Source: Thermothelomyces thermophilus ATCC 42464
Lineage: Eukaryota; Ascomycota; Sordariomycetes; Sordariales; Chaetomiaceae
Length of the DNA stretch: 64,000 nt
Assembly (NCBI RefSeq): GCF_000226095.1
Contig: NC_016472.1
Span: 10,416,001 to 10,480,000 of the forward strand
Reading direction: 5' to 3'
Within the stretch, counting starts at the first letter, position 1. Each line of letters starts with the position of its first letter. Shown one piece after another: positions 1-64,000 of this stretch. The notes beneath the pieces were generated by a model. The model did not search any database, was not told where the DNA came from, and saw only the letters and a program-made list of their open reading frames with translations. The position numbers and the translations under genes were made by a program.

Positions 1-650
1 TGCTTATAAGGTCGTTTTGGCTTTAGAGCTAGATATAGCCGACTCTAAGGACTTGCTTATACTTAGTAAGCGCCACTACTACTATATTACTATGCTTATA
101 AACGATATAGCCGTTACTTTTAAGGTAGTTAAGAAATATTATTAGTCTAATATAAGCCTTATTAATAATAGTAGTAAAAAGATTACTTTTATAGAAACCT
201 ATCTATTTTTGCTTACGATTTGGTATAGATACTAATATATCTACAGGAGTAATAGCTAGTATATAGTAAGTTTATAACTAATCGTAAGTATATGATTATA
301 GCTACTAACCTATAGCCTAAGTTTAACACTAGCATAGTACATTTAGTCGCGTTTTAGTCTACTTAATTATTTACTAATATAGTATAGGTATTATATAATC
401 TTATAATCTAGTAGCATTTGCTACTACCTTGCCTAAAGCCTATTAACAAAGGTTATATCACTTAGTAAATAGCTAAGTATGAGTTTATTACTAAACTAGG
501 TATACTTATAATAGGAGCCCTAGGTAGTAAAGGCAAGGCGGCCTAATTCTTAGGTAAATATATAGTAGACTTAGAGTTTATCTCCTATAGTAGCTTTTAA
601 TAAGGTTTTTAAGGTAGTAAAATTTTATTTTATCTTCATTTTTTTTAATT
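1..650. other. AT-rich RIP-damaged DNA, no recognisable gene
   Basis: Almost no CpA or TpG dinucleotides remain and TpA is very frequent, as in RIP-mutated repeats. Both strands can be read for some distance if TAG/TAA are taken as damaged Gln/Trp codons, but I recognise no conserved motif. It may be the 3' internal part or LTR of the gypsy relic that follows, or a different element. No function is assigned. Confidence 0.4.
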
Positions 651-3600
651 ATATAAAGTAGATACCCCTTTAGCCCTAGATCGGTATTATAGATTCGCTC
701 TATCGATTCATAGTACTATAATATAAATATTTTTTTTTCTTTACTAATTTTAGTATTTCTAGTAAGGCCTTCTTTACTATAGTTTTAGTATAATATCGAT
801 TCAAAATATAATTTTCTACGACATTGCTTAGGGCCCTTCCTAGGGCGCCCTTTTCCAGGCCTTTTCTACAGTATTTCGATCGCTATCTTAGGGTATATTA
901 CTATAGTAATACGCTACTCTACCTTCCGTACTTTTCCTCAGGACATATATCCGGGCGTTTTCCGCGGGCGCCCTCTTCCTAGCCTCTTCTCGTACTTCTC
1001 TATACTATATTATAGGCGCTCCGTAGTTATAGTACGTCTCCTAAACTTACGTACTTTACCCTATATATTAGCGATATCTTCCTTATTTACCTACTAGTTA
1101 AATTTAAAGAGCTATCCCTTTTACTTTACTAGGAACTAATAGGTCCTACCATTGGCCTGCTCTACTAAAACTTCCTTAAGCTTCTATTCTTTATTATCCT
1201 TAAGCTCTAGTATTAGTATTTATTCTGCCTAGTTTCGACTATATAGGTGCTATAGTTCGAGTAGGGAAATAAGGAAGATATTATATAACTAGGTATACTA
1301 TATAGGTAATGCTAGCTAATATACTAGCAAACTAACTAGATTAAGTACCTAAAATAGGCCGATAAATTTAGGGGTTAATTTTTTAGGTATCTTTAGCTTG
1401 AGATTCTAGGTCGAGAGTAGGATAAAGTCGCCTCTCCTAAATACCTTTCTCTAATGCTTTTAGTTATAATAAATTTTGTAATTATCGACAGCTTCCTTCT
1501 AATATACTTCTAATTGTTTTTATAGTACTTGTAATTTTCTAATATATTTTACTATACTAGGGTGGTACCTCTCTTTTGGTAAATTGTCTCTGATTTATAA
1601 CGAAATTATAAGGTTATAACCTATCAATATTTAAAAAGGGGGTAGTCTAGTAGTTATATTAATAGTATTATTATATATAAACTCTACTTCTAGAAGAATT
1701 TATACCTAAATTATAGGGTTTATTATAGTAAAATAGCAAAGGTATTATATAAATATTTGGTTACTCTGCTTAATTTGGCTATTGGTTTAGGGGTAAAATA
1801 CTATAGAAAGCCTTCTATTGATATAGTTTAGGTAGTAGAGATCTATTCAAAATTAGGAAGTAAATATAGAGCTATAATTATCTATATAGCCTTCTAGTAT
1901 ACTATATTCAAGTTTAATTTCCTTATAAATTAGTTTAACGAGCTATTAACTTATAATATCTAAGTTAATAGCAAAGAACTAGTTTATTTTAGTATAGTAA
2001 TTTATAACTATAAGTACTATATTCTTTTCTTCTACTTAGAAATTTATTATAGAAAAACCTATAATTATATCTATCTTAATCTTCTACTAGGGTTAATTAG
2101 GGATTAGTAAGGATTCTAAGCTATTATAATTTTAATATCGTCTTAGCTTATTCGTTTAGTAAATGTAGCAGGTTTAGTACCAATGCCTAACATCTCTTAC
2201 TAAGCTTTACTAGTTAAACTTTCTTTAAATAAGTTTACTAGTTCTTTTAGGGCTAAAGTGCCTAGCTCTAATATTATTATAATATAACTAGAGAATTTCT
2301 TACCTTATAGTTTTTTCTGTAGAAACGTAAAGTGCTCTCTTATGGAATAGCTTGCCACTATATCCTAAGGACTATAGTTCGGCTTTGCTAGTACTTTACT
2401 AGCCTTTTATTATACCCTTTTCTAGGCCTTCCCTTACTCTTTAAGTTAAAGGGTCCAATCTTTAGAGCTTTAAAATATACTCTCTAAGTATTTATAATAG
2501 CTAGATAGTAGAAGCTAATTCTAATCTTACCGCCTCTTTAGCCTATCTTTGTAATATAATCGGCTTTCTTTCAAGGTATACTCGTTCTATATCGTATAAT
2601 CCCTTTAGATTGACTTTCAACAACTAGATTCTAATCTAGTATTAAAACGATTATGAAACTCTTTATACTTCTTATACCTCTTTATAGTTTATTATTTTCT
2701 TTTAGATTATAAGTAACTATTCTTAGTTCCCAGGAGGATTATCTTCCTCATAATCTAGTCTTCTTAAAGGGCCATCTATAAGATTTTACTTCCCTAGCTA
2801 GTACTTAATAGTAAAATTAAAGCCTAAGAGATATATATACTATCTAGCTTAGTAACTATTAAGTTAGGTCTATCTTATAAATCTTTATAGATTATTATAG
2901 TTTAAATAGACTATAATTTTATAGGGATTTCCCATTAGATAGTATCACTAGTGCTTAAAGCTTTCTACGATCGCTATCATTTCCTTATTAAGGGTATTAT
3001 AATAGTAAGCTAGTCCTAAGAACTTAGCTAACTAGAACGTAATAGGATGTTTTCAAGAGTCCTTTGCTTGCTATAATAAGATAGCCCCTATTGTAAACGT
3101 AGAAGCGTCTATTTTAATGGTTATCGGCTTTTCGGGATCGAAATGCTAGAGAACCAGCGCTAATTTAAAATGGTTCTTAATTTCTTAAAATACTCCTTAT
3201 TCTTTAAGGTTAAACCGGACTCTTCCTAGTTTCTTCTCTTTATCTAGCCCCTTTAGTAGACTTATTAGGGGGTAGGTAATCTACGAAAAATTATAAATAA
3301 ATTTCTAATGGAAATTAATAAATCTAAGAAATATTTAAATATTGTAATAGGTCTAGGGTTCTAGCTATTTCTCTACTATTTCGATTTATACTAGGTCTAT
3401 TATAATTCCTTGCCGATTTACTATAAATTTAAGGAAGTTAACTTAGTTCTTATAAAATGAATATTTACTAGGTTTATAATATAACTATATATTCTATAGT
3501 TATTTAAGGACCTTTTAGATATATCTTATATATATTTTATAATTAGGTAAAAAAATTAAGATATTATCTAAATAAATTATATAAAATTTGTTAAGTAGTC

Positions 3601-5950
3601 TACCTAATACCTAATAAATATAATTCTAAAAAGTAGCTAACGTATTTATTAGGTTAAATAGTATAACTAGGTATTTAAATAACCCATAGCAAGTTTAAAA
3701 GGCGGTTTTCTACTTATCCCCTTCTTATACTTAAATCTAGTAATAAGCGTCTTTAATATTAAGCTTAGTAAAAAATTAAGCGCTAGAAGTATAGTCAAGA
3801 ATCTCTAAAATAAAGGGTAATAGGTAGTAATTCTTCTAGGTAATTTTGTTAAGCCCTTGGTAATTAATATAAAGGTAAAGGCTCCTATCTCTTTTAAGTA
3901 TAAATAGGACTAGACTAGCCGCTAAACTTTCGAAAGGTCGAATCCTCCCCTTGGCAAGGTTTTTATCTAAGTATTCCTATAATATACTAAGTTTATACTA
4001 GGATAAGGGATAAATTAGTCTGACTAGAGGAATCGTCCTTAATTATAGATCGATTTCATAGTTAATTACTTTAAACGAAGGAAGGATACTCGAATTTAAT
4101 ATATCTATTACGTTAGCAAAGTCTCATAGCTTAGGGGGAATTTCTTCTAGGTTTCCTAAGGGTTCTAGTTCTTCCTCGTTAGGGAATGGATCTATAGGGA
4201 CATCCGAAATAGTAGTTAATATAAAGACCTAGGCTCCTATTTAGCAGTCCTTTTCCATTCCTTTAGGGTGCTAGAGTTAGGCTATTTCGGTTTCTAGTAG
4301 AAACTACTAGCAATTTTCTATTAGAAATAATAAGATAGTAAGATCGCTAGGTATAGGCATTCCTAATAAGACTAGCAAGGTTTTAGTATTATAGTTAATA
4401 GTAATATAAGGGTAATTATATTAATATATAGTTCTATATTTATCGATTAGTATAATTGGTATTTAATATACCTTATAAGATATTATAACTATTTTATTAA
4501 ACTATTAAATTATAGGTAGAATATAAGCAAGTTATTTTAGTTAGTATTTCTAAATAAGGTTAAAGTCTACGATATTTACTTCCATATAAGAATCTAGGTC
4601 TATTATCGTTGAAACGCCTTTTTATATATTTATTATAATAGCTATATATATATATTCCTTTTTTAGGTTATCCCCTATAGCTATTCCTATAATATCAGGG
4701 TCTATCGTAAGCGACTCCTATTTCCCTAGCGAAAATAGCCTAAACCCCAGTACCTAGGGTATTAGCCCTATTAGTAAGAGGTAACTTATACTATTTCTAG
4801 GCAATCGCTTATGAAATATCTTTCCTTTCTATATTAGAAATATAAGCTACTACTCTATATCTTAAGAGTAAAGGTTAACGTAAAGTTTAGGGCGCCTTAT
4901 AAAGCTAACTATAGCTTCGTTATAGGTCTAGTTTGATAGTAAGATAGTAATGTGTAGAAATATAATATATTAGGTATATAATGTAGTTAATCTTAAATCG
5001 GTAGTAAAAAGGAGGTAGTTTAACTATAATTTAGATATTAGAAGCTATACTAGATTTATAATACTAACTATACCATTCCTTTCCATATCTCTAGGCAATA
5101 GGTATAATAATGGTTAATATATTAAATAAGGAAAAGTAATAACTTAATATAAAAGCTTAAAGCTCGGCTTTTCTTATCCTAATAAGGAAACTAAGCTTAA
5201 GAGATTTAAGGTAATAGTAAAGATCCTATAGGGATTAACCATTTCGTTAGTAGGCTAAATTTAAAGCCTTAGCTACCTAGGATACCTAATCCATAAGGTT
5301 AATTATATAGGCATTTATCTATTCTTCGAATAGAGCCTAGTTATTTTCTAGCTAATTACATTCCTTAGGTAATATATTCTAATGATAGCTATACTAGCAG
5401 TTCTAAGGTTACTTATCTATATAATTAAATATAAATAGAATATAATTCTATAATATCTCAAACTACTTAAGGTCCCCCTAAAAAGCGTATTATAAATCTT
5501 AAAGCTACTTTTACTATTACTAATAGGTTATTATATTAATAAATCTAATTAGATTAGTAACCTTAATAGCCTTGGAATAATATCCTAAATCATCAGAATT
5601 GGAGAATTTGATAGGTAATTAAGGTCATTTTAAGGCCTTTATATAGTCTAATAGTCCTAGCTTCTCTAGTAGGAATTTTTCCTAGTCCTATAGCTATTAT
5701 AGCCTTTCTAGCTCCTTAACCTAGCCTTCTAAATTCTAGATAAGCTCTTCATAGTTAGGGCTTTATACTAAGGGCTCCGAATCGGGGGGTATTAGGACGT
5801 AAAGAGGGGGTTTAGAATGGTTTTGTAGCCGATACTAGGCTAAAAGAGTCTCGCTTTAGCTTGAGGGTTCTTCCTCTAGTCCTATAGGCGTTAAATGGCT
5901 AAATGATAGTACTATCTTGATTGACAAAGGGTAAAAGGATCAGAAACCAT
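650..5950 (-). mobile_element. RIP-degraded Ty3/gypsy LTR retrotransposon relic
   Basis: Read on the minus strand, with stops treated as RIP products, this gives a gypsy gag-pol in the normal order. A gag-like segment with an ALFEEWINAY-type motif lies around 5,400-4,700. The pol linker with PIYPLS and a KGRIRP-like start follows around 4,050-3,950. Reverse transcriptase is at about 4,000-3,400, with NIKDAYY-, LFNLINTLATF- and IIYLDNILIF-like motifs. RNase H is around 3,180-2,930 (IKIDASTFTIGAILLQ). I could not resolve the integrase, expected at 2,700-1,200, nor the LTRs. The family differs from the chromoviruses further along: sequence and pol motifs are only distantly alike. It is not functional. 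Confidence 0.75.
3400..4010 (-). pseudogene. Gypsy reverse transcriptase domain (RIP-inactivated)
   Basis: The minus strand encodes the run of RT motifs expected in Ty3/gypsy pol: a lysine/glycine start before IRPF, a YINYQGLN motif (family: VDYRxLN), NIKDAYY with the first catalytic Asp, a FNLINTLATF box (family: FGLxNAPATFQ) and YLDNILIF (family: YxDDIL). The second Asp of the active-site pair is Asn, a G-to-A change typical of RIP. Several TAG/TAA codons interrupt the frame. The segment was once an RNA-dependent DNA polymerase and cannot now be active. Confidence 0.8.
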
Positions 5951-6774
5951 CAGGGCGGCCTACTACTAGGCTAGTTATTAAGAGAGGTAGTACTATTATA
6001 AAGGCCTTTCTAAGCAAGTTCGTATTAATCGCGTAGGTAGGGGGAGTCAATTGTTCTAGGGCTGGCGGGCTGCCTATTTATATCCCTTTCTAATTGTAGT
6101 TATAAACTGATCCTTAGGGAGGAAAACCTCCCTTTCGGATCTATAGGCTAATAGATATATCTTATACTACAGATCGGCTATCCCCTTGTCCTAGCTATAC
6201 CCTAATTGTACCTGTTATAGTAGGGTTATACCTATTAGTGCCTAGGTATAGGCCCTCTAGCTACTATAGCCTAGCTATAGGTATAGGTCGGCTTATATTT
6301 ATAATATATATATATATAATAGTTAAAAAAAATTAATATAAAAAAGGGAAAACTTATATAATAATCTTCATTTTCATTACTATTAAGATAATGATTATTA
6401 CTATTATTATTAAGCAAACTAGTAGCTATGAATATATTAGATAGATATTAATAGAAAAAAAATTTTAAAGGTATAATGGGGGTATAGGTAGTAAATATAA
6501 TTATAAGAGGCAAGGGCGATTAGAGGGTATAAAGGAAGAAGAGAGTTAATTATAAGAGAGAGAATTAGGAAGAGAAAGGAAAAGGAAAGGGTATTTATAG
6601 GTATTAGGAGGAAGGTAATAAGGGAGTATATAAGACCTAGGTAACCTACTTATTATATATATAACTTACTACTATATATATAAGTTATATTATTCTAATA
6701 ATGAAAGGAGAACCTACTAATAGGAATAATGGACTAGGGCTTAATATATATTTAGATAATAGAAAAGGGAGCTT
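5951..6774. other. AT-rich stretch without a supported gene
   Basis: This lies between the gypsy relic and the LINE. It is strongly TA-rich, with long A/T runs near 6,300-6,480 and purine-rich AAGGAAAGG-type sequence near 6,480-6,620. It may include the 5' LTR or leader of the minus-strand gypsy relic, but I found no matching partner LTR. The 64-codon open frame at 6,701-6,895 shows no family motif. Confidence 0.4.
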
Positions 6775-6985
6775 CTCTTACATCTTTACAAATACCCTAC
6801 CAAAACATACGAAACTACTATCGCTAGAAAGCTCTCAAAAAACGCTATCTAACGGTACTACTTCCAACTACACGCGAGCCGTTACAGGTATATAACAGGC
6901 ATCGCAGGCGTAGGAACCGGACCCGACCGTAATCCGGCCGCACCTCGCGCGCCCGTCAAAATTTTCACCATATAGACTACCTAGT
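6775..6985. other. Short block that escaped RIP
   Basis: CpA and TpG are common here and almost absent on both sides. GC content is visibly higher, especially around 6,900-6,955. This suggests unique-sequence DNA, or a low-copy piece of an element, trapped between repeats. No gene is recognised. Confidence 0.45.
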
Positions 6986-8490
6986 GCCCCTGAACGTGAC
7001 GTCGACTTAAGGTCTAACGTTAAGCTACTAAGTAGGGAGGCCTATAGCTTCGAACTAATCAAAGGGGGGCTTACTATAGGCCTACCCTACCCTAGATATT
7101 AAGGAGCTAAAGGGTCTCGTTATATAACTAGTCGACCTTATACTAAGCCTTAAATAGGGCAAGGTATAGGACCTTGCTAATAGGCTCTTACAAGGCCTTA
7201 TAACTACTATTATAGGCCTGGTTCTAAACCTATAGGAACTTATAGCTAAAGAAGTCAAAAAGGGGCTTAAAAAAGCCCTTAAGGCTACCCCCTACCCTAC
7301 CTAGGCATAGATAGCCGTAGGGCCATAATAGGGGGTAATAGGCCCCTAAGGAGGCCTACCGTCGGCTAAGGCAGTGCCATTACAAGCCTTGTAGGAGGTT
7401 ACGATACGGAACGTAGGCCTATAAGAGGACCTTAAAGCCCGAACCCTAGCTAAGATAGTCTAAGCAGTTAATAGAGCCTTTAGCTACTAGGGAGCCGTTA
7501 TAGCTAGGAAGCTCCTAAATAGGGATATAGTAATAGTCTTTAAGGATAAGGCTACTAAGGATTAGTATTTGGCTAACAAGCGATAGGTAGCTATAGCCTT
7601 TGGAGAGGAGGCTAGGGTGGTCGGTAAGGCCTATATAGTCCTAGCCAAAGGAGTCTAGAAGGAAGAGCTATAGGGGGTTAGCGAATAAGACTTTAAGGGG
7701 GCTATAGGCCTATACTCGATCGAAATAGTCAAGTTCCGGCTGCTAAAGAGCCTATAGAGAAAATAGGCTATAGTATTCCTAGGCTTATAGAACCTCAAAG
7801 AGGCCCGGAAGGCCTATAACGAAGATATAGTCCAGGATGCCTAGGTACTAGACTATAAACCCTACTAGGATACTCTAGAGCCAAGGTAGTGCTATAGGTG
7901 CTAGAGCTTTAGCTATACCTAGCGGTACTACTAGTGGCCGGCCTATTATAGCTGTTATAGTATAAAGGCCTATAGGGAGGGAGGGAAGACTAGGGAGGCC
8001 TAGTGCCCTACCTACTCTAACCAACTCCCTTATAGGTATATAGCCTATAGGGGCCCCCATATAGCCTGGTATAGGGGCTGCCTAAAGAAAGTCGAAGCCT
8101 AGGAGAGAGCTAGGGAGGCCTACTAGTATAGACCCTAGACCTTCTAACTACTAGAGTAACTATACTAGAAGGTAGCCTTTAAGTTTAGTAGCTAGCTAAA
8201 GGATGACGACTACTACCAAACTAGGGCTAAATGCCCCTATAGGAGGCTCACCCTAGCCTAACAGGCGGCTAAGAGTGCCTTACTTAATGCCTAATAGATC
8301 TATATCTCCTTTCTATAGCCTAGAACCCCCTCCCTCTTATAGCCGGCTAAGGGGGTAATAACTATAGAGCCTACTACTACTACCATGTCTTTGTCCTCTA
8401 CCCTAGCTATCTTAAATGTAAATTAAGATCCTCTAGTAAAATACCTAAGGTAATAAATAGGCCCTCGAGGTCCTATTAGAGGAGGCTAAA
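6960..8490 (+). pseudogene. LINE (Tad-like) ORF1, Gag-like zinc-knuckle protein, and first codons of ORF2
   Basis: On the plus strand, with TAG/TAA read as damaged Gln/Trp, there is a long charged segment (7,080-7,850) followed by three cysteine/histidine knuckles at about 7,885-8,090. The first reads CYRC...HT..Y(C), the last YIACRGPHIAWYRGC. Triple CCHC knuckles near the C-terminus are typical of ORF1 proteins of fungal Tad/I-like LINEs, which bind the element RNA. From about 8,385 the frame resembles the N-terminus of an APE-type endonuclease (TLAILNVN), so ORF2 starts just before the element is interrupted at 8,490 by the LTR of element A. The rest of ORF2 is at 25,878-28,960. Confidence 0.7.
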
Positions 8491-8937
8491 TGTAACGAAC
8501 CCAACTTAGACTTCTTCTAAAAGGGTTCAGACGAAGGTAGATTGGGCGGAACCAGCAAACAGGTCGTCTAAGGGATTCGGTAAAGCCAAAAGGTTCACAA
8601 CAACACTGAAGTTGTCTCTTACAATAATTAGTGATGCCTGGTATAAGTACTGTGATTGTAATTGTTACCACTAGTAAACTCCTAGAGTCCACCGAACGAG
8701 TGACTAGCTAGCTATATATATATAATTTGTTTGTCCTTCTTTAATAGTTATTACTAGTACCATTTCTCCTTTCACTCTGTGATTCTGCGTTATCGACAGT
8801 GATATGTTATTATGACTAGTGAAGACCTTAGTCTTGGCGGTGATAATCTTCTGATCGGTTTATCAAGTGATTAGCTGTCGGAATGTCCCGTGTCCTGGCT
8901 ATAGCCTGCTAGGCCGTCTATATGCTTGTCTATAATA
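8491..8937 (-). repeat. 3' LTR of chromovirus A (type A)
   Basis: Plus-strand ends are TGTAACGAAC and TATAATA, the latter being the RIP-altered form of TGTGACA. It matches the LTRs at 15,639-16,085, 29,780-30,225 and 36,921-37,366 along its whole length. A TA-repeat TATA-like box lies at about 8,708-8,722. This copy retains more CpA than the others, so it is less damaged. Confidence 0.9.
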
Positions 8938-9063
8938 CGATGCCCTTCCTTTAAGGCTTTTGACCCGAAAGCCCTCTTAGGCCATTTCAAATAGCGCTAA
9001 CACCTTTTGCTTGTAAGTACTATATTCTTCCTATTTCTATATTGTGGTTACTATATTGATAGG

Positions 9064-9726
9064 ATGCCGATAGAGAAACGGAAGTCGCATTCTATACGTT
9101 ACCGTGCTTCCCTTGCTTAGAACATTACTAAGAACGGTTTTATCGTTATGCCTTGCTCTCGGTATACGTTATAAGGCCTTATCTGTAAAATGATCGTGTA
9201 TACAAAGTATTATAAAGCCTATATCTGTCAAGGTCGTTCTTACAATGGCTCTAGCATCCCGCTTTCTTCCTATAAGTACGTCTTTCTTCTTTTTTTTTAT
9301 TTTTTTAAATATAATTCCTAATATTCGTTCTAGTAGATCGCATTCTCTAGGAGTAGCGTTATATTAAGGATGCTAAATGTCATATCGAACTTAAGCTAGA
9401 TAAGTCCTAACGCCGTCTAGAAGAAGCCTAGCACGAGTTATCCAAAAAGCTTATATGGCTCCGGCGTCTTTATTAGCAGAAGGAGTTTTTGGTAGAGAAG
9501 GGTGCCGACATGGTAGCGCGTGGTCTATCGACCTTGGACGAGTTAGAGGAGGTTAAGCGATAGGAGCGGCAAGAGGTACCTACTATGCCCTCGTCAGAGA
9601 TCAATAATACTACTGATGCTGTCGACTAGGGTGCCGTCTTTGATTCTGTCCTAGGTTTTCCTTTGGTCGATCTAGGTTCTACTAGTGGAACTACTCTAGT
9701 TTCTTAGGGTAATTTAGATTCTTAAC
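9064..9726 (+). pseudogene. Opposite-strand Zn2Cys6-like/coiled-coil accessory gene of chromovirus A
   Basis: Plus-strand frame starting MPIEKRKS, opposite in direction to gag-pol. Exon 1 (9,064-9,271) encodes a cysteine cluster that begins CSR(C)...LICKMI and, compared with copy C, reconstructs as C-x2-C-x6-C-x7-C-x3-C-x6-C. A 62-bp intron (9,272-9,333) has a RIP-altered donor (ATAAGT for GTAAGT), a CTAAT branch site and a TTCTAG acceptor. Exon 2 encodes a Lys/Glu/Leu-rich, probably coiled-coil segment (KLDKS...RRLEEA, ELSKKLIWLRRL) and a short Ser/Gly-rich tail. Stops are CAG/CAA/CGA-type damage. Such proteins occur as hypothetical proteins in many fungi; their role is unknown. Binding nucleic acid is an inference from the cysteine cluster. 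Confidence 0.65.
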
Positions 9727-12700
9727 TAGTTCTTATAAGCTGTCTTCTAGTCTAAAATTAAGCTATTTGACTAGGTACTATAGTTCCCTATTAATAATAC
9801 GTAAATCTAGAATTTCTTTAATGTCTTATTCTTTTTCTTTGTCTTCTACCTTAATGTTTATAGCAACCTTGGCGTTTTTTGGTACTGGTTCAAGAAGTGA
9901 AACATGAAAAACATCTATCCGTAGTCATATAGATGACGGTAATAATAGTCAGTAGTTAGATGTTGAAATTCGTTCTTTGATAACGAAGGGTCTGACCTTT
10001 TTAAAGTCTAGCTTTATGCTTAGTTGTTTGGTTTGTAAGTTCTATACGATTAGGTAGACTTTGTCTCCCCTCTCTAGGTAAGGTCCCTTGAGCCTATATT
10101 TGTCGTAGTAATTCTTTATTCTAGTCTTGATAAACTCGAGTTCCTTTTTAAGCTTCCTATATAGTACGTATATCTGTTCTGCTTTGACTACTGCTCTTGG
10201 TACTATGACCTCTAGTCCTTATCTAAGGTCTGCTTCATATCTATAGTTCGTGAAGAATGGGGTGACCTTGGTTATTTCTGTTAGTAACGTGTTATAAGCA
10301 AGTTATACTATTAGCAATAGTATAACCTAGTTATCTTATTAGTAGTTGATATAAGAATAGAGATACTATTCGACGACTTGGTTTAGTTGCTCTATTTGTC
10401 TATCGGTCTGCGAGTAATATGCTATTGACAGTTTACTATTAATGCCTAATTGTTACATTAACGCTTGCCAGAACTTCAATGCGAACTTGGTATCTCTGTT
10501 AGTAATCCATTCTTACGGCTAAGCATGCACTAATGTAACTTGCTAATAGATTACGTCTACTAACTGTTCCACTGTCTAGGACTCCTTATAGGGGAAGAAG
10601 TATACCTATTTAGTCAGGCGATCTACTATAGTAAGGATGCTATCGTAGATTACTCCTATAGCTATATCCTTAGATTCTAGCAGCTTCGTAATAAAGTCTA
10701 TCGTAACCGAACTCCATGGTTTGTCAGGTATTAGTAGTGGCTAAAGTAGCCTATATAGCTTGTGTCGTGCCGTTTTGCTTCAGTTACAGATGTTGTAGCT
10801 TCGTATAACTTCCTTGACTCTTGTCGTTAACTATAGAAAGTCGTAGTGTTTCTTGACTTGTATAACAGTCTTCGTGACTCCTTTATATCCTCCGAGTTTC
10901 GACTTGTAGAGTTCTTAAATCATTTGTAGCTATTGATCTTTGTCGTAGATATATGCTTTGCCTTGGTACTAGAGTTTCCTATCTCTTTCTTCTACTCCGT
11001 TAGGTACTACTAGTCCGGGTGCCGCTTAATACTATGTCTCGTCGGTCCTTTCTTCTCGGAAGATTATATAACATTCTAAGAATAAGTTAAATAGATTATC
11101 TTCTATAGGTGCCTACATTTCGTAATATAGTATTCCGTCTATCCGTTCCTTAAATAATGGTAGTGTTATTTCTGTCTATTCTTCCGTGTGATCTGTTTGT
11201 CGGCTTAAGGTGTCCGCTCGTACGTTCTCTTTACCCTTCTTGTAGCAGATCTTGAAGTTAAATTCCGCAAGAAATTCTACCTATTATATTTGTCGTCTGT
11301 TAAGCTCCTTTGTCATTATAAAGTATTATAGGTTCTTATAATCTATATATACCTATACTAGTTTAATTGTGCTGCTAAGGTATAGTCGCCATTCCTTAAA
11401 AGCTTTAACAATCGTAAGTAGTTCCTTATTATAGATTAGATAATTAAGATATAGTCTGTCGAGCTTCTTTAAAAAGAAGGCTATAGGATATAGCTTTCCT
11501 TGTCTGTCTCGTTATCCTAATTGTCCTCTAATAGCATAGTCTGAAGCATCCGTTTCTACCTTAAATGGTTTCTTAGGATCTAGCAATACTAGTACTAGGT
11601 CTTTAGTAATGGCATCACGGATCTATATAAATGCTTGCTCGTATTACCCTTCCTATTAGAATTTAGTATTCTTCTTAGTAAGTTCGTACAAAGGTCGTAC
11701 AATCGCTCTAAAGTTCCTAATGAACATTCGGTAGAAGTTTGTAAATCCGATGAAGCTTCGTACTTCCATAACTATTATTAGTTATAGCCAATTCTTGATA
11801 GCTTTAACCTTAGAAGGTTCTATCTGAATTTGTCCTAGGGATATTTTATACCCTAAAAACACCGTTTTCCTAACGTGGAATTCGCTCTTTTCCTTGTTAA
11901 CTGATAGTTTATATATATATAGCGTGTCTAGTACTACTTTTACGTACTTCTAGTGTTCGTCTATCATCTTAGAGAAGATAAGTATATCGTCAAGATAATA
12001 TACCGTAAATTTGTCAAGAAAGGGTCAGATAGCTTGATCAATCAGGGCTTAGAACGTTACTGGCACGTTTGTAAGTCCGAATAGCATAACGAGGTACTTG
12101 TAATAGCTATAGGGTATCCTAAAGGCCGTTTTCCACTTGTCGCCTTCTTTGATCCATATATGATTATAGGCCGATGGCAAGTCAAGATACGTGAAATATT
12201 AGGCTCCTGCTAACTAATCTCGGAGCTATAAGATTAGTAGTAACGGGTATCGGTTTTTCATAGTCTATTCATTAAGTTGCCAATAGTTAACATATAACTA
12301 TAGCTTTCCGTCCTTCTTAGGCATAAATAGGATTAGGTAGCCTGCTAGCGATGTCAACAGGTAGATATACCCTCTTCAAAGGTTCTCCTCCAAATATCGC
12401 TTAAGTTCTTCGTTTTGCATTTAGCTCGTATAGTAAATCTTAAAGAACTTTAGTCGTGCTCCTTCCTTAAGCTTGATCTTATAATCCTATAGGCCATGTT
12501 CTAGTAGTCCTTCTAGATATTTCGGTTCGAATGCTAGGTATCCTTTGTATTCCTTTGGTACTTCCCTAGTCTTGTCTCGTCTCTTAGTTTTCTAATAGTA
12601 TACGAACTTGGTTCTGTCTATAGCGATACTAGCGATTTCTCTTATCTTGACCTATTACTCTAATTACAATGCTCTACATTTATTAACGGAGAGAATAGCT

Positions 12701-14000
12701 ATCGGCGGTTTGGCTTATTCCTCCTATTATATCGTTATTATCGTTTTACTACTTCTTCTAGAGTCTGTAGTGGTCTATCTACTACTGCTCGTCTCTTACG
12801 GTAGATCTATAAGACATGCCTTCCCTTAAGCATTGTCTATTCGCGATCCTTGTATACTCCCTATCTTGCTAGTCAAATATAACTCCATTCGGGGTCGTAG
12901 GTAGCTACTATTCTTCTAGTTAATGTCTAGGTCGTAATCTTCATACTATAGTAACCCTAATATTATATCTTTATTATCGCCTATATCTACGATGTTAAAT
13001 ACGACTATTATAGTCTTTCTTACTATAGTAATATTAATCGGTTTGGTCTCTCTATATACCTATTATGTCAGAAATGGTCCTTTGACTATACTATGCTTCT
13101 ACTTCATTCTCTAGAGTATCTATAGCTAATTTACAAGCGTCGGCGAAATCAGGTTTATCTCTGCTCTACTGTCTACTAGTACAAGCATTTCGTGCTGTTT
13201 CTATTATGCTGTTATCTATAGTCGCTTATCGTGCCGTCGTCATCTAAAGATCGTAGCGACTTCCTATATTTCTGCCGGGAGGTCCTAAGATAGTGGTCTC
13301 TTGCGGCAGTTCCTCCTATACTATGCTATTACTCGCCACTATGCAGGCGTTAATGGTTTTCGGGCCCCTTGAAGGGCCCTAACCCATTTCCTAGGTTAGT
13401 ACTAACCTCTTTAGTTATTTAGCTAATAGTAGCTTCGTCAATTATACTTATCTCTATAAGCCATTAGGTACTTATAGTTTCCTACTATTAGGTCTATTCT
13501 GCTTTCTATCGTACGTACCATAGCTTTATCTAAAGCTCCTAAATTCGCAATTTCTTTTCGTCTACGTAATAAAGGTAATCGTTACTCCAGCATAAGTCCT
13601 ATATATCTCGTCCCATTCTATAGTACCTAGGCTAGGCCCGTTTTGGAACTATCGTAATGCTTTCTAGACTCTAGTCTTTAATCTTCTAGAGCAATTCGGC
13701 CGCTCTATTTCCTACATCGTAGACCTATTCCACAGGGCGTAAGCTTCCGTCCTCATTTTCTTGTCAGGTCGGCCAGTAGTTGTTCTCGAATTTATCGCGG
13801 AAGTGGTATCGGCATTTGTATGCTATATACTAGAACTAGGGCACTTACATATGTGCCTCGTGTCGAGGGTATAGTCGCGTGGCGTTGCCTAGGAGGTATT
13901 GGAATTCTCTCCTAAATCCTTCCCACTGTATGTAGACCGTAGGTACTCTAATGCTAAGGTAGGAGTGTTTCTTCTAGTAGCTTTCCTATATATGCTTGTC
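9650..14000 (-). pseudogene. Chromovirus A Pol polyprotein (PR-RT-RH-IN-chromodomain), inactivated
   Basis: Domains in minus-strand order: aspartic protease near 13,200-13,120 (LVDSRAEINLISP; family VDSGA); reverse transcriptase about 12,420-11,850, with MPKKDGKL, a YxNYWQLN-like motif and an intact YLDDILIFS at 12,004-11,973; RNase H about 11,600-11,250; integrase about 11,120-10,060; and a C-terminal chromodomain at about 9,850-9,700 (DIKEILDLRIINREL-YLVK-LNF-LEDS-E). The chromodomain places it among the chromoviruses, whose integrases are guided to modified histones. Many in-frame TAG/TAA codons from RIP make it non-functional. Confidence 0.85.
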
Positions 14001-14389
14001 TTTTCCGCAGTTCGCGTATATAAACTAATATTCTAGGTTCTATACGTCATTACTAAGTTGCTAATCGTCAAAATACTTGGTATAGATATCAGGTCTATTA
14101 TATACTATAAGCTGTTTTCCTTTAATAGTTTCTATAATATATTAAAGTTCCCTCGTCTTGTCCCTTATCTCGTTACTCTATTAGGCAAGTTAAGTCAAAC
14201 GTTTATCCTGTTCATGTAGTTCCATATTAAGCCGGAAAACTTCGTTATAGTACCCTTTGATTTATTCCTAGAGGAATAGAATATTAGGTCTAGGTCTTTC
14301 GGTTCCTTAGGTATCGGTTGTCTACGATCTATCCTACCTCTATATAATTATAAAACCCCACTGTCTCAAGGCTAGGAGAGTCGAAATTA

Positions 14390-15611
14390 GTAGTACGTAC
14401 TCTCCGGCCGTGTCCTATTCGGCAAGACCTATCTCTAGGTCTATAGTAACTAGTTCAGAGTATAGTACTTGTCCGTCTTCTCTATTGCCATCGTGTCCGA
14501 AACTGTCTATGTCGCTATCCTTGTCTTCGTAGCTCGTGGCTACTATTTTGGTAACGTTCTTGGTGGTTTCGTCAATATCTGCGATTTCTTTTCCAGGGAC
14601 TAGCTTCCACTCTTTCTTCGGGCTTCGACATTCTCGCTTATAGTGCCCTTTCTTTCTACAGTTATAGTAGATAATATTAGACTTGTCTTTGGTCGTCTTC
14701 TTCCGGTCCTGCTTCTACGCTATATCTATATCTATAGCTCCAGGGTACGTCCTATATAAGGTACTAGCGTACGTTCGTTTTTTCTTGTCGTTAGCTTTAA
14801 CTATGGTTCCGTTTATTCGACCTCGTTTCTACTACTCTCGTATATAGAGCCGATCATCAATTCTGATAGCCTGTACGATATATTTATCTAGAGTCTTAGG
14901 CCGATTATACTTATATAGCTTGTCTTTAACCTTTTTCTTTAGGCCGTTATAGAACAATTATATTAATACCTTATCGTTAAGCTAAGACTTAAATATGTCC
15001 TATCTAAACTATATAGCGTAGGAGGCTACTAACTTAGTCTATCAGAGATTAGTAAGTCTTTCTTATATATTAATTTTCTTGTCTTTGTCGCTAAAAACCT
15101 TCCGAAGCTCTTCTTCGAAACGGTCGTAGGACTAAAAGACTACCTATATAAACGCGTCTTAGTCGTCTTTATCTTCCTTAGTAAGATAGTCATTCTATAT
15201 AAGCTCGAACCATCTAAGTACCTTGCCCTCTAGTCTCGTAACTATATAAAGGACTTTAGCTTTATCATCTAGGAACTTGTTATTATTAATCCAGAAATAG
15301 GATCAGAGGTTTATTAAGAATTCTATAAGATCCTCCTTAGTTTCTCTATATTTGCTAGGTAGTTCGATCTTGATACGGCTTACTTTAATAGCCTCAAGTG
15401 TCTCGATTTTGGCGTAGGCCTCGTTAATTAATTTCTACGAATACTTTTTACCGTTCTCGAGTTCCTTGATTCGAGCTTAAGCAGCCTTATCTCTCTAGTC
15501 CAACTCCTAGATCTGCTGCTAGAGTTAACAAAGCTAAGCGAGCAGTTATTCGGCCGTAACGTTGGTAGCCATATCGGTATCGAGGTCGAGGTTACCTCCG
15601 TTCTGAACCAT
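14390..15611 (-). pseudogene. Chromovirus A Gag, inactivated
   Basis: The frame starts at an ATG at 15,611 (MVQNGGNLDLDTDMATN), just inside the 5' LTR. It continues through a Gln/Leu-rich helical segment (LLAQLCQLQQQI-like after undoing Trp/Gln stops), a capsid-like region (SRIKIELPSKYRETKEDL...) and a CCHC zinc knuckle at about 14,680-14,630 (YYNCRKKGHYKREC). These are the expected parts of a retrotransposon nucleocapsid protein. Stop codons of the TAG/TAA type interrupt it. Confidence 0.8.
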
Positions 15612-15638
15612 GACAGAACAAAGGGAGTGGTAATAACG

Positions 15639-16085
15639 TGTAATAAACCTAACTTAGACTTCTTCTAAAAGGGTTCAGATGAAGGTAGATTAGGCAGAAC
15701 TAGTAAGCAGGTCGTCTAAGGGATTTGGTAAAGCTAAAAGGTTTATAATAATACTAAAGTTATCTCTTATAGTAATTAGTAATACCTAGTATAAGTACTA
15801 TAATTGTGATTATTACTACTAGTAAACTCTTAGAGTCTACCAAACGAGTGACTAGCTAGCTATATATATATAATTTGCTTATCCCTCTTTAATAGTTATC
15901 ATTAGTACCATTTCTCCTTTTACTCCGTGATTCCGCGTTGTCAACGGTGACATGTTATTATCACTAGTGAAGACCTTAGTCTTAGCGGTGATAATCTTCT
16001 GATTGGTTTGTTAAGTGATTGGCTGTCGGAATGTCCCGCGTCCTGGCTATAGCCTGCTAGGCCGTCTATATGCTTGTCTGTGACA
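15639..16085 (-). repeat. 5' LTR of chromovirus A (type A)
   Basis: Ends are TGTAATAAAC and CTGTGACA on the plus strand. It is full-length and homologous to the LTR at 8,491-8,937. The base after it (16,086) is the interior of element D, in the pol region antisense to copy A around 12,830, showing that this LTR end inserted into D. Confidence 0.9.
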
Positions 16086-19000
16086 ACGATGCTTAGGGGA
16101 AGGCATATCCTATAGATCTACCGTAAGAGACAGATAGTGGTAGACAGACTACTATAGACTCTAGAAGAGGTAGTATAACGATATTAATATCGCGATAGGA
16201 GGAACGAGCTAAACCGCCGATAGCTATTCTCTCCGTTAACGAATACAGAGCACTATAATAGGAGTAGTAGGTTAAGACAAGAGAAATCGCTAGTATCGCT
16301 ATAGACGGAACCAAGTTTGTATACTATTAGAAAACCGAGAGACAAGACAAGACTAGGGAAGTACTGAAAGAATATAAAGGATACCTAGCATTTGAACCGA
16401 AGTATCTAGAAGGACTACTAGAATACGGCCTATAGGATCACGAGATCAAGCTTAAGGAAGGAGTATAACTAAAGTTCTTTAAGATCTATTATATAAGCCA
16501 GACTTAGAACGAAGAACTTAAGTAATATTTGGAGGAAAACCTTTAAAGAGGATATATCTGCCTATTAATATCGCTAGTAGGCTACCTAATTCTATTTATA
16601 CCTAAGAAAGACAGAAAGCTATAATTATATGTTAACTATTAGTAACTTAACAAATAGACCGTGAAAAACTAATACCTGTTACCGTTAATCTTATAGCTCC
16701 GAGATTAGTTAACAAGAGCCTAATATTTTACATGTCTTAACTTGCTATCGGCCTATAACTATATATAGATCAAAGAAGGCAACGAGTGGAAAACGGCCTT
16801 TAGGATACCCTATAGCCACTACAAGTACCTTGTTATGCCATTCGGACTTATAAATGCGCTAGTAACATTCTAAGCCCTAATTGATCAAGCTATCCGACCC
16901 TTTCTCGACAAATTTACAGTATATTATCTCGACAATATACTTATCTTCTCTAAGATAATAGATAAACATCGGAAGCATATAAAAGCAATGCTAGACACGC
17001 TACACGTATACAAACTATCGGTTAACAAGGAAAAGAGCAAATTCCACATTAGGAAAACGGTGTTTTTAGGATATAAGATATCCCTAGGACAAATTTAAAT
17101 AGAACCTTTAAAGGTTAAAGCTATTAAGAATTAGCCATAACTAATATTAGTCACGGAAGTACAAAGCTTCATTAGATTTACAAACTTCTACCAGATATTT
17201 ATTAGGAACTTTAGAGCGATTATACGACCTTTATACAAACTTACTAGAAAGAACGCTAAATTCCAATGGAAAGAATAGTACAAGCAAGCATTTACGTAGA
17301 TCTGCGACGCCATTACTAAAGATCTAGTACTAGTACTACTAGACCCTAAGAAGCCATTTTAGGTAGAAACGGACGCTTTAGACTACGCCATCAGAGGATA
17401 ATTAGGATAACGAGACAGACAAGGAAAGCTATATCCTATAGCCTTCTTTTTAAAGAAGCTCGATAGACTATGTCTTAATTATCTAATCCATAACAAGGAA
17501 CTACTTGCGATTGTCGAAGCTTTTAGGGAATAGCGACTATACCTTAGTGGTACGATTAAACTAGTACAAGTATATATAGATTATGAGAACTTATAATACT
17601 TTACAATAATAAAGGAACTTAATAGACAACAAATACAATAGGTAGAATTCCTTATAGAATTCAACTTTAAGATCTACTATAAGAAGGGCAAAGAGAACAT
17701 ACGAGCAGATATCTTAAGCCGATAAACAGATTATATAGAAGGATGAATGGAAATAATACTACTATTATTTAAGGAACAAATAGATAGAACGCTATATTAC
17801 AAAACGTAGACACCTGTAGAAGATAATCCACTTAACTCGTTCCTAGAGTATTACATAATCTTTCGAGAAGAAAGGATTAACGAGACGTAGTATTAAGTAA
17901 TACCTAGACTAGTAGTATCTAATAGAGTAAAAGAAAGAGATAGGAAACTCTAGTACCGAGGCAAAGCATATATCTACGACAGGGATCAATAGCTATAAAT
18001 GATTCGAGAACTCTATAAGTCGAAACTCGGAGGATATAAAGGAGTTACGAAGACTATTACATAAGTTAAGAAATATTACGACTTTCTATAGTTAATGGTA
18101 CGAGTTAAGGAAGTCGTATAAAACTACGACATCTATAATCGAAGCAAGATAGTACGATATAAGCTATATAGGCTACTTTAGCCATTGCTAATAGCTAATA
18201 AACTATAGAGTTTAGTTACGATAGACTTCATTACGAAGCTACTAGAATCTAAAGACACGGCTACAAGAGTAATCTACGACAGTATTCTTACTATAGTAGA
18301 TTGCCTAACTAAATAGGTATACTTCTTTCCCTATAAGGAGTCCTAGACAGCGGAATAGTTAGTAGACGTAATCTATTGGCAAGTTACATTAGTATATGCT
18401 TAGCCATAAGAATAGATTACCGATAGAGATACCAAGTTCGTATCAAAGTTCTAGCAAGCGTTAATATAGCAATTAGGCATTAATAGTAAGCTATTAATAG
18501 TATATTACCTATAGACTAATAGACAAATAGAGCGACTAAACTAAGTTATTAAGCAATATCTCCGTTCTTATGTTAACTACTAATAAGACGACTAGGTCAT
18601 GCTATTACCAATAGTATAACTCGCTTACAATATAATACTAACAGAAACGACCAAAGTCATACCGTTCTTCGCGAACTATAGATATAAAGCAGACCTTAGG
18701 CAAGGACTAGAGGTCATAGTGCCAAGAGCAGCAGTCAAAGCGGAACAAATGTACGTACTATATGAAAAGCTCAAAAAAAAACTCGAGTTTGTCAAGACTA
18801 GAATAAAGAACTACTACGACAAATATAGGCTCGAGGGACCTTACCTAGAGAGGGGAGACAAAGTCTACCTAATCGTATGAAACTTACGAACCAAATAACT
18901 AAGTATAAAGCTAGACTTTAAGAAGGTCAGACCCTTCGTTATCAAAGAACGAATTTCGACATCTAACCACTAACTATCGTTACCGTTATCTATATAACTA

Positions 19001-19280
19001 TAGATGGATATTTTTCATATTTTACTTCTCAAACCAGCACCAAAGAACGCTAAAGTTGCTATATATATCGAAGTAGAGAACAAAGAGGAAGAATAGGACG
19101 TCAAAGAAATTCTAGATTTACGTATTATTAATAGGGAACTATAGTACCTAGTTAAATAGCTTAATTTCGGACTAGAAGACAACTTATAGGAACCTGTTAA
19201 GAATTTAAACTGCCCTAAGAAACTAGAACAGTTCTATCGGCAGAACCTAGATCGGCTAAAGGTAAACCTAGGATAGAACC
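16086..19280 (+). pseudogene. Chromovirus D Pol, 5'-truncated and RIP-inactivated
   Basis: The plus frame includes a pre-RT segment, reverse transcriptase (about 16,500-17,100), RNase H (about 17,330-17,720), integrase (about 17,880-18,900) and a well preserved chromodomain at 19,095-19,270 (DVKEILDLRIINREL, YLVK, LEDN, EPVKNLNCPKKLEQFY). The second catalytic Asp of RT is Asn. Numerous TAG/TAA codons fit RIP. The chromodomain end overlaps the 3' end of an opposite-strand gene at 19,197. Confidence 0.8.
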
Positions 19281-19790
19281 AAAAATAGTGCCCTAGTTAA
19301 TAACGTTAACGCTACTATTAAGTTATATAACGGCCCCTGATTCCTGCTATTCTACCGCCTCTAATTCGTCTAGATTCGACAAACCCTGTATAACTATATC
19401 TGCCCCCTTCTCTACTAGGAACTCTTATTATTTATAGACCCGAGTTAGACGGGCTAACGCCTTAGAAGCTTTATATTAATATTCTTATAACAAGGCTTCG
19501 GCCTCTTTCTCTTTAGCCTTTAAACGACGTTACTCGCGTATAATACAATCTACTACGTCATAATCAGAGACATGCTCTCGTAAGGAAATAGAAACTTACA
19601 AGAAGAAACTAGAACACCGGAACTATTATAAGCACAACCCTAACGTACGTAAGCCTTACAGTGACGAGATTTTTTAATCATTTTATATACTTGGTTATAC
19701 TCTACGTAATAGGAACATACCATCATTACGAACCCGTAATCAGAAATAAACTAAGCTAAACACTTACAATAAATAGATACTAGGGATCTA
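19197..19790 (-). pseudogene. Opposite-strand Zn2Cys6-like/coiled-coil accessory gene of chromovirus D
   Basis: Minus-strand counterpart of the genes at 9,064-9,726 and 30,351-31,008, diverged in sequence but with the same plan. The N-terminal part keeps CLAQFISDYGFVMMVCS. Undoing RIP-type Tyr-for-Cys changes gives C-x2-C-x6-C-x8-C-x2-C-x6-C, the spacing of GAL4-type zinc clusters. The intron (19,599-19,553, 47 bp) has an intact GTAAGT donor and a TAG acceptor at the same position as in the other copies. Exon 2 is charged (RRLKAKEKEAEALL) and ends with the shared EFLVEKGAD, LDELEAVE and GSILGFTLADLGS blocks. The start codon is not clear. The function is unknown. Confidence 0.6.
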
Positions 19791-19936
19791 TACGCGTTAG
19801 ATAGTATAATTGACAGTACGAAGGGTAACAAGGGGCTAAAGAGAAAAATACGTACAAGGAATACAAGGGATGTTAGCGCTATTTAAGACGACCTAAAGAG
19901 GGCTTTCGGGTCAAAAGCCTTGGAGGGAGGGCATCG

Positions 19937-20360
19937 TATCACGGAAATATATATATAGATGCCGCCTGAGCCACTAGCACAAATGGGCTAATCAAGTCGA
20001 AGGAACGAAAGGACTAATTACAATATAGGAAGCATAGTGATCACTACGCTTACCAGTGATCAGGGTAATCACCACCATACGATCACTTACGATCACCGTG
20101 ATTAGGAATAATCACTAGAATTATATATATATGTAGATAGTCACTTGTTACGGTAGACTCTAAGAGTTTACTAGTGATAGCAACCCTTATAATCATAGTA
20201 CTTATACCAAGCATCGTTGTTGACTACTGTGAGAGACAACTCTAGTGTTGTTGTAAACCCTTTGGCTTCACTAAATCCCTCAGACGACCTGCCTGCTTGT
20301 CCCGCTCAATCTACCTTCGTCTAAACCCTTTTAGAAAAAGTCTAAGTTAGGTTCGTTACA
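19937..20360 (+). repeat. 3' LTR of chromovirus D (type B)
   Basis: Begins TATCACGG (RIP form of TGTCACGG) and ends GTTCGTTACA. Its second half matches the type-A LTRs, but its first half (U3) is unrelated to them. The U3 carries repeated GATCAC/AATCAC motifs at 20,036-20,115, followed by a TA-repeat TATA-like box near 20,120-20,135. The same LTR type flanks element F at 25,450-25,877. Confidence 0.88.
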
Positions 20361-23300
20361 ATTACGTCTGCTAACTATTTAGCTATCTAGAACTCTTTAT
20401 AGGGAAAGAAGTATACCTATTTAGTTAGGCGATTTACTATAGTAAGAATACTATTGTAGATTACTCCTATAGCTATATCCTTAGATTCTAGTAGCTTTGT
20501 AATAAAGTCTATTATAACTAAACTCTATAGTTTATTAGCTATTAGCAGTGGCTAAAGTAGCCTATATAGCTTATATCGTACCGTTTTGCTTCGATTGCAA
20601 ATGTCGTAGTTCTATACGACTTCCTTAACTCGTACCGTTAACTATAGAAAGTCGTAGTGTTTCCTAACTTGTACGACAGTCTTCGTAACTCCTTTATATC
20701 CTCTAAGTTTCGACTTATAGAGTTCTTAAATCATTCGTAGCTATTAATCCCCGTTATAGATATATACTTTGCCTTAGTACTAGAGTTTTCTATCTCTTTC
20801 TTCTACTTCGTTAGGTACTACTAGTCTAGGTGCTACTTAATACTATGTCTCGTTAATCCTTTCTTCTTGAAAGATTACGTAATATTCTAGGAACGAGTCA
20901 AGTAGATCATCTTCTATAGGTGTCTACGTTTCGTAATGTAACGTTCCGTCTATTTGTTCCTTGAATAACGGTAGTGTTATTTCCGTTCGTCCTTCCGTGT
21001 AATCCGTTCGTCGGCTTAAGATGTCTGCTTATACGTTTTCTTTGCCCTTCTTATAGTGGATCTCAAAGTTAAATTCTATAAGGAATTCTGCCTATTGTAT
21101 TTGTTATCCGTTAAGCTCCTTTGTCGTTATAAAGTATCGTAAATTCTTGTAATCTATATACACTTGTACTAGTTTAATTATACCGCTAAGGTATAGTCGC
21201 CATTCCTTAAAAGCTTTAATAATTACAAGTAGTTCCTTGTCGTAGATCGGATAATTAAGACGTAATCTATTAAGCTTCTTTAAAAAGAAGGCTATAGGAT
21301 GTAGCTTTCCTTATTTGTCTTGTTATCCTAATTATCCTCTAATAGTATAGTCTAAAGCGTCTGTTTCTACCTCAAATGGCTTCTTAGGATTTAGTAATAC
21401 TAGTACTAGATCTTTAGTAATAATATCGTAGATCTACGTAAATGCTTGCTCGTACTATTCTTCCTATTAGAATTTAGCGTTCTTCTTAGTAAGTTTATAT
21501 AAAGGTCGTACAATTGCTCTGAAATTTCTAATAAACATCCGGTAGAAGTTTGTAAATCCGATGAAGCTTTATATTTCTATAACTAACATTAGTCATAGCT
21601 AATTCTTAATAGCTTTAACCTTTAAAGGTTCCATCCGGATTCATCCTAAGAATATTTCGTATCCTAAAAACACCGTTTTCCTAATATAGAATTCGCTCTT
21701 TTCCTTATTAACTAATAGTTTATACGTATATAGCGTGTCTAGCACTGCTTTTACGTACTTCCGGTGTTAGTTTATTATCTTAGAGAAGATAAGTATATTG
21801 TCGAGATAATATACCGCAAATTTATCGAGAAAGGGTCGGATAGCTTGATCAATTAGGGCTTAGAACGTTACCGGCGCGTTCGTAAGTCCGAATAGCATGA
21901 CGAGGTACTTATAGTAGCTATAGGGTGTCCTAAAGGCCGTTTTCTACTCGTCGCCTTCTTTGATCTATATATAGTTATAGACCGATGGCAAGTCAAGACG
22001 CGTAAAATATTAGGCTCCTGCTAACTGATCTTCGAGCCGTAAGATTAGCGGTAACGGGTATCGGTTTTTCACGGTCTATTTATTAAGTTACTTATAGTTA
22101 ACGTATAACTATAGCTTTCTATCTTTCTTAGGCACAAATAGGATTAGGTAGCCTACTAGCGATGTCAATAGGTAGATATGTCCTCTTTGAAAGTTCTCCT
22201 CCAAATATCGCTTAAGTTCTTCATTCTATATCTAGCTTATATAATAGATCTTAAAGAACTTTAGTCGTACTACTTCCTTAAGCTTAATCTTGTAATCCTA
22301 TAGGCCGTATTCTAATAATCCTTTTAGATGCTTCGGTTCGAATGCTAGGTATCCTTTATATTCTTTTAGTACTTCCCTAGTTTTATCTTGTCTCTTGGTT
22401 TTCTAATAGTATACGAACTTAGTTCTATCTATAGCGATACTAGCGATTTCTCCTGTCTTAACCTACTACTCCAATTATAGTGCTCCGCATTTATTAACGG
22501 AGAGAATAGCTATCGGCGGTTTGGCTTGTTCCTCCTATTACGATATCGATATCGTTGTACTGCCTCTTCTAGAGTCTATAGTAGTCTATCTACTACTATC
22601 CGTCTCTTATAGTAGATCTGTAAGATATACCTTCCCTTAAGTATCGTCCGCTCGCGATCCTTATACACTCCCTATCTCGTTAGTCAAATACGACTCCGTT
22701 TAGGGTCATAGGTAGCTACTATTCTTCTAGCTAATGTCTAGGTTATAATTTTTATACTATAGTAACTCTAATATTATATCTTTATCGTTACCTATATCTA
22801 TAATACTAAATATAACTATTATAATCTTTCCTACTATAGTAATATCGATTGGTTTAGTCTCTCTATATACTTATTACATCGGAAATGGCCCTTTGACTAT
22901 GCTATGCTTCCGCTTCATTCTCTAGGGTATCTATAGCTAATTCACAAGTATCGGCGAAATCAGGTTCATCTCTACTCTACTATCTACTAGTACAAGTATT
23001 TCGTGCTATTTCTATTATACTATTATCTATAGTCGCTTGTCTTACCGCTATTATCTAAAGATTACGGCAATTTCCTATGTTTCTGCCGGGAGGTCTTAAT
23101 ATAGTAGTCTCTTACGCTAGTTCCTCCTATACTATGCTACTACTTGCCGTTACACGGGCGTTAATAGTTTCTAGGCCCCTCGAAGGGCCCTGACCCGTTT
23201 CCTAGGTTAGTGCTAACCTCTTCGGTTATTTGGCTAATAGCAGCTTCGTTAATCGTGCTCATTTCCGTAAGCTATTAAGTGCTTACAGCTTCCTACTATT

Positions 23301-25422
23301 AAGTCTATTCTGCTTTTCGTTATATATACTATAGCTTTATCTAAAGCTCCCGAATTCGCAATTTCTTTTTATCCGCGTAATAGAGGTAATCGTTGCTCTA
23401 GTATAAGTCCTATATATCTCGTCCTATTCTGTAGTACCTAGGCTAGGCTCGTTTTAGAACTATTATAATGCCTTCTAGATCGTAGGCTTCGATCTTCTAG
23501 AGTAATTCGGCCGCTCTATTTCCTATATCGTAGACCTATTCTATAGGGCGGAGGCTTCTGTCCTCATTTCCTTGTCAAGTCGGCCAGTAATTATTTTCGA
23601 ATTTGTCGCAGCAGTGATATCAGCATTTGTATACTATACATTAGAACTAAGGCACTTGCATATATACCTTATATCAAGGGTATAGTCACGTGACGTCGCC
23701 TAGGAGGTATTAGAATTCTTTCCTAAATCCTTCCTACTATATATAGACCGTAGGTACTCTAATGCTAAAGTAGGAGTGTTTCTTCTAGTAGCTTCCCTAT
23801 ATATGCTCGTCTTTTCCGCGGGTTGTATATATAAACTAGTATTCTAGGTTCTATACGTCGTTACTAAGTTACTAGTCGTCAAGGTACTTGGCGTAGCTAT
23901 TAGGCCTATTATATATTATAGGCTGTCTTCCTTTAATGGTTTCTACAATATGTCGGAGTTTCTTTGTTTCGTCCCTTATCTTATCGCTCTACCAGGCAAG
24001 TCGAGTTAAGCGTCTATCCTATTCGTATAGTTCCGTGTTAAGTCGGAAAACTTCATTGTAGTACCATTTAATTCGTTCCTAGAGGAATAGAACATTAGGT
24101 CCGGGTCTTTCGATTCCTTAGGTATCAGTTGTCTACGATCTATCCTACCTCTATATAACCATAAAACCCTACTACCTTAAGGCTAGGAGAATCGAAATTA
24201 GTAGTGTATATTCACCTACCGTATCCTATTCGGCAAGACCTATCTCTAGGTCTATAGTAACTAGTTTAGAGTACGGTGCTTGTTTATTATTACTATTACT
24301 ATTATATCCAAGACTATCTATATTACTACCCCTGTCTTCGTAACTCGTGGCCGCTACTTTGATGACGTCCTTAGTAGTCTTGTCGATAACTATAATTTCC
24401 TTTCTAAGGACTATCTTCTACTCTTTCTTTAGGTTTCGACATTCTTGCTTATAGTGCCCTTTCTTTCTATAGTTATAGTAGGTAATATTAGACTTGTCTT
24501 TAGTCGTCTTCTTCTAGTCCTGCTTTTACGTTACATCTATATCTATAGCTTTAGGGTACGTTCTATACGAGGTACTAACGTACGCTTGCTTTTTCTTGTT
24601 ATTAGCCTTAACTATAGTTCCGTTCATTTGACCTCGTTTCTACTACTCTCGTATATAGAGTTAATCATCGATTCTAATAGCCTATATAATATATTTATCT
24701 AGAGTCTTAGGCTAATTATACTTATATAGCTTATCTTTAACCTTTTCCTTTAAGCTATTATAGAATAGTTATATTAATGCCTTGTCGTTAAGCTAAGACT
24801 TAAGTATATCCTATCTAAACTATATAGTATAGGAGGCTACTAACTTGGTCTATCGGAGATTAGCGAGTCTTTCTTATATATAAATCTTCTTGTCTTTGTC
24901 ACTAAAAACCTTCTAAAGCTCTTCTTTGAAACGGTTATAAGATTAAAAGACTGCCTACGTAAATATATCTCGGTCGTCTTCGTCTTCCTTAGTAAGGTAG
25001 TCATTCTATATAGGCTCGAACTATCTAAGTGCCTTACCCTTTAGTCTTATAGCTATATAGAGAACTTTGGCTTTGTTATCCGGAAACTTGTTATTATTAA
25101 GCCAGAAGTAAGATCAAAGGTTTATTAGGAATCTTATAAGATCCTCCTTAGTTCCTCTATATTTGCTAGGTAGTTCGATCTTAATGTGGCTCGCTTTAGC
25201 GCCCTCGAGTGCCTTGATTTTGGCATAGGCCTCGTTAACCAGTTCCTACAAGTTCTTTTCGCCGTTCTCGAGTTCCTTAATTCGAGCTTAAGCAGCCTTA
25301 TCTCTCTAGTCTAACTCCTAGATTCGCTAATAGAGTTAACTAAGCTAGGTAAACAGCTATTTAGCTATAACGTTAGTAGCTATATCGATGTCAAAGTCAA
25401 AGTCACCTCCGTTCTGAACCAT
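20361..25422 (-). pseudogene. Chromovirus F Gag-Pol, 3'-truncated and RIP-inactivated
   Basis: The gag frame starts at an ATG at 25,422 and ends near 24,200, with the CCHC knuckle near 24,480-24,430. Protease is near 22,990-22,920. Reverse transcriptase is about 22,260-21,680, with the YLDN/DILIF region at 21,818-21,787. RNase H is about 21,420-21,080 and integrase about 20,960-20,361, where it is cut. The sequence is nearly collinear with copies A and C. TAG/TAA codons are frequent. Short open frames on the opposite strand here are shadows. Confidence 0.8.
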
Positions 25423-25449
25423 GATAGAACAAAGGAAGTGATAGTAACG

Positions 25450-25877
25450 TATAACGAATCTAACTCAGACTTCTTTTAAAAGGGTTCAGACGAAGGTAGA
25501 TTAAGCGGGACAAGTAGGCAGGTCGTCTAAGGGATTTGGTAAAGCTAAAGGATTTATAACAATACTAGAGTTGTCTCTTATAGTAATTAGCAATACTTAG
25601 TATGAGTACTGTAATTGTAGGTTACTATTACTAGTAAACTCTTAGAGTCTACCGTAATGAGTAACTATCTATATATATATATAATTCTAGGATTACTAGC
25701 AGTCGTGGTGATCTCCTATACTGGCTTACCTGGCTTATGTCGTGAGCTAGTGATCCTCTACTAGGATTATTTTTTACTAAGTGTGATCCTGTCCTGATTA
25801 GTCTATTACTCCTTTGGCTTGATTGGCCTGTTTGTGCTAGTGGCTTAGGCGGCATCTACATATATATTTCCGTGACA
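25450..25877 (-). repeat. 5' LTR of chromovirus F (type B)
   Basis: On the plus strand it starts TATAACGAAT and ends TTCCGTGACA. The first about 240 bp match the type-A LTRs and the remainder matches only the LTR at 19,937-20,360, in inverse orientation. A TA-repeat lies at about 25,668-25,682. The LINE continues directly after it. Confidence 0.88.
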
Positions 25878-28800
25878 CTACTACCTAGTTTAGGACCTAT
25901 TTAATAGGCTTAGCCTAGGGGCTAAGGACCTCCTTAGCCTTATAGACTAGTAGGACCTTGACCTATATATACCCTATAGCTAGGTTACTAGGGCCCCTTA
26001 AGGGAACTAACGTGGCTGGCCTTCTATAATAGACCTATTCTAGGCCTTAGCTAGGCTAGAAGCGACCTATAGGGATATTACAGAACGTGAGAAATCTAAC
26101 CACTACCTATGGGCCTTAAACGTCTCCCTCTAGGGGACTAAAGGGCCTATATTAGCTAGTAAAGGATAGGACTAGAAGAGCCTAGACAAGGAGGTTATAT
26201 AGGCTAAGGCGGACTACCTCCTACTCTAGCTTAGTAGGTAGGCATCGGCCCCGGCTAGGCCTGTTTTCTAGGGCCTAGAGGAGCTTCTATAGGCCTTCGA
26301 TAGGCTTATAGAGGCCCTCGAGGAGATAGCTATAGTCTTGGCCCTAGCAAAGAAGGCTAGTACGGGCGGTAAACGAGCTCGATAGTAGACAAAGGAGGTT
26401 CGGGAGGCCCGGAAGAGGGCTAAGGAGGCAGAGAGGGCCTATAGGGATACCCTAAACCCCTATATACAAGAGGCACTTCGGCAGGCCCTACAGGACTAGG
26501 CTAAGATCATCATGGCCGCGAAGACCAGGAGCTAGAGAGCTACGTTATAGGAGGTAACTAACTAGCTAGACCTACTATAGAGGCTAGAGAGGTAGGCAAG
26601 GCTATAAAGCTACCTACTAGTCGACCCCTTAAAGCTCTTAGCCCTCGAAGGAGGGCTTATAACCTACTAATAGAAGGCTAGAGCACTGGTCGATAAGTTC
26701 TTTCCAAACCTAGAACTAGACCTATCGGATATTAATAACCTAGATCTAAACGACTACTAGGAGCCGAAGTTCGAAATAAGCTAGGAGGTTACGGTAGGCA
26801 AAGTCAAGGTAGTACTAGCTAGGGCGGCCCTATAGAAAGCCCTAGGGGAGGAAAACCTCCTTTCTATAGGCCTATTAAAGGCCTATAGGCGGCCGCTCTA
26901 CTAGATACTAGCTAAACTAGCCTTAGAGAGCCTATAGCTTAGCTATTTCCTAGCCTAGTTTAAAAAGGCTAGAATAGTGGTCCTCTATAAGCCTAGCAAA
27001 CCCCTATAGGCCTACTTTACCCTAGGGGGCTATAGGCCTATAGCGCTCCTACTAATAGTAAGTAAGGTGCTAGAGGCTATAGTTACCTAAAAGGTAACGG
27101 CCATTATAAGGGCCTATAGGCTTCTCCTAGCTAAGTAGATAAGTAACTAGGAATATAGGTCTACGGAACTAGCTATTTGGCTTGTTATAGCTTAGGTTTA
27201 GGAGGCTTAGAGGTATAAGGTGGCTACTTCCTTCCTATAGCTTAATATCTTAGGGGCTTTTAATACTATTAACTATACCTAGCTACTAGCCACTTTACAG
27301 AGCCAGGGCTTCCTAAAGTAGCTAGTGGTCTAGGTTAGGGAGTGGCTATAGGATAGGGTAGCTATCCTCTACTTCGATAGCTAGGAAACAGAGGATATAG
27401 CGGTAAGGGCTAGAGTCCTATAGGGGTTACCCCTCTCCCCTATACTATTTATCCTCTATATAGCCTCCCTCTATTAGGCCATTTGCTAGGCTAGCCCTAT
27501 AGTTAGTTTAATAGGCTTCGCTAACGATACTAACCTTCTAGCCTTTAGGAGGGCCGAGGAGGCCTATAATAGTTAGCTATAGAGGGCCTAGAAGGCCTAC
27601 TTATAGTAGGTAAAGACCTAGGGTATAGCTTTTGCCTTAGAAAAGTACGAACTTATCTACTTTAATAAAGGCTAGAAATAGTAGTCGTAACTACTAGAGC
27701 TCCTATAGCCTAGAAGGGGTACTACTACTATAGCCCTATTAAAGTTAGTTAGATTCTTAGGGGTCTAGCTAGACTAAAGGCTATAGTAGGGCCCCTATTA
27801 TATAATAGTAGCTAAGAAGCTAGAAACCTAGGAGTTTGCCCTAACTAGGCTTACTATAAAGACCTAGGGCCCTGGCCTCCTATAGGCCTATAAGGTCTAT
27901 ACCAAGTGTATCTATAGCGCCCTAGCTTATAAGGCCTCGAACTTCTATAAGCCTACTAAACCAGGGGGTAAGCCGGAAGGCCCTACTAGAGAACTATTAA
28001 AGGCCTAATATAGGGCCCTTCAAGTAGTTACTAGAGCCTATAAGGCCACCCCTATCCAGTGCCTTAAAACGGAAGCCTAGGTACCGCCCCTCGACCTCTA
28101 TCTTAATAAGAGGCTAGCCAACTTCGAAGCCAAACTTGACTAGCCACTCCTACAGACCAAGGTAGGCCTAGGGGCCTCCTAGGTCCCTATAAGGGCTCTT
28201 ATCTAACAGGCCTATAATAGGCTTAGCTAGAGGTTTTAGAAGAGAAGGACTAGGGCAAGGAGCTAGGAGCCAAAGCCTATAGCCCTAGAGGTAATAAGGT
28301 CAATAGTCTGGTAGTAGGTTTAGGAGAGCTATAGAGGGTGTTAACCCCCCTATAGACTCTACAAAGAAGGCTACAGGCTACAGAACTAGCCATAGTAGCC
28401 AGCTAGAGTAACCATTAGAAGGCTGACTAAGCTGGTAGGAGGATATAGCGTATATTAGATAAGGACCCCCCGCGCCTAGTTTTCATAGGGGAAGGCCTAC
28501 AAAGGCACTAGGGCCTAACAAAGGCCTAGAGCTCCCTACTAGTATAGGCCTATATAGGGGCTATCGGTCTCCGTAACTTCCTTTTTAAGGCTTAAGTCCT
28601 AGGGGTTAGCACCCCCTACTACGCCTATAGCCAAGGAAGGGAAACTATAGAGCACCTAGTTATTTAGTGCCTAAACCTACCGAGAAGCCGAACGTAGGAA
28701 TCCTAGGAAATACGGTTATAAAGGGACCTAGACCTCGTTTCACAGGGTATAGGGGCCCGTAACCATCGGTTGATAAGGAGGGTTCTATAGTGGCTAATAG

Positions 28801-28960
28801 ACCTAGGGAGGCCCCTAGAATACTGCCTCGTAAGGAGGCTAGACCGGGAGGGAAGGCCTCTTTAGGGCTATTCTAGCTACTTTTCCTTTTCTCTATAGTG
28901 TATTAGTATTCTGGATTAGGTGTTAAAAGGAGGGACAGAGGTTTTTATCCGGCCTATTTG
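25878..28960 (+). pseudogene. LINE (Tad-like) ORF2: endonuclease end, reverse transcriptase, C-terminal zinc motif
   Basis: The plus strand continues the LINE begun at 6,960. The C-terminal part of an APE-type endonuclease is at 25,879-26,110, with the SDH active-site motif changed to SNH at about 26,095-26,103 (G-to-A). A linker with a WW-type motif follows near 26,370-26,440 (KRAR-QTKEVREARKRAKEAERAYRD). Reverse transcriptase is about 26,800-27,700 (GGYRPIALL, FNTINYTQLL, GLPLSPILFILYIASL, and FANDTNLL for FADD). A C-terminal cysteine/histidine motif is near 28,615-28,670 (TPYYAYSQGRETIEHLVI). About 100 codons of the endonuclease, including its QEP and GDFN parts, are missing between 8,490 and 25,878. 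Stops fit RIP. Not functional. Confidence 0.8.
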
Positions 28961-29025
28961 GTATGGTTTCCTTTATATATAACTAGAGAGGCTCTAGCAT
29001 ACTTATTAGCATAGTAGTATAAGAC

Positions 29026-29060
<35 letters not shown>
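29026..29060 (+). repeat. (AAT)n 3' tail of the LINE
   Basis: A run of about eleven AAT units directly follows the 3' untranslated part of the LINE. Short tandem or A-rich tails are the usual 3' ends of non-LTR elements made by target-primed reverse transcription. Confidence 0.75.
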
Positions 29061-29063
<3 letters not shown>

Positions 29064-29779
29064 GGAAGGAGCTTAGCTTTTATCTAAACTTAAATAGCTA
29101 CCTATTTACATTTAATACGCTATTATATATATGGATTATATTATTATAATGACAAAGGAAGGAAGGTATAGGACCTGTTTGTAGGACTAATATAGGGGTA
29201 GAATATAGGATAGGTTGGCTCGGTAACCGCGAAAAGAGAGGGGGGGGGTATGTTATAGGCCTAGGCTATACCCGGGCTAGATAATGCCTAGGCTTTACCT
29301 AGGCATAGGAATAGACCTACCCTACCCTACTTACGTACGTCCTACAGATCTGTAGAGCGTTTGTTATTCGTTCGTAATTTATCTAATAGACACGCGGCTA
29401 AGGCCTAGTTAGGGCCTAACCTAGAGCCTAACCGGGCCCTACTTGGATTATATATATATATATTGGTTAAAAGGTACTCCTCTATATAGCTCTTGTATTT
29501 TTCCTCTTTTTCCTCCCTAAGGTAGTTAAATAAAATATTATATGCTTATCTGTAGATGCTATAAGGCTAGTATATTACAAGCTAGCTCTTTATACCTAGA
29601 GTATTTAGCTAGTAAACTCCTTAATTTGTATATAGGTTAGTAGGATACCTAAGGTAACTTAGATTCATACTTATTAGGTAAGCTATTCTTCCTATATATA
29701 ACTAAGGGACTATTATAGTTTAGCTATAATTAAATGTAACTAAGAGCCTTAGATATGACTATATAAAGTGGTAGGAGGG
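29061..29779. other. AT-rich non-coding stretch, possible degraded solo LTR
   Basis: No reading frame is supported. A G-run is at 29,239-29,248. A segment at 29,251-29,579 starts TGTTATAG and ends ATTACA, with a TA-repeat at about 29,448-29,462, which would suit an LTR. However, I found no partner copy and no target duplication. The stretch ends at the GAGGG duplication of element C (29,775-29,779). Confidence 0.35.
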
Positions 29780-30225
29780 TATGACGAACCCAACTTAGAC
29801 TTCTTCTAAAAGGGTTTAGACGAAGGTAGATTAAAAGGGACAAGCGGGCAGGTCGTCTAAGGGATTCGGTAAAGCCAAAGGGTTTACAATAACACTAGAG
29901 TTATCTCTTACAGTAATTAGTAATACTTGGTATAAGTACTGTAATTATAATTGTTACCACTGGTAAACTCCCAAAGTCCACCTAACGAGTGACTAGCTAG
30001 CTATATATATATAATCGTCTATCCCTCTTTAATAGTTATTACTAGTACCATTTCTCCTTTTACCCCGTAATTCCGCGTTATCGATGGTGACATGTTATTA
30101 TCACTAGTAAAGACCTTAATCTTGGCGGTAATAATCTTCTGATTAGTCCGTCAAGTGATTGGCTATCGGAATGTCCCGCGTCTTGGCTATAGCCTGCCAG
30201 GCCGTCTATGTGCTTATCTGTGACA
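29780..30225 (-). repeat. 3' LTR of chromovirus C (type A)
   Basis: Starts TATGACGAAC and ends CTGTGACA on the plus strand, matching 36,921-37,366 along its whole length. A purine-rich tract on the coding strand (plus 30,226-30,243) adjoins it on the inside, as expected of a polypurine primer. Confidence 0.9.
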
Positions 30226-30350
30226 CGATGCCTCTCCTTAAGGCTTTCGACCCGAAAGCCCTCTTAGGCTGTTTTAAATAGTGCTAATACCCTTCGCTTG
30301 TAAGTATTATATTCTTCTTATTTCTGCGTTATAGTTGCTATATTGATAAA

Positions 30351-31008
30351 ATGCCTATAGAGAAACGAAAGTTATATTTTACACGTTACTATGCTTCCCT
30401 TGCTTAGAACATCGCTAAGAACGGTTTTATTGTTATACCTTGCTCTTGGTGCGCGTTATAAGGCCTTGTCTGTAAAATGATCGTATATATAAAGTGTTAT
30501 AAGGCCTGTGTTCGTTAAGGTTGTTCTTATAATAGCTCTAGCATCCTGCTTTCTTCCTATAAGCTCGTCTCTCTTTTTTTTTTTTTTAATACTATAATTC
30601 CTAATGTTCGTTATAATAGATCGTATTCTTTAGGAGTAGCGTCATATCAAGGATACTAAACGTTATACTAAACTTAAGCTAGATAAATCCTAACGCCGTC
30701 TAGAAGAAGCCTAGCGCGAGTTGTCTAAAAAGCTTATACGGCTCTAGCGTCTTCGTTAGTAGAAGGACTTTTTAGTAGAGAAAGGTGCCGATATAGTAAC
30801 ACGTAGTTTGTCGACCTTAGACGAGTTAGAGGCGGTTAAGCGGTAAGAGCGGCAAGAGGCGCCTACTATACCCTCGTCAGAGATTAATAATGCCGTCGAT
30901 GCTATCGACTAGGGCATCGTCTTTGGTTCTGTCCTAGGTTTTCCTTTAGTCGATCCGGGCTCTACTAGTAGAACTGTTCCAGTTTCTTAGGGCAGTTCAA
31001 ATTCTTGA
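30351..31008 (+). pseudogene. Opposite-strand Zn2Cys6-like/coiled-coil accessory gene of chromovirus C
   Basis: Plus-strand frame from ATG 30,351 (MPIEKRK). Exon 1 (30,351-30,558) keeps more of the cysteines than copy A: CSWCAL-GLVCKMI followed by KCYKACVR. The intron (30,559-30,616, 58 bp) has donor ATAAGC and acceptor TAA where the intact forms would be GTAAGT and TAG, so both splice sites look RIP-damaged; the CTAAT branch site remains. Exon 2 (30,617-31,008) is Lys/Glu/Leu-rich and then carries EFLVEKGADIV, LDELEAVKR and a Ser/Thr-rich end before a TGA. It sits between pol and the 3' LTR and points against pol. Similar proteins are known only as hypotheticals. Confidence 0.65.
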
Positions 31009-34000
31009 CTAGTTCCTATAAAATGTCTTCTAGTCCGAAATCAAGCTATTTAACTAGATACTATAGTTCCCTATTAATAATACGTAAATCTAGAATTTCT
31101 TTGATGTCCTATTCTTCTTCCTCGTCTTCTGCTTCAATATATATAGCAACCTTAGCGTTTTTTAGTACTAGTTCGAGAAGTAAAATATAAAAAATATCTG
31201 TCTATAGTCGTATAGATGATGGTAACGATAGTCGGTAGTTAGATATCGAAATTTGTTCTTTGATAATAAAAGGTCTAACCTTTTTAAAGTCTAGCTTTGT
31301 ACTTGGTCGTTTGGTTTGTAGGTTTTATATAATTAGGTAGACTTTGTCTCCCCTCTCTAGGCAAGGTCCCTCGAGCCTATGTTTGTCGTAGTAGTTCTTT
31401 ATTCTAGGCTTGATAAACTCGAGTTCCTTTTTAAGCTCCTTATATAGTGCGTATATTCGTTCTGCTTTAACTACTACTCTTGGCACTATAACCTCTAATC
31501 CTTGCTTAAGGTCTACTTTATATCTGTAGTTCGTAAAGAACGGTATAACTTTGGTCGTTTCCGTTAGTATTATATTATAAGCGAGTTATACTATTAGTAA
31601 TAGTATAATTTAGTTGTCTTGCTAATAGTTAATGTAAAAATAAAGATACTATTTAATAACTTGGTTTAGTCGCTCCGTTTGTCTATTAGTCTATAGGTAA
31701 TATATTATTAATAGCTCACTATTAATACCTAATTATTATATTAACGCTTATTAGAACTTTAATATAAACTTAGTATCTCTGTTAGTAATCTATTCCTATA
31801 GCTAAGCATATATTAATATAACTTACTAATAGATCATATCTATTAGCTATTTAGCTATCTAGGATTCCTTATAAGGAAAGAAGTATACCTATTTAGTCAG
31901 GTAATCTACTATAATAAGAATACTATTATAGATTACTCCTATAGCCGTGTCCTTAGATTCTAGCAGCTTTGTAATAAAGTCTATCGTGACTAAACTCTAT
32001 AGTTTGTCAGCTATTAGCAGTGGCTAAAGTAGCCTATACGGCTTGTATTATGCCATTTTGCTTCAATTACAAATGTCGCAGTTCTATATAACTTTCTTAA
32101 CCCGTACCGTTAACTATAGAAAGTCATAATGTTTCTTAACTTATATGATAGTCTTTATAACTCCTTTATATCCTCTAAGTTTCGACTTGTAGGGTTCTCG
32201 AATCATCTATAGCTGTTAATCCTAGTCATAGATATATGCTTTGCCTCGGTACTAGAGTTTTCTATCTCTTTCTTCTACTCCGTTAGGTACTAGTAGTCTA
32301 GGTACTGCTTAATACTATGCCTTGTTAATCCTTTCTTCTCGAAAGATTACGTAGCATTCTAGGAACGAGTTAAGTAAATCATCTTCTACAGGTGTCTACG
32401 TTTCGTAATGTAGCGTTCTATCTATTCGTTCCTTAAATAATAGTAATATTATTTCCGTTCGTCCTTCTATATAATCCGTTCGTCGGCTTAAGATATCCGC
32501 TCATACGTTCTCTTTGCCCTTCTTATAGCGGATCTTAAAGTTAAATTCTACAAGGAATTCTGCCTATTATATTTGTCGTCTATTAAGCTCCTTTATCGTT
32601 ATAAAGTATCGTAAATTCTTATAATCCGTATATACTTATACTAGTTTAATTGTACTACTAAGGTATAGTTGCCATTCCTTAAAAGCTTTAATAATTATAA
32701 GTAGTTCCTTATTATAGATCGGATAATCAAGACGTAGTCTATCGAGCTTCTTTAAAAAGAAGGCTATAGGATATAGCTTTCCTTATTTATCTCGTTATCC
32801 TAATTGTCCTCTAATAGCATAGTCTAAAGCGTCCGTTTCTACCTTAAATAGCTTCTTAGAATCTAGTAATACTAATACTAGATCTTTAGTAATGGTATCG
32901 TAGATCTACGTAAATGCTTGCTCATACTATTCTTTCTATTAGAATTTAGCGTTCTTCCTAGTAAGTTTATATAAAGGTCGTATAATCGCTCTAAAGTTCC
33001 TAATAAACATTTAGTAGAAGTTTACAAATCCGATAAAGCTTCGTATTTCCATAACTAACGTTAATCGTAGCTACTCCTTAATAGCTTTAATCTTTAAAGG
33101 TTCTATCTAGATTTGTCCTAGGGATATTTTATATCCTAGAAACACCGTTTTCCTAATGTAGAATTCGCTCTTTTCCTTATTAACTAATAGTTTATATACG
33201 TATAGTACATCTAATACTACTTTTACGTACTTCCGGTGTTCGTTTATTGTCTTAGAGAAGATAAGTATATCGTCGAGATAATATACTGTAAATTTGTTAA
33301 GAAAGGGTTAGATAGCTTGATTAATTAGGGCTTAGAACGTTACTAGCGCGTTTATAAGTCCGAATGGCATAATAAGGTACTTATAGTGGCTATGGGGTAT
33401 CCTAAAGGCCGTTTTCTACTTGTCGCCTTCTTTAATCTATATATAGTTATAGGCCGATGGCAAATCAAGACGCGTAAAATATTAGGCTCCTGCTAACTAA
33501 TCTTGGAGCTATGAGATTAGCGGTAACGGGTATCGGTTTTTTACGGTCTATTCGTTAAGTTGCCGATAGTTAATATATAACCGTAGCTTTCTGTCTTTCT
33601 TAGGTATAAACAGGATTAGGTAGCCTGCTAGTAATGTCGACGGGCAGATATATCCTCTTCGAAGGTTCTCCTCTAAATATCGCTTAAGTTCTTCGTTCTA
33701 TATCTGGCTCATATAGTAGATCTTGAAGAACTTTAGTTATGCTCCTTCCTTGAGCTTGATCTCGTAATCCTATGGGCCGTATTTTAGTAGTTCTTCTAGA
33801 TGTTTCGGTTCGAATGCTAGGTATTCTTTATATTCCTTCGGTACTTCCCTAGTCTTATCTTGTCTTTCGGTTTTCTAATAGTATACAAACTTAGTTCTAT
33901 CTATAGCAATGCTAGCGATTTCTCCTGTCTTAACCTATTACTCTAATTACAATGCTCTGTATTCGTTAATAGAGAGAATAGCTATCGGCGGTTTAGCTCG

Positions 34001-36893
34001 TTCCTCCTATTATAATATCGATATCATTATACCGCCTCTTCTAGAGTCTATAGTGGTCTGCCTACTACTGTCTATCTCTTACGGTGGATCTGTAGGATAT
34101 GCCTTCCCTTAAGTATCGTCTGCTTACGATCCTTACGCGCTCCCTATCTTACTAGTCGAATACGACTCTATTTAGGGTTATAAGTAGCTACTATTCTTCT
34201 AGCTAATGTCTAGGTTGTAATCTTTATACTATAGTAACCCTAATATTATATCTTTGTCGTTACCTATGTCTATAATACTAAATACGACTGCTATAGTCTT
34301 CCCTATTATAGTAATGTCGATCGGTTTGGTCTCCCTACATACCCATTATGTCGGAAATGGCCCTTTGACTATACTATGCTTCCGCTTCATTCTCTAGGGT
34401 ATTTGTAGCTAATTTACAAGTATTAGCGAAATTAGGTTTATCTCTGCTCTACTATCTACTAGTATAAGCATTTCGTGCTATTTCTATTATGCTATTATCT
34501 ATAGTCGCTTGTCTTGCCGCCGTCGTCTAAAGATTATAGCGATTTTCTATATTTCTGCTAGGAGGTCTCGATATAGTAGTCTCTTACGTTAGTTCCTCCT
34601 ATACTATGCTACTACTTGCTGCTACTTAGGCGTTAATAGTTTCTAGGCCCCTCGAAGGGCCCTAACCTGTTTCCTAGGTTAGTGCTAACCTCTTCGGTTG
34701 TTCGGCTAATAGCGGCTTCGTCAATCGTGCTCATTTCTATAAGCTATTAAGTACTTGTAGCTTCTTATTATTAGGTCTGTTCTACTTTCCGTCGTACGTA
34801 CTATAGCTTTATCTAAAGCTCCCGAATTCGCGACTTCTTTTCGTCCGTGTAATAGAGGCAATCGTTACTCTAGTACAAGTCCTATATGTCTTGTCCTATT
34901 CTATAGTGCCTAGGCTAGGCTTGTTTTGGAACTACCGTAATACCTTCTAGACTCCGAGCTTCGATTTTCTAGAGTAATTCGGCCGCTCTATTTCCTATAT
35001 TATAGACCTATTCTATAGGGTAGAGGCTTCTATCCTCATTTCCTTGTTAGGTCGGCTAGTGATTATTTTCGAATTTGTTACGGAAGTGATATCGGCATTT
35101 ATATACTATATACTAGAACCAGGGCACTTGCGTATATACCTTGTATCAAGGGTATAGTCGTATAGCATTGCCTAAGAGGTATTAGAATTCTTTCCTAAAT
35201 CCTTCCTACTATATATAGACTATAAATACTCTAATGCTAAGATAGGAGTATTTCTTCTAATAGCTTTCCTACGTACGCTCGTCTTTTCTATAGCTTACAC
35301 GTATAAACTAGTATTCTAGGTTCTGTACGTTATTACTAAGTTACTAGTCGTTAAGGTACTTGGTATAGCTATTAGGCCTATTATATATCACAGGCGATTC
35401 TCCTTTAATAATTTCTATAATACATTAGAGTTCCCTTATCTCGTCCCTTATTTTATTACTCTACTAGGCAAGTCAAGTCAAGCGTCTATCCCATTTACAT
35501 AGCTCCGTATTAAGTTAGAAAACTTTATTATAGTACTATTCGATTCGTTCCTAGAGGAATAGAATATTAGGTCCGGGTCTTTCGTTTCCTTAGGTATCGG
35601 TTATATATAATCTATCCTACCTCTATATAACCGTAAAACTCTATTACCTCAAGGCTAGGAGAATCAAATTAGTAGTACGTACTCTCTTACTATATCCCAT
35701 TTAGCAAGACCTATCTCTAGGTCTATAGTGACTAGTTTAGAGTACAGTACTTATTCGTCTTTACTATTACTATCGTGTTCGAGACTATCTGTATTACTGC
35801 CCCTATCTTTATAGCCTGTAGCCGCTACTTCGATAACGTCCTTAGTAGTTTCGTCAATAACTATAATTTCCTTTCTAGGGACTGTCTTCCATTCTTTCTT
35901 CGGGCTTCGACATTCCCGCTTATAGTGCCCTTTCTTTCTATAGTTATAGTAGGTAACATTAGACTTGTCTTTAGTCGTCTTCTTCCGGTCCTGCTTTTAT
36001 ACTATATCTATATCTATAGCTCTAGGGTATATCTTGTATAAGGTATTAACGTATGCTTGCTTTTTCTTGTCGTTAGCCTTAACTATAGTTCTGTTTATTT
36101 GGCCTTATTTTTACTACTCTTGTATATAAAGTCGATTATTAATTCTAATAGCCTATATAATATATTTATCTAGGGTCTTAGGCCAATTATACTCATATAG
36201 CTTGCCTTTAACCTTTTCCTTTAAGCTATTATAGAATAATTATATTAACGCCTTGTCGTTAAGCTAAGACTTAAGTATGTCCTATCTAAACTATATAGTA
36301 TAGGAGGCTACTAATTTAGTCTATCGGAGATTAGCAAGTCTTTTTTATATATAAATCTTCTCGTCTTTATCGTTAAAAACCTTCTAAAGCTCTTCTTCAA
36401 AACGGTCGTAAGATTAAAAGACTACCTATATAAATATATCTCAGTCGTCTTTATCTTCCTTAGTAAGATAGTCGTTCTATATAGGTTTAAACTATCTAAG
36501 TACCTTGCCCTCTAGTCTTATAACTATATAAAGGACTTTAGCTTTATTATCTAGAAACTTATTATTATTAAGCCGGAAGTAAGATCAAAGGTTTGTTAGG
36601 AATCCTATAAGATCCTCCTTAGTTCCTCTATATTTACTAGGTAGTTCGATCTTAATATAGCTTACTTTAGTAGTCTTAAGCGCCTTAATTTTAGTATAAG
36701 CCTTGTTAACTAACTTCTATAAATGCTTTTTGCCGTTCTCGAGTTCTTTAATTTAGGCTTAAGTAGCCTTATCTCTCTAGTCTAACTCCTAGATCTGCTA
36801 CTAGAGTTAACCAAGCTAGGCAAGCAGCTATTCGGCCATGACATTAGTAGCTATATCGATGTCAAGGTCGAAGTTACCTCCGTTCTAAACTAT
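30960..36893 (-). pseudogene. Chromovirus C Gag-Pol, RIP-inactivated
   Basis: The gag start codon has become ATA (36,893-36,891). The CCHC knuckle lies at about 35,953-35,902. Protease is near 34,480-34,420. Reverse transcriptase is about 33,750-33,150, with an intact YLDDILIFS at 33,288-33,257. RNase H is about 32,880-32,540, integrase about 32,420-31,340 and the chromodomain about 31,140-30,990. It is collinear with copies A and F. Loss of the start codon and many TAG/TAA codons make it non-functional. Confidence 0.82.
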
Positions 36894-36920
36894 AATAGAA
36901 CAAAGGGAGTAGTAATAACG

Positions 36921-37366
36921 TGTGATGAACCTAACTTAGACTTCTTCTAAAAGGGTTTAGATAAAGGTAGATTAAGAGGGACAAGTAGGTAGGTCGTCTA
37001 AGGGATTTGGTGAAGCTAAAGGGTTTATAATAATACTAGAGTTATCTCTTATAGTAATTAGCAATACTTAGTATAAGTACTATAATTGTAATTATTACTA
37101 TTAGTAAACTCCTAGAGTCTACCTAACGAGTAACTGGCTAGCTATATATATATAATTGTCTATCTCTCTTTAATAGTTATTACTAGTACTATTTCTCTTT
37201 TTACCCTATGATTCCGTATTGTCGATGGTGATATGTTATTATTACTAGTAAAGACCTTAGTCTTGGTGGTGATAATCTTCTGATTGGTCTGTTAAGTGAT
37301 TGGCTGTCGGAATGTCCCGTGTCCTGGCTGTAGCCTGCTAGGCCGTCTATGTGCTTATCCGTGACA
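36921..37366 (-). repeat. 5' LTR of chromovirus C (type A)
   Basis: Starts TGTGATGAAC and ends CCGTGACA on the plus strand. It is 446 bp, the same length as its partner at 29,780. It ends about 410 bp before the start codon of the hydrolase gene. Confidence 0.9.
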
Positions 37367-37776
37367 GAGGGATATCGAATTTGTAGCTAATACTTTGTAA
37401 TGAGCCGTGACTAGAGTAGTATTTTGCAAGTATATCTTAAATATCTTATTTAGTATAAGCTATATTAAACTGTTAAAGGTATTTATAAAGTTTGGGGTTG
37501 ATTGAAAAAGAACTGACCAAGTTATAGTAAGTTGAAGTGGTTAGGTTAAAGTAGCGGTGTATGTGTGGCATCTGTACGAAAGGTGGGGTGTTCCGAATCC
37601 AGGGGGTCCGACTTAATAAATCAAATGGCGCAAGAGCACACAATATACCTAATTCGTCATCCTCAAATCTTCCTTCACTTACGACACACCTCCTTCTGAG
37701 TCGGAGAACAAAAAAGGGGAACAACAAGGAAAAACAAACTAGAAAAAAAGAAGGAAAAAAAGATATTAAAGACGAA

Positions 37777-38790
37777 ATGTACTACTCCACCTTCACGACC
37801 TCGGACAACTGCCCCCTGGCATTCCAATCGTCCCTGCCCCTCCCGATCGCCGCCGCCGAAGGCGCCAGCGCTCCCAAGACGTGCATCCTCCTGCTGCACG
37901 GCTTCTCGGGCTCCTCGGCCTACTTCACCCGCAACGCGGCCGCCCTCTCGTCCTCGCCGGCGGCCCACTGGGTCGTCTGCCCGGACATGCGCGGACACGG
38001 CCGGTCCGGCCACAACCCGGCGCGCGGCGGCTACCACGTGGCGCGCCTGGCCGCCGACCTGCGCGAGCTGCTCGCCCATCTGCGACGACAGCTCCCCACC
38101 GCCGAGGCCGAGGCCGCCGCCCCGCCCGCGGTCCGGTTCGTCCCCGTCGGGTGCTCGATCGGCGCGGCCGTCGTGTGGACGTACCTGGAGCTGTTTGGCG
38201 AGCGGGACGGCGGCGGGGAGGACTTATTTGCCGGGTTCGTCTTCGTGGACCAGGCGCCGCTGCAGGACCGGGCGGCGCTGGGACTGGGCGGGGCGTGGGG
38301 CGCGGAGGCGGCGCACCGCGGGTGCTTCGACGAGGCCAGCATGCTGGCCGCGCAGAGGGCGTGGGTGGAGGAGCCGGCGCGGACGCACCGGGCGCTGGTG
38401 CGGGAGTGCCTCGGGTATCGGTTCGCGCCCACGCAGGAGGAGGCGGACGACGACGAGGGCGAGGAGCGGGCGCGCAGGGACGAGGACTTCTTCACGGGCA
38501 TCAGCGCCGTCTGCGACGGGGTCTGGCTGGCCAGGCTGCTGGCCGATCACACGCGGTACGACCACCGCGAGGCATGCGAGGCCGTCACCAAGCCGGTGCT
38601 GGTCATGGCCGGCCGGCGCAGCGGGTGTTTCCCGCTCGAGGGGATGGAGGAGACGGTGAGGAGGGCCAGAAAGGGGGGCAACCGGGACGCCGAGATGATG
38701 GTGTTTGAGTCGGGGCACTGGCTGTTCTACGAGGAGCCCGAGAGATTCAACCGGGAGCTGCTCAAGTTTGTGGAGCGGTGCACGAGCTGA
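37777..38790 (+). CDS. Alpha/beta-fold hydrolase
   Basis: A single-exon protein of 337 aa. The start at 37,777 (MYYSTFTT) is preferred; the frame is open back to 37,561, but that part is low-complexity and reads like 5' leader. The oxyanion motif HGFSG is at residues 41-45, a GHGRSG loop near 73-78, the nucleophile elbow G-C-S-I-G with Ser127, and the catalytic His314 in ESGHW. The usual Asp before the His strand (GxxD) is absent in AGRRSGCFP; Asp159 (FVDQAP) may act instead, as is common in this fungal subgroup. The enzyme probably cleaves an ester, amide or lactone; the substrate is unknown. No signal peptide is seen, so it is probably cytosolic. It is the first intact gene after the transposon block. 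Confidence 0.85.
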   Translation: MYYSTFTTSDNCPLAFQSSLPLPIAAAEGASAPKTCILLLHGFSGSSAYFTRNAAALSSSPAAHWVVCPDMRGHGRSGHNPARGGYHVARLAADLRELLAHLRRQLPTAEAEAAAPPAVRFVPVGCSIGAAVVWTYLELFGERDGGGEDLFAGFVFVDQAPLQDRAALGLGGAWGAEAAHRGCFDEASMLAAQRAWVEEPARTHRALVRECLGYRFAPTQEEADDDEGEERARRDEDFFTGISAVCDGVWLARLLADHTRYDHREACEAVTKPVLVMAGRRSGCFPLEGMEETVRRARKGGNRDAEMMVFESGHWLFYEEPERFNRELLKFVERCTS

Positions 38791-38858
38791 TTTCCATCAA
38801 GGAAGCAAGCAAGGACGGAAAAGAGAGAAAGAAAAGTAATGAAAGAAATGCCAAGGCC

Positions 38859-38925
38859 ATCATCATTATCATCATCGTCGTCGTTGTCGTCGTCGTCGTC
38901 ATCATCATCATTATCATCTGTCTAG
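38859..38925 (+). repeat. ATC/GTC trinucleotide microsatellite
   Basis: An imperfect run of ATC, GTC and TTATC units about 70 bp downstream of the hydrolase stop codon, in the spacer before the convergent gene at 38,970. Non-coding. Confidence 0.85.
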
Positions 38926-38969
38926 GTAATTAATAAATAGCCCAGCGCGACTCGGGTCATTGGAATTCT

Positions 38970-39934
38970 CTAAGAGAGTCGACCCGTGCTTTCACAATCT
39001 ACATCCGCAGGCACGCCGAGCCGAGCCAGGACGGTGGCAGGGCCCCGGTCCAGCCAGGCTTTGAGCTTGTCTTCGCTCGATATCCAAACCATGCCCAGCA
39101 TGCCGGCCGCGTTGGTGCTCAGCCCGTCCCAGCCGGCCGACCGTCTCGGCACCACCACCAACCAGTTCCGGTCCGCCATCACGTTATGGGGCACCGCCGC
39201 CTCCCCCTCTAGCGCCGCGTGGCCGACGGCTCTCTCTGCGCGGCGGAGCAGTGTGCGGTAGGTACGCAACAAATCGTCAGGCGGGGGCAGCCCGTTCCGG
39301 AAGCGGCGCATGAAGAAGCGGAAGGGCAGCTCTGGCTCTGCGGCCGCATCGGGCCAGAGGGTGAAGTCGTCGGGGGCGGGGAAGACCTGCATGTGTTTGT
39401 GCATGCGGCTGCACCCGCCGTCGATGCCGCAGTTGAAGATGACGAGGTGGCGGCGAGGGAGGAGGGAGGAGATGACGTGCCGCGCCGCAGCCAGGTCGTG
39501 AATGTCCAGGGGCTCATGCTGCCGCCGGAATCCGTCCCGGGTGAGGATCAGGTAGTGCGGCCTCGCCGAGGGGAACTTGTTTGCGGTGAGGAGGTGGGTG
39601 GTGCTGATGGTGGCGATCTCGTAGCCGGAGACGGTGATGTCGCCTCCCGGTCGACAGCCGGATGGCCGCGACGATGGGTGCTCCGTCGGATCCTGAGAAA
39701 CCTGGGGCTTGGCGGCAATGCCGTTGAGGATCCGAAACTCAAACTAGCTCGCCGTTAGACAAGGTCTCGTGGCGGGGCGGGAGACAGTAATCATTGTGGG
39801 TGTCGGCATCTCACTGAGAGCCCCTTGTCTGAGCGCACCACGGTGCGATAGCTGCGGTCATAGACCACCATACCCTGCTCAACCAGGCGGTCGAACTGGG
39901 TGAGGAGGTAACCCTCGCTTAACCTGGGCTCCAT
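38970..39934 (-). CDS. Ap4A phosphorylase (ATP adenylyltransferase)-like protein
   Basis: Two exons: 39,934-39,815 and 39,743-38,970. The 71-bp intron (39,814-39,744) has GTGAGA, a CTAAC branch site and TAG. The protein is 297 aa, close to yeast Apa1/Apa2 (about 320). It starts MEPRLSEGYLLTQF, then has a conserved FEFRILNGIAAKPQ block across the junction, LLTANKFPSARPHYLIL (family: LNKFpvvpgHfLL), and the HIT-like signature with H155-K-H157-M-Q159 after FNCGIDGGCSR. The family splits diadenosine tetraphosphate with phosphate to ADP plus ATP, using the central His as nucleophile. The gene is convergent with the hydrolase, with 179 bp between stop codons. Confidence 0.85.
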
Positions 39935-41013
39935 CGGTGCAAGGTACATACGTGAGTAGGACTAATATAGGAATCAGAGTAAGGGAATGCTTGGTGCAAT
40001 GGGATGGACGATTTGAAGTTCGGGACTGTTCTGCCGACAAGTGAGCTTGTGTTCAGTGACGTACATACGTCCTCGAAGTGAGTAATTAAGTGAAGCAGAA
40101 GAAGAACCGAGACAGCGACCAATTTCGGTGTGAACGGTAATTAGGTCCTGCATGTATTCGAACAAATGATTAAATTTTGGGCCAGATCATGTGTTTACCT
40201 ATGTGTGTATCGAGTAGCTATATACAATAACACACAGTACCTGAGTAAGGTACTTGGGGGTAACTAAGTAAGGTACCCTAACCTTTTCCCTCACGAGTTG
40301 GGACGTTGGTGCCGAATCAATCTAATAATGTCTGTCAAAACACCGCAGCATATCTTCTCGGAACGCTTGTGCTGGCGGCTTGGCCACGAGATCAAACGTC
40401 TTTGAAACTTTTGAGGCTGATGAGACGTTCCGATCATCATGGCCGTGGTCCGGCAGCCGTGGTTACGGCCCCGGTCCCGGCCCGGGGGGCCCCCGCCGAT
40501 CCGGCCCGACAACTGACCACAAAACGCGCCACATTTCTCACCTAAAAATTTTGGACCAGGGCAAAGGATAAAAGATGACATGAGGTAAACCGGCTTCCCA
40601 TTTTACTTCCCGAACCCCCATGTTTTCGATCTGAAACTTCCCGGCCCTCCACCACGGCCGGCCCAAATGAGAGAACATTCTGTGCAACGCTGATGCTTTG
40701 GCTGTGTTACAGTACGGTCTAAGATGCTCTCGTCCTACTTGCTTCGTTCTAATTACTTGGTAGTTCAATACCATTCTGGGCCCTGCTCTGCGGATATGAT
40801 ATGTTTCAAAAGCAGAAATCAAGAGGGGATGTTATGAGGCAATCCGTATTGACGGCGCGGGTGCTCGGCAATTCTGCGTCATGATTATTACACGGCGGAT
40901 CCGTGGATCGGCGCCGCTGGTCGTCGGGCGCGACCCCTAGCTCTTTGAGGTTTCGAAAGAAAAAAAAAAAAAAGGCCAAGCCATGCGCGCCTGACACCAG
41001 GATCGGCAATTCT
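39935..41013. other. Intergenic region
   Basis: Upstream of the Ap4A phosphorylase and downstream of the Myb gene. Short open frames on both strands lack family motifs. Repeated TAAGGTAC-type motifs are at 40,240-40,275. An A-run is at 40,963-40,975, close to the end of the Myb gene. No RNA gene is seen. Confidence 0.5.
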
Positions 41014-42358
41014 CTACCAATCCGGAGCACGCGGTGCCGGGCGGGGTTCCGACGCAGAGACGGCAGCGCCGGGAGGCCCCGGAGTCGGCCGTGCACCCCC
41101 ATCGGCGTATGCTCCGGGGGGCGACTTGGGGGCCAGAATCATGGGCGGCAGGCGATTGCCAGGAGGCGGCCCGGTTGCTGCCGGGAAGAGCGGCGGCGGG
41201 GGCATGCTGCGGATTCCCGCCGCGCCCGCGTTCCGGTCGCCCAACAGGGTGCCGAACGCGGTGCCGAACTCGCTCCCGAGGGGAAGTGCGGGAAGCGCGA
41301 AGCCCAGCGAACCCGTGCCCAAAGCCTCTGCCTGTGCCTCCCGCATCTTTTGAGAGATCCTGCTGTCTCTTCTCGTACGGTTCGTGTACGATCGGGCGTT
41401 GGATTGGATCGTCCGCAGTCCCGCGCCCATGCACTGTTTTTCTCGAACTCGGTTTCATTCCATACCACCCCCGGTTAGCATGCCGTTGTTTTTGTTGCTC
41501 GAAAACCACGAGAAAATCACCGAGAAATATGGAGAGAGGGAAAAATAAGAAAGAAGGAAAGAATGCCAAAAAAGGGACCGTCCTCACCAGAGCCTCGACG
41601 ACCTCCCACTTCATGCCGACGCGGTCCGCCAGCCCGGACCAGAGTTCCCTCCGCATGTTCATGTACTCCTTGGCGACCATCTCGAGCCGCCTGCCGCTGT
41701 AGTCGTGAATTCCGCGGCGCTCGACCAGCCGCTCATACCGCTTGCGGCACGCGTTGGCCGTCTTGTTCGGGAAGTGCGTCCGCTGCAGCTCGGCCCAGTT
41801 CTGGCCCCGCGACCGCGCCTGGAGGAGCGTCTTGTCATCCTCGGCCGTCCACGTTCCGTGGTTGTAGATCGAGTACGGGTACTCGGCCAGCGCCGCGGCC
41901 TCGTCCCCCCCGGCCGCATCGGGCCCGGGTCTCCCCCCCGTCTCGCTCGTGCAGTGGTCGCGGCCGGTGCCGGCGGCGTTCGGGGCTTCGACTCGTTGGG
42001 TACGGAATGACGAGGAGGTCGGCCCCGGGTGGTCATGGCCGTAGTTGTTGTGGTTGTGGTTCCTCGGGGAACCCGGTGAAACCGGCAGCGGCGGGTGGCG
42101 GGAGGGCCCAAGGCCGGAGCTGCTGTTCGGTTGCTGGCCCGCCGCATTCGGATTCCGGTAACCCCCGGTTTGGCCTTCGGAGCCAACGGGCGCCATGCCC
42201 TCGGAGTATCCCTCCGTACCTCGGACAATCCACGTATTGATATCTCGGCTCGGCGGTTGGGACGGGCGCCTCGTCCTCGTCATGCTTTCGCGCCTCGCTC
42301 CGGCCCCGGCTCCCTCGAGTGCTCTCGTTTGCCAGGCACCCAGGGCCCCAAGGCCCAA
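41014..42358 (-). CDS. Myb/SANT-like DNA-binding protein
   Basis: Exon 1 is 42,358-41,588 (257 aa) and exon 2 is 41,433-41,014 (139 aa), total 396 aa. The 154-bp intron (41,587-41,434) has GTGAGG, a GCTAACC branch site and CAG, and joins WEVVEAL to CMGAGLRTIQSNAR in frame. A Myb repeat spans about residues 166-215: GTWTAEDDKTLL, W188 and HFPNKTANACRKRYERL, with the third hydrophobic position Phe/Pro rather than Trp, as in fungal single-Myb proteins. The flanks are Pro/Gly/Ser-rich and probably disordered. It probably binds DNA in the nucleus; targets are unknown. The start is uncertain: Met26 (42,283) or Met55 are alternatives. Confidence 0.8.
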
Positions 42359-44004
42359 CCTTTTTGCAGCGAGAGGGGCGTCGAAGGGCGATAGGGGAGG
42401 GGATCTTGGGCCCGTCTCTGCTCTTCTGATTCTGGATGAGGCGTCTCTGTTTCACCTGGGCCGCCAACAGAGCGGTCAGTCTGGACCGAGACAAATGAAG
42501 GCGATTGTTTTCCGGAGGTGATGGGCCGTCTGGAGCGGACAGCCGCCTTCCGGAAGAGCAGATCGCTGTGGAACCTTCCTGCTGCGAATCAGAGCGGGCC
42601 CGGATGCCGCTGCAGAGATGCCGATGCAGAGAGCGTGGGTCTCTAGGGCGGCCGCAGCAGAAGCGGCCTGGTCCGGCTCGCTTTTCAGCTTTGGACACGC
42701 CGTCCGGTCCAACCCCCGCTGCTAGTCATTGTCTTTCCATTGTTTCGGCGGCGGAATATCATCCGCACCGCGTTCCCTCTGTCCTCCAGACCTCCCGTAC
42801 TTGCTGACCCTATGAGCCTCCTCGTAACGAGGGGGGTTTTGTTGTCCTTGTCCCACTAGTAAGGAAGAAGTCTCTCTAGATAAGGTAGGTTACCTAAGGT
42901 ACTGTACCTAGGTATGTATGTACCTATCTATTCAAGGTAAGAAGGTATAATTATCTACTGATGTTTTGCTGATTACCTATCTATCATTCGATAGGTGCTG
43001 TCGGCAGGTGCTCCTGAATACTGCTTTCAGTATTTCTCATACACATCACTTGGGGAATGCGCTATGATTACGGATTACATTGTCAATTTTGAGAAATGTT
43101 TCATTGTGGGCCAGACCGGAAGTAATTAATTAGACTAATAATGAGTTTTTCTTTACCTTGACCCTCTTCTAGAAGCCTAGGACGCATCCCGGGGAGGAAC
43201 AAAAATCCTTTGTTTTTCTCACCCCTTCCCCGGTCAGCTGCATCTCAGCGGCCATTTCAGGAGCCCCCCTCACCCTCATCGCTGGGTACACCTACATTAC
43301 AACCTTAGCCTGCTCCCACTGCTGCAGGCTGTCTTCTGGCTGCATGCCAAGCGAGGCCGCCAGCCAGTAGCATCCGTTCGGGACATTATAGGTTGAACCG
43401 CGGACCCGCAGCTGCAGGGTTTCACTGAATTCCATCGAACCTGCTGGCAAAAGTATTTGGCTCAGCTACGCCTCAGCTGCCTCAAGTCTATGAGAGGGTC
43501 TCGAGCGTGCCATGACACGTCTGAGCGGGTGCGCGGGCCCCTTCCGCAGCATGCCGGGAAACGTCGATTCCGGCCCAGGGAAACGGCATCATGCCGGCTC
43601 TGACGGGGTTGTCCTGCCCACGAGGATTTCTTTCTCTCTCTCTTTCGCATAGTCCCCAGAGGGTTTGTGATCTTGGCCCTTCTAAACCCCTTAATAGAAT
43701 CGAACACCATGGGCCAGGCAATGATGCTCTCAAGGTTGCGGAAAGCGAAACAGACGTAGACAATCCGTTCTTACGAATTGACAAAAGGTAATTAAGGGGT
43801 GAGAGGAGGAAACGGGACGGGAGGTGAAGGGGAGGGGAAAAGGGGGAAGAGTGGGCAGTGCCACAATTATCGTCCCGTTAGTATTGATCGGGTCCTTCGG
43901 CTTCCCGCGAAGGTGCTCCCATCTCGCATCTCACTCAAAAGAATAATTGGGTCTGCTTGAAAGTACAAGTCAAGTGAGGGGGTACTAATACCAACCCGCC
44001 GCTG
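42359..44004. other. Intergenic region
   Basis: No convincing gene. It holds the likely promoter of the Myb gene, a cluster of ACCTAAGGTAC-like short palindromes at 42,885-42,930, CT-rich tracts near 43,620-43,650 and G/A-rich sequence at 43,795-43,855. Open frames here (up to about 100 codons) overlap on both strands and lack conserved motifs. Confidence 0.5.
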
Positions 44005-44586
44005 TCACTCAACCCTCCCAGTCCCCTCCCACTTGTCCCAGAGGCCGCCGACTGCCCAGCCGGCCTCGCTGCCCTTTCGACGCAGCTCCTCCCCCGCGGA
44101 AATCTCCACCGCCATCTCGACTTTGACCCAGTCCCGATACCCCCTCCTGCGGACCATGTCAACCTGGCGCCCCAGTTCGGCCGCGCTCAGCCCGCGGATG
44201 GGAATCGATCCGCCGCCGCCGCCGCCGCCGCCGTCTCCGCCGCCCACGCCCGCCCACACAAACGCCCGCTCGGCCTCGTAGTGGACCGGCTCGTCGAACC
44301 GAAACGCCGTGGCCCGCGTCATGGCTCGGACCCGGTCCAGGCAGCTGGCGTCGACGGAGCGGAGGAAGACGTCCACGGCGCTGCCGGTCGCACTGCCGTA
44401 CCCGTACGCGCACTCGTAGTCGAAGTCATAGTCATTGTCGTCCTCGTTGGTGGCGACGGCGGCCACGTCTGCGGCGAACACGACGGGTGCGAGTTTCTGG
44501 CCTCGCAGGAGCCCGCTCTCGGGCGTCCAGTAGAGGGTAGCATGTAGCTGGATGAGCAGCCGGGTGTGCGCGTGCAGGGCGAGCAT
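44005..44586 (-). CDS. Hypothetical protein, unrecognised
   Basis: A 193-aa frame starting MLALHAHTRLLIQL. It contains an acidic NEDDNDYDFDYE patch at about residues 47-58, a CLDRVRAMTRATAFRFDEP core, a glycine run around 113-125, and a C-terminal helix-rich part (LSAAELGRQVDMVRRRGYRDW). Codon use is GC-rich like neighbouring genes, which supports coding. The frame is open upstream to an acceptor-like CTGCAAAACAG near 44,635, so an additional 5' exon is possible. No family is recognised and no function is proposed. Confidence 0.5.
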   Translation of the reverse strand: MLALHAHTRLLIQLHATLYWTPESGLLRGQKLAPVVFAADVAAVATNEDDNDYDFDYECAYGYGSATGSAVDVFLRSVDASCLDRVRAMTRATAFRFDEPVHYEAERAFVWAGVGGGDGGGGGGGGSIPIRGLSAAELGRQVDMVRRRGYRDWVKVEMAVEISAGEELRRKGSEAGWAVGGLWDKWEGTGRVE

Positions 44587-45289
44587 ATTGTCTCTGGCAG
44601 ATGGTTCAAGTATGGATGCTCTTATGGTGCTGTTTTGCAGGGAAGAAAATAAAGAAAAGGAGAAAAAGGTATGAGGAGAGAGGGAGGTAGTGCTTGGCTG
44701 GATGGCTATGACCAGATGTCAGCTAATTATTAGGTATTATCTAGACAAGGTGTTTTCTTTTCCAGAATGTCGGCCCTCTTTCTTTCAGCTAATTATCTTT
44801 TCACAACCGGAAAGAAGGTCCTTCAGGGACACCTGCCTTTGACGCTTTTCGAATCTTCCTTTCAGCCACTCGAATAAAGTGAACAATTCACGGTATTTCT
44901 TTGCTCACGATACCACATACAGTTGGGTTCTTAAAACTGGGCCATGTCTTCTCATCAGTAACAGAAAGCCTGAAAACTCAAGAGGTGGCGGTTATTGATA
45001 ATTGAATAAGTGATGTAGTCTGGAAGCATATTTAGGCAAACCATAGTTATCAAGTCTTGTTTCCAGACCTAGATTTCTGTCTCCGATCAGCGTAATTACA
45101 TAGGAAGTATCAAGACAAGTTGATCTACTGCGTTAGTACAAGAGTAGTAAAGCATTTTAGCACCAAATGGCCAGGGGAACTACAAGACTCTTCGCGCGAC
45201 TATTAATTACCTTTGCTTGAGCCTTTAGATTCACCTAACATACTTATCCCGCTGGTACTGTGCTCTCTCATCTCTGATACAAGGTTTGA
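44587..45289. other. Intergenic region
   Basis: GC content is lower than in the flanking genes and no reading frame is supported. It probably holds the 5' region of the minus-strand gene at 44,005-44,586 and the 3' end of the phosphoesterase gene. Confidence 0.5.
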
Positions 45290-45769
45290 TTATTGATCGT
45301 AATTCTGCTCATCGCCAGCAAACCGAGCATCGCCGTCCGCTGCAATGGGGAGCTCGAGTTCCACGACCCTGGCCGGCTGCACGGGCTGCCCGGCGACCGC
45401 CGCGTTCACAAACAGGGTGTTCTCCCCTTTCTCGACCGGCAGCGCGTCGCCCGCACAGTGGCTCGTCCTGACGCACTTGCCTGCCGCGTACTCCCGCAGC
45501 CTGCGCTCCTTCTCCGCCACCACCTCGGGACTGTCCCCCTTGAGCGGCGAGACCGACCCCAGATCCGCAATCACCGTTGAGCCCGAGCCCGAGCCCGAGC
45601 CCCCTCGTTGGCTCCCAGACCCGCCACGCCGTTCCTCTTTCTCCAGCTCCGGCGGCTCCCCCCAGGGGACGACTTCGGCCCCCCAGCCCTCGTGGATATG
45701 CCCGAAGCCCGCGCGACGGCCGTAAACAACTCAGGCAACCCGACGTGCTGCGCCCTCCCCGCTCCTCCT

Positions 45770-45806
45770 CCTCCTCATCCTCCTCCTCCTCCTCCTCCTC
45801 CTCCTA
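45770..45806. repeat. CCT/GGA microsatellite inside the phosphoesterase gene
   Basis: An imperfect run of CCT units (GGA on the coding strand) encoding a glycine tract, in which one unit reads TGA on the coding strand. Repeat length change here is a plausible cause of the gene's damage. Confidence 0.8.
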
Positions 45807-46144
45807 TCGACGACAGCGCCGGGGGCGCCCAGCTCCGATCCAGCACACCGCGGGGCAGACCATGCGTGATGACGACGTCGGCGTCCTCCGGGACAGCGAA
45901 CTCGTGCCCCCTCCCGCCCTCCTTGCCCGACCCCGGTCCTGGCCTTGCTGCCGGGTCCTGGAACCCCGACGTGCCGTAGGCGGGAGTGTAGGGCGAGGCA
46001 TGGACGGCCAAGGCGGTGCTGTTGGCGAGGCGGAAGCGGTATGTGCCCTCGTCGAGGTAGTGGATGCCGGTGGCCTTGTTGCTGATGTTGTTGTTATTGT
46101 TGCTGCTATGATGATGGTGAGCATCGTCAGCATTAATGTCAACA

Positions 46145-46180
46145 CTGTCGCATTGTTGTTGTTGTTGTTGTTGTTGTTCG
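46145..46180. repeat. GTT/CAA microsatellite encoding polyglutamine
   Basis: A tandem GTT run on the plus strand gives eight or more consecutive Gln codons in the phosphoesterase frame, within a variable insert that also holds His and Asn runs. Confidence 0.8.
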
Positions 46181-46980
46181 TCCCCTTGTGGTGGTTGTCG
46201 GACGTGCTCAAAGAGGCGGCGAGCATCGCGCGGTTGCCCGTGGGTTCGCAGGAGCTCGGAAAAGTTGCGGCGCCTGCGGGCCTTGTGCAGCATGCGCTGG
46301 TACGTTGGCGTGTCGAGAGTGAAGTCGTGGTTGCCGGCGATGACGAGCTTCAGGGGGGCATCGATCTGGCTCAGGAGGTAGATGGCCGTCTTGTATTCGG
46401 AGACCTGGGAGTCGGCCATGATGTCGCCGCAAATGAATCACGACGTCGATGGGTTGCAGCGCTTTAGTGTCGGGCAGATAACATGCGCCGTGAGTGTCCG
46501 CTAGGATCAGGAACCGCGTTCTCCTAGATGGTTCAGTGACTTCAGAAGCCATGCTCCCGTCTCTCCTTTTTCGTGTGAAAGCGATTGACGAACGGATTAC
46601 TTTCTCGGTATTTGATCTATGTCTCTTTTAAATAAATTATCCGAAACAGGGGAAGGATGGCTGCTACATACATTACGTGACTCTAACTCTGTCACGGGCT
46701 GAGACTGCGACTGGTCAGGTACTGGGAACAGGTACATACAGCCTTTGAAGTCTGCGCTCTCAGCTGCTTTGCACAGACTCGCCTCAATTAATGACACATT
46801 AGCCTCGCTCTTGCACTCTTCTGGGTCGACAAGAGAACGAGGTAGCTAGATCATTGGTAATCATCTTAACTAAGCTTCATAACTACCGCGCCAGGGCTCT
46901 CAGATGCCACCAAAAAAATGAAACAAAGAAAATAGGAAATAGAAGAAAGGCGGAAAAGAAGAGAATAGGAGAGACCTGCG

Positions 46981-48750
46981 TCAAGCAGGTGGCCGGGATA
47001 GCCATCCACCGAGCTCACCGGGCTCCTCTAGGACCTTCATGTCTTCCTCCCGCAGTGCCAGCCAGATCTCCCAGTCCTCGTCCCCCTTGGTACCGCCCCG
47101 CCTCGGCAGCAGGGCCATGGCGCCCTCGTTCGGCACGTACGCCCGCCTGACCCACGCCGCCTTGGTCTTCCTGCTGTTGCTGCTGCCGCCGCCGACGCCG
47201 GGGATGGCAAACTCGATGTCTGCCCCCAAGTGGACGCCGACCGAGGCGTCTAGCCCCGCGTGGTGCCGCGCGATCGCCCGGCGAACGGCGGCGTCCACAT
47301 CGGGCCACGCAATGCGCCAACCTGCCCCGGCCCGGGCCTCCGCATCCACCACCGCGTCCGTCGCCCGCGCGGCGATGGCGATGTGCGCCTCCACCGCCGC
47401 CGGGTCGTCGTCCATCTGCGCGACGGCCCGGCGGATCCGCCACGCGGCCTCGGCGATCTGCGCCGTCGTCGCCCTCTTCGGCCCGCTCGTCTTCTGCTCT
47501 TCCACTTTTTCTTCTTCTTCTTCTTCTTTCTTGGGAAGAGAGCAGGAGGACAAGAGAGAACCGTCGTCGTCATCGCCGAGCCCGACCAGCTCGCGCACCG
47601 TGGTCCCCGCCAGCGTGCGGAGGAACAGGTTCCCCATGTAGCCGCCGCCTCTACCTTCCCCCTCCTCCTCCTTTTCTTCCTCTGCCAGGACCGACGCCAG
47701 CAGGCGGCCGCGGCCGCGGCTGCGGAGGTCGACGGCGGTGGCGAAGCGCGTGACGTCCGCTGGGCACACGCGGAGGCCGCCACGCCGGCCGCCTCCCGCG
47801 CGCAGGCGGGCACGCGTGACGTGCACCCAGACCAGCGCGCAGAGGGCGTCGGTGGTAGACGCAAAGGCGGCCGGGCCGTGGGCGGGCCGCAGGTGGGCGA
47901 GCACCGCGGCGCGCAGGGCCGTCGCCGTGGCGGCTGAGACGGTCAGGACCTTGGCGACGACGACGGGGCCGGACGGGGAGGCGGAGCTCAAGGCCGTTGT
48001 TGTTGTGGTGGTTGCCGAGGAGGAGCAGGCAGCAAAGTCGTAGCCGGGCATGGAGAGCGGGTTGACCGGGCTGGTTCGGGCGGCCCTGGCCGCGAAGGCG
48101 ATGAAGTCGTTCTTGCGCTTCTTGAGGCTGGCGATGCCTCCGCCGCCGCCGCCGCCGCCGCCACTTCCGCCGCTCAGCTCGTCGTCGGTGGCGAACAGCT
48201 TGAGGAACTCGACTGTTCCACCCCCGTCCATGACGCCGTGGTGCATCGAGAAGCCCAGGATCAGGCCGCCGTCGATGAAGGAAGCCCGCAACGTAACGGG
48301 GTGGCACGCATCGCCCGGGCCGGGCGCGGTCTTGGGCAGCAGCCAGAAGAGGCTCTTGATCATGGTATGCGCGGGGACGCCGAGGGCCGAGAGGTCGTCG
48401 AAAGACCAGGGAAACTCGGAACGGTTGATAATCTGATGGTCGAATACCTCATCCGGGAAGAGTTCCAAGTTAGAAGGGGTGCCGTTGCCTGGGTACACCA
48501 ACCGCGGTAGCTCGCCCTCCCTGGTATGGATGATCTGGCCGGCGAGGAAGGGTAGATACGACAGAACGCGGGCGAGTTTCCCTCGCAGATAAGCCACAGC
48601 GACTTCTCGCTCGGAGTCCGGAGCGCCGGGGAAGGGGAAGATGAAGCACCTCATGATGTAGTTTTGAGGCGCTGTGTAATCGAGGGCCGTAAGCGGTATG
48701 GTCTCGGTCAGGCTCGCGACCCAGGCTTCCTTGTCCGGTTTGGATTTCAT
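46981..48750 (-). CDS. BAHD-like (trichothecene 3-O-acetyltransferase family) acyltransferase
   Basis: A single-exon protein of 589 aa starting MKSKPDKEAW. The N-terminal half carries typical family features: LTALDYTAPQNYIMRCFIF, a helix ending LPFLAGQI, and the catalytic HxxxD motif (H171-G-V-M-D175) followed by GGG. The C-terminal part includes RAYVPNEGAMALLPRR and DWEIWLALREEDMKVL. Members transfer acyl groups from acyl-CoA to alcohols or amines, with the motif His as base; the substrate here is unknown. It is longer than the usual 450-500 aa because of low-complexity inserts: glycines near 195-207 and Glu/Lys runs near 390-420. No membrane segment or signal peptide is seen. No biosynthetic cluster partners are visible nearby. 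Confidence 0.82.
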   Translation of the reverse strand: MKSKPDKEAWVASLTETIPLTALDYTAPQNYIMRCFIFPFPGAPDSEREVAVAYLRGKLARVLSYLPFLAGQIIHTREGELPRLVYPGNGTPSNLELFPDEVFDHQIINRSEFPWSFDDLSALGVPAHTMIKSLFWLLPKTAPGPGDACHPVTLRASFIDGGLILGFSMHHGVMDGGGTVEFLKLFATDDELSGGSGGGGGGGGGIASLKKRKNDFIAFAARAARTSPVNPLSMPGYDFAACSSSATTTTTTALSSASPSGPVVVAKVLTVSAATATALRAAVLAHLRPAHGPAAFASTTDALCALVWVHVTRARLRAGGGRRGGLRVCPADVTRFATAVDLRSRGRGRLLASVLAEEEKEEEGEGRGGGYMGNLFLRTLAGTTVRELVGLGDDDDGSLLSSCSLPKKEEEEEEKVEEQKTSGPKRATTAQIAEAAWRIRRAVAQMDDDPAAVEAHIAIAARATDAVVDAEARAGAGWRIAWPDVDAAVRRAIARHHAGLDASVGVHLGADIEFAIPGVGGGSSNSRKTKAAWVRRAYVPNEGAMALLPRRGGTKGDEDWEIWLALREEDMKVLEEPGELGGWLSRPPA

Positions 48751-49391
48751 TGCTAAGCGTTGTCTTGAGTACTAATCGGGATGTATTTTTTTCTCTTTCT
48801 TTTTTTCTTTTTCTCTTTTTCTTTCTGGTCAGTGATGGTTTGTCGTTAATTAAGTTCGAGGAATTGCATAAGCACTCGGGGTTGAACTGCTCGGCGCTAC
48901 GCGGCCAACATGGTTATTTAAGAAATCGAGGTTTTTAGCGTGCTGAGATTTTGAGTCAATATAACTTTCCCACTGGTCAGGAAGCTGGAGGCCTGTATGT
49001 GTTTACAAGGAAAGAGCTACTCAGGTGCAAGGCGATAGACAAAGGGGGCAGGAGCACGCGCAATGGCCCGCCACAAGTGACAACATCTATCCTGTTAACC
49101 TTTTTCTTGCCTAGGGGGTTCATTGAATTTTCAGCGCGGCATCGGGCGGTCATGAAATCATACGTGTATTATATACAGCACTGCTTGAAAGAATTGCGCC
49201 ACTCTTTACGTCCGATCTCGTTAGGCAGTAATCGCAGCCTTGTTGGACGGGATCTTTTCTTTCTTTTACTGCCGGAACAAGGGCCAAGGTCTCCTTTGTC
49301 CCCGGACTCGAGTACGGATTACCTTACCTCGGTGGGGATTACAAGGGGGTAGTTGAGACACATAGATACACATTCACACATCAATACATAA
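48751..49391. other. Intergenic region next to the copia element
   Basis: Holds the presumed promoter of the acyltransferase, with a strong CT-rich tract at 48,786-48,830. A 133-codon plus-strand open frame at 48,951-49,352 has no recognisable motif and mixed composition; I do not call it a gene. CpA is normal here, so this flank was not hit by RIP. Confidence 0.5.
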
Positions 49392-49396
49392 ATAAC
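49392..49396. other. Target-site duplication of the copia element (left), ATAAC
   Basis: ATAAC directly precedes the left LTR and is repeated directly after the right LTR at 56,385-56,389. This fits the 5-bp staggered cut of Ty1/copia integrases. Confidence 0.85.
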
Positions 49397-49604
49397 TGCC
49401 GAACGCAGTGGGAGCTCCGGGAGCGTTGAAAGCAGTCTGCAGTAGGTGGCTATACAAAGGAGACAGTGCCTTGTTAAACTATCTACAAAGGAGACAAAAC
49501 GACTGATATTTATAGACAAAGGAACTAGTCAAAGCGTTAAACAGCCTTATATAGCTGTGGCAAACGCGTAGCTAATACGTTTAGAAGCTCTACAGCTTCC
49601 GACA
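49397..49604 (-). repeat. 3' LTR of the copia element
   Basis: Starts TGCCGAACGC and ends CTTCCGACA. Terminal bases form a short imperfect inverted repeat (TGCCG/CCGACA). The outer half keeps CpA and TpG; the inner half has G-to-A changes relative to the other LTR. Confidence 0.92.
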
Positions 49605-50279
49605 CACCCCCTAGTTAAACGCGGTAGTCGTTTAACTACGCTTTATAGTAATACTGTTCTTAGTATTATATCCTTTATCGCTCTTATCTTGATAGCTTCT
49701 TTAGGGGGCCTGCCTTCTGTATTTGGAAGTCTAAAAGAGTTAAGTATAGTAGAGCGATTCCTTTAAAGCTATAGATTAAATATAGCTATTATAACTATAG
49801 TAGTGATAGTATTACTAGTTTTAATTGTAATAATAATAATAGGATAATGCCTTTTATACTCGAATTAATAGATAACTTATTAGGTACGCCTATTATAAAT
49901 ACTATAACTACTAGTAGGTCGACTTTTACTCTTATAATGTCTTAAAAGTATAAGTGTACTAAAGCTTCCAAATTGTAAGTGTTCCTATTATCTCTATTCG
50001 ATTGATTTTATATTAGTTTTATAGTTTTCTAGCGCTTTACTAGTTATGTTAAGATCGTTCGAGCTGACTAAATATAGCGATATCATAGCTAGCGAGCTTT
50101 ATAAGGTGCCCTATAGAATATATATATAGTTAACTCTAGTAGGACGTTCTTTCAGTAAATATTATAATTATTCTAGCGTTAGCTCTTACTACTACTATTA
50201 TACCTATGGTTCCTATAAATATAAGGAGATATATACTAATTACTTATATATCTAATAGCTCTCATGATACTTATATTAA

Positions 50280-50687
50280 TTATAATAGTAGTCTTACTTC
50301 TTATATTAGGTTAGTAAAGGATTTAACGAAGGCTTTACTAGATAGAGCTAAGGCTTCTATAAGTCCCTAGATCCTAAACCTCTACCCCTAACATATAGGT
50401 AAATCGCTAATAGTTATATATAAGATCTTAAGAAGTTATATATAGTTCTATAGAATAACCTTAAACGTGCTAATATAGACAATATAGAGGAGTATAAGCT
50501 TGATAAGGCTAAACTTACGTGTTTTACGAAGATTACCTGCTCTATATATAATATCTTCTACTAGTTAGGTAAGATTAAGGAGGCTTGTAATACTCGTGTT
50601 AGCGTGTCTAATGACGTATCAGGCGCTACGTCATCGCCTAGCTAGGATAAAGGTAAGGGTAAGGCTATTAATCCTAGCGATAGTTAA
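50280..50687 (+). pseudogene. Possible opposite-strand gene in the copia 3' region
   Basis: Between the end of pol and the 3' LTR the plus strand reads as protein with few stops, all convertible from Gln/Trp codons. Pieces include SLDPKPLPLTYR, EEYKLDKAKLTCFTKIT, GKIKEACNTRVSVSNDV and a Ser/Lys/Gly-rich end (DKGKGKAINPSD) before a stop at 50,685-50,687. The upstream frame is unclear. The minus strand is also fairly open here, so the assignment is tentative. No family is recognised. Confidence 0.3.
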
Positions 50688-50744
50688 TAGTAGTAGATAG
50701 GGAGTATTAGGTAGTATTTTATTTGACGAATTTGACTTATCTTC

Positions 50745-53700
50745 TACCCCTTAGTTGCGTAAGCCTATAACTAATATCTTAAAGATTAAGGAAAGCCTTC
50801 TAACACTTAAAGGCTTATTAACTAAGTTATTTAATAAGCCTATCTACTAGTATCTAACTAGTTAGTAGATATATAGCTTTAAACGTTCCTTTTGCCGCTT
50901 CCTAGTATAACTATATATTATAGATATCTATATATTATAGGTAAGTATTAATATATTTGTTCTTAGCTATTACTGGTCTTATCGTTTGCTAATTATTATA
51001 ATAGATATTCTAGGGTTCCCTAAGCCTAAGATCGATATCTATAAATAGCCTTTTAGGTACTATAGCCTCTCTTGCTATAAGAGAGAGCGTTAGAAGTTCT
51101 ACTTTAGTGCTTAATGTTATAATAGTATCCTAGTATAATGCCTTCTATATAATAGGACCTTTAAATAGAAAGAAGATATATCCCTATAATAAATACCACG
51201 TATCTAGATTATCTATATATAAAGCGTCTCTAGCGATTATAAGTATCGGACTATCTAGTGCTCGCTTGCCTCTATATTAGATTAATAGGTAAGAGCTCCT
51301 AAATAGATATCTTACTACTTGCTATACCTCTAACAAGTAGTCTAGTCCTGGGTTAGTTAGGTATTAAGAGAGTACTAAATAGGTATATACGACATCTAGA
51401 CATAGTATAACTATATAATATAGGATTGATTTAACAAGCTTCTAATACTCTTTAATCTATATATTAGTAGCGCTCCCTTAGAACTTCTTAAGTTCTTTAT
51501 AGCTTAAAGGAGTTAGCTTATATATATTAGGCGTATCTAGCCTATATCTTCTTACTACCTTTCTAATATATTAGTTATAGACTAACTATATCTTATATAT
51601 AAGTCGGTCTTAAATCACCCTAATACCAAGGAACTAACCAATATTACCTTGCTTATGGACGTTATATCGAGCTTTAATTCCTTCTATTACTAGCGTAGCC
51701 GCTATAGCGTTACTTTTATAGAAGAAGACTAAGAAATCGTTAATATAGAAGATTAGGATAACTTATTTATCATAGCTTAAGAAGAGGTACTTCTCTTTGC
51801 CTAATGGTTCTATACCTAGATCTGATAGCATTTTATAGAATTCATCATACTATAAGAGTAGTAAGTCTCTTAAGCTATATAGAGCTCTTTATAACTCTAT
51901 ATATTTCCCTAGCTACTTAAATCCTTTTGGTAATTTGCAAACGATAGGATCGTCTTCCGGTCGTTTGGCGTTAAGGAACGCTTATACTACATCGAACTAC
52001 TTGACCTCTAAGTCAAAGTATATAGCAATCACTATTATTATATAGAACGACTATACCGCTAGAGTAGTTACGTACGTACTTTCTACTAAGCTAATATCTT
52101 ATAGATCTCCTTATATATAGATCCTTACCTTATACTTCTCTAAGAAACTATCCTTATTAAACTTATATATAAAGACCTATTTCAATAGGATAGGTTACGC
52201 TCTTGCTTACTTACGTAGTACAATCTTCTACATTCCCTTACTCTCTAAGTTATATATCTCCTTACAAGCCGCGTCTTTAAACTACTATCCTAATGGGTGG
52301 TTATATAGGTCTTACTAGTTAGTAAGAACACAAGCAAGATCGTTAATATACTAATATAGCTTATTTAGGGCTGCTCTAAGGTATATAGTATCCTTCCATT
52401 ATATAGCAGTAGCAAATACTATATATATCGTTCTTATACTCTAGTCCTCTAGGTAAGCTTCCTATTAATTAGGTAGATAAGTCTTATAGAACTGTTGCTA
52501 GAGTTCCTTAGTTATATAAATAAAGGAGTAATAGTAATTAACCCTCTCTTTATTTTATAGCCGTTCGCTTAACCGGATAGGGTCCCTAGGCTTATAAGCC
52601 TTTCTCCTACCTCTATCTCTCCTTGTAAGAGGTTGCTAAGTAGCTTTTCCTTTACTTCTACCTTCTAGAGGATATATTAGCTAATCCGGACTTCATTTAA
52701 CGCTCTACTCCTCTAGCCTAGCTAGGTATGATATATCGGTAATATTATCCCTAGCTTTTAGCTCTTCTATCTACTTATTACACGTGTTAGATTCTTCTAT
52801 AGAAGGTATTCCCCTGTTAGTTTCGACGGCTCCCCTGCTCTCCCTAGCATTTAGTTAGCTAGCTAATGACTAGGAAGGCCTTGATTTAAACCCTTTTACT
52901 TCCTAATAGATATCCCCTTTACTAGCCAGTATAGGGCAAGTTACTAAGGGCTTAAGTATATATTTAAGGGTTAAGAGTTCTCTAAAGCTCTCTATTTATT
53001 TAGTAAGTTTGTCCATTACTTATATCTTTACTATAAGAGTCTCTAGAACTAATTGCTTACTTATGGGCTATATATTAGAGAGCTCCCTTATCCCTAAATC
53101 TTGACTCTATTAGAGAGGTTAGTCTACTATTAGACTCTCTTATAATAGAGGTAGCTAAGCCATTATAATAGAGTCTTCTATTGGTTATCGGGTCTATTAT
53201 GATACTTCCTAAAGAAAGTTAGTATCTTAGGAATCTTTGCTAAGATCGAATTGATTAACTTCCTAGCTTACTATTACTAGTGACGACTCTATCGGCTACT
53301 CTTTACCTAGATAGTAGAAAGTTTTCTTATTAAAGCGAATGTTATAAGTTATAATGATCTTATTAAGCTTAGGTATCTAAATATAATGGATATTAAATAT
53401 ATAATATCCTATGAGATACCTTATTAGTCTATATAATAGTACCTTAAAGTTCTTTATACGCTGCTTAGCTTCCTTATCCCTATAGAGGATATATGCCTAG
53501 TATTTATATATAAAGATGCTACTCTAGTCCAGGTATAAGTCGCTAGTTGATATAATTATTAAGCTAGGTTCGTACTAGTAAAAATATTATTTAAACTAGC
53601 TATAGAGCACTTCGTTAGGAGTTTTAAATAAGTAAGTATAGCTTAGGCTTATTATATATAAGTATACTACCACTTGTACGCTCTCTAATTAGAGCTTTAT

Positions 53701-56170
53701 AGGCAGATTCGCGCTATTAAATATCTTAATTAAGCGTAAGATTAGCTCTTGCCCTACTTGCTCTACTAGTCTATTAGGCTTATAGATATATAAAAGTAAG
53801 AGTTTAAGATTAATACCGCTTTTTATAGCCTAAGTCTAGTAGTATATTAGTATATGCCCTATTAAACTAATCGTCGTAGTATTATTATCCTGCTTAATCT
53901 TATAAATAGCGAGCCTATATTAGTATCTTACCTAGCTCTCGAAGTTCTAGATAACTCCTATAATCTAGTCTAGTAACTTTATTATTAAAAGGAAAAGGAA
54001 GAGCTTCCTACTATACTTATTAATAATTATAAGTAGCTATCGCGATCTATTAATCGCTTTAGGATGATTAAATAGATCTTAGGCTACTTACTAAAATAGG
54101 TCTATAGATTTCTACTTAGGTAGTGTTTTCCTAGAGATAACCTTACTTATATAAGTATAAGTATAGCTCTTATACTTAATACATACTGTCCCCTTAATAT
54201 AGATGTTTCTAGCGTTATTAATAAGCGCTTTTAACGCTTCTAATCTAAGGTAGCTAGCTCTTAAGTGCTAAAGATCCTTAATATTCTCTCTTATAGTAGG
54301 TAACGCTCGTATCTAGGACCTTCTACTATATATAGTAAACACGTTCTATAAGGATATATAAACGTTTATAGTACCCGCTTTACTAATTAAAATATAGTCT
54401 AGGAAGCTTAAGTAGTAAGAAAGTAGCTTATATTTAAGGAAGGTAAGATTATACTTACGTTCTAGCTTACAAAGGATAACGTCATTTTCTAGTATTCCAA
54501 AACATAATAAGCAGTCTAAGCTATAGTACTAAGTATCTACCTTAAGTAATAGAGCTTCCGAGATAATATTAATATAGAATCCTTCGACAATAGCGATATC
54601 CTTTAGTATTAACTTCTTAGTACGCGGTCTATATAATCTATCTAGAACGTTCTTGATTACCTAAGTACCCCTCCTATTAATGGGAAAGGTTATTATACCT
54701 ACTTTAACGAACTTAGGATCTTCTACCTTAATAAATATCCTAGGTAAAAGGAACTTCTTATCGTTAACTAAGTAGGTTATACTATATAAGTCTAATAGAG
54801 TGCTTTCCGAAAGGGGATAACGCTATAGAGCGATTATATTAAACGCCCTATAGTAAGTTAAGAGCTTACTAAGTAGTTAAGGGCTAATAATTAACGTATT
54901 AAGGGAACTAGAGTATCTTACCCTTAACTACCTAGAATAAGATAGCTCCCCCTACTTAGTAATAAGTTAATTTTTTAGTCTAGCTTACTTTAGCTTATTA
55001 AGCTTCTAGCAAATCCTCTTACACTCCTTGTCGGAAAGGTATAAGCGTTACTTATTACTATAGATAGCTTGCTTAAATATATAGTAGTCTACTAGATCCT
55101 ATAGATATCTTAGACACTTATAGGGATATCTTATATTATACTACTAACCATTATAAGAGTCTCTATACAAGTCTCTACCTCTCTTCTTACTACTCTTTTA
55201 AGCTATAGGAAGTATTAGTATATAAGTTATCGAGAAGATTCTATACTTCTAAGAGACTCTAGGTTATATATCGTTATTAATTAAGATCTTAGCTATTATA
55301 ACAAGGGTATTGAGCTCTAGAAGTAGCTATCCTATTCCATTAGCAAGCTCGATTTTTATCCTCTTGTTCGCTACCTAGGTTAATAAGATATATATAGCGA
55401 TAGCATTAAGAAAGGCGTAAAGTCCTTATACGCCCTATACTTCCAGGATATCATATTAGATAGCTTGCTAGAAAGCAATATTAAAGTTATAAATCTAACA
55501 CTATAGATTAACTCCTAAATACTTAGCTATATTAAGACTAGTTATATATTATATAGTAACCATTATATAAAGTATTATAATAGATAGTATAAGTATAGAA
55601 TAAAGCGCCTAGATAATCCCTCTAATAAGGTTAATATCCTTCTTCCTATACACTTTTATAGCTTTATAGAGCTTAGGATCCATAATATATACTAGCTAGT
55701 ATTATAGTTATCTTATCTGCTTACTAATATCCATGGTATATATAATATCTTTATAAAAGGAGTCTTATAGTTATATAAATTTAGCTATAACGGCTATATT
55801 AGAAGGTATTAAATCTATAGATATTAAGGGTAATAATCCTTCTAAGAGTTGCTCCTAGGAAGCTAGGATAAGGTTATCTCTAGCTTACTTACAAGTTAAG
55901 CGCTATAGAACTTCTAGATCTAGCTTATAGTCACTATTAAGGTTAACAAATCCCTATATACTAGCAAATTTAGCCTACGATTATAGTTTAATATACTATA
56001 AGTTCTAGGAACTAGGCCCTATAAGGCATATAAAAGTCTTAACTAGGATCTTAGATATAATAGACGTATTATCAAAAGTATATTAAAGTAAGGTAAGAGA
56101 GTTTGTAATAGAAGAAGCTACTACTAATATTAAAGATACGTCGGTAGAGGAGCAGTTAAGGCGTTAGGCT
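50745..56170 (-). pseudogene. Copia Gag-Pol polyprotein, RIP-inactivated
   Basis: Minus-strand order: gag region about 56,100-54,900 (not resolved in detail). A GAG-pre-integrase piece lies near 54,300 (KDLWHLRASYL-like). Integrase is about 54,250-53,250, with VCIKYKSY...SRKTLPK, SIDLF and a late LVEQVGQELILR segment. A connecting stretch has a LIGYYIFNIHYI motif. Reverse transcriptase is about 52,700-51,500, with FYINDFLVFF (family YVDDxL; one Asp changed to Asn) near 51,770-51,730. RNase H is about 51,300-50,800 (LSTKVELLTLSLIAREA; family LSTxEAEYxA), with a C-terminal LLTSQIPVD-LIK motif. Stops are TAG/TAA. Confidence 0.83.
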
Positions 56171-56176
56171 TATAAC

Positions 56177-56384
56177 TGCCGAACGTAGTAGGAGCTCTGG
56201 GAGCGTTGAAAGCAGTCTATAGTAGGTAGCTATACGAAGGAGATAGTGCCTTGTTGAACTATCTACAAAGGAGACAAAACGACTGATATTTATAGACAAA
56301 GGAACTGGTCAAAGCGTTGAACAGCCTTATATAGCTGTGGCAAACGCGTGGCTAATACGTTTGGAAGCTCTACAGCTTCCGACA
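56177..56384 (-). repeat. 5' LTR of the copia element
   Basis: A 208-bp partner of 49,397-49,604. Here the inner (left) half carries C-to-T changes, while the outer half is almost unaltered. It contains TATATAGC as a possible TATA element near 56,327-56,334. Confidence 0.92.
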
Positions 56385-56389
56385 ATAAC
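56385..56389. other. Target-site duplication of the copia element (right), ATAAC
   Basis: Matches 49,392-49,396 exactly. The sequence beyond it (TTACCATGTC) is unique, un-RIPed genomic DNA. Confidence 0.85.
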
Positions 56390-56841
56390 TTACCATGTCT
56401 TGGCTATATTTAGCCTTATGCTGCCTCGGGGACATCGGCAGCAAGCAGCCGAGCAACGATCGGCAGTATCCACCGACAAGCAAGTGAGAACTCATCAAAG
56501 GGCGACGCAGGTCGCCCGTGATGACCCAGAGAAAGAACAACAAAGACAGGTGAGCGTGTTATGACTATGGGCAAGTCGCTGGCCACACAAAGTAACAAAG
56601 CAGCGAGCAAGGTAGGGTCAGAATGGAAGAAGTACAAGAGCCGAGCTTCGTACCCCAACTAATTAATCATTACCCAGACACTGGAACATAAACAGGTACT
56701 GTACATACATACATACAATCCATTCTCACAATCAAAATGACTTGGGAAAAGGAAAGAAAACCATATCATCACGACAGGAAGTAGTAGTAATGCGCCGCCC
56801 TCCCCCCTCTTCCCTGCCTCATTAACTGTTTGTTCATTCGT
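56390..56841. other. Intergenic region, catalase 3' side
   Basis: Unique DNA of normal dinucleotide composition between the copia insertion and the catalase stop codon. A short CATA/GTAC repeat is at 56,700-56,716. No gene is supported. Confidence 0.5.
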
Positions 56842-59255
56842 TCAATACGCAACCAGAGTGTTCAGACCATCCAGCTCCCTGTCCCAGCAGCGATGCTGCG
56901 AGATGCCGTAAAAGAACTTCTCCATGAACCCGGCGGAGCCCTTGGCGATGGTGACGGCCTCGGTCAGGCTCTCGGGCCGGAGGTCCTTGAGGGTGACGAT
57001 GCCGTAGCTCTCGTGCGCGTCGCCCGAGCTCGAGACCGAGACGCTGGGCAGGGCGATGGCCCCCTGGACGAGGTCTACGGCCTCGCCGGTGGCGCCGATA
57101 GTCTTGAGGTGGCCAAACGCCTCGCGGATCCAGTGCAGGGCGCGGCCGTTCTTGGCGAGGGCCTCGACCGACTTGGCGCCGCCGGGGATGAAGACGGCGT
57201 CAACCATGGTGGAGCGGAAGCCCTCGAGGTGGTGGTGCGGCTGCGTCGAGCTGCCGTTGGCGGCCGTCACCTTGCTGCGCTTGGTGCCGACGACGAGGGG
57301 CACGGCGAGGGCGGACGAGAGGGCGGCGTAGGCGGCGGAGTAGGCCACGTGGTCGTATCCGTCGGCGATGAGGATGGCGACGCGGCGCGAGGCGATGGTC
57401 GGAGCGGAGCCCGGGAACTCGGTCTGGCTGAGCGCCCGGGCGCGGCGGCCGTGGTTGGGCCGGCCCTGCTTGGGCGCCTCGCCGCCGACCAGCTCGGCCA
57501 CCGTCTCGGCGAGGTTGAGGTCGATGTCGGCGAGGCGCTGGACCATGCGCCCAAAGACGACCGGGTCCTCGCAGTGGTCGAGCTCGAAGGCGAAGGCGTT
57601 GATGATGTGCCGCTTCTCAACGGCCGACATGCTGTTCCAGAAGAGCTGGGCCTGGCTGAAGTGGTCCTTGAACTTGTCACTGCGCATACGCGCCTTGATG
57701 CCCGCGATCTTTTGCGCGTACTCGACGTAGGCGCCCTCCTCCTTGCTCGCCGGAGGGCAGACCTCGAAGCGGTTGGGCCAGTAGTTGACGGTGCCGCGGG
57801 TGATGGTGTGGCGGAGGGCGCCGTCGCGGTTGAAGTTCATGACTGGGCAGATCGGCCGGTTGATGGGAAGCTCCTGGAAGTTGATGCCCAGGCGCGAGAT
57901 CTGGGTGTCGAAGTAGCTGAAGTTGCGACCCTGGAGCAGGGGGTCGTCCGAGAAGCCGATGCCGGGGACGATGTGGCTGGTACAGAAGGCGATCTGCTCG
58001 ACCTGGGTGAAGAACTCGTCCGGGTTGCGGTTCAGCTCCATCTCGCCGATGTAGCGGGTCGGCACCAGATCCTCGGGCCAGACCTTGGTAGCGTCGAGAA
58101 TGTCAAAGTCGAACTTGTGCTCGTCCGCCTCGGGGATCGCCTGGATACCGAACTTCCACTTGGGATACACGCCGTTCGCGATGGCCTCCCACAAGTCCTT
58201 GCGGTGGAAATCGGGGTCCTGGCCGGCGAGCTTGAGCGCCTCGTCCCACACGAGCGAGTGGACGCCGAGCTCCGGAGTCCAGGTGAACTTGACAAAATGG
58301 CGCTCACCCTTGGCGTTGATCAGCGTGAAGGTGTTGACGCCGAAGCCTTGCATCATGCGGAATGAGCGAGGGATGGCCCGGTCGCTCATCTTAGAACCGT
58401 GTCCAAGTCAGCCGCTGTCCAGCAATCACACGAAGTCCGACCTCTCAGTGTATTATGGGGGCCATCCGATCGTTGTTCATGGTGAAAATAAGATAAAATA
58501 AAAAAACGAACGATTACGTACCGCCCACATAAACATGTGTGTAGACTCGGTGTGGTTGAACTCGAAGTCCCAAAAGTTGTTGTGCGCTGTCTGGGCCTGG
58601 GGCACCTCGTTGTGCGGCTCGGGCTTGACGGCGTGGATGACGTCGGGGAACTTGATGGCGTCCTGGATGAAGAAGACGGGAATGTTGTTGCCGACAATGT
58701 CCCAGTTGCCCTCGTCGGTGTAGAACTTGACGGCAAAGCCGCGGACGTCGCGCACCGTGTCGGCACTCCCCCTGCTCCCAACAACGGTGGAGAAGCGGAC
58801 AAAGACGGGGGTCTCGCGCGACGTGTCGGTCAGGACGGGGGCGAAGGTGAGGTCTTCGGCGCTCTCAAACACCCTGAACTTGCCGAAGGCGCCAGATCCC
58901 CGGGCGTGAACCACCCGCTCTGGGATTCTCTCATGATCGAATCTCATGATCTAGGAAGGGAGTCAGTCATCCCGATGAATGCTTAAACTTTGATCCAAAG
59001 CGGAAACTCTAGCAATAAACGCACCCTTTCGCGGGCAAAGGGGTCCTCGAGGAGCATAGGGCCTGTCTTGTCCTTGCTGACCACCTTCAGCCAGTCATCG
59101 GCCGTGCCCTGTTTGACGCCATAATCCGTTGTCAGGCGGTCCTTGTTGGTTGTATCCTTGGTGTCGTGGGCGAGGTCCTTGAGCTTGTCGCCCTCGCGGG
59201 AGCCGAGGGCGGCGTGCGCCACTTTCTGCACGGATTCGGGTACCAGGCCGGACAT
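56842..59255 (-). CDS. cat-1: Large-subunit catalase with C-terminal DJ-1/PfpI-like domain
   Basis: Three exons: 59,255-59,025, 58,950-58,522 and 58,389-56,842. Introns are 59,024-58,951 (GTGCGT, CTGAC, TAG; 74 bp) and 58,521-58,390 (GTACGT, CTGAC, AAG; 132 bp). Total 735 aa, the usual size of clade 2 catalases. Visible are [16 protein letters not shown] with the heme-site His, [13 protein letters not shown] with the catalytic Asn, the heme-ligand Tyr in [10 protein letters not shown], and a flavodoxin/PfpI-like C-terminal domain ([24 protein letters not shown]). It breaks down hydrogen peroxide to water and oxygen. No signal peptide is seen, and the N-terminus ([16 protein letters not shown]) resembles the non-secreted, spore-associated CAT-1/CatA type. 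The symbol is by resemblance. Confidence 0.93.
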
Positions 59256-59306
59256 TGTTGCTTTGGATCGGTGACAGGAAACCTAGTCGAGGATGGTATG
59301 GTCTCG

Positions 59307-59311
59307 ATTGG
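59307..59311 (-). promoter_or_regulatory. CCAAT box upstream of catalase
   Basis: ATTGG on the plus strand gives CCAAT on the catalase strand, about 52 bp before its start codon. CCAAT-binding complexes (Hap/AnCF) regulate oxidative-stress genes in filamentous fungi. The site is seen; its use is inferred. Confidence 0.4.
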
Positions 59312-59317
59312 CAGGTC

Positions 59318-59334
59318 GGGGGGGGGGGGGGGGG
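59318..59334. repeat. Poly-G/poly-C run of 17 in the catalase upstream region
   Basis: Seventeen consecutive G on the plus strand (C on the catalase strand), 63-79 bp before the start codon. Its length is likely to vary among strains and may be imprecise in the assembly. Confidence 0.85.
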
Positions 59335-59406
59335 TTGGATATTATAACCATTCTCATGAAGCGGCAGCCCTCCATTTTGCGTCCGCGGTTTGTTGCTTCG
59401 TCGTCG

Positions 59407-59414
59407 TGACGTCA
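59407..59414 (-). promoter_or_regulatory. Perfect CRE/ATF site (TGACGTCA) upstream of catalase
   Basis: The palindrome TGACGTCA lies 152 bp before the catalase start codon, with a variant TGATGTCA at 59,496-59,503. ATF/CREB-type bZIP factors acting under the stress MAP kinase control catalase genes in fission yeast and Neurospora. This makes stress control likely, but it is inferred from the motif only. Confidence 0.6.
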
Positions 59415-60684
59415 GGTAATCGAGGGAAATCACTTCGATCGAAGACACGCTGCGGGGGAGAGCAACACGCGCGACAGGGAACAGAGTTGAGATGGTGATG
59501 TCACGGCCCAGAAGTTGGTGGCTGCACGAAGCTCGGCTTGTTAGAGTGCTTGCCAGCTAGCCTCCGGGTTCCGTCGGGCCATCTTTTCCCTTTGCATCCG
59601 CGCCAACCCCAATCGCAGCCAACCAAGGCATTGATGATTAATTACAGAATAGTGGAGGAACACGACGTCGCCTCTGCCCTTGATCCAGGGATTTCTTCTT
59701 TTTTTTTTCTTCTCTGTTGCGTTTCCTTTTGTCGCCCCTTCCGGAGGTTCTTGCCCGAAGCTGTGACCTTATTAGCGAACCAAGCGTTCCTGGCAGTTAT
59801 GTACATACAATAATTGCATACCCAAAACGCGTGCAAGAGTGAAGGACGCCAGCAAATAGCACTACTCGCTCTCCGGAATAATTATCACATGTTGGAATCG
59901 CAGAATGGGGAATGCTGATGATGCAGGTGCAAGCTCGATGCAAACATTAGAATCAAGAAACGTGACAACTGATCTCTCTCACCCGCTCGCTGCACACTTT
60001 CATCAGTGCCAGCAGGGGAGATGCAGTAATTATTATGATTGGGGTTTTCCAAGACACTGCAAGCAATTAATCAGAAGGTTAAGGGGGATGAGTTGAAAGC
60101 GAGGATTTAACAGAACATCCACTTTCTTAGGGATGCCTAAGGGTGCCCTAAAAAAAGTCTTCGCTCTTCTCGGTTCCTTGAGACCGAAGTGTCGGTCTCT
60201 TGAAGCCTTGATACCGAAGTGAAGGGATTACCTACAACGACCAAGGATGGGTTGCATTTTCTGGGGCGCCGCAACTCAAAGTATCTTCTGGGGTACATGG
60301 GCATCGGGGTTGACGCGTGCGAACTCGGGCCATCTCTACATCCTGCCCAGACTAGCGAGGGTGTCTGAGTGACCCCTTGTTGTGGCATCGGCAAGTGGAG
60401 GACGTATACCCGGCAGATAGAACATCGGCAATTTAGACACTGACACGACACCAAGGCCTTGCCAATTTCCGCAATTACTGTGTCCTCGATGGTCAGGCGC
60501 CTGGTCCTGACTGCAGTGCGGTTCATCACATGAGCAGTCCGCGCAGCCTTCGAAGCGAATCTCGTTTGGCAAAGCCTTGCTAGCAGAGGGGGTTGCTTCT
60601 CCTCTAAGAATCCCTTGAGGTAGCATCCCCTAGCTCTACAGATGACGCGGGCTGACCTAGAGTGGGAAGACGCTGGGTCACCAG
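59415..60684. other. Intergenic region
   Basis: Far upstream of catalase and downstream of the F-box-like gene. A T-run is at 59,699-59,708. A short repeated phrase (CCGAAGTG with GTCTCTTGA or CTTGATA nearby) lies at 60,180-60,222. Open frames at 60,137-60,626 lack conserved motifs. Nothing is supported as a gene. Confidence 0.45.
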
Positions 60685-62638
60685 TTAAGAATACCAGTCT
60701 ACATCATACCAGGTCTGCCAAGCGCTCCTTCTCGGCTCAGGTTTGTTGCGTGAATTGACAATCGCCTCACAGCCTGGTATACGTTCCAAGTGCTCCTTTA
60801 GCCGTTGCTCCTCCTCGGCCAGCCGCTGGCTCCACCAGTCGTCCGGATGTAGCCCCTGTCGGATGGCGTTCCGTGCCCATGACCAGGGAAATGCCGCCTG
60901 TACGAATAGCGAGGCCAGACCGTCGTGCTTGACCAGGGGCTTCAAAGCTTGCGTGATGTGCATGTAGCCTCTCACAATCTGCAGCCCCTCGTCCTTGGTC
61001 GTCCGATCGCGGCGTGCCGCCGGGTTGTAAAGGAAGTCGGCGAAGACGACACGCATGGTAAGCGCCGGTGCGTCGATCTTACCACGCAGCCAATTAACCG
61101 TGTCGCGCCAGTCCACTATGGCGGGGTGTTCACCAACGGGCCAGTCACGCGGCATGTAGGGCGGGAAGACAAGCTCGAGGAAGCGGAGGTGGGCGAGACA
61201 GTCGGCAGGGACGACATCTCGGAGGAAATGCGATGCAGCGAGACGCTCGTATGGGTAGTACTCCTTGGTGCTGGCGGTTTCCGGGTCCCGTGGTTTGTCT
61301 TGCTGGATTGTGGAGTCCAGGGCCCAGAACGGCCACGCCCTGGACATCGTGAACAATGAAATGGTTACGCGAGAAGAAGACAAGCTGGGCATCGCGGTAT
61401 AAGGCGCGGCAGACGAGAAAGAGGCTGGTTGGTGGAGCCCAGCAGTTGCAGGTGAAGGAGAAGGCAGCGTGTCGGCGACGGCAAAAGCAGCCTGGGGACG
61501 GTGGTGGCCGGCCCGAGGGGTCGACGCGAAGGCATTGGCTCAGCCGGCAACCGTGATGAATGTGAGGCTGACATCCACCCTCGGAAGCTAGACAAGGCGG
61601 GCGGCATACTTGGTAGCGGCGATATCTCCTGCACCACGTGACCTCCTTCCAGGGGGTTACCAGGTCTGTATACTCGAGAATAAGAAGTCGCAGCTCGCGC
61701 GGCAGGTTTACTAGAGCCGACGGTGCCTTGGCAGGTGCAAGGCGAAGAGGTGACGGCTTAGGGCAGGCTTTTAGGACAGCGCTTTCGGCCAGCCGCTGGA
61801 GTGCGCGGTCCCATTGTTTGCAAAGCCGCACACGGCAGTCTTTGAGGGGCGGGAAGAGGGCAAGCGGGGCGATGGCTAGCTGGCCAGCCTCCAGCGCATA
61901 CTCGTGCTGATGGTTGATATCGCAGACTAACGAGAGCGCCAGACGTCCGGGGCGAACGTGGGACGACAAGTGGACCGCAGCGTTGTACCAGCTAGTCAGT
62001 AGGGCTTGGGCTGCTAGCTTAGATGAAGTCGAGTCTATACCCGACGAGACGGGATCGAGCAGCGGTCGACGGTGCACACTCCCGTGGTACTTGGCGCACT
62101 GGTCGCGGATACTATTGGCGTGCGGCTCATGCTCGACGTCGTCGCAACAGCAAAGCGGCGGGTAGTCCTTCGAGTCGACCGGATAATGGCACGAGCACTC
62201 GTTGAGAACGATCTTGAGACTCGTCAAGGAGGCGATGGCCGTTGGCGACAGGGATTGAAGGGGCTCGAGGGAGGCCTTGTAAGCGTAGATAACGAATTGG
62301 TTGGTAGAATACAGCAGGGTAGCGGCTTCGGTGTACAGGTCGCGGCAGGACCGGAGTAAGCCGGCGAAGTTGCGCGTCGGGGGCGGGTCAAAGGCCGACA
62401 CGAATATTCGCGACTCCTTGCGGCCATCTAAGTAATACGTGTTTGGGCGCCCATCACGGCGGGCTATGCCTATGTGAAGATATATGCGATGGCGTACGTG
62501 AGGAGGCAGCCGTAGCAGAGTCGGTGGCCGGGGCGGCTGCTCCTCGATGCCTCGCATCATCGTTGGGGGCCGATGGCTGTTGGCCGCCGTCACGGTTGAT
62601 TCGAAAGGATTGGTGGCAGTTGGCTGTCGACTGTTCAA
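60685..62638 (-). pseudogene. Fungal F-box-like/RIYLHIG-type protein with a frameshift
   Basis: The first frame starts at 62,638 (MNSRQPTATN) and contains LLRLPPHVRHRIYLHIGI near residue 42-60 and FAGLLRSCRDLYTEAATLLYSTNQFVIY near 92-119. A second related module follows (LVNLPRELRLLILEYTDLV), then LFLVCRALYRDAQLVFFSRNHFIVHD. At about 61,345 homology passes to the frame one base further on, which continues through YYPYERLAASHFLRDVVP, CLAHLRFLELVFPPY and DAPALTMRVVFAD, ending YDVDWYS at 60,685. These blocks are typical of large fungal families of F-box-like proteins of unknown targets. No intron of plausible size restores the frame, so I call a 1-base frameshift: true decay or a sequence error. 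The joined length would be about 650 aa. Confidence 0.6.
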
Positions 62639-64000
62639 TTTCGCGTCCCGTTTAGTTTTCGCGATGAAGAACCGAGAGCAGAAGAAGCCGGGGTAATTAC
62701 CTTAAGTAAGGTGGGTGCCACTGGCAATGAAATGCGTGAGGACTGGAAAGTGCGGGATGGCTGCCTGGCTCGGCCGCTAACTAATCCGATCCATCAAATG
62801 CGAATCAATCCGACGGGGGTACCTTCAGCTGGTGGGCAAGAACCTTAAACTTTGTGACACACGGCTCAGGCAGGGGAAGAAAAGGCGTAGTCCAAATTCA
62901 ACAGCGCAAGGCCCAGCTGGGAAGTAAATTAAGGTATGAAGCAAGGCCGGACTCGAACGCGGAATGGGGGATTGAATATGGGGAATATTCTCTAATTAAC
63001 CACTGCGTTCTTCTCACATGCAAGGCCTAGTTAGGAGAGAGGACTAGAGCGTGAAAATACCTAATTACACAATTCAACCTCCAGCAACACAGATGAATTT
63101 CTTTCACCTGGTATGTCATTCCAGCCCTGGACACCGTCTCTAAGGTAATTACTTGAACGGACAGATACAACTGACGTTACAGACACAATTCCTGACGAAG
63201 AGATTGTCGAATGGGATGTGACTAGGTCGACCCGAATCAGCCACCCACTGCAACAGATCAAAGATTTTCAACGACATCATTGTAGTCCACAAAATCGAAG
63301 CTCTTGCTGGACCCAAAGATAATCTTTTTGACGCCAGTGCCGCTGTGGATGCTTCGGGGGCATTCTTCACAAGCTTGAAGTACGGAGGAATCGGTATGTA
63401 TGTACATGCATACACCTGCAGACCTGGACGGTCAGGCAGAATGATAATAAATAATTAGGTGGGCCCAGCTGAGATATGTACATACAATGTTCGCCTCGAC
63501 CCAATTCTGGGCGTGGAACCGTGATCGACCATGCTGAACCACACTTATCTCGCCCTTATCTTGCACGGAGCTCCACTAGCTAAACCGTGCCGGTTACTGC
63601 TAGCTCAAGATCGCCGTTCCCCGAACTCGGCAGCTCGGGAGTCATCGTGCAGATCATCGAAGGCGATCATCAAGGGTCCTCTTACCTCTTCTGTGGGTTA
63701 CGTCAATGTTGGATGATACCGACCAAGGTGGGTAGCTGACTGGCTCTCTTGCGTTATCACCCAATTAACGTTGACGATCAAGATCACCCAGATCCTTTCG
63801 ACACAGGGGTGCATGCTCACGCAGTAGCCCTTCCCACAAAACCGGTGACCCCCTCATGGGGAGAGCCAAGGACGGCGGCGAGATGCTGCAAAACCATAAA
63901 GTCCTGTCCCGTTCCCAATGGAAAGCCTCGCGTAGAGAAGCAAACAGAAGCAGTATAGATTGGATGCAATGATGATGATGATGACAAATGATAATGATGC
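62639..64000. other. Intergenic region to window end
   Basis: No supported protein gene. TAAGTAAGG-type sequence is at 62,700-62,712, a tRNA-like fossil at 62,945-63,010, and GAT trinucleotide repeats at 63,968-63,990. Short open frames at 63,061-63,415 and 63,531-63,958 have no motifs. Confidence 0.45.
62945..63010 (-). other. tRNA-like fossil
   Basis: On the minus strand a box-A-like GCAGTGGTTAA (63,006-62,996) precedes a perfect 5-bp stem with a 7-base loop (62,990-62,974; loop TTCCCCA, with U33 and CCC at the anticodon position) and a box-B-like GTTCGAGTCC (62,958-62,949). The T stem and acceptor stem do not pair properly, so it is probably a decayed tRNA or a tRNA-derived sequence rather than a working gene. 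Confidence 0.25.

What the first reader, a model, noticed from the sequence alone, without database searches (positions are those of the whole stretch)
9064..9726. A spliced opposite-strand gene with a Zn2Cys6-like cluster inside chromoviruses
Copies A (9,064-9,726), C (30,351-31,008) and D (19,790-19,197) each carry, between pol and the 3' LTR and on the strand opposite gag-pol, a frame with the same plan: a cysteine cluster, an intron, then a charged coiled-coil-like part and the EFLVEKGAD and LDELE blocks. D has an intact GTAAGT donor; A and C show the RIP product of that donor at the same spot. In D the cysteine spacing reconstructs to C-x2-C-x6-C-x8-C-x2-C-x6-C, as in GAL4-type regulators. 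D is clearly diverged from A/C, yet frame and intron position are kept, which suggests the protein was selected. Its 3' end overlaps the end of the pol chromodomain. An element-encoded regulator, or an antisense control of pol, are possible roles (inference).
Basis: partly seen in the sequence, partly recalled or inferred. Interest (0 to 1): 0.82.

Follow-up and report, generated by a model that had tools for sequence, protein, structure and literature searches.

The report
Antisense zinc-cluster gene in fungal retrotransposons
A family of fungal jumping genes carries, on the strand opposite its replication genes, a spliced gene for a zinc-cluster DNA-binding-like protein, and this gene and the neighbouring promoter region differ sharply between otherwise near-identical elements, which suggests that the elements bring their own transcription switch.

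Summary
In detail: A, C and D carry the RIP-damaged opposite-strand gene at the stated coordinates. The host is Thermothelomyces thermophilus ATCC 42464. Its genome holds 18 stop-free copies: exon 1 identical in 18, exon 2 in 17, intron 66-80 nt, product 196 aa. The spacing C-x2-C-x6-C-x8-C-x2-C-x6-C is read directly there. The 30 best protein-picked loci all have pol opposite and LTR beside them. Intact relatives occur in many Sordariomycetes and in Pseudogymnoascus. Codon bias supports coding. D, however, is no slow drift: four gene types sit on one backbone. At the pol end they differ by 0.1-0.4% transversions, in the gene by 20-32%, in U3 by 15-31%. The types split among other species' proteins. 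U3s hold clustered ATCAC/GTGAT half-sites. Best reading: an element-encoded Zn2Cys6-type regulator beside its own operators. Function is inferred; Pfam stays below cut-off and CGG sites are not enriched. Antisense genes are known in Boty (brtn) and plant elements: a new variant.

The parts
9064..9725 (+). Copy A, antisense gene: exon 1 9064-9271, intron 9272-9333 (donor reads AT, not GT), exon 2 9334-9725; RIP stops
30351..31008 (+). Copy C, antisense gene: exon 1 30351-30558, exon 2 30617-31008 (projected); RIP stops
19197..19807 (-). Copy D, antisense gene of another type (t3): exon 1 about 19807-19600 (projected start), intron 19599-19553, exon 2 19552-19197; RIP stops
8704..8938 (.). Copy A, U3 of the 3' LTR (approximate, projected borders), beside the gene's 5' end
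19936..20140 (.). Copy D, U3 of another type (approximate borders) with 9 ATCAC/GTGAT half-sites
29993..30226 (.). Copy C, U3 of the 3' LTR (approximate, projected borders)
8491..16092 (-). Copy A, whole LTR element (LTRs 8491-8943 and 15639-16092)
29784..37366 (-). Copy C, whole LTR element
16086..20364 (+). Copy D, 5'-truncated element

Best explanation
The feature is an accessory gene of a chromodomain Ty3/gypsy element. It lies antisense between pol and the 3' LTR, starts about 125 bp from the inner edge of the LTR, has one intron and ends inside pol. In open copies it encodes a 196-aa protein: a Zn2Cys6-type cluster, then a long coiled coil, an RGxxMVxRGLxSLDELEE-like block and a VDWxAVF-like tail. 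Shown: gene anatomy, conservation, presence in recently inserted copies, and block-wise difference of gene and U3 on a near-constant backbone. Inferred: it is transcribed from the U3 side of the 3' LTR, the protein dimerises through the coiled coil, binds paired ATCAC/GTGAT half-sites between the CCAAT boxes and the TATA tract of U3, and so sets the level of sense transcription. The block exchange arises when reverse transcription switches templates near R and again in the pol tail.
For: 18 of 18 stop-free copies keep exon 1 identical while intron length takes nine values from 66 to 80. Six of six type-1 9-kb stretches have LTRs 99.8-100% identical and a 1264-aa pol ORF. Exon 1 of L061 and of L065/L066 differ by 12 nt and the intron is in the same phase. 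Transversions by codon position in the antisense frame before the overlap: L061/L066 47, 28, 68, p 2e-4; L061/D 31, 18, 47, p 0.0014; exon 1 dN 0.49, dS 2.03. Model of relative P0042: mean pLDDT 84.3; the two best Foldseek rows are Pho7-DNA complexes, and 8 of the 10 VIA rows shown are HAP1, Pho7, Leu3 or PPR1, all Zn2Cys6 factors (recalled, except PPR1, whose title says so). Block difference. Half-sites in U3: t1 5, t2 6, t3 9, t4 4, against shuffle means of 0.57-0.81. t2 has three ATCAC-N10-GTGAT dyads 34 bp apart in three of three copies; inverted arms sharing one spacer exceed shuffles in t2 (0 of 1000) and, for arms of 6, t4 (6 of 1000). Density 16-19 per kb in the LTR against 1.8-1.9 in the body of L061 and L066.
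Confidence: 0.55

Rival explanations
1. The protein is real but acts elsewhere: as a nuclear tether or targeting factor of the integration complex, or on host genes or chromatin. The U3 arrays bind host factors.
For: The gene overlaps the end of the pol chromodomain. Zn2Cys6 proteins commonly act on host promoters (general knowledge). CGG pairs are not enriched in leader plus LTR.
Against: Half-site arrays are concentrated in the LTR, and U3 differs between elements together with the gene.
Confidence: 0.2
2. A passenger gene: selected in the past or weakly, and exchanged only because the pol-tail-to-R interval recombines often. U3 diversity follows host factors or competition between elements.
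For: U3 subfamilies on a shared internal region are known in crapaud (PMC10787394) and in Tnt1 (PMC1838419), and no accessory gene is invoked in the parts that I read. Gene and U3 relationships conflict in part.
Against: Codon constraint, a spliced open frame in all 18 copies chosen for a stop-free exon 2, and intact relatives in other species argue for use by the element.
Confidence: 0.15
3. The antisense RNA, not the protein, matters: it forms dsRNA with the pol end and feeds RNA silencing.
For: The overlap with pol is real; antisense silencing has been suggested for plant elements (PMC7264820, passage).
Against: An RNA role does not explain the cysteine and coiled-coil conservation or the codon-position bias.
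Confidence: 0.07
4. An artefact of RIP or of pol constraint: a chance open frame on the other strand.
For: RIP makes frames hard to read in A, C and D.
Against: Stop-free copies and intact proteins in other species; 155 of 196 codons lie outside pol in L061.
Confidence: 0.01

Closest known systems
brtn, antisense gene of Boty elements in Botrytis cinerea (Zhao et al. 2011, Virology 417:248; not held; known to me only through citing passages in PMC7264820, PMC8365987, PMC4227169 and PMC5987419)
   Different: It may be the same family: Pseudogymnoascus, like Botrytis in Leotiomycetes (recalled), has a relative (P0054).
Antisense ORFs of plant elements: Grande gene23, RIRE2, Retand TRP28 (PMC11963269: abstract and passages; PMC7264820: passages)
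   Same: Antisense ORF between pol and 3' LTR; predicted DNA binding (TRP28); nuclear product (gene23).
   Different: Retand is a non-chromovirus lineage with another domain (PF04195); type exchange together with U3 is not mentioned in the passages read.
HTLV-1 HBZ (recalled; named in passages of PMC11963269)
   Same: Antisense gene at the 3' LTR for a nuclear regulator.
   Different: bZIP, not zinc cluster (recalled); a retrovirus; no common origin shown.
U3 subfamilies of crapaud in Podospora (PMC10787394: abstract, sections 8 and 12, passages) and of Tnt1 (PMC1838419: passages)
   Same: Variable U3 on conserved R-U5 and internal region; crapaud has a chromodomain and its subfamilies predate its species complex.
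   Different: No antisense gene is described in the parts read; 'antisense' occurs 0 times in the crapaud paper. Tnt1 is a copia element (recalled).
GAL4-type Zn2Cys6 transcription factors (PF00172)
   Same: Six-cysteine spacing, following coiled coil, paired half-sites in the presumed target.
   Different: Under the Pfam cut-off; half-site ATCAC/GTGAT instead of CGG; encoded by a mobile element on the antisense strand.

Membership tests
Zn2Cys6 binuclear cluster (PF00172) | C-x2-C-x6-C-x5-12-C-x2-C-x6-8-C (range recalled) | tested here: met
   C-x2-C-x6-C-x8-C-x2-C-x6-C in the open L061 frame and in P0013
Zn2Cys6 binuclear cluster (PF00172) | Pfam gathering score | tested here: not met
   11 of 25 members match at E <= 1, best 19.5 bits against cut-off 21. 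UniRef names of P0013, P0043, P0070, P0075 and P0086 nevertheless read 'Zn(2)-C6 fungal-type'. Hence called Zn2Cys6-type, not filed as a member
Zn2Cys6 binuclear cluster (PF00172) | Fold of the DNA-binding domain | tested here: inconclusive
Zn2Cys6 binuclear cluster (PF00172) | Zinc and DNA binding | not testable with these tools
   needs biochemistry
Chromovirus (Ty3/gypsy with chromodomain) | PR-RT-RH-IN order with C-terminal Chromo domain | tested here: met
   L061 pol: Asp_protease_2, RVT_1, RT_RNaseH, Integrase_H2C2, rve (30.4 bits, under its cut-off 32.6), Chromo 1190-1238 of 1264
[quoted passage not shown]
   30 of 30 loci, the best-scoring of 161 protein matches, have opposite pol and R-U5 beside them; copies without the gene were not searched for
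brtn of Boty | Sequence homology to BRTN | not testable with these tools
   paper not held, sequence not at hand
HBZ-like antisense regulator | Antisense promoter in the 3' LTR | not testable with these tools
   no RNA data

The most novel reading that the evidence does not exclude
The gene and the U3 array form a self/non-self control cassette, like the repressor-operator immunity regions of phages: each element type makes a protein that reads its own U3 sites, types coexist on one backbone because they do not cross-regulate, and template switching reshuffles them. This would explain why U3 of such elements splits into old, sharply bounded subfamilies.
Probability: 0.25. Interest if true: 0.88.

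Novelty: new variant of a known kind. Interest (0 to 1): 0.74.

Why it matters
LTR retrotransposons are usually thought to rely on host transcription factors (general knowledge). A widespread, spliced, antisense zinc-cluster gene that changes with U3 points to elements that carry their own switch. It gives a testable candidate cause for U3 subfamilies such as those of the Podospora element crapaud, whose cause that paper leaves open, and it suggests that some annotated 'Zn(2)-C6' genes in Sordariomycetes belong to transposons.

Tried and rejected
Pfam on raw exon pieces gave nothing. Sequence search of the PDB gave no chain that I recognise as Zn2Cys6 (best E 0.34, 0.019). CGG-type half-sites: not enriched in leader plus LTR (470, 353, 445 and 305 of 500 mononucleotide shuffles reached the observed counts). 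U3 of A and C could not be delimited by the script's patterns and are not in the motif counts. Viral-contig scans with P0042 and A2 found no relative; A4 was not searchable there. Families not shown in the VIA list are not excluded. A possible 5'-UTR intron (GTGAGT shortly before the start codon in L061-L064 and L066-L069, GTAAGT in L065) was seen but not resolved. None of the papers that I opened after them describes a zinc-cluster antisense gene in a fungal LTR element in what I read, but I read passages or sections of seven papers only, and the brtn paper is not held.

Full report
What was checked. The window is C1:10416001-10480000 of a seven-contig, 38.7-Mb genome. Lengths of its contigs C2, C4, C6 and C7 equal those behind T. 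thermophilus ATCC 42464 proteins, so that strain is taken as the host (Sordariales, Chaetomiaceae). Window elements A (8491-16092), C (29784-37366) and D (16086-20364, truncated) are 84.8-86.6% identical over shared parts. Over the 2.4 kb compared, A and C, and A and open copy L061, differ almost only by transitions, as RIP leaves.

The gene. In A and C the frame runs on the + strand, opposite to pol; in D on the - strand. All three show the cluster, the coiled part and the conserved blocks with stops. D has GTAAGT and a 47-nt intron at 19599-19553. A and C read ATAAG at the donor where open copies read GTAAG.

Open copies exist. A search of the genome with a Canariomyces relative (P0002) gave 161 matches, a lower bound; among the rows listed, 18 had no stop in exon 2. 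In all 18, exon 1 is identical, exon 2 comes in two forms (17 and 1), the intron has nine lengths from 66 to 80, and the spliced frame ends after 196 aa; in the six copies printed, the length change lies in a poly-T tract. Frame-breaking length change confined to the predicted intron is good evidence that it is an intron. Nine 9-kb stretches were fetched: six type-1 (L061-L064, L068, L069) and three type-2 (L065-L067). All six type-1 elements have LTRs 99.8-100% identical and a 1264-aa pol ORF; five of six have a 767-aa gag ORF. The three type-2 elements have LTRs 98.3-100% identical and broken gag-pol frames. Pol of L061 ends in a Chromo domain.

Place in the element. L031-L060, the 30 best-scoring of the 161 protein matches, all have pol on the opposite strand directly after the gene and the LTR R-U5 on its 5' side (30 of 30 for each). 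The sequences at hand are mostly type 1: of 73 typed, 67 were t1, 3 t2, 2 t3 and 1 t4. In other species only proteins could be seen. Gene models P0008 and P0023 (Corynascus similis) and P0013 (Chaetomium globosum) carry a tail that matches the antisense of the pol region (E 2e-11, 3e-8 and 0.001). P0070 (Staphylotrichum tortipilum) ends in a similar tail by eye.

Coding constraint. RIP makes transitions (general knowledge), so transversions are not its product. In the antisense frame outside the pol overlap, transversions at codon positions 1, 2, 3 are 47, 28, 68 (L061/L066, p 2e-4), 31, 18, 47 (L061/D, p 0.0014) and 38, 27, 47 (L066/D, p 0.07). Exon 1 of L061/L066 gives dN 0.49 and dS 2.03; in the other comparisons before the overlap dS came out undefined, as at saturation. 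The null is equal use of the three positions and is not corrected for base composition.

Block difference, the main new point. Four gene types sit on one backbone: t1 (A, C, L061 and kin), t2 (L065-L067), t3 (D), t4 (L070). Between types, transversions per site are 0.001-0.004 in the last kilobase of pol (928-1067 sites), up to 0.009 in R-U5 (75 sites for t4), 0.014-0.042 in PPT and leader, 0.15-0.31 in U3, 0.22-0.29 in exon 1, 0.20-0.32 in exon 2 before pol and 0.008-0.124 in the overlap. L061 and L066, compared over the whole element, show the same: few transversions from the pol tail to the other LTR. The borders lie in the LTR near R and in the pol tail. These are the places expected if reverse transcription switches between two packaged RNAs (inference; the same idea is offered for crapaud U3 in PMC10787394). 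A protein tree puts the four types in four separate places, each with proteins of other sources; starred branches force four changes, though several forks are weak and D is flagged for its letter make-up. Either the types are older than this species while its backbones became uniform, or types arrived by horizontal transfer. Against a strict cassette: U3 of t2, t3 and t4 are related and t1 is not, whereas exon 2 of t1 and t3 is closest, so gene and U3 can part. In the letter-level comparison t3 rests on D and t4 on L070 alone.

U3 anatomy. All four U3s have two CCAAT boxes (CTAAT in D) and a TATA tract; the array lies between. ATCAC/GTGAT counts are 5, 6, 9 and 4 for t1-t4; dinucleotide shuffles reached these in 1, 0, 0 and 7 of 1000. 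In t2 they form three dyads ATCAC-N10-GTGAT with 34-bp period, the same in three of three t2 copies; spacers are 11 (twice in t3, once in t4) and 23-24 in t1, and t3 has further pairs at 25 and 1. Inverted arms that share one spacer exceed shuffles in t2 and, for arms of 6, in t4, but not in t1 or t3. Density in the LTR is 16-19 per kb against 1.8-1.9 in the element body (L061, L066). CGG pairs are not enriched. The motif was picked after seeing the sequences, so the shuffle counts are indicative only.

Interpretation and prior work. Antisense ORFs before the 3' LTR are known in plant elements (PMC7264820 passages; PMC11963269 abstract and passages) and in the fungal chromodomain element Boty (brtn; seen only in citing passages). 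U3 subfamilies on a constant body are known in crapaud (abstract, sections 8 and 12 and passages) and in Tnt1 (passages). In what I searched and read I did not find the zinc-cluster identity, the intron, the breadth of the family, or a link of gene type with U3 type. The simplest joint account is a regulator encoded beside its own target. A cross-talk-free control cassette is the bolder form. Neither is shown without RNA and binding data.

Noticed in passing
L061 1098-1168 (oriented) and the same place in the other types; window A about 8939-9010: A 70-bp leader next to the PPT is conserved in all four types between two variable blocks, with a perfect hairpin GGCTTTCG-GGT-CGAAAGCC in t1 (L061) and t2 (L066). 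Its role is unknown: plus-strand priming, packaging, or promoter of the antisense gene.
   Followed up: partly
L061 1098-1223, L065 1143-1264 (oriented): A GTGAGT or GTAAGT donor-like site lies shortly before the start codon in the nine stretches printed, with an AG just after the start codon; a 5'-UTR intron or alternative start is possible.
   Followed up: no
C2:2525856, C5:3737957 and 16 other places: 18 copies with stop-free exon 2 in a genome where the other listed copies carry stops: a recent burst after or outside RIP.
   Followed up: partly
window 8491-25695: A, D and B abut with 4-7 bp overlaps of the BLAST ends; B (20361-25686) lacks the 3' part and D the 5' part, so nested insertion with deletion is possible.
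   Followed up: no
MYCTH_105130, MYCTH_71551, MYCTH_79143, MYCTH_69995: Annotated proteins of this genome that match the family and appear to be fragments of this transposon gene.
   Followed up: no
window 37500-49500 and 56400-64000: GC-rich islands (mostly 50-72%) with long ORFs, likely host genes, between AT-rich blocks.
   Followed up: no
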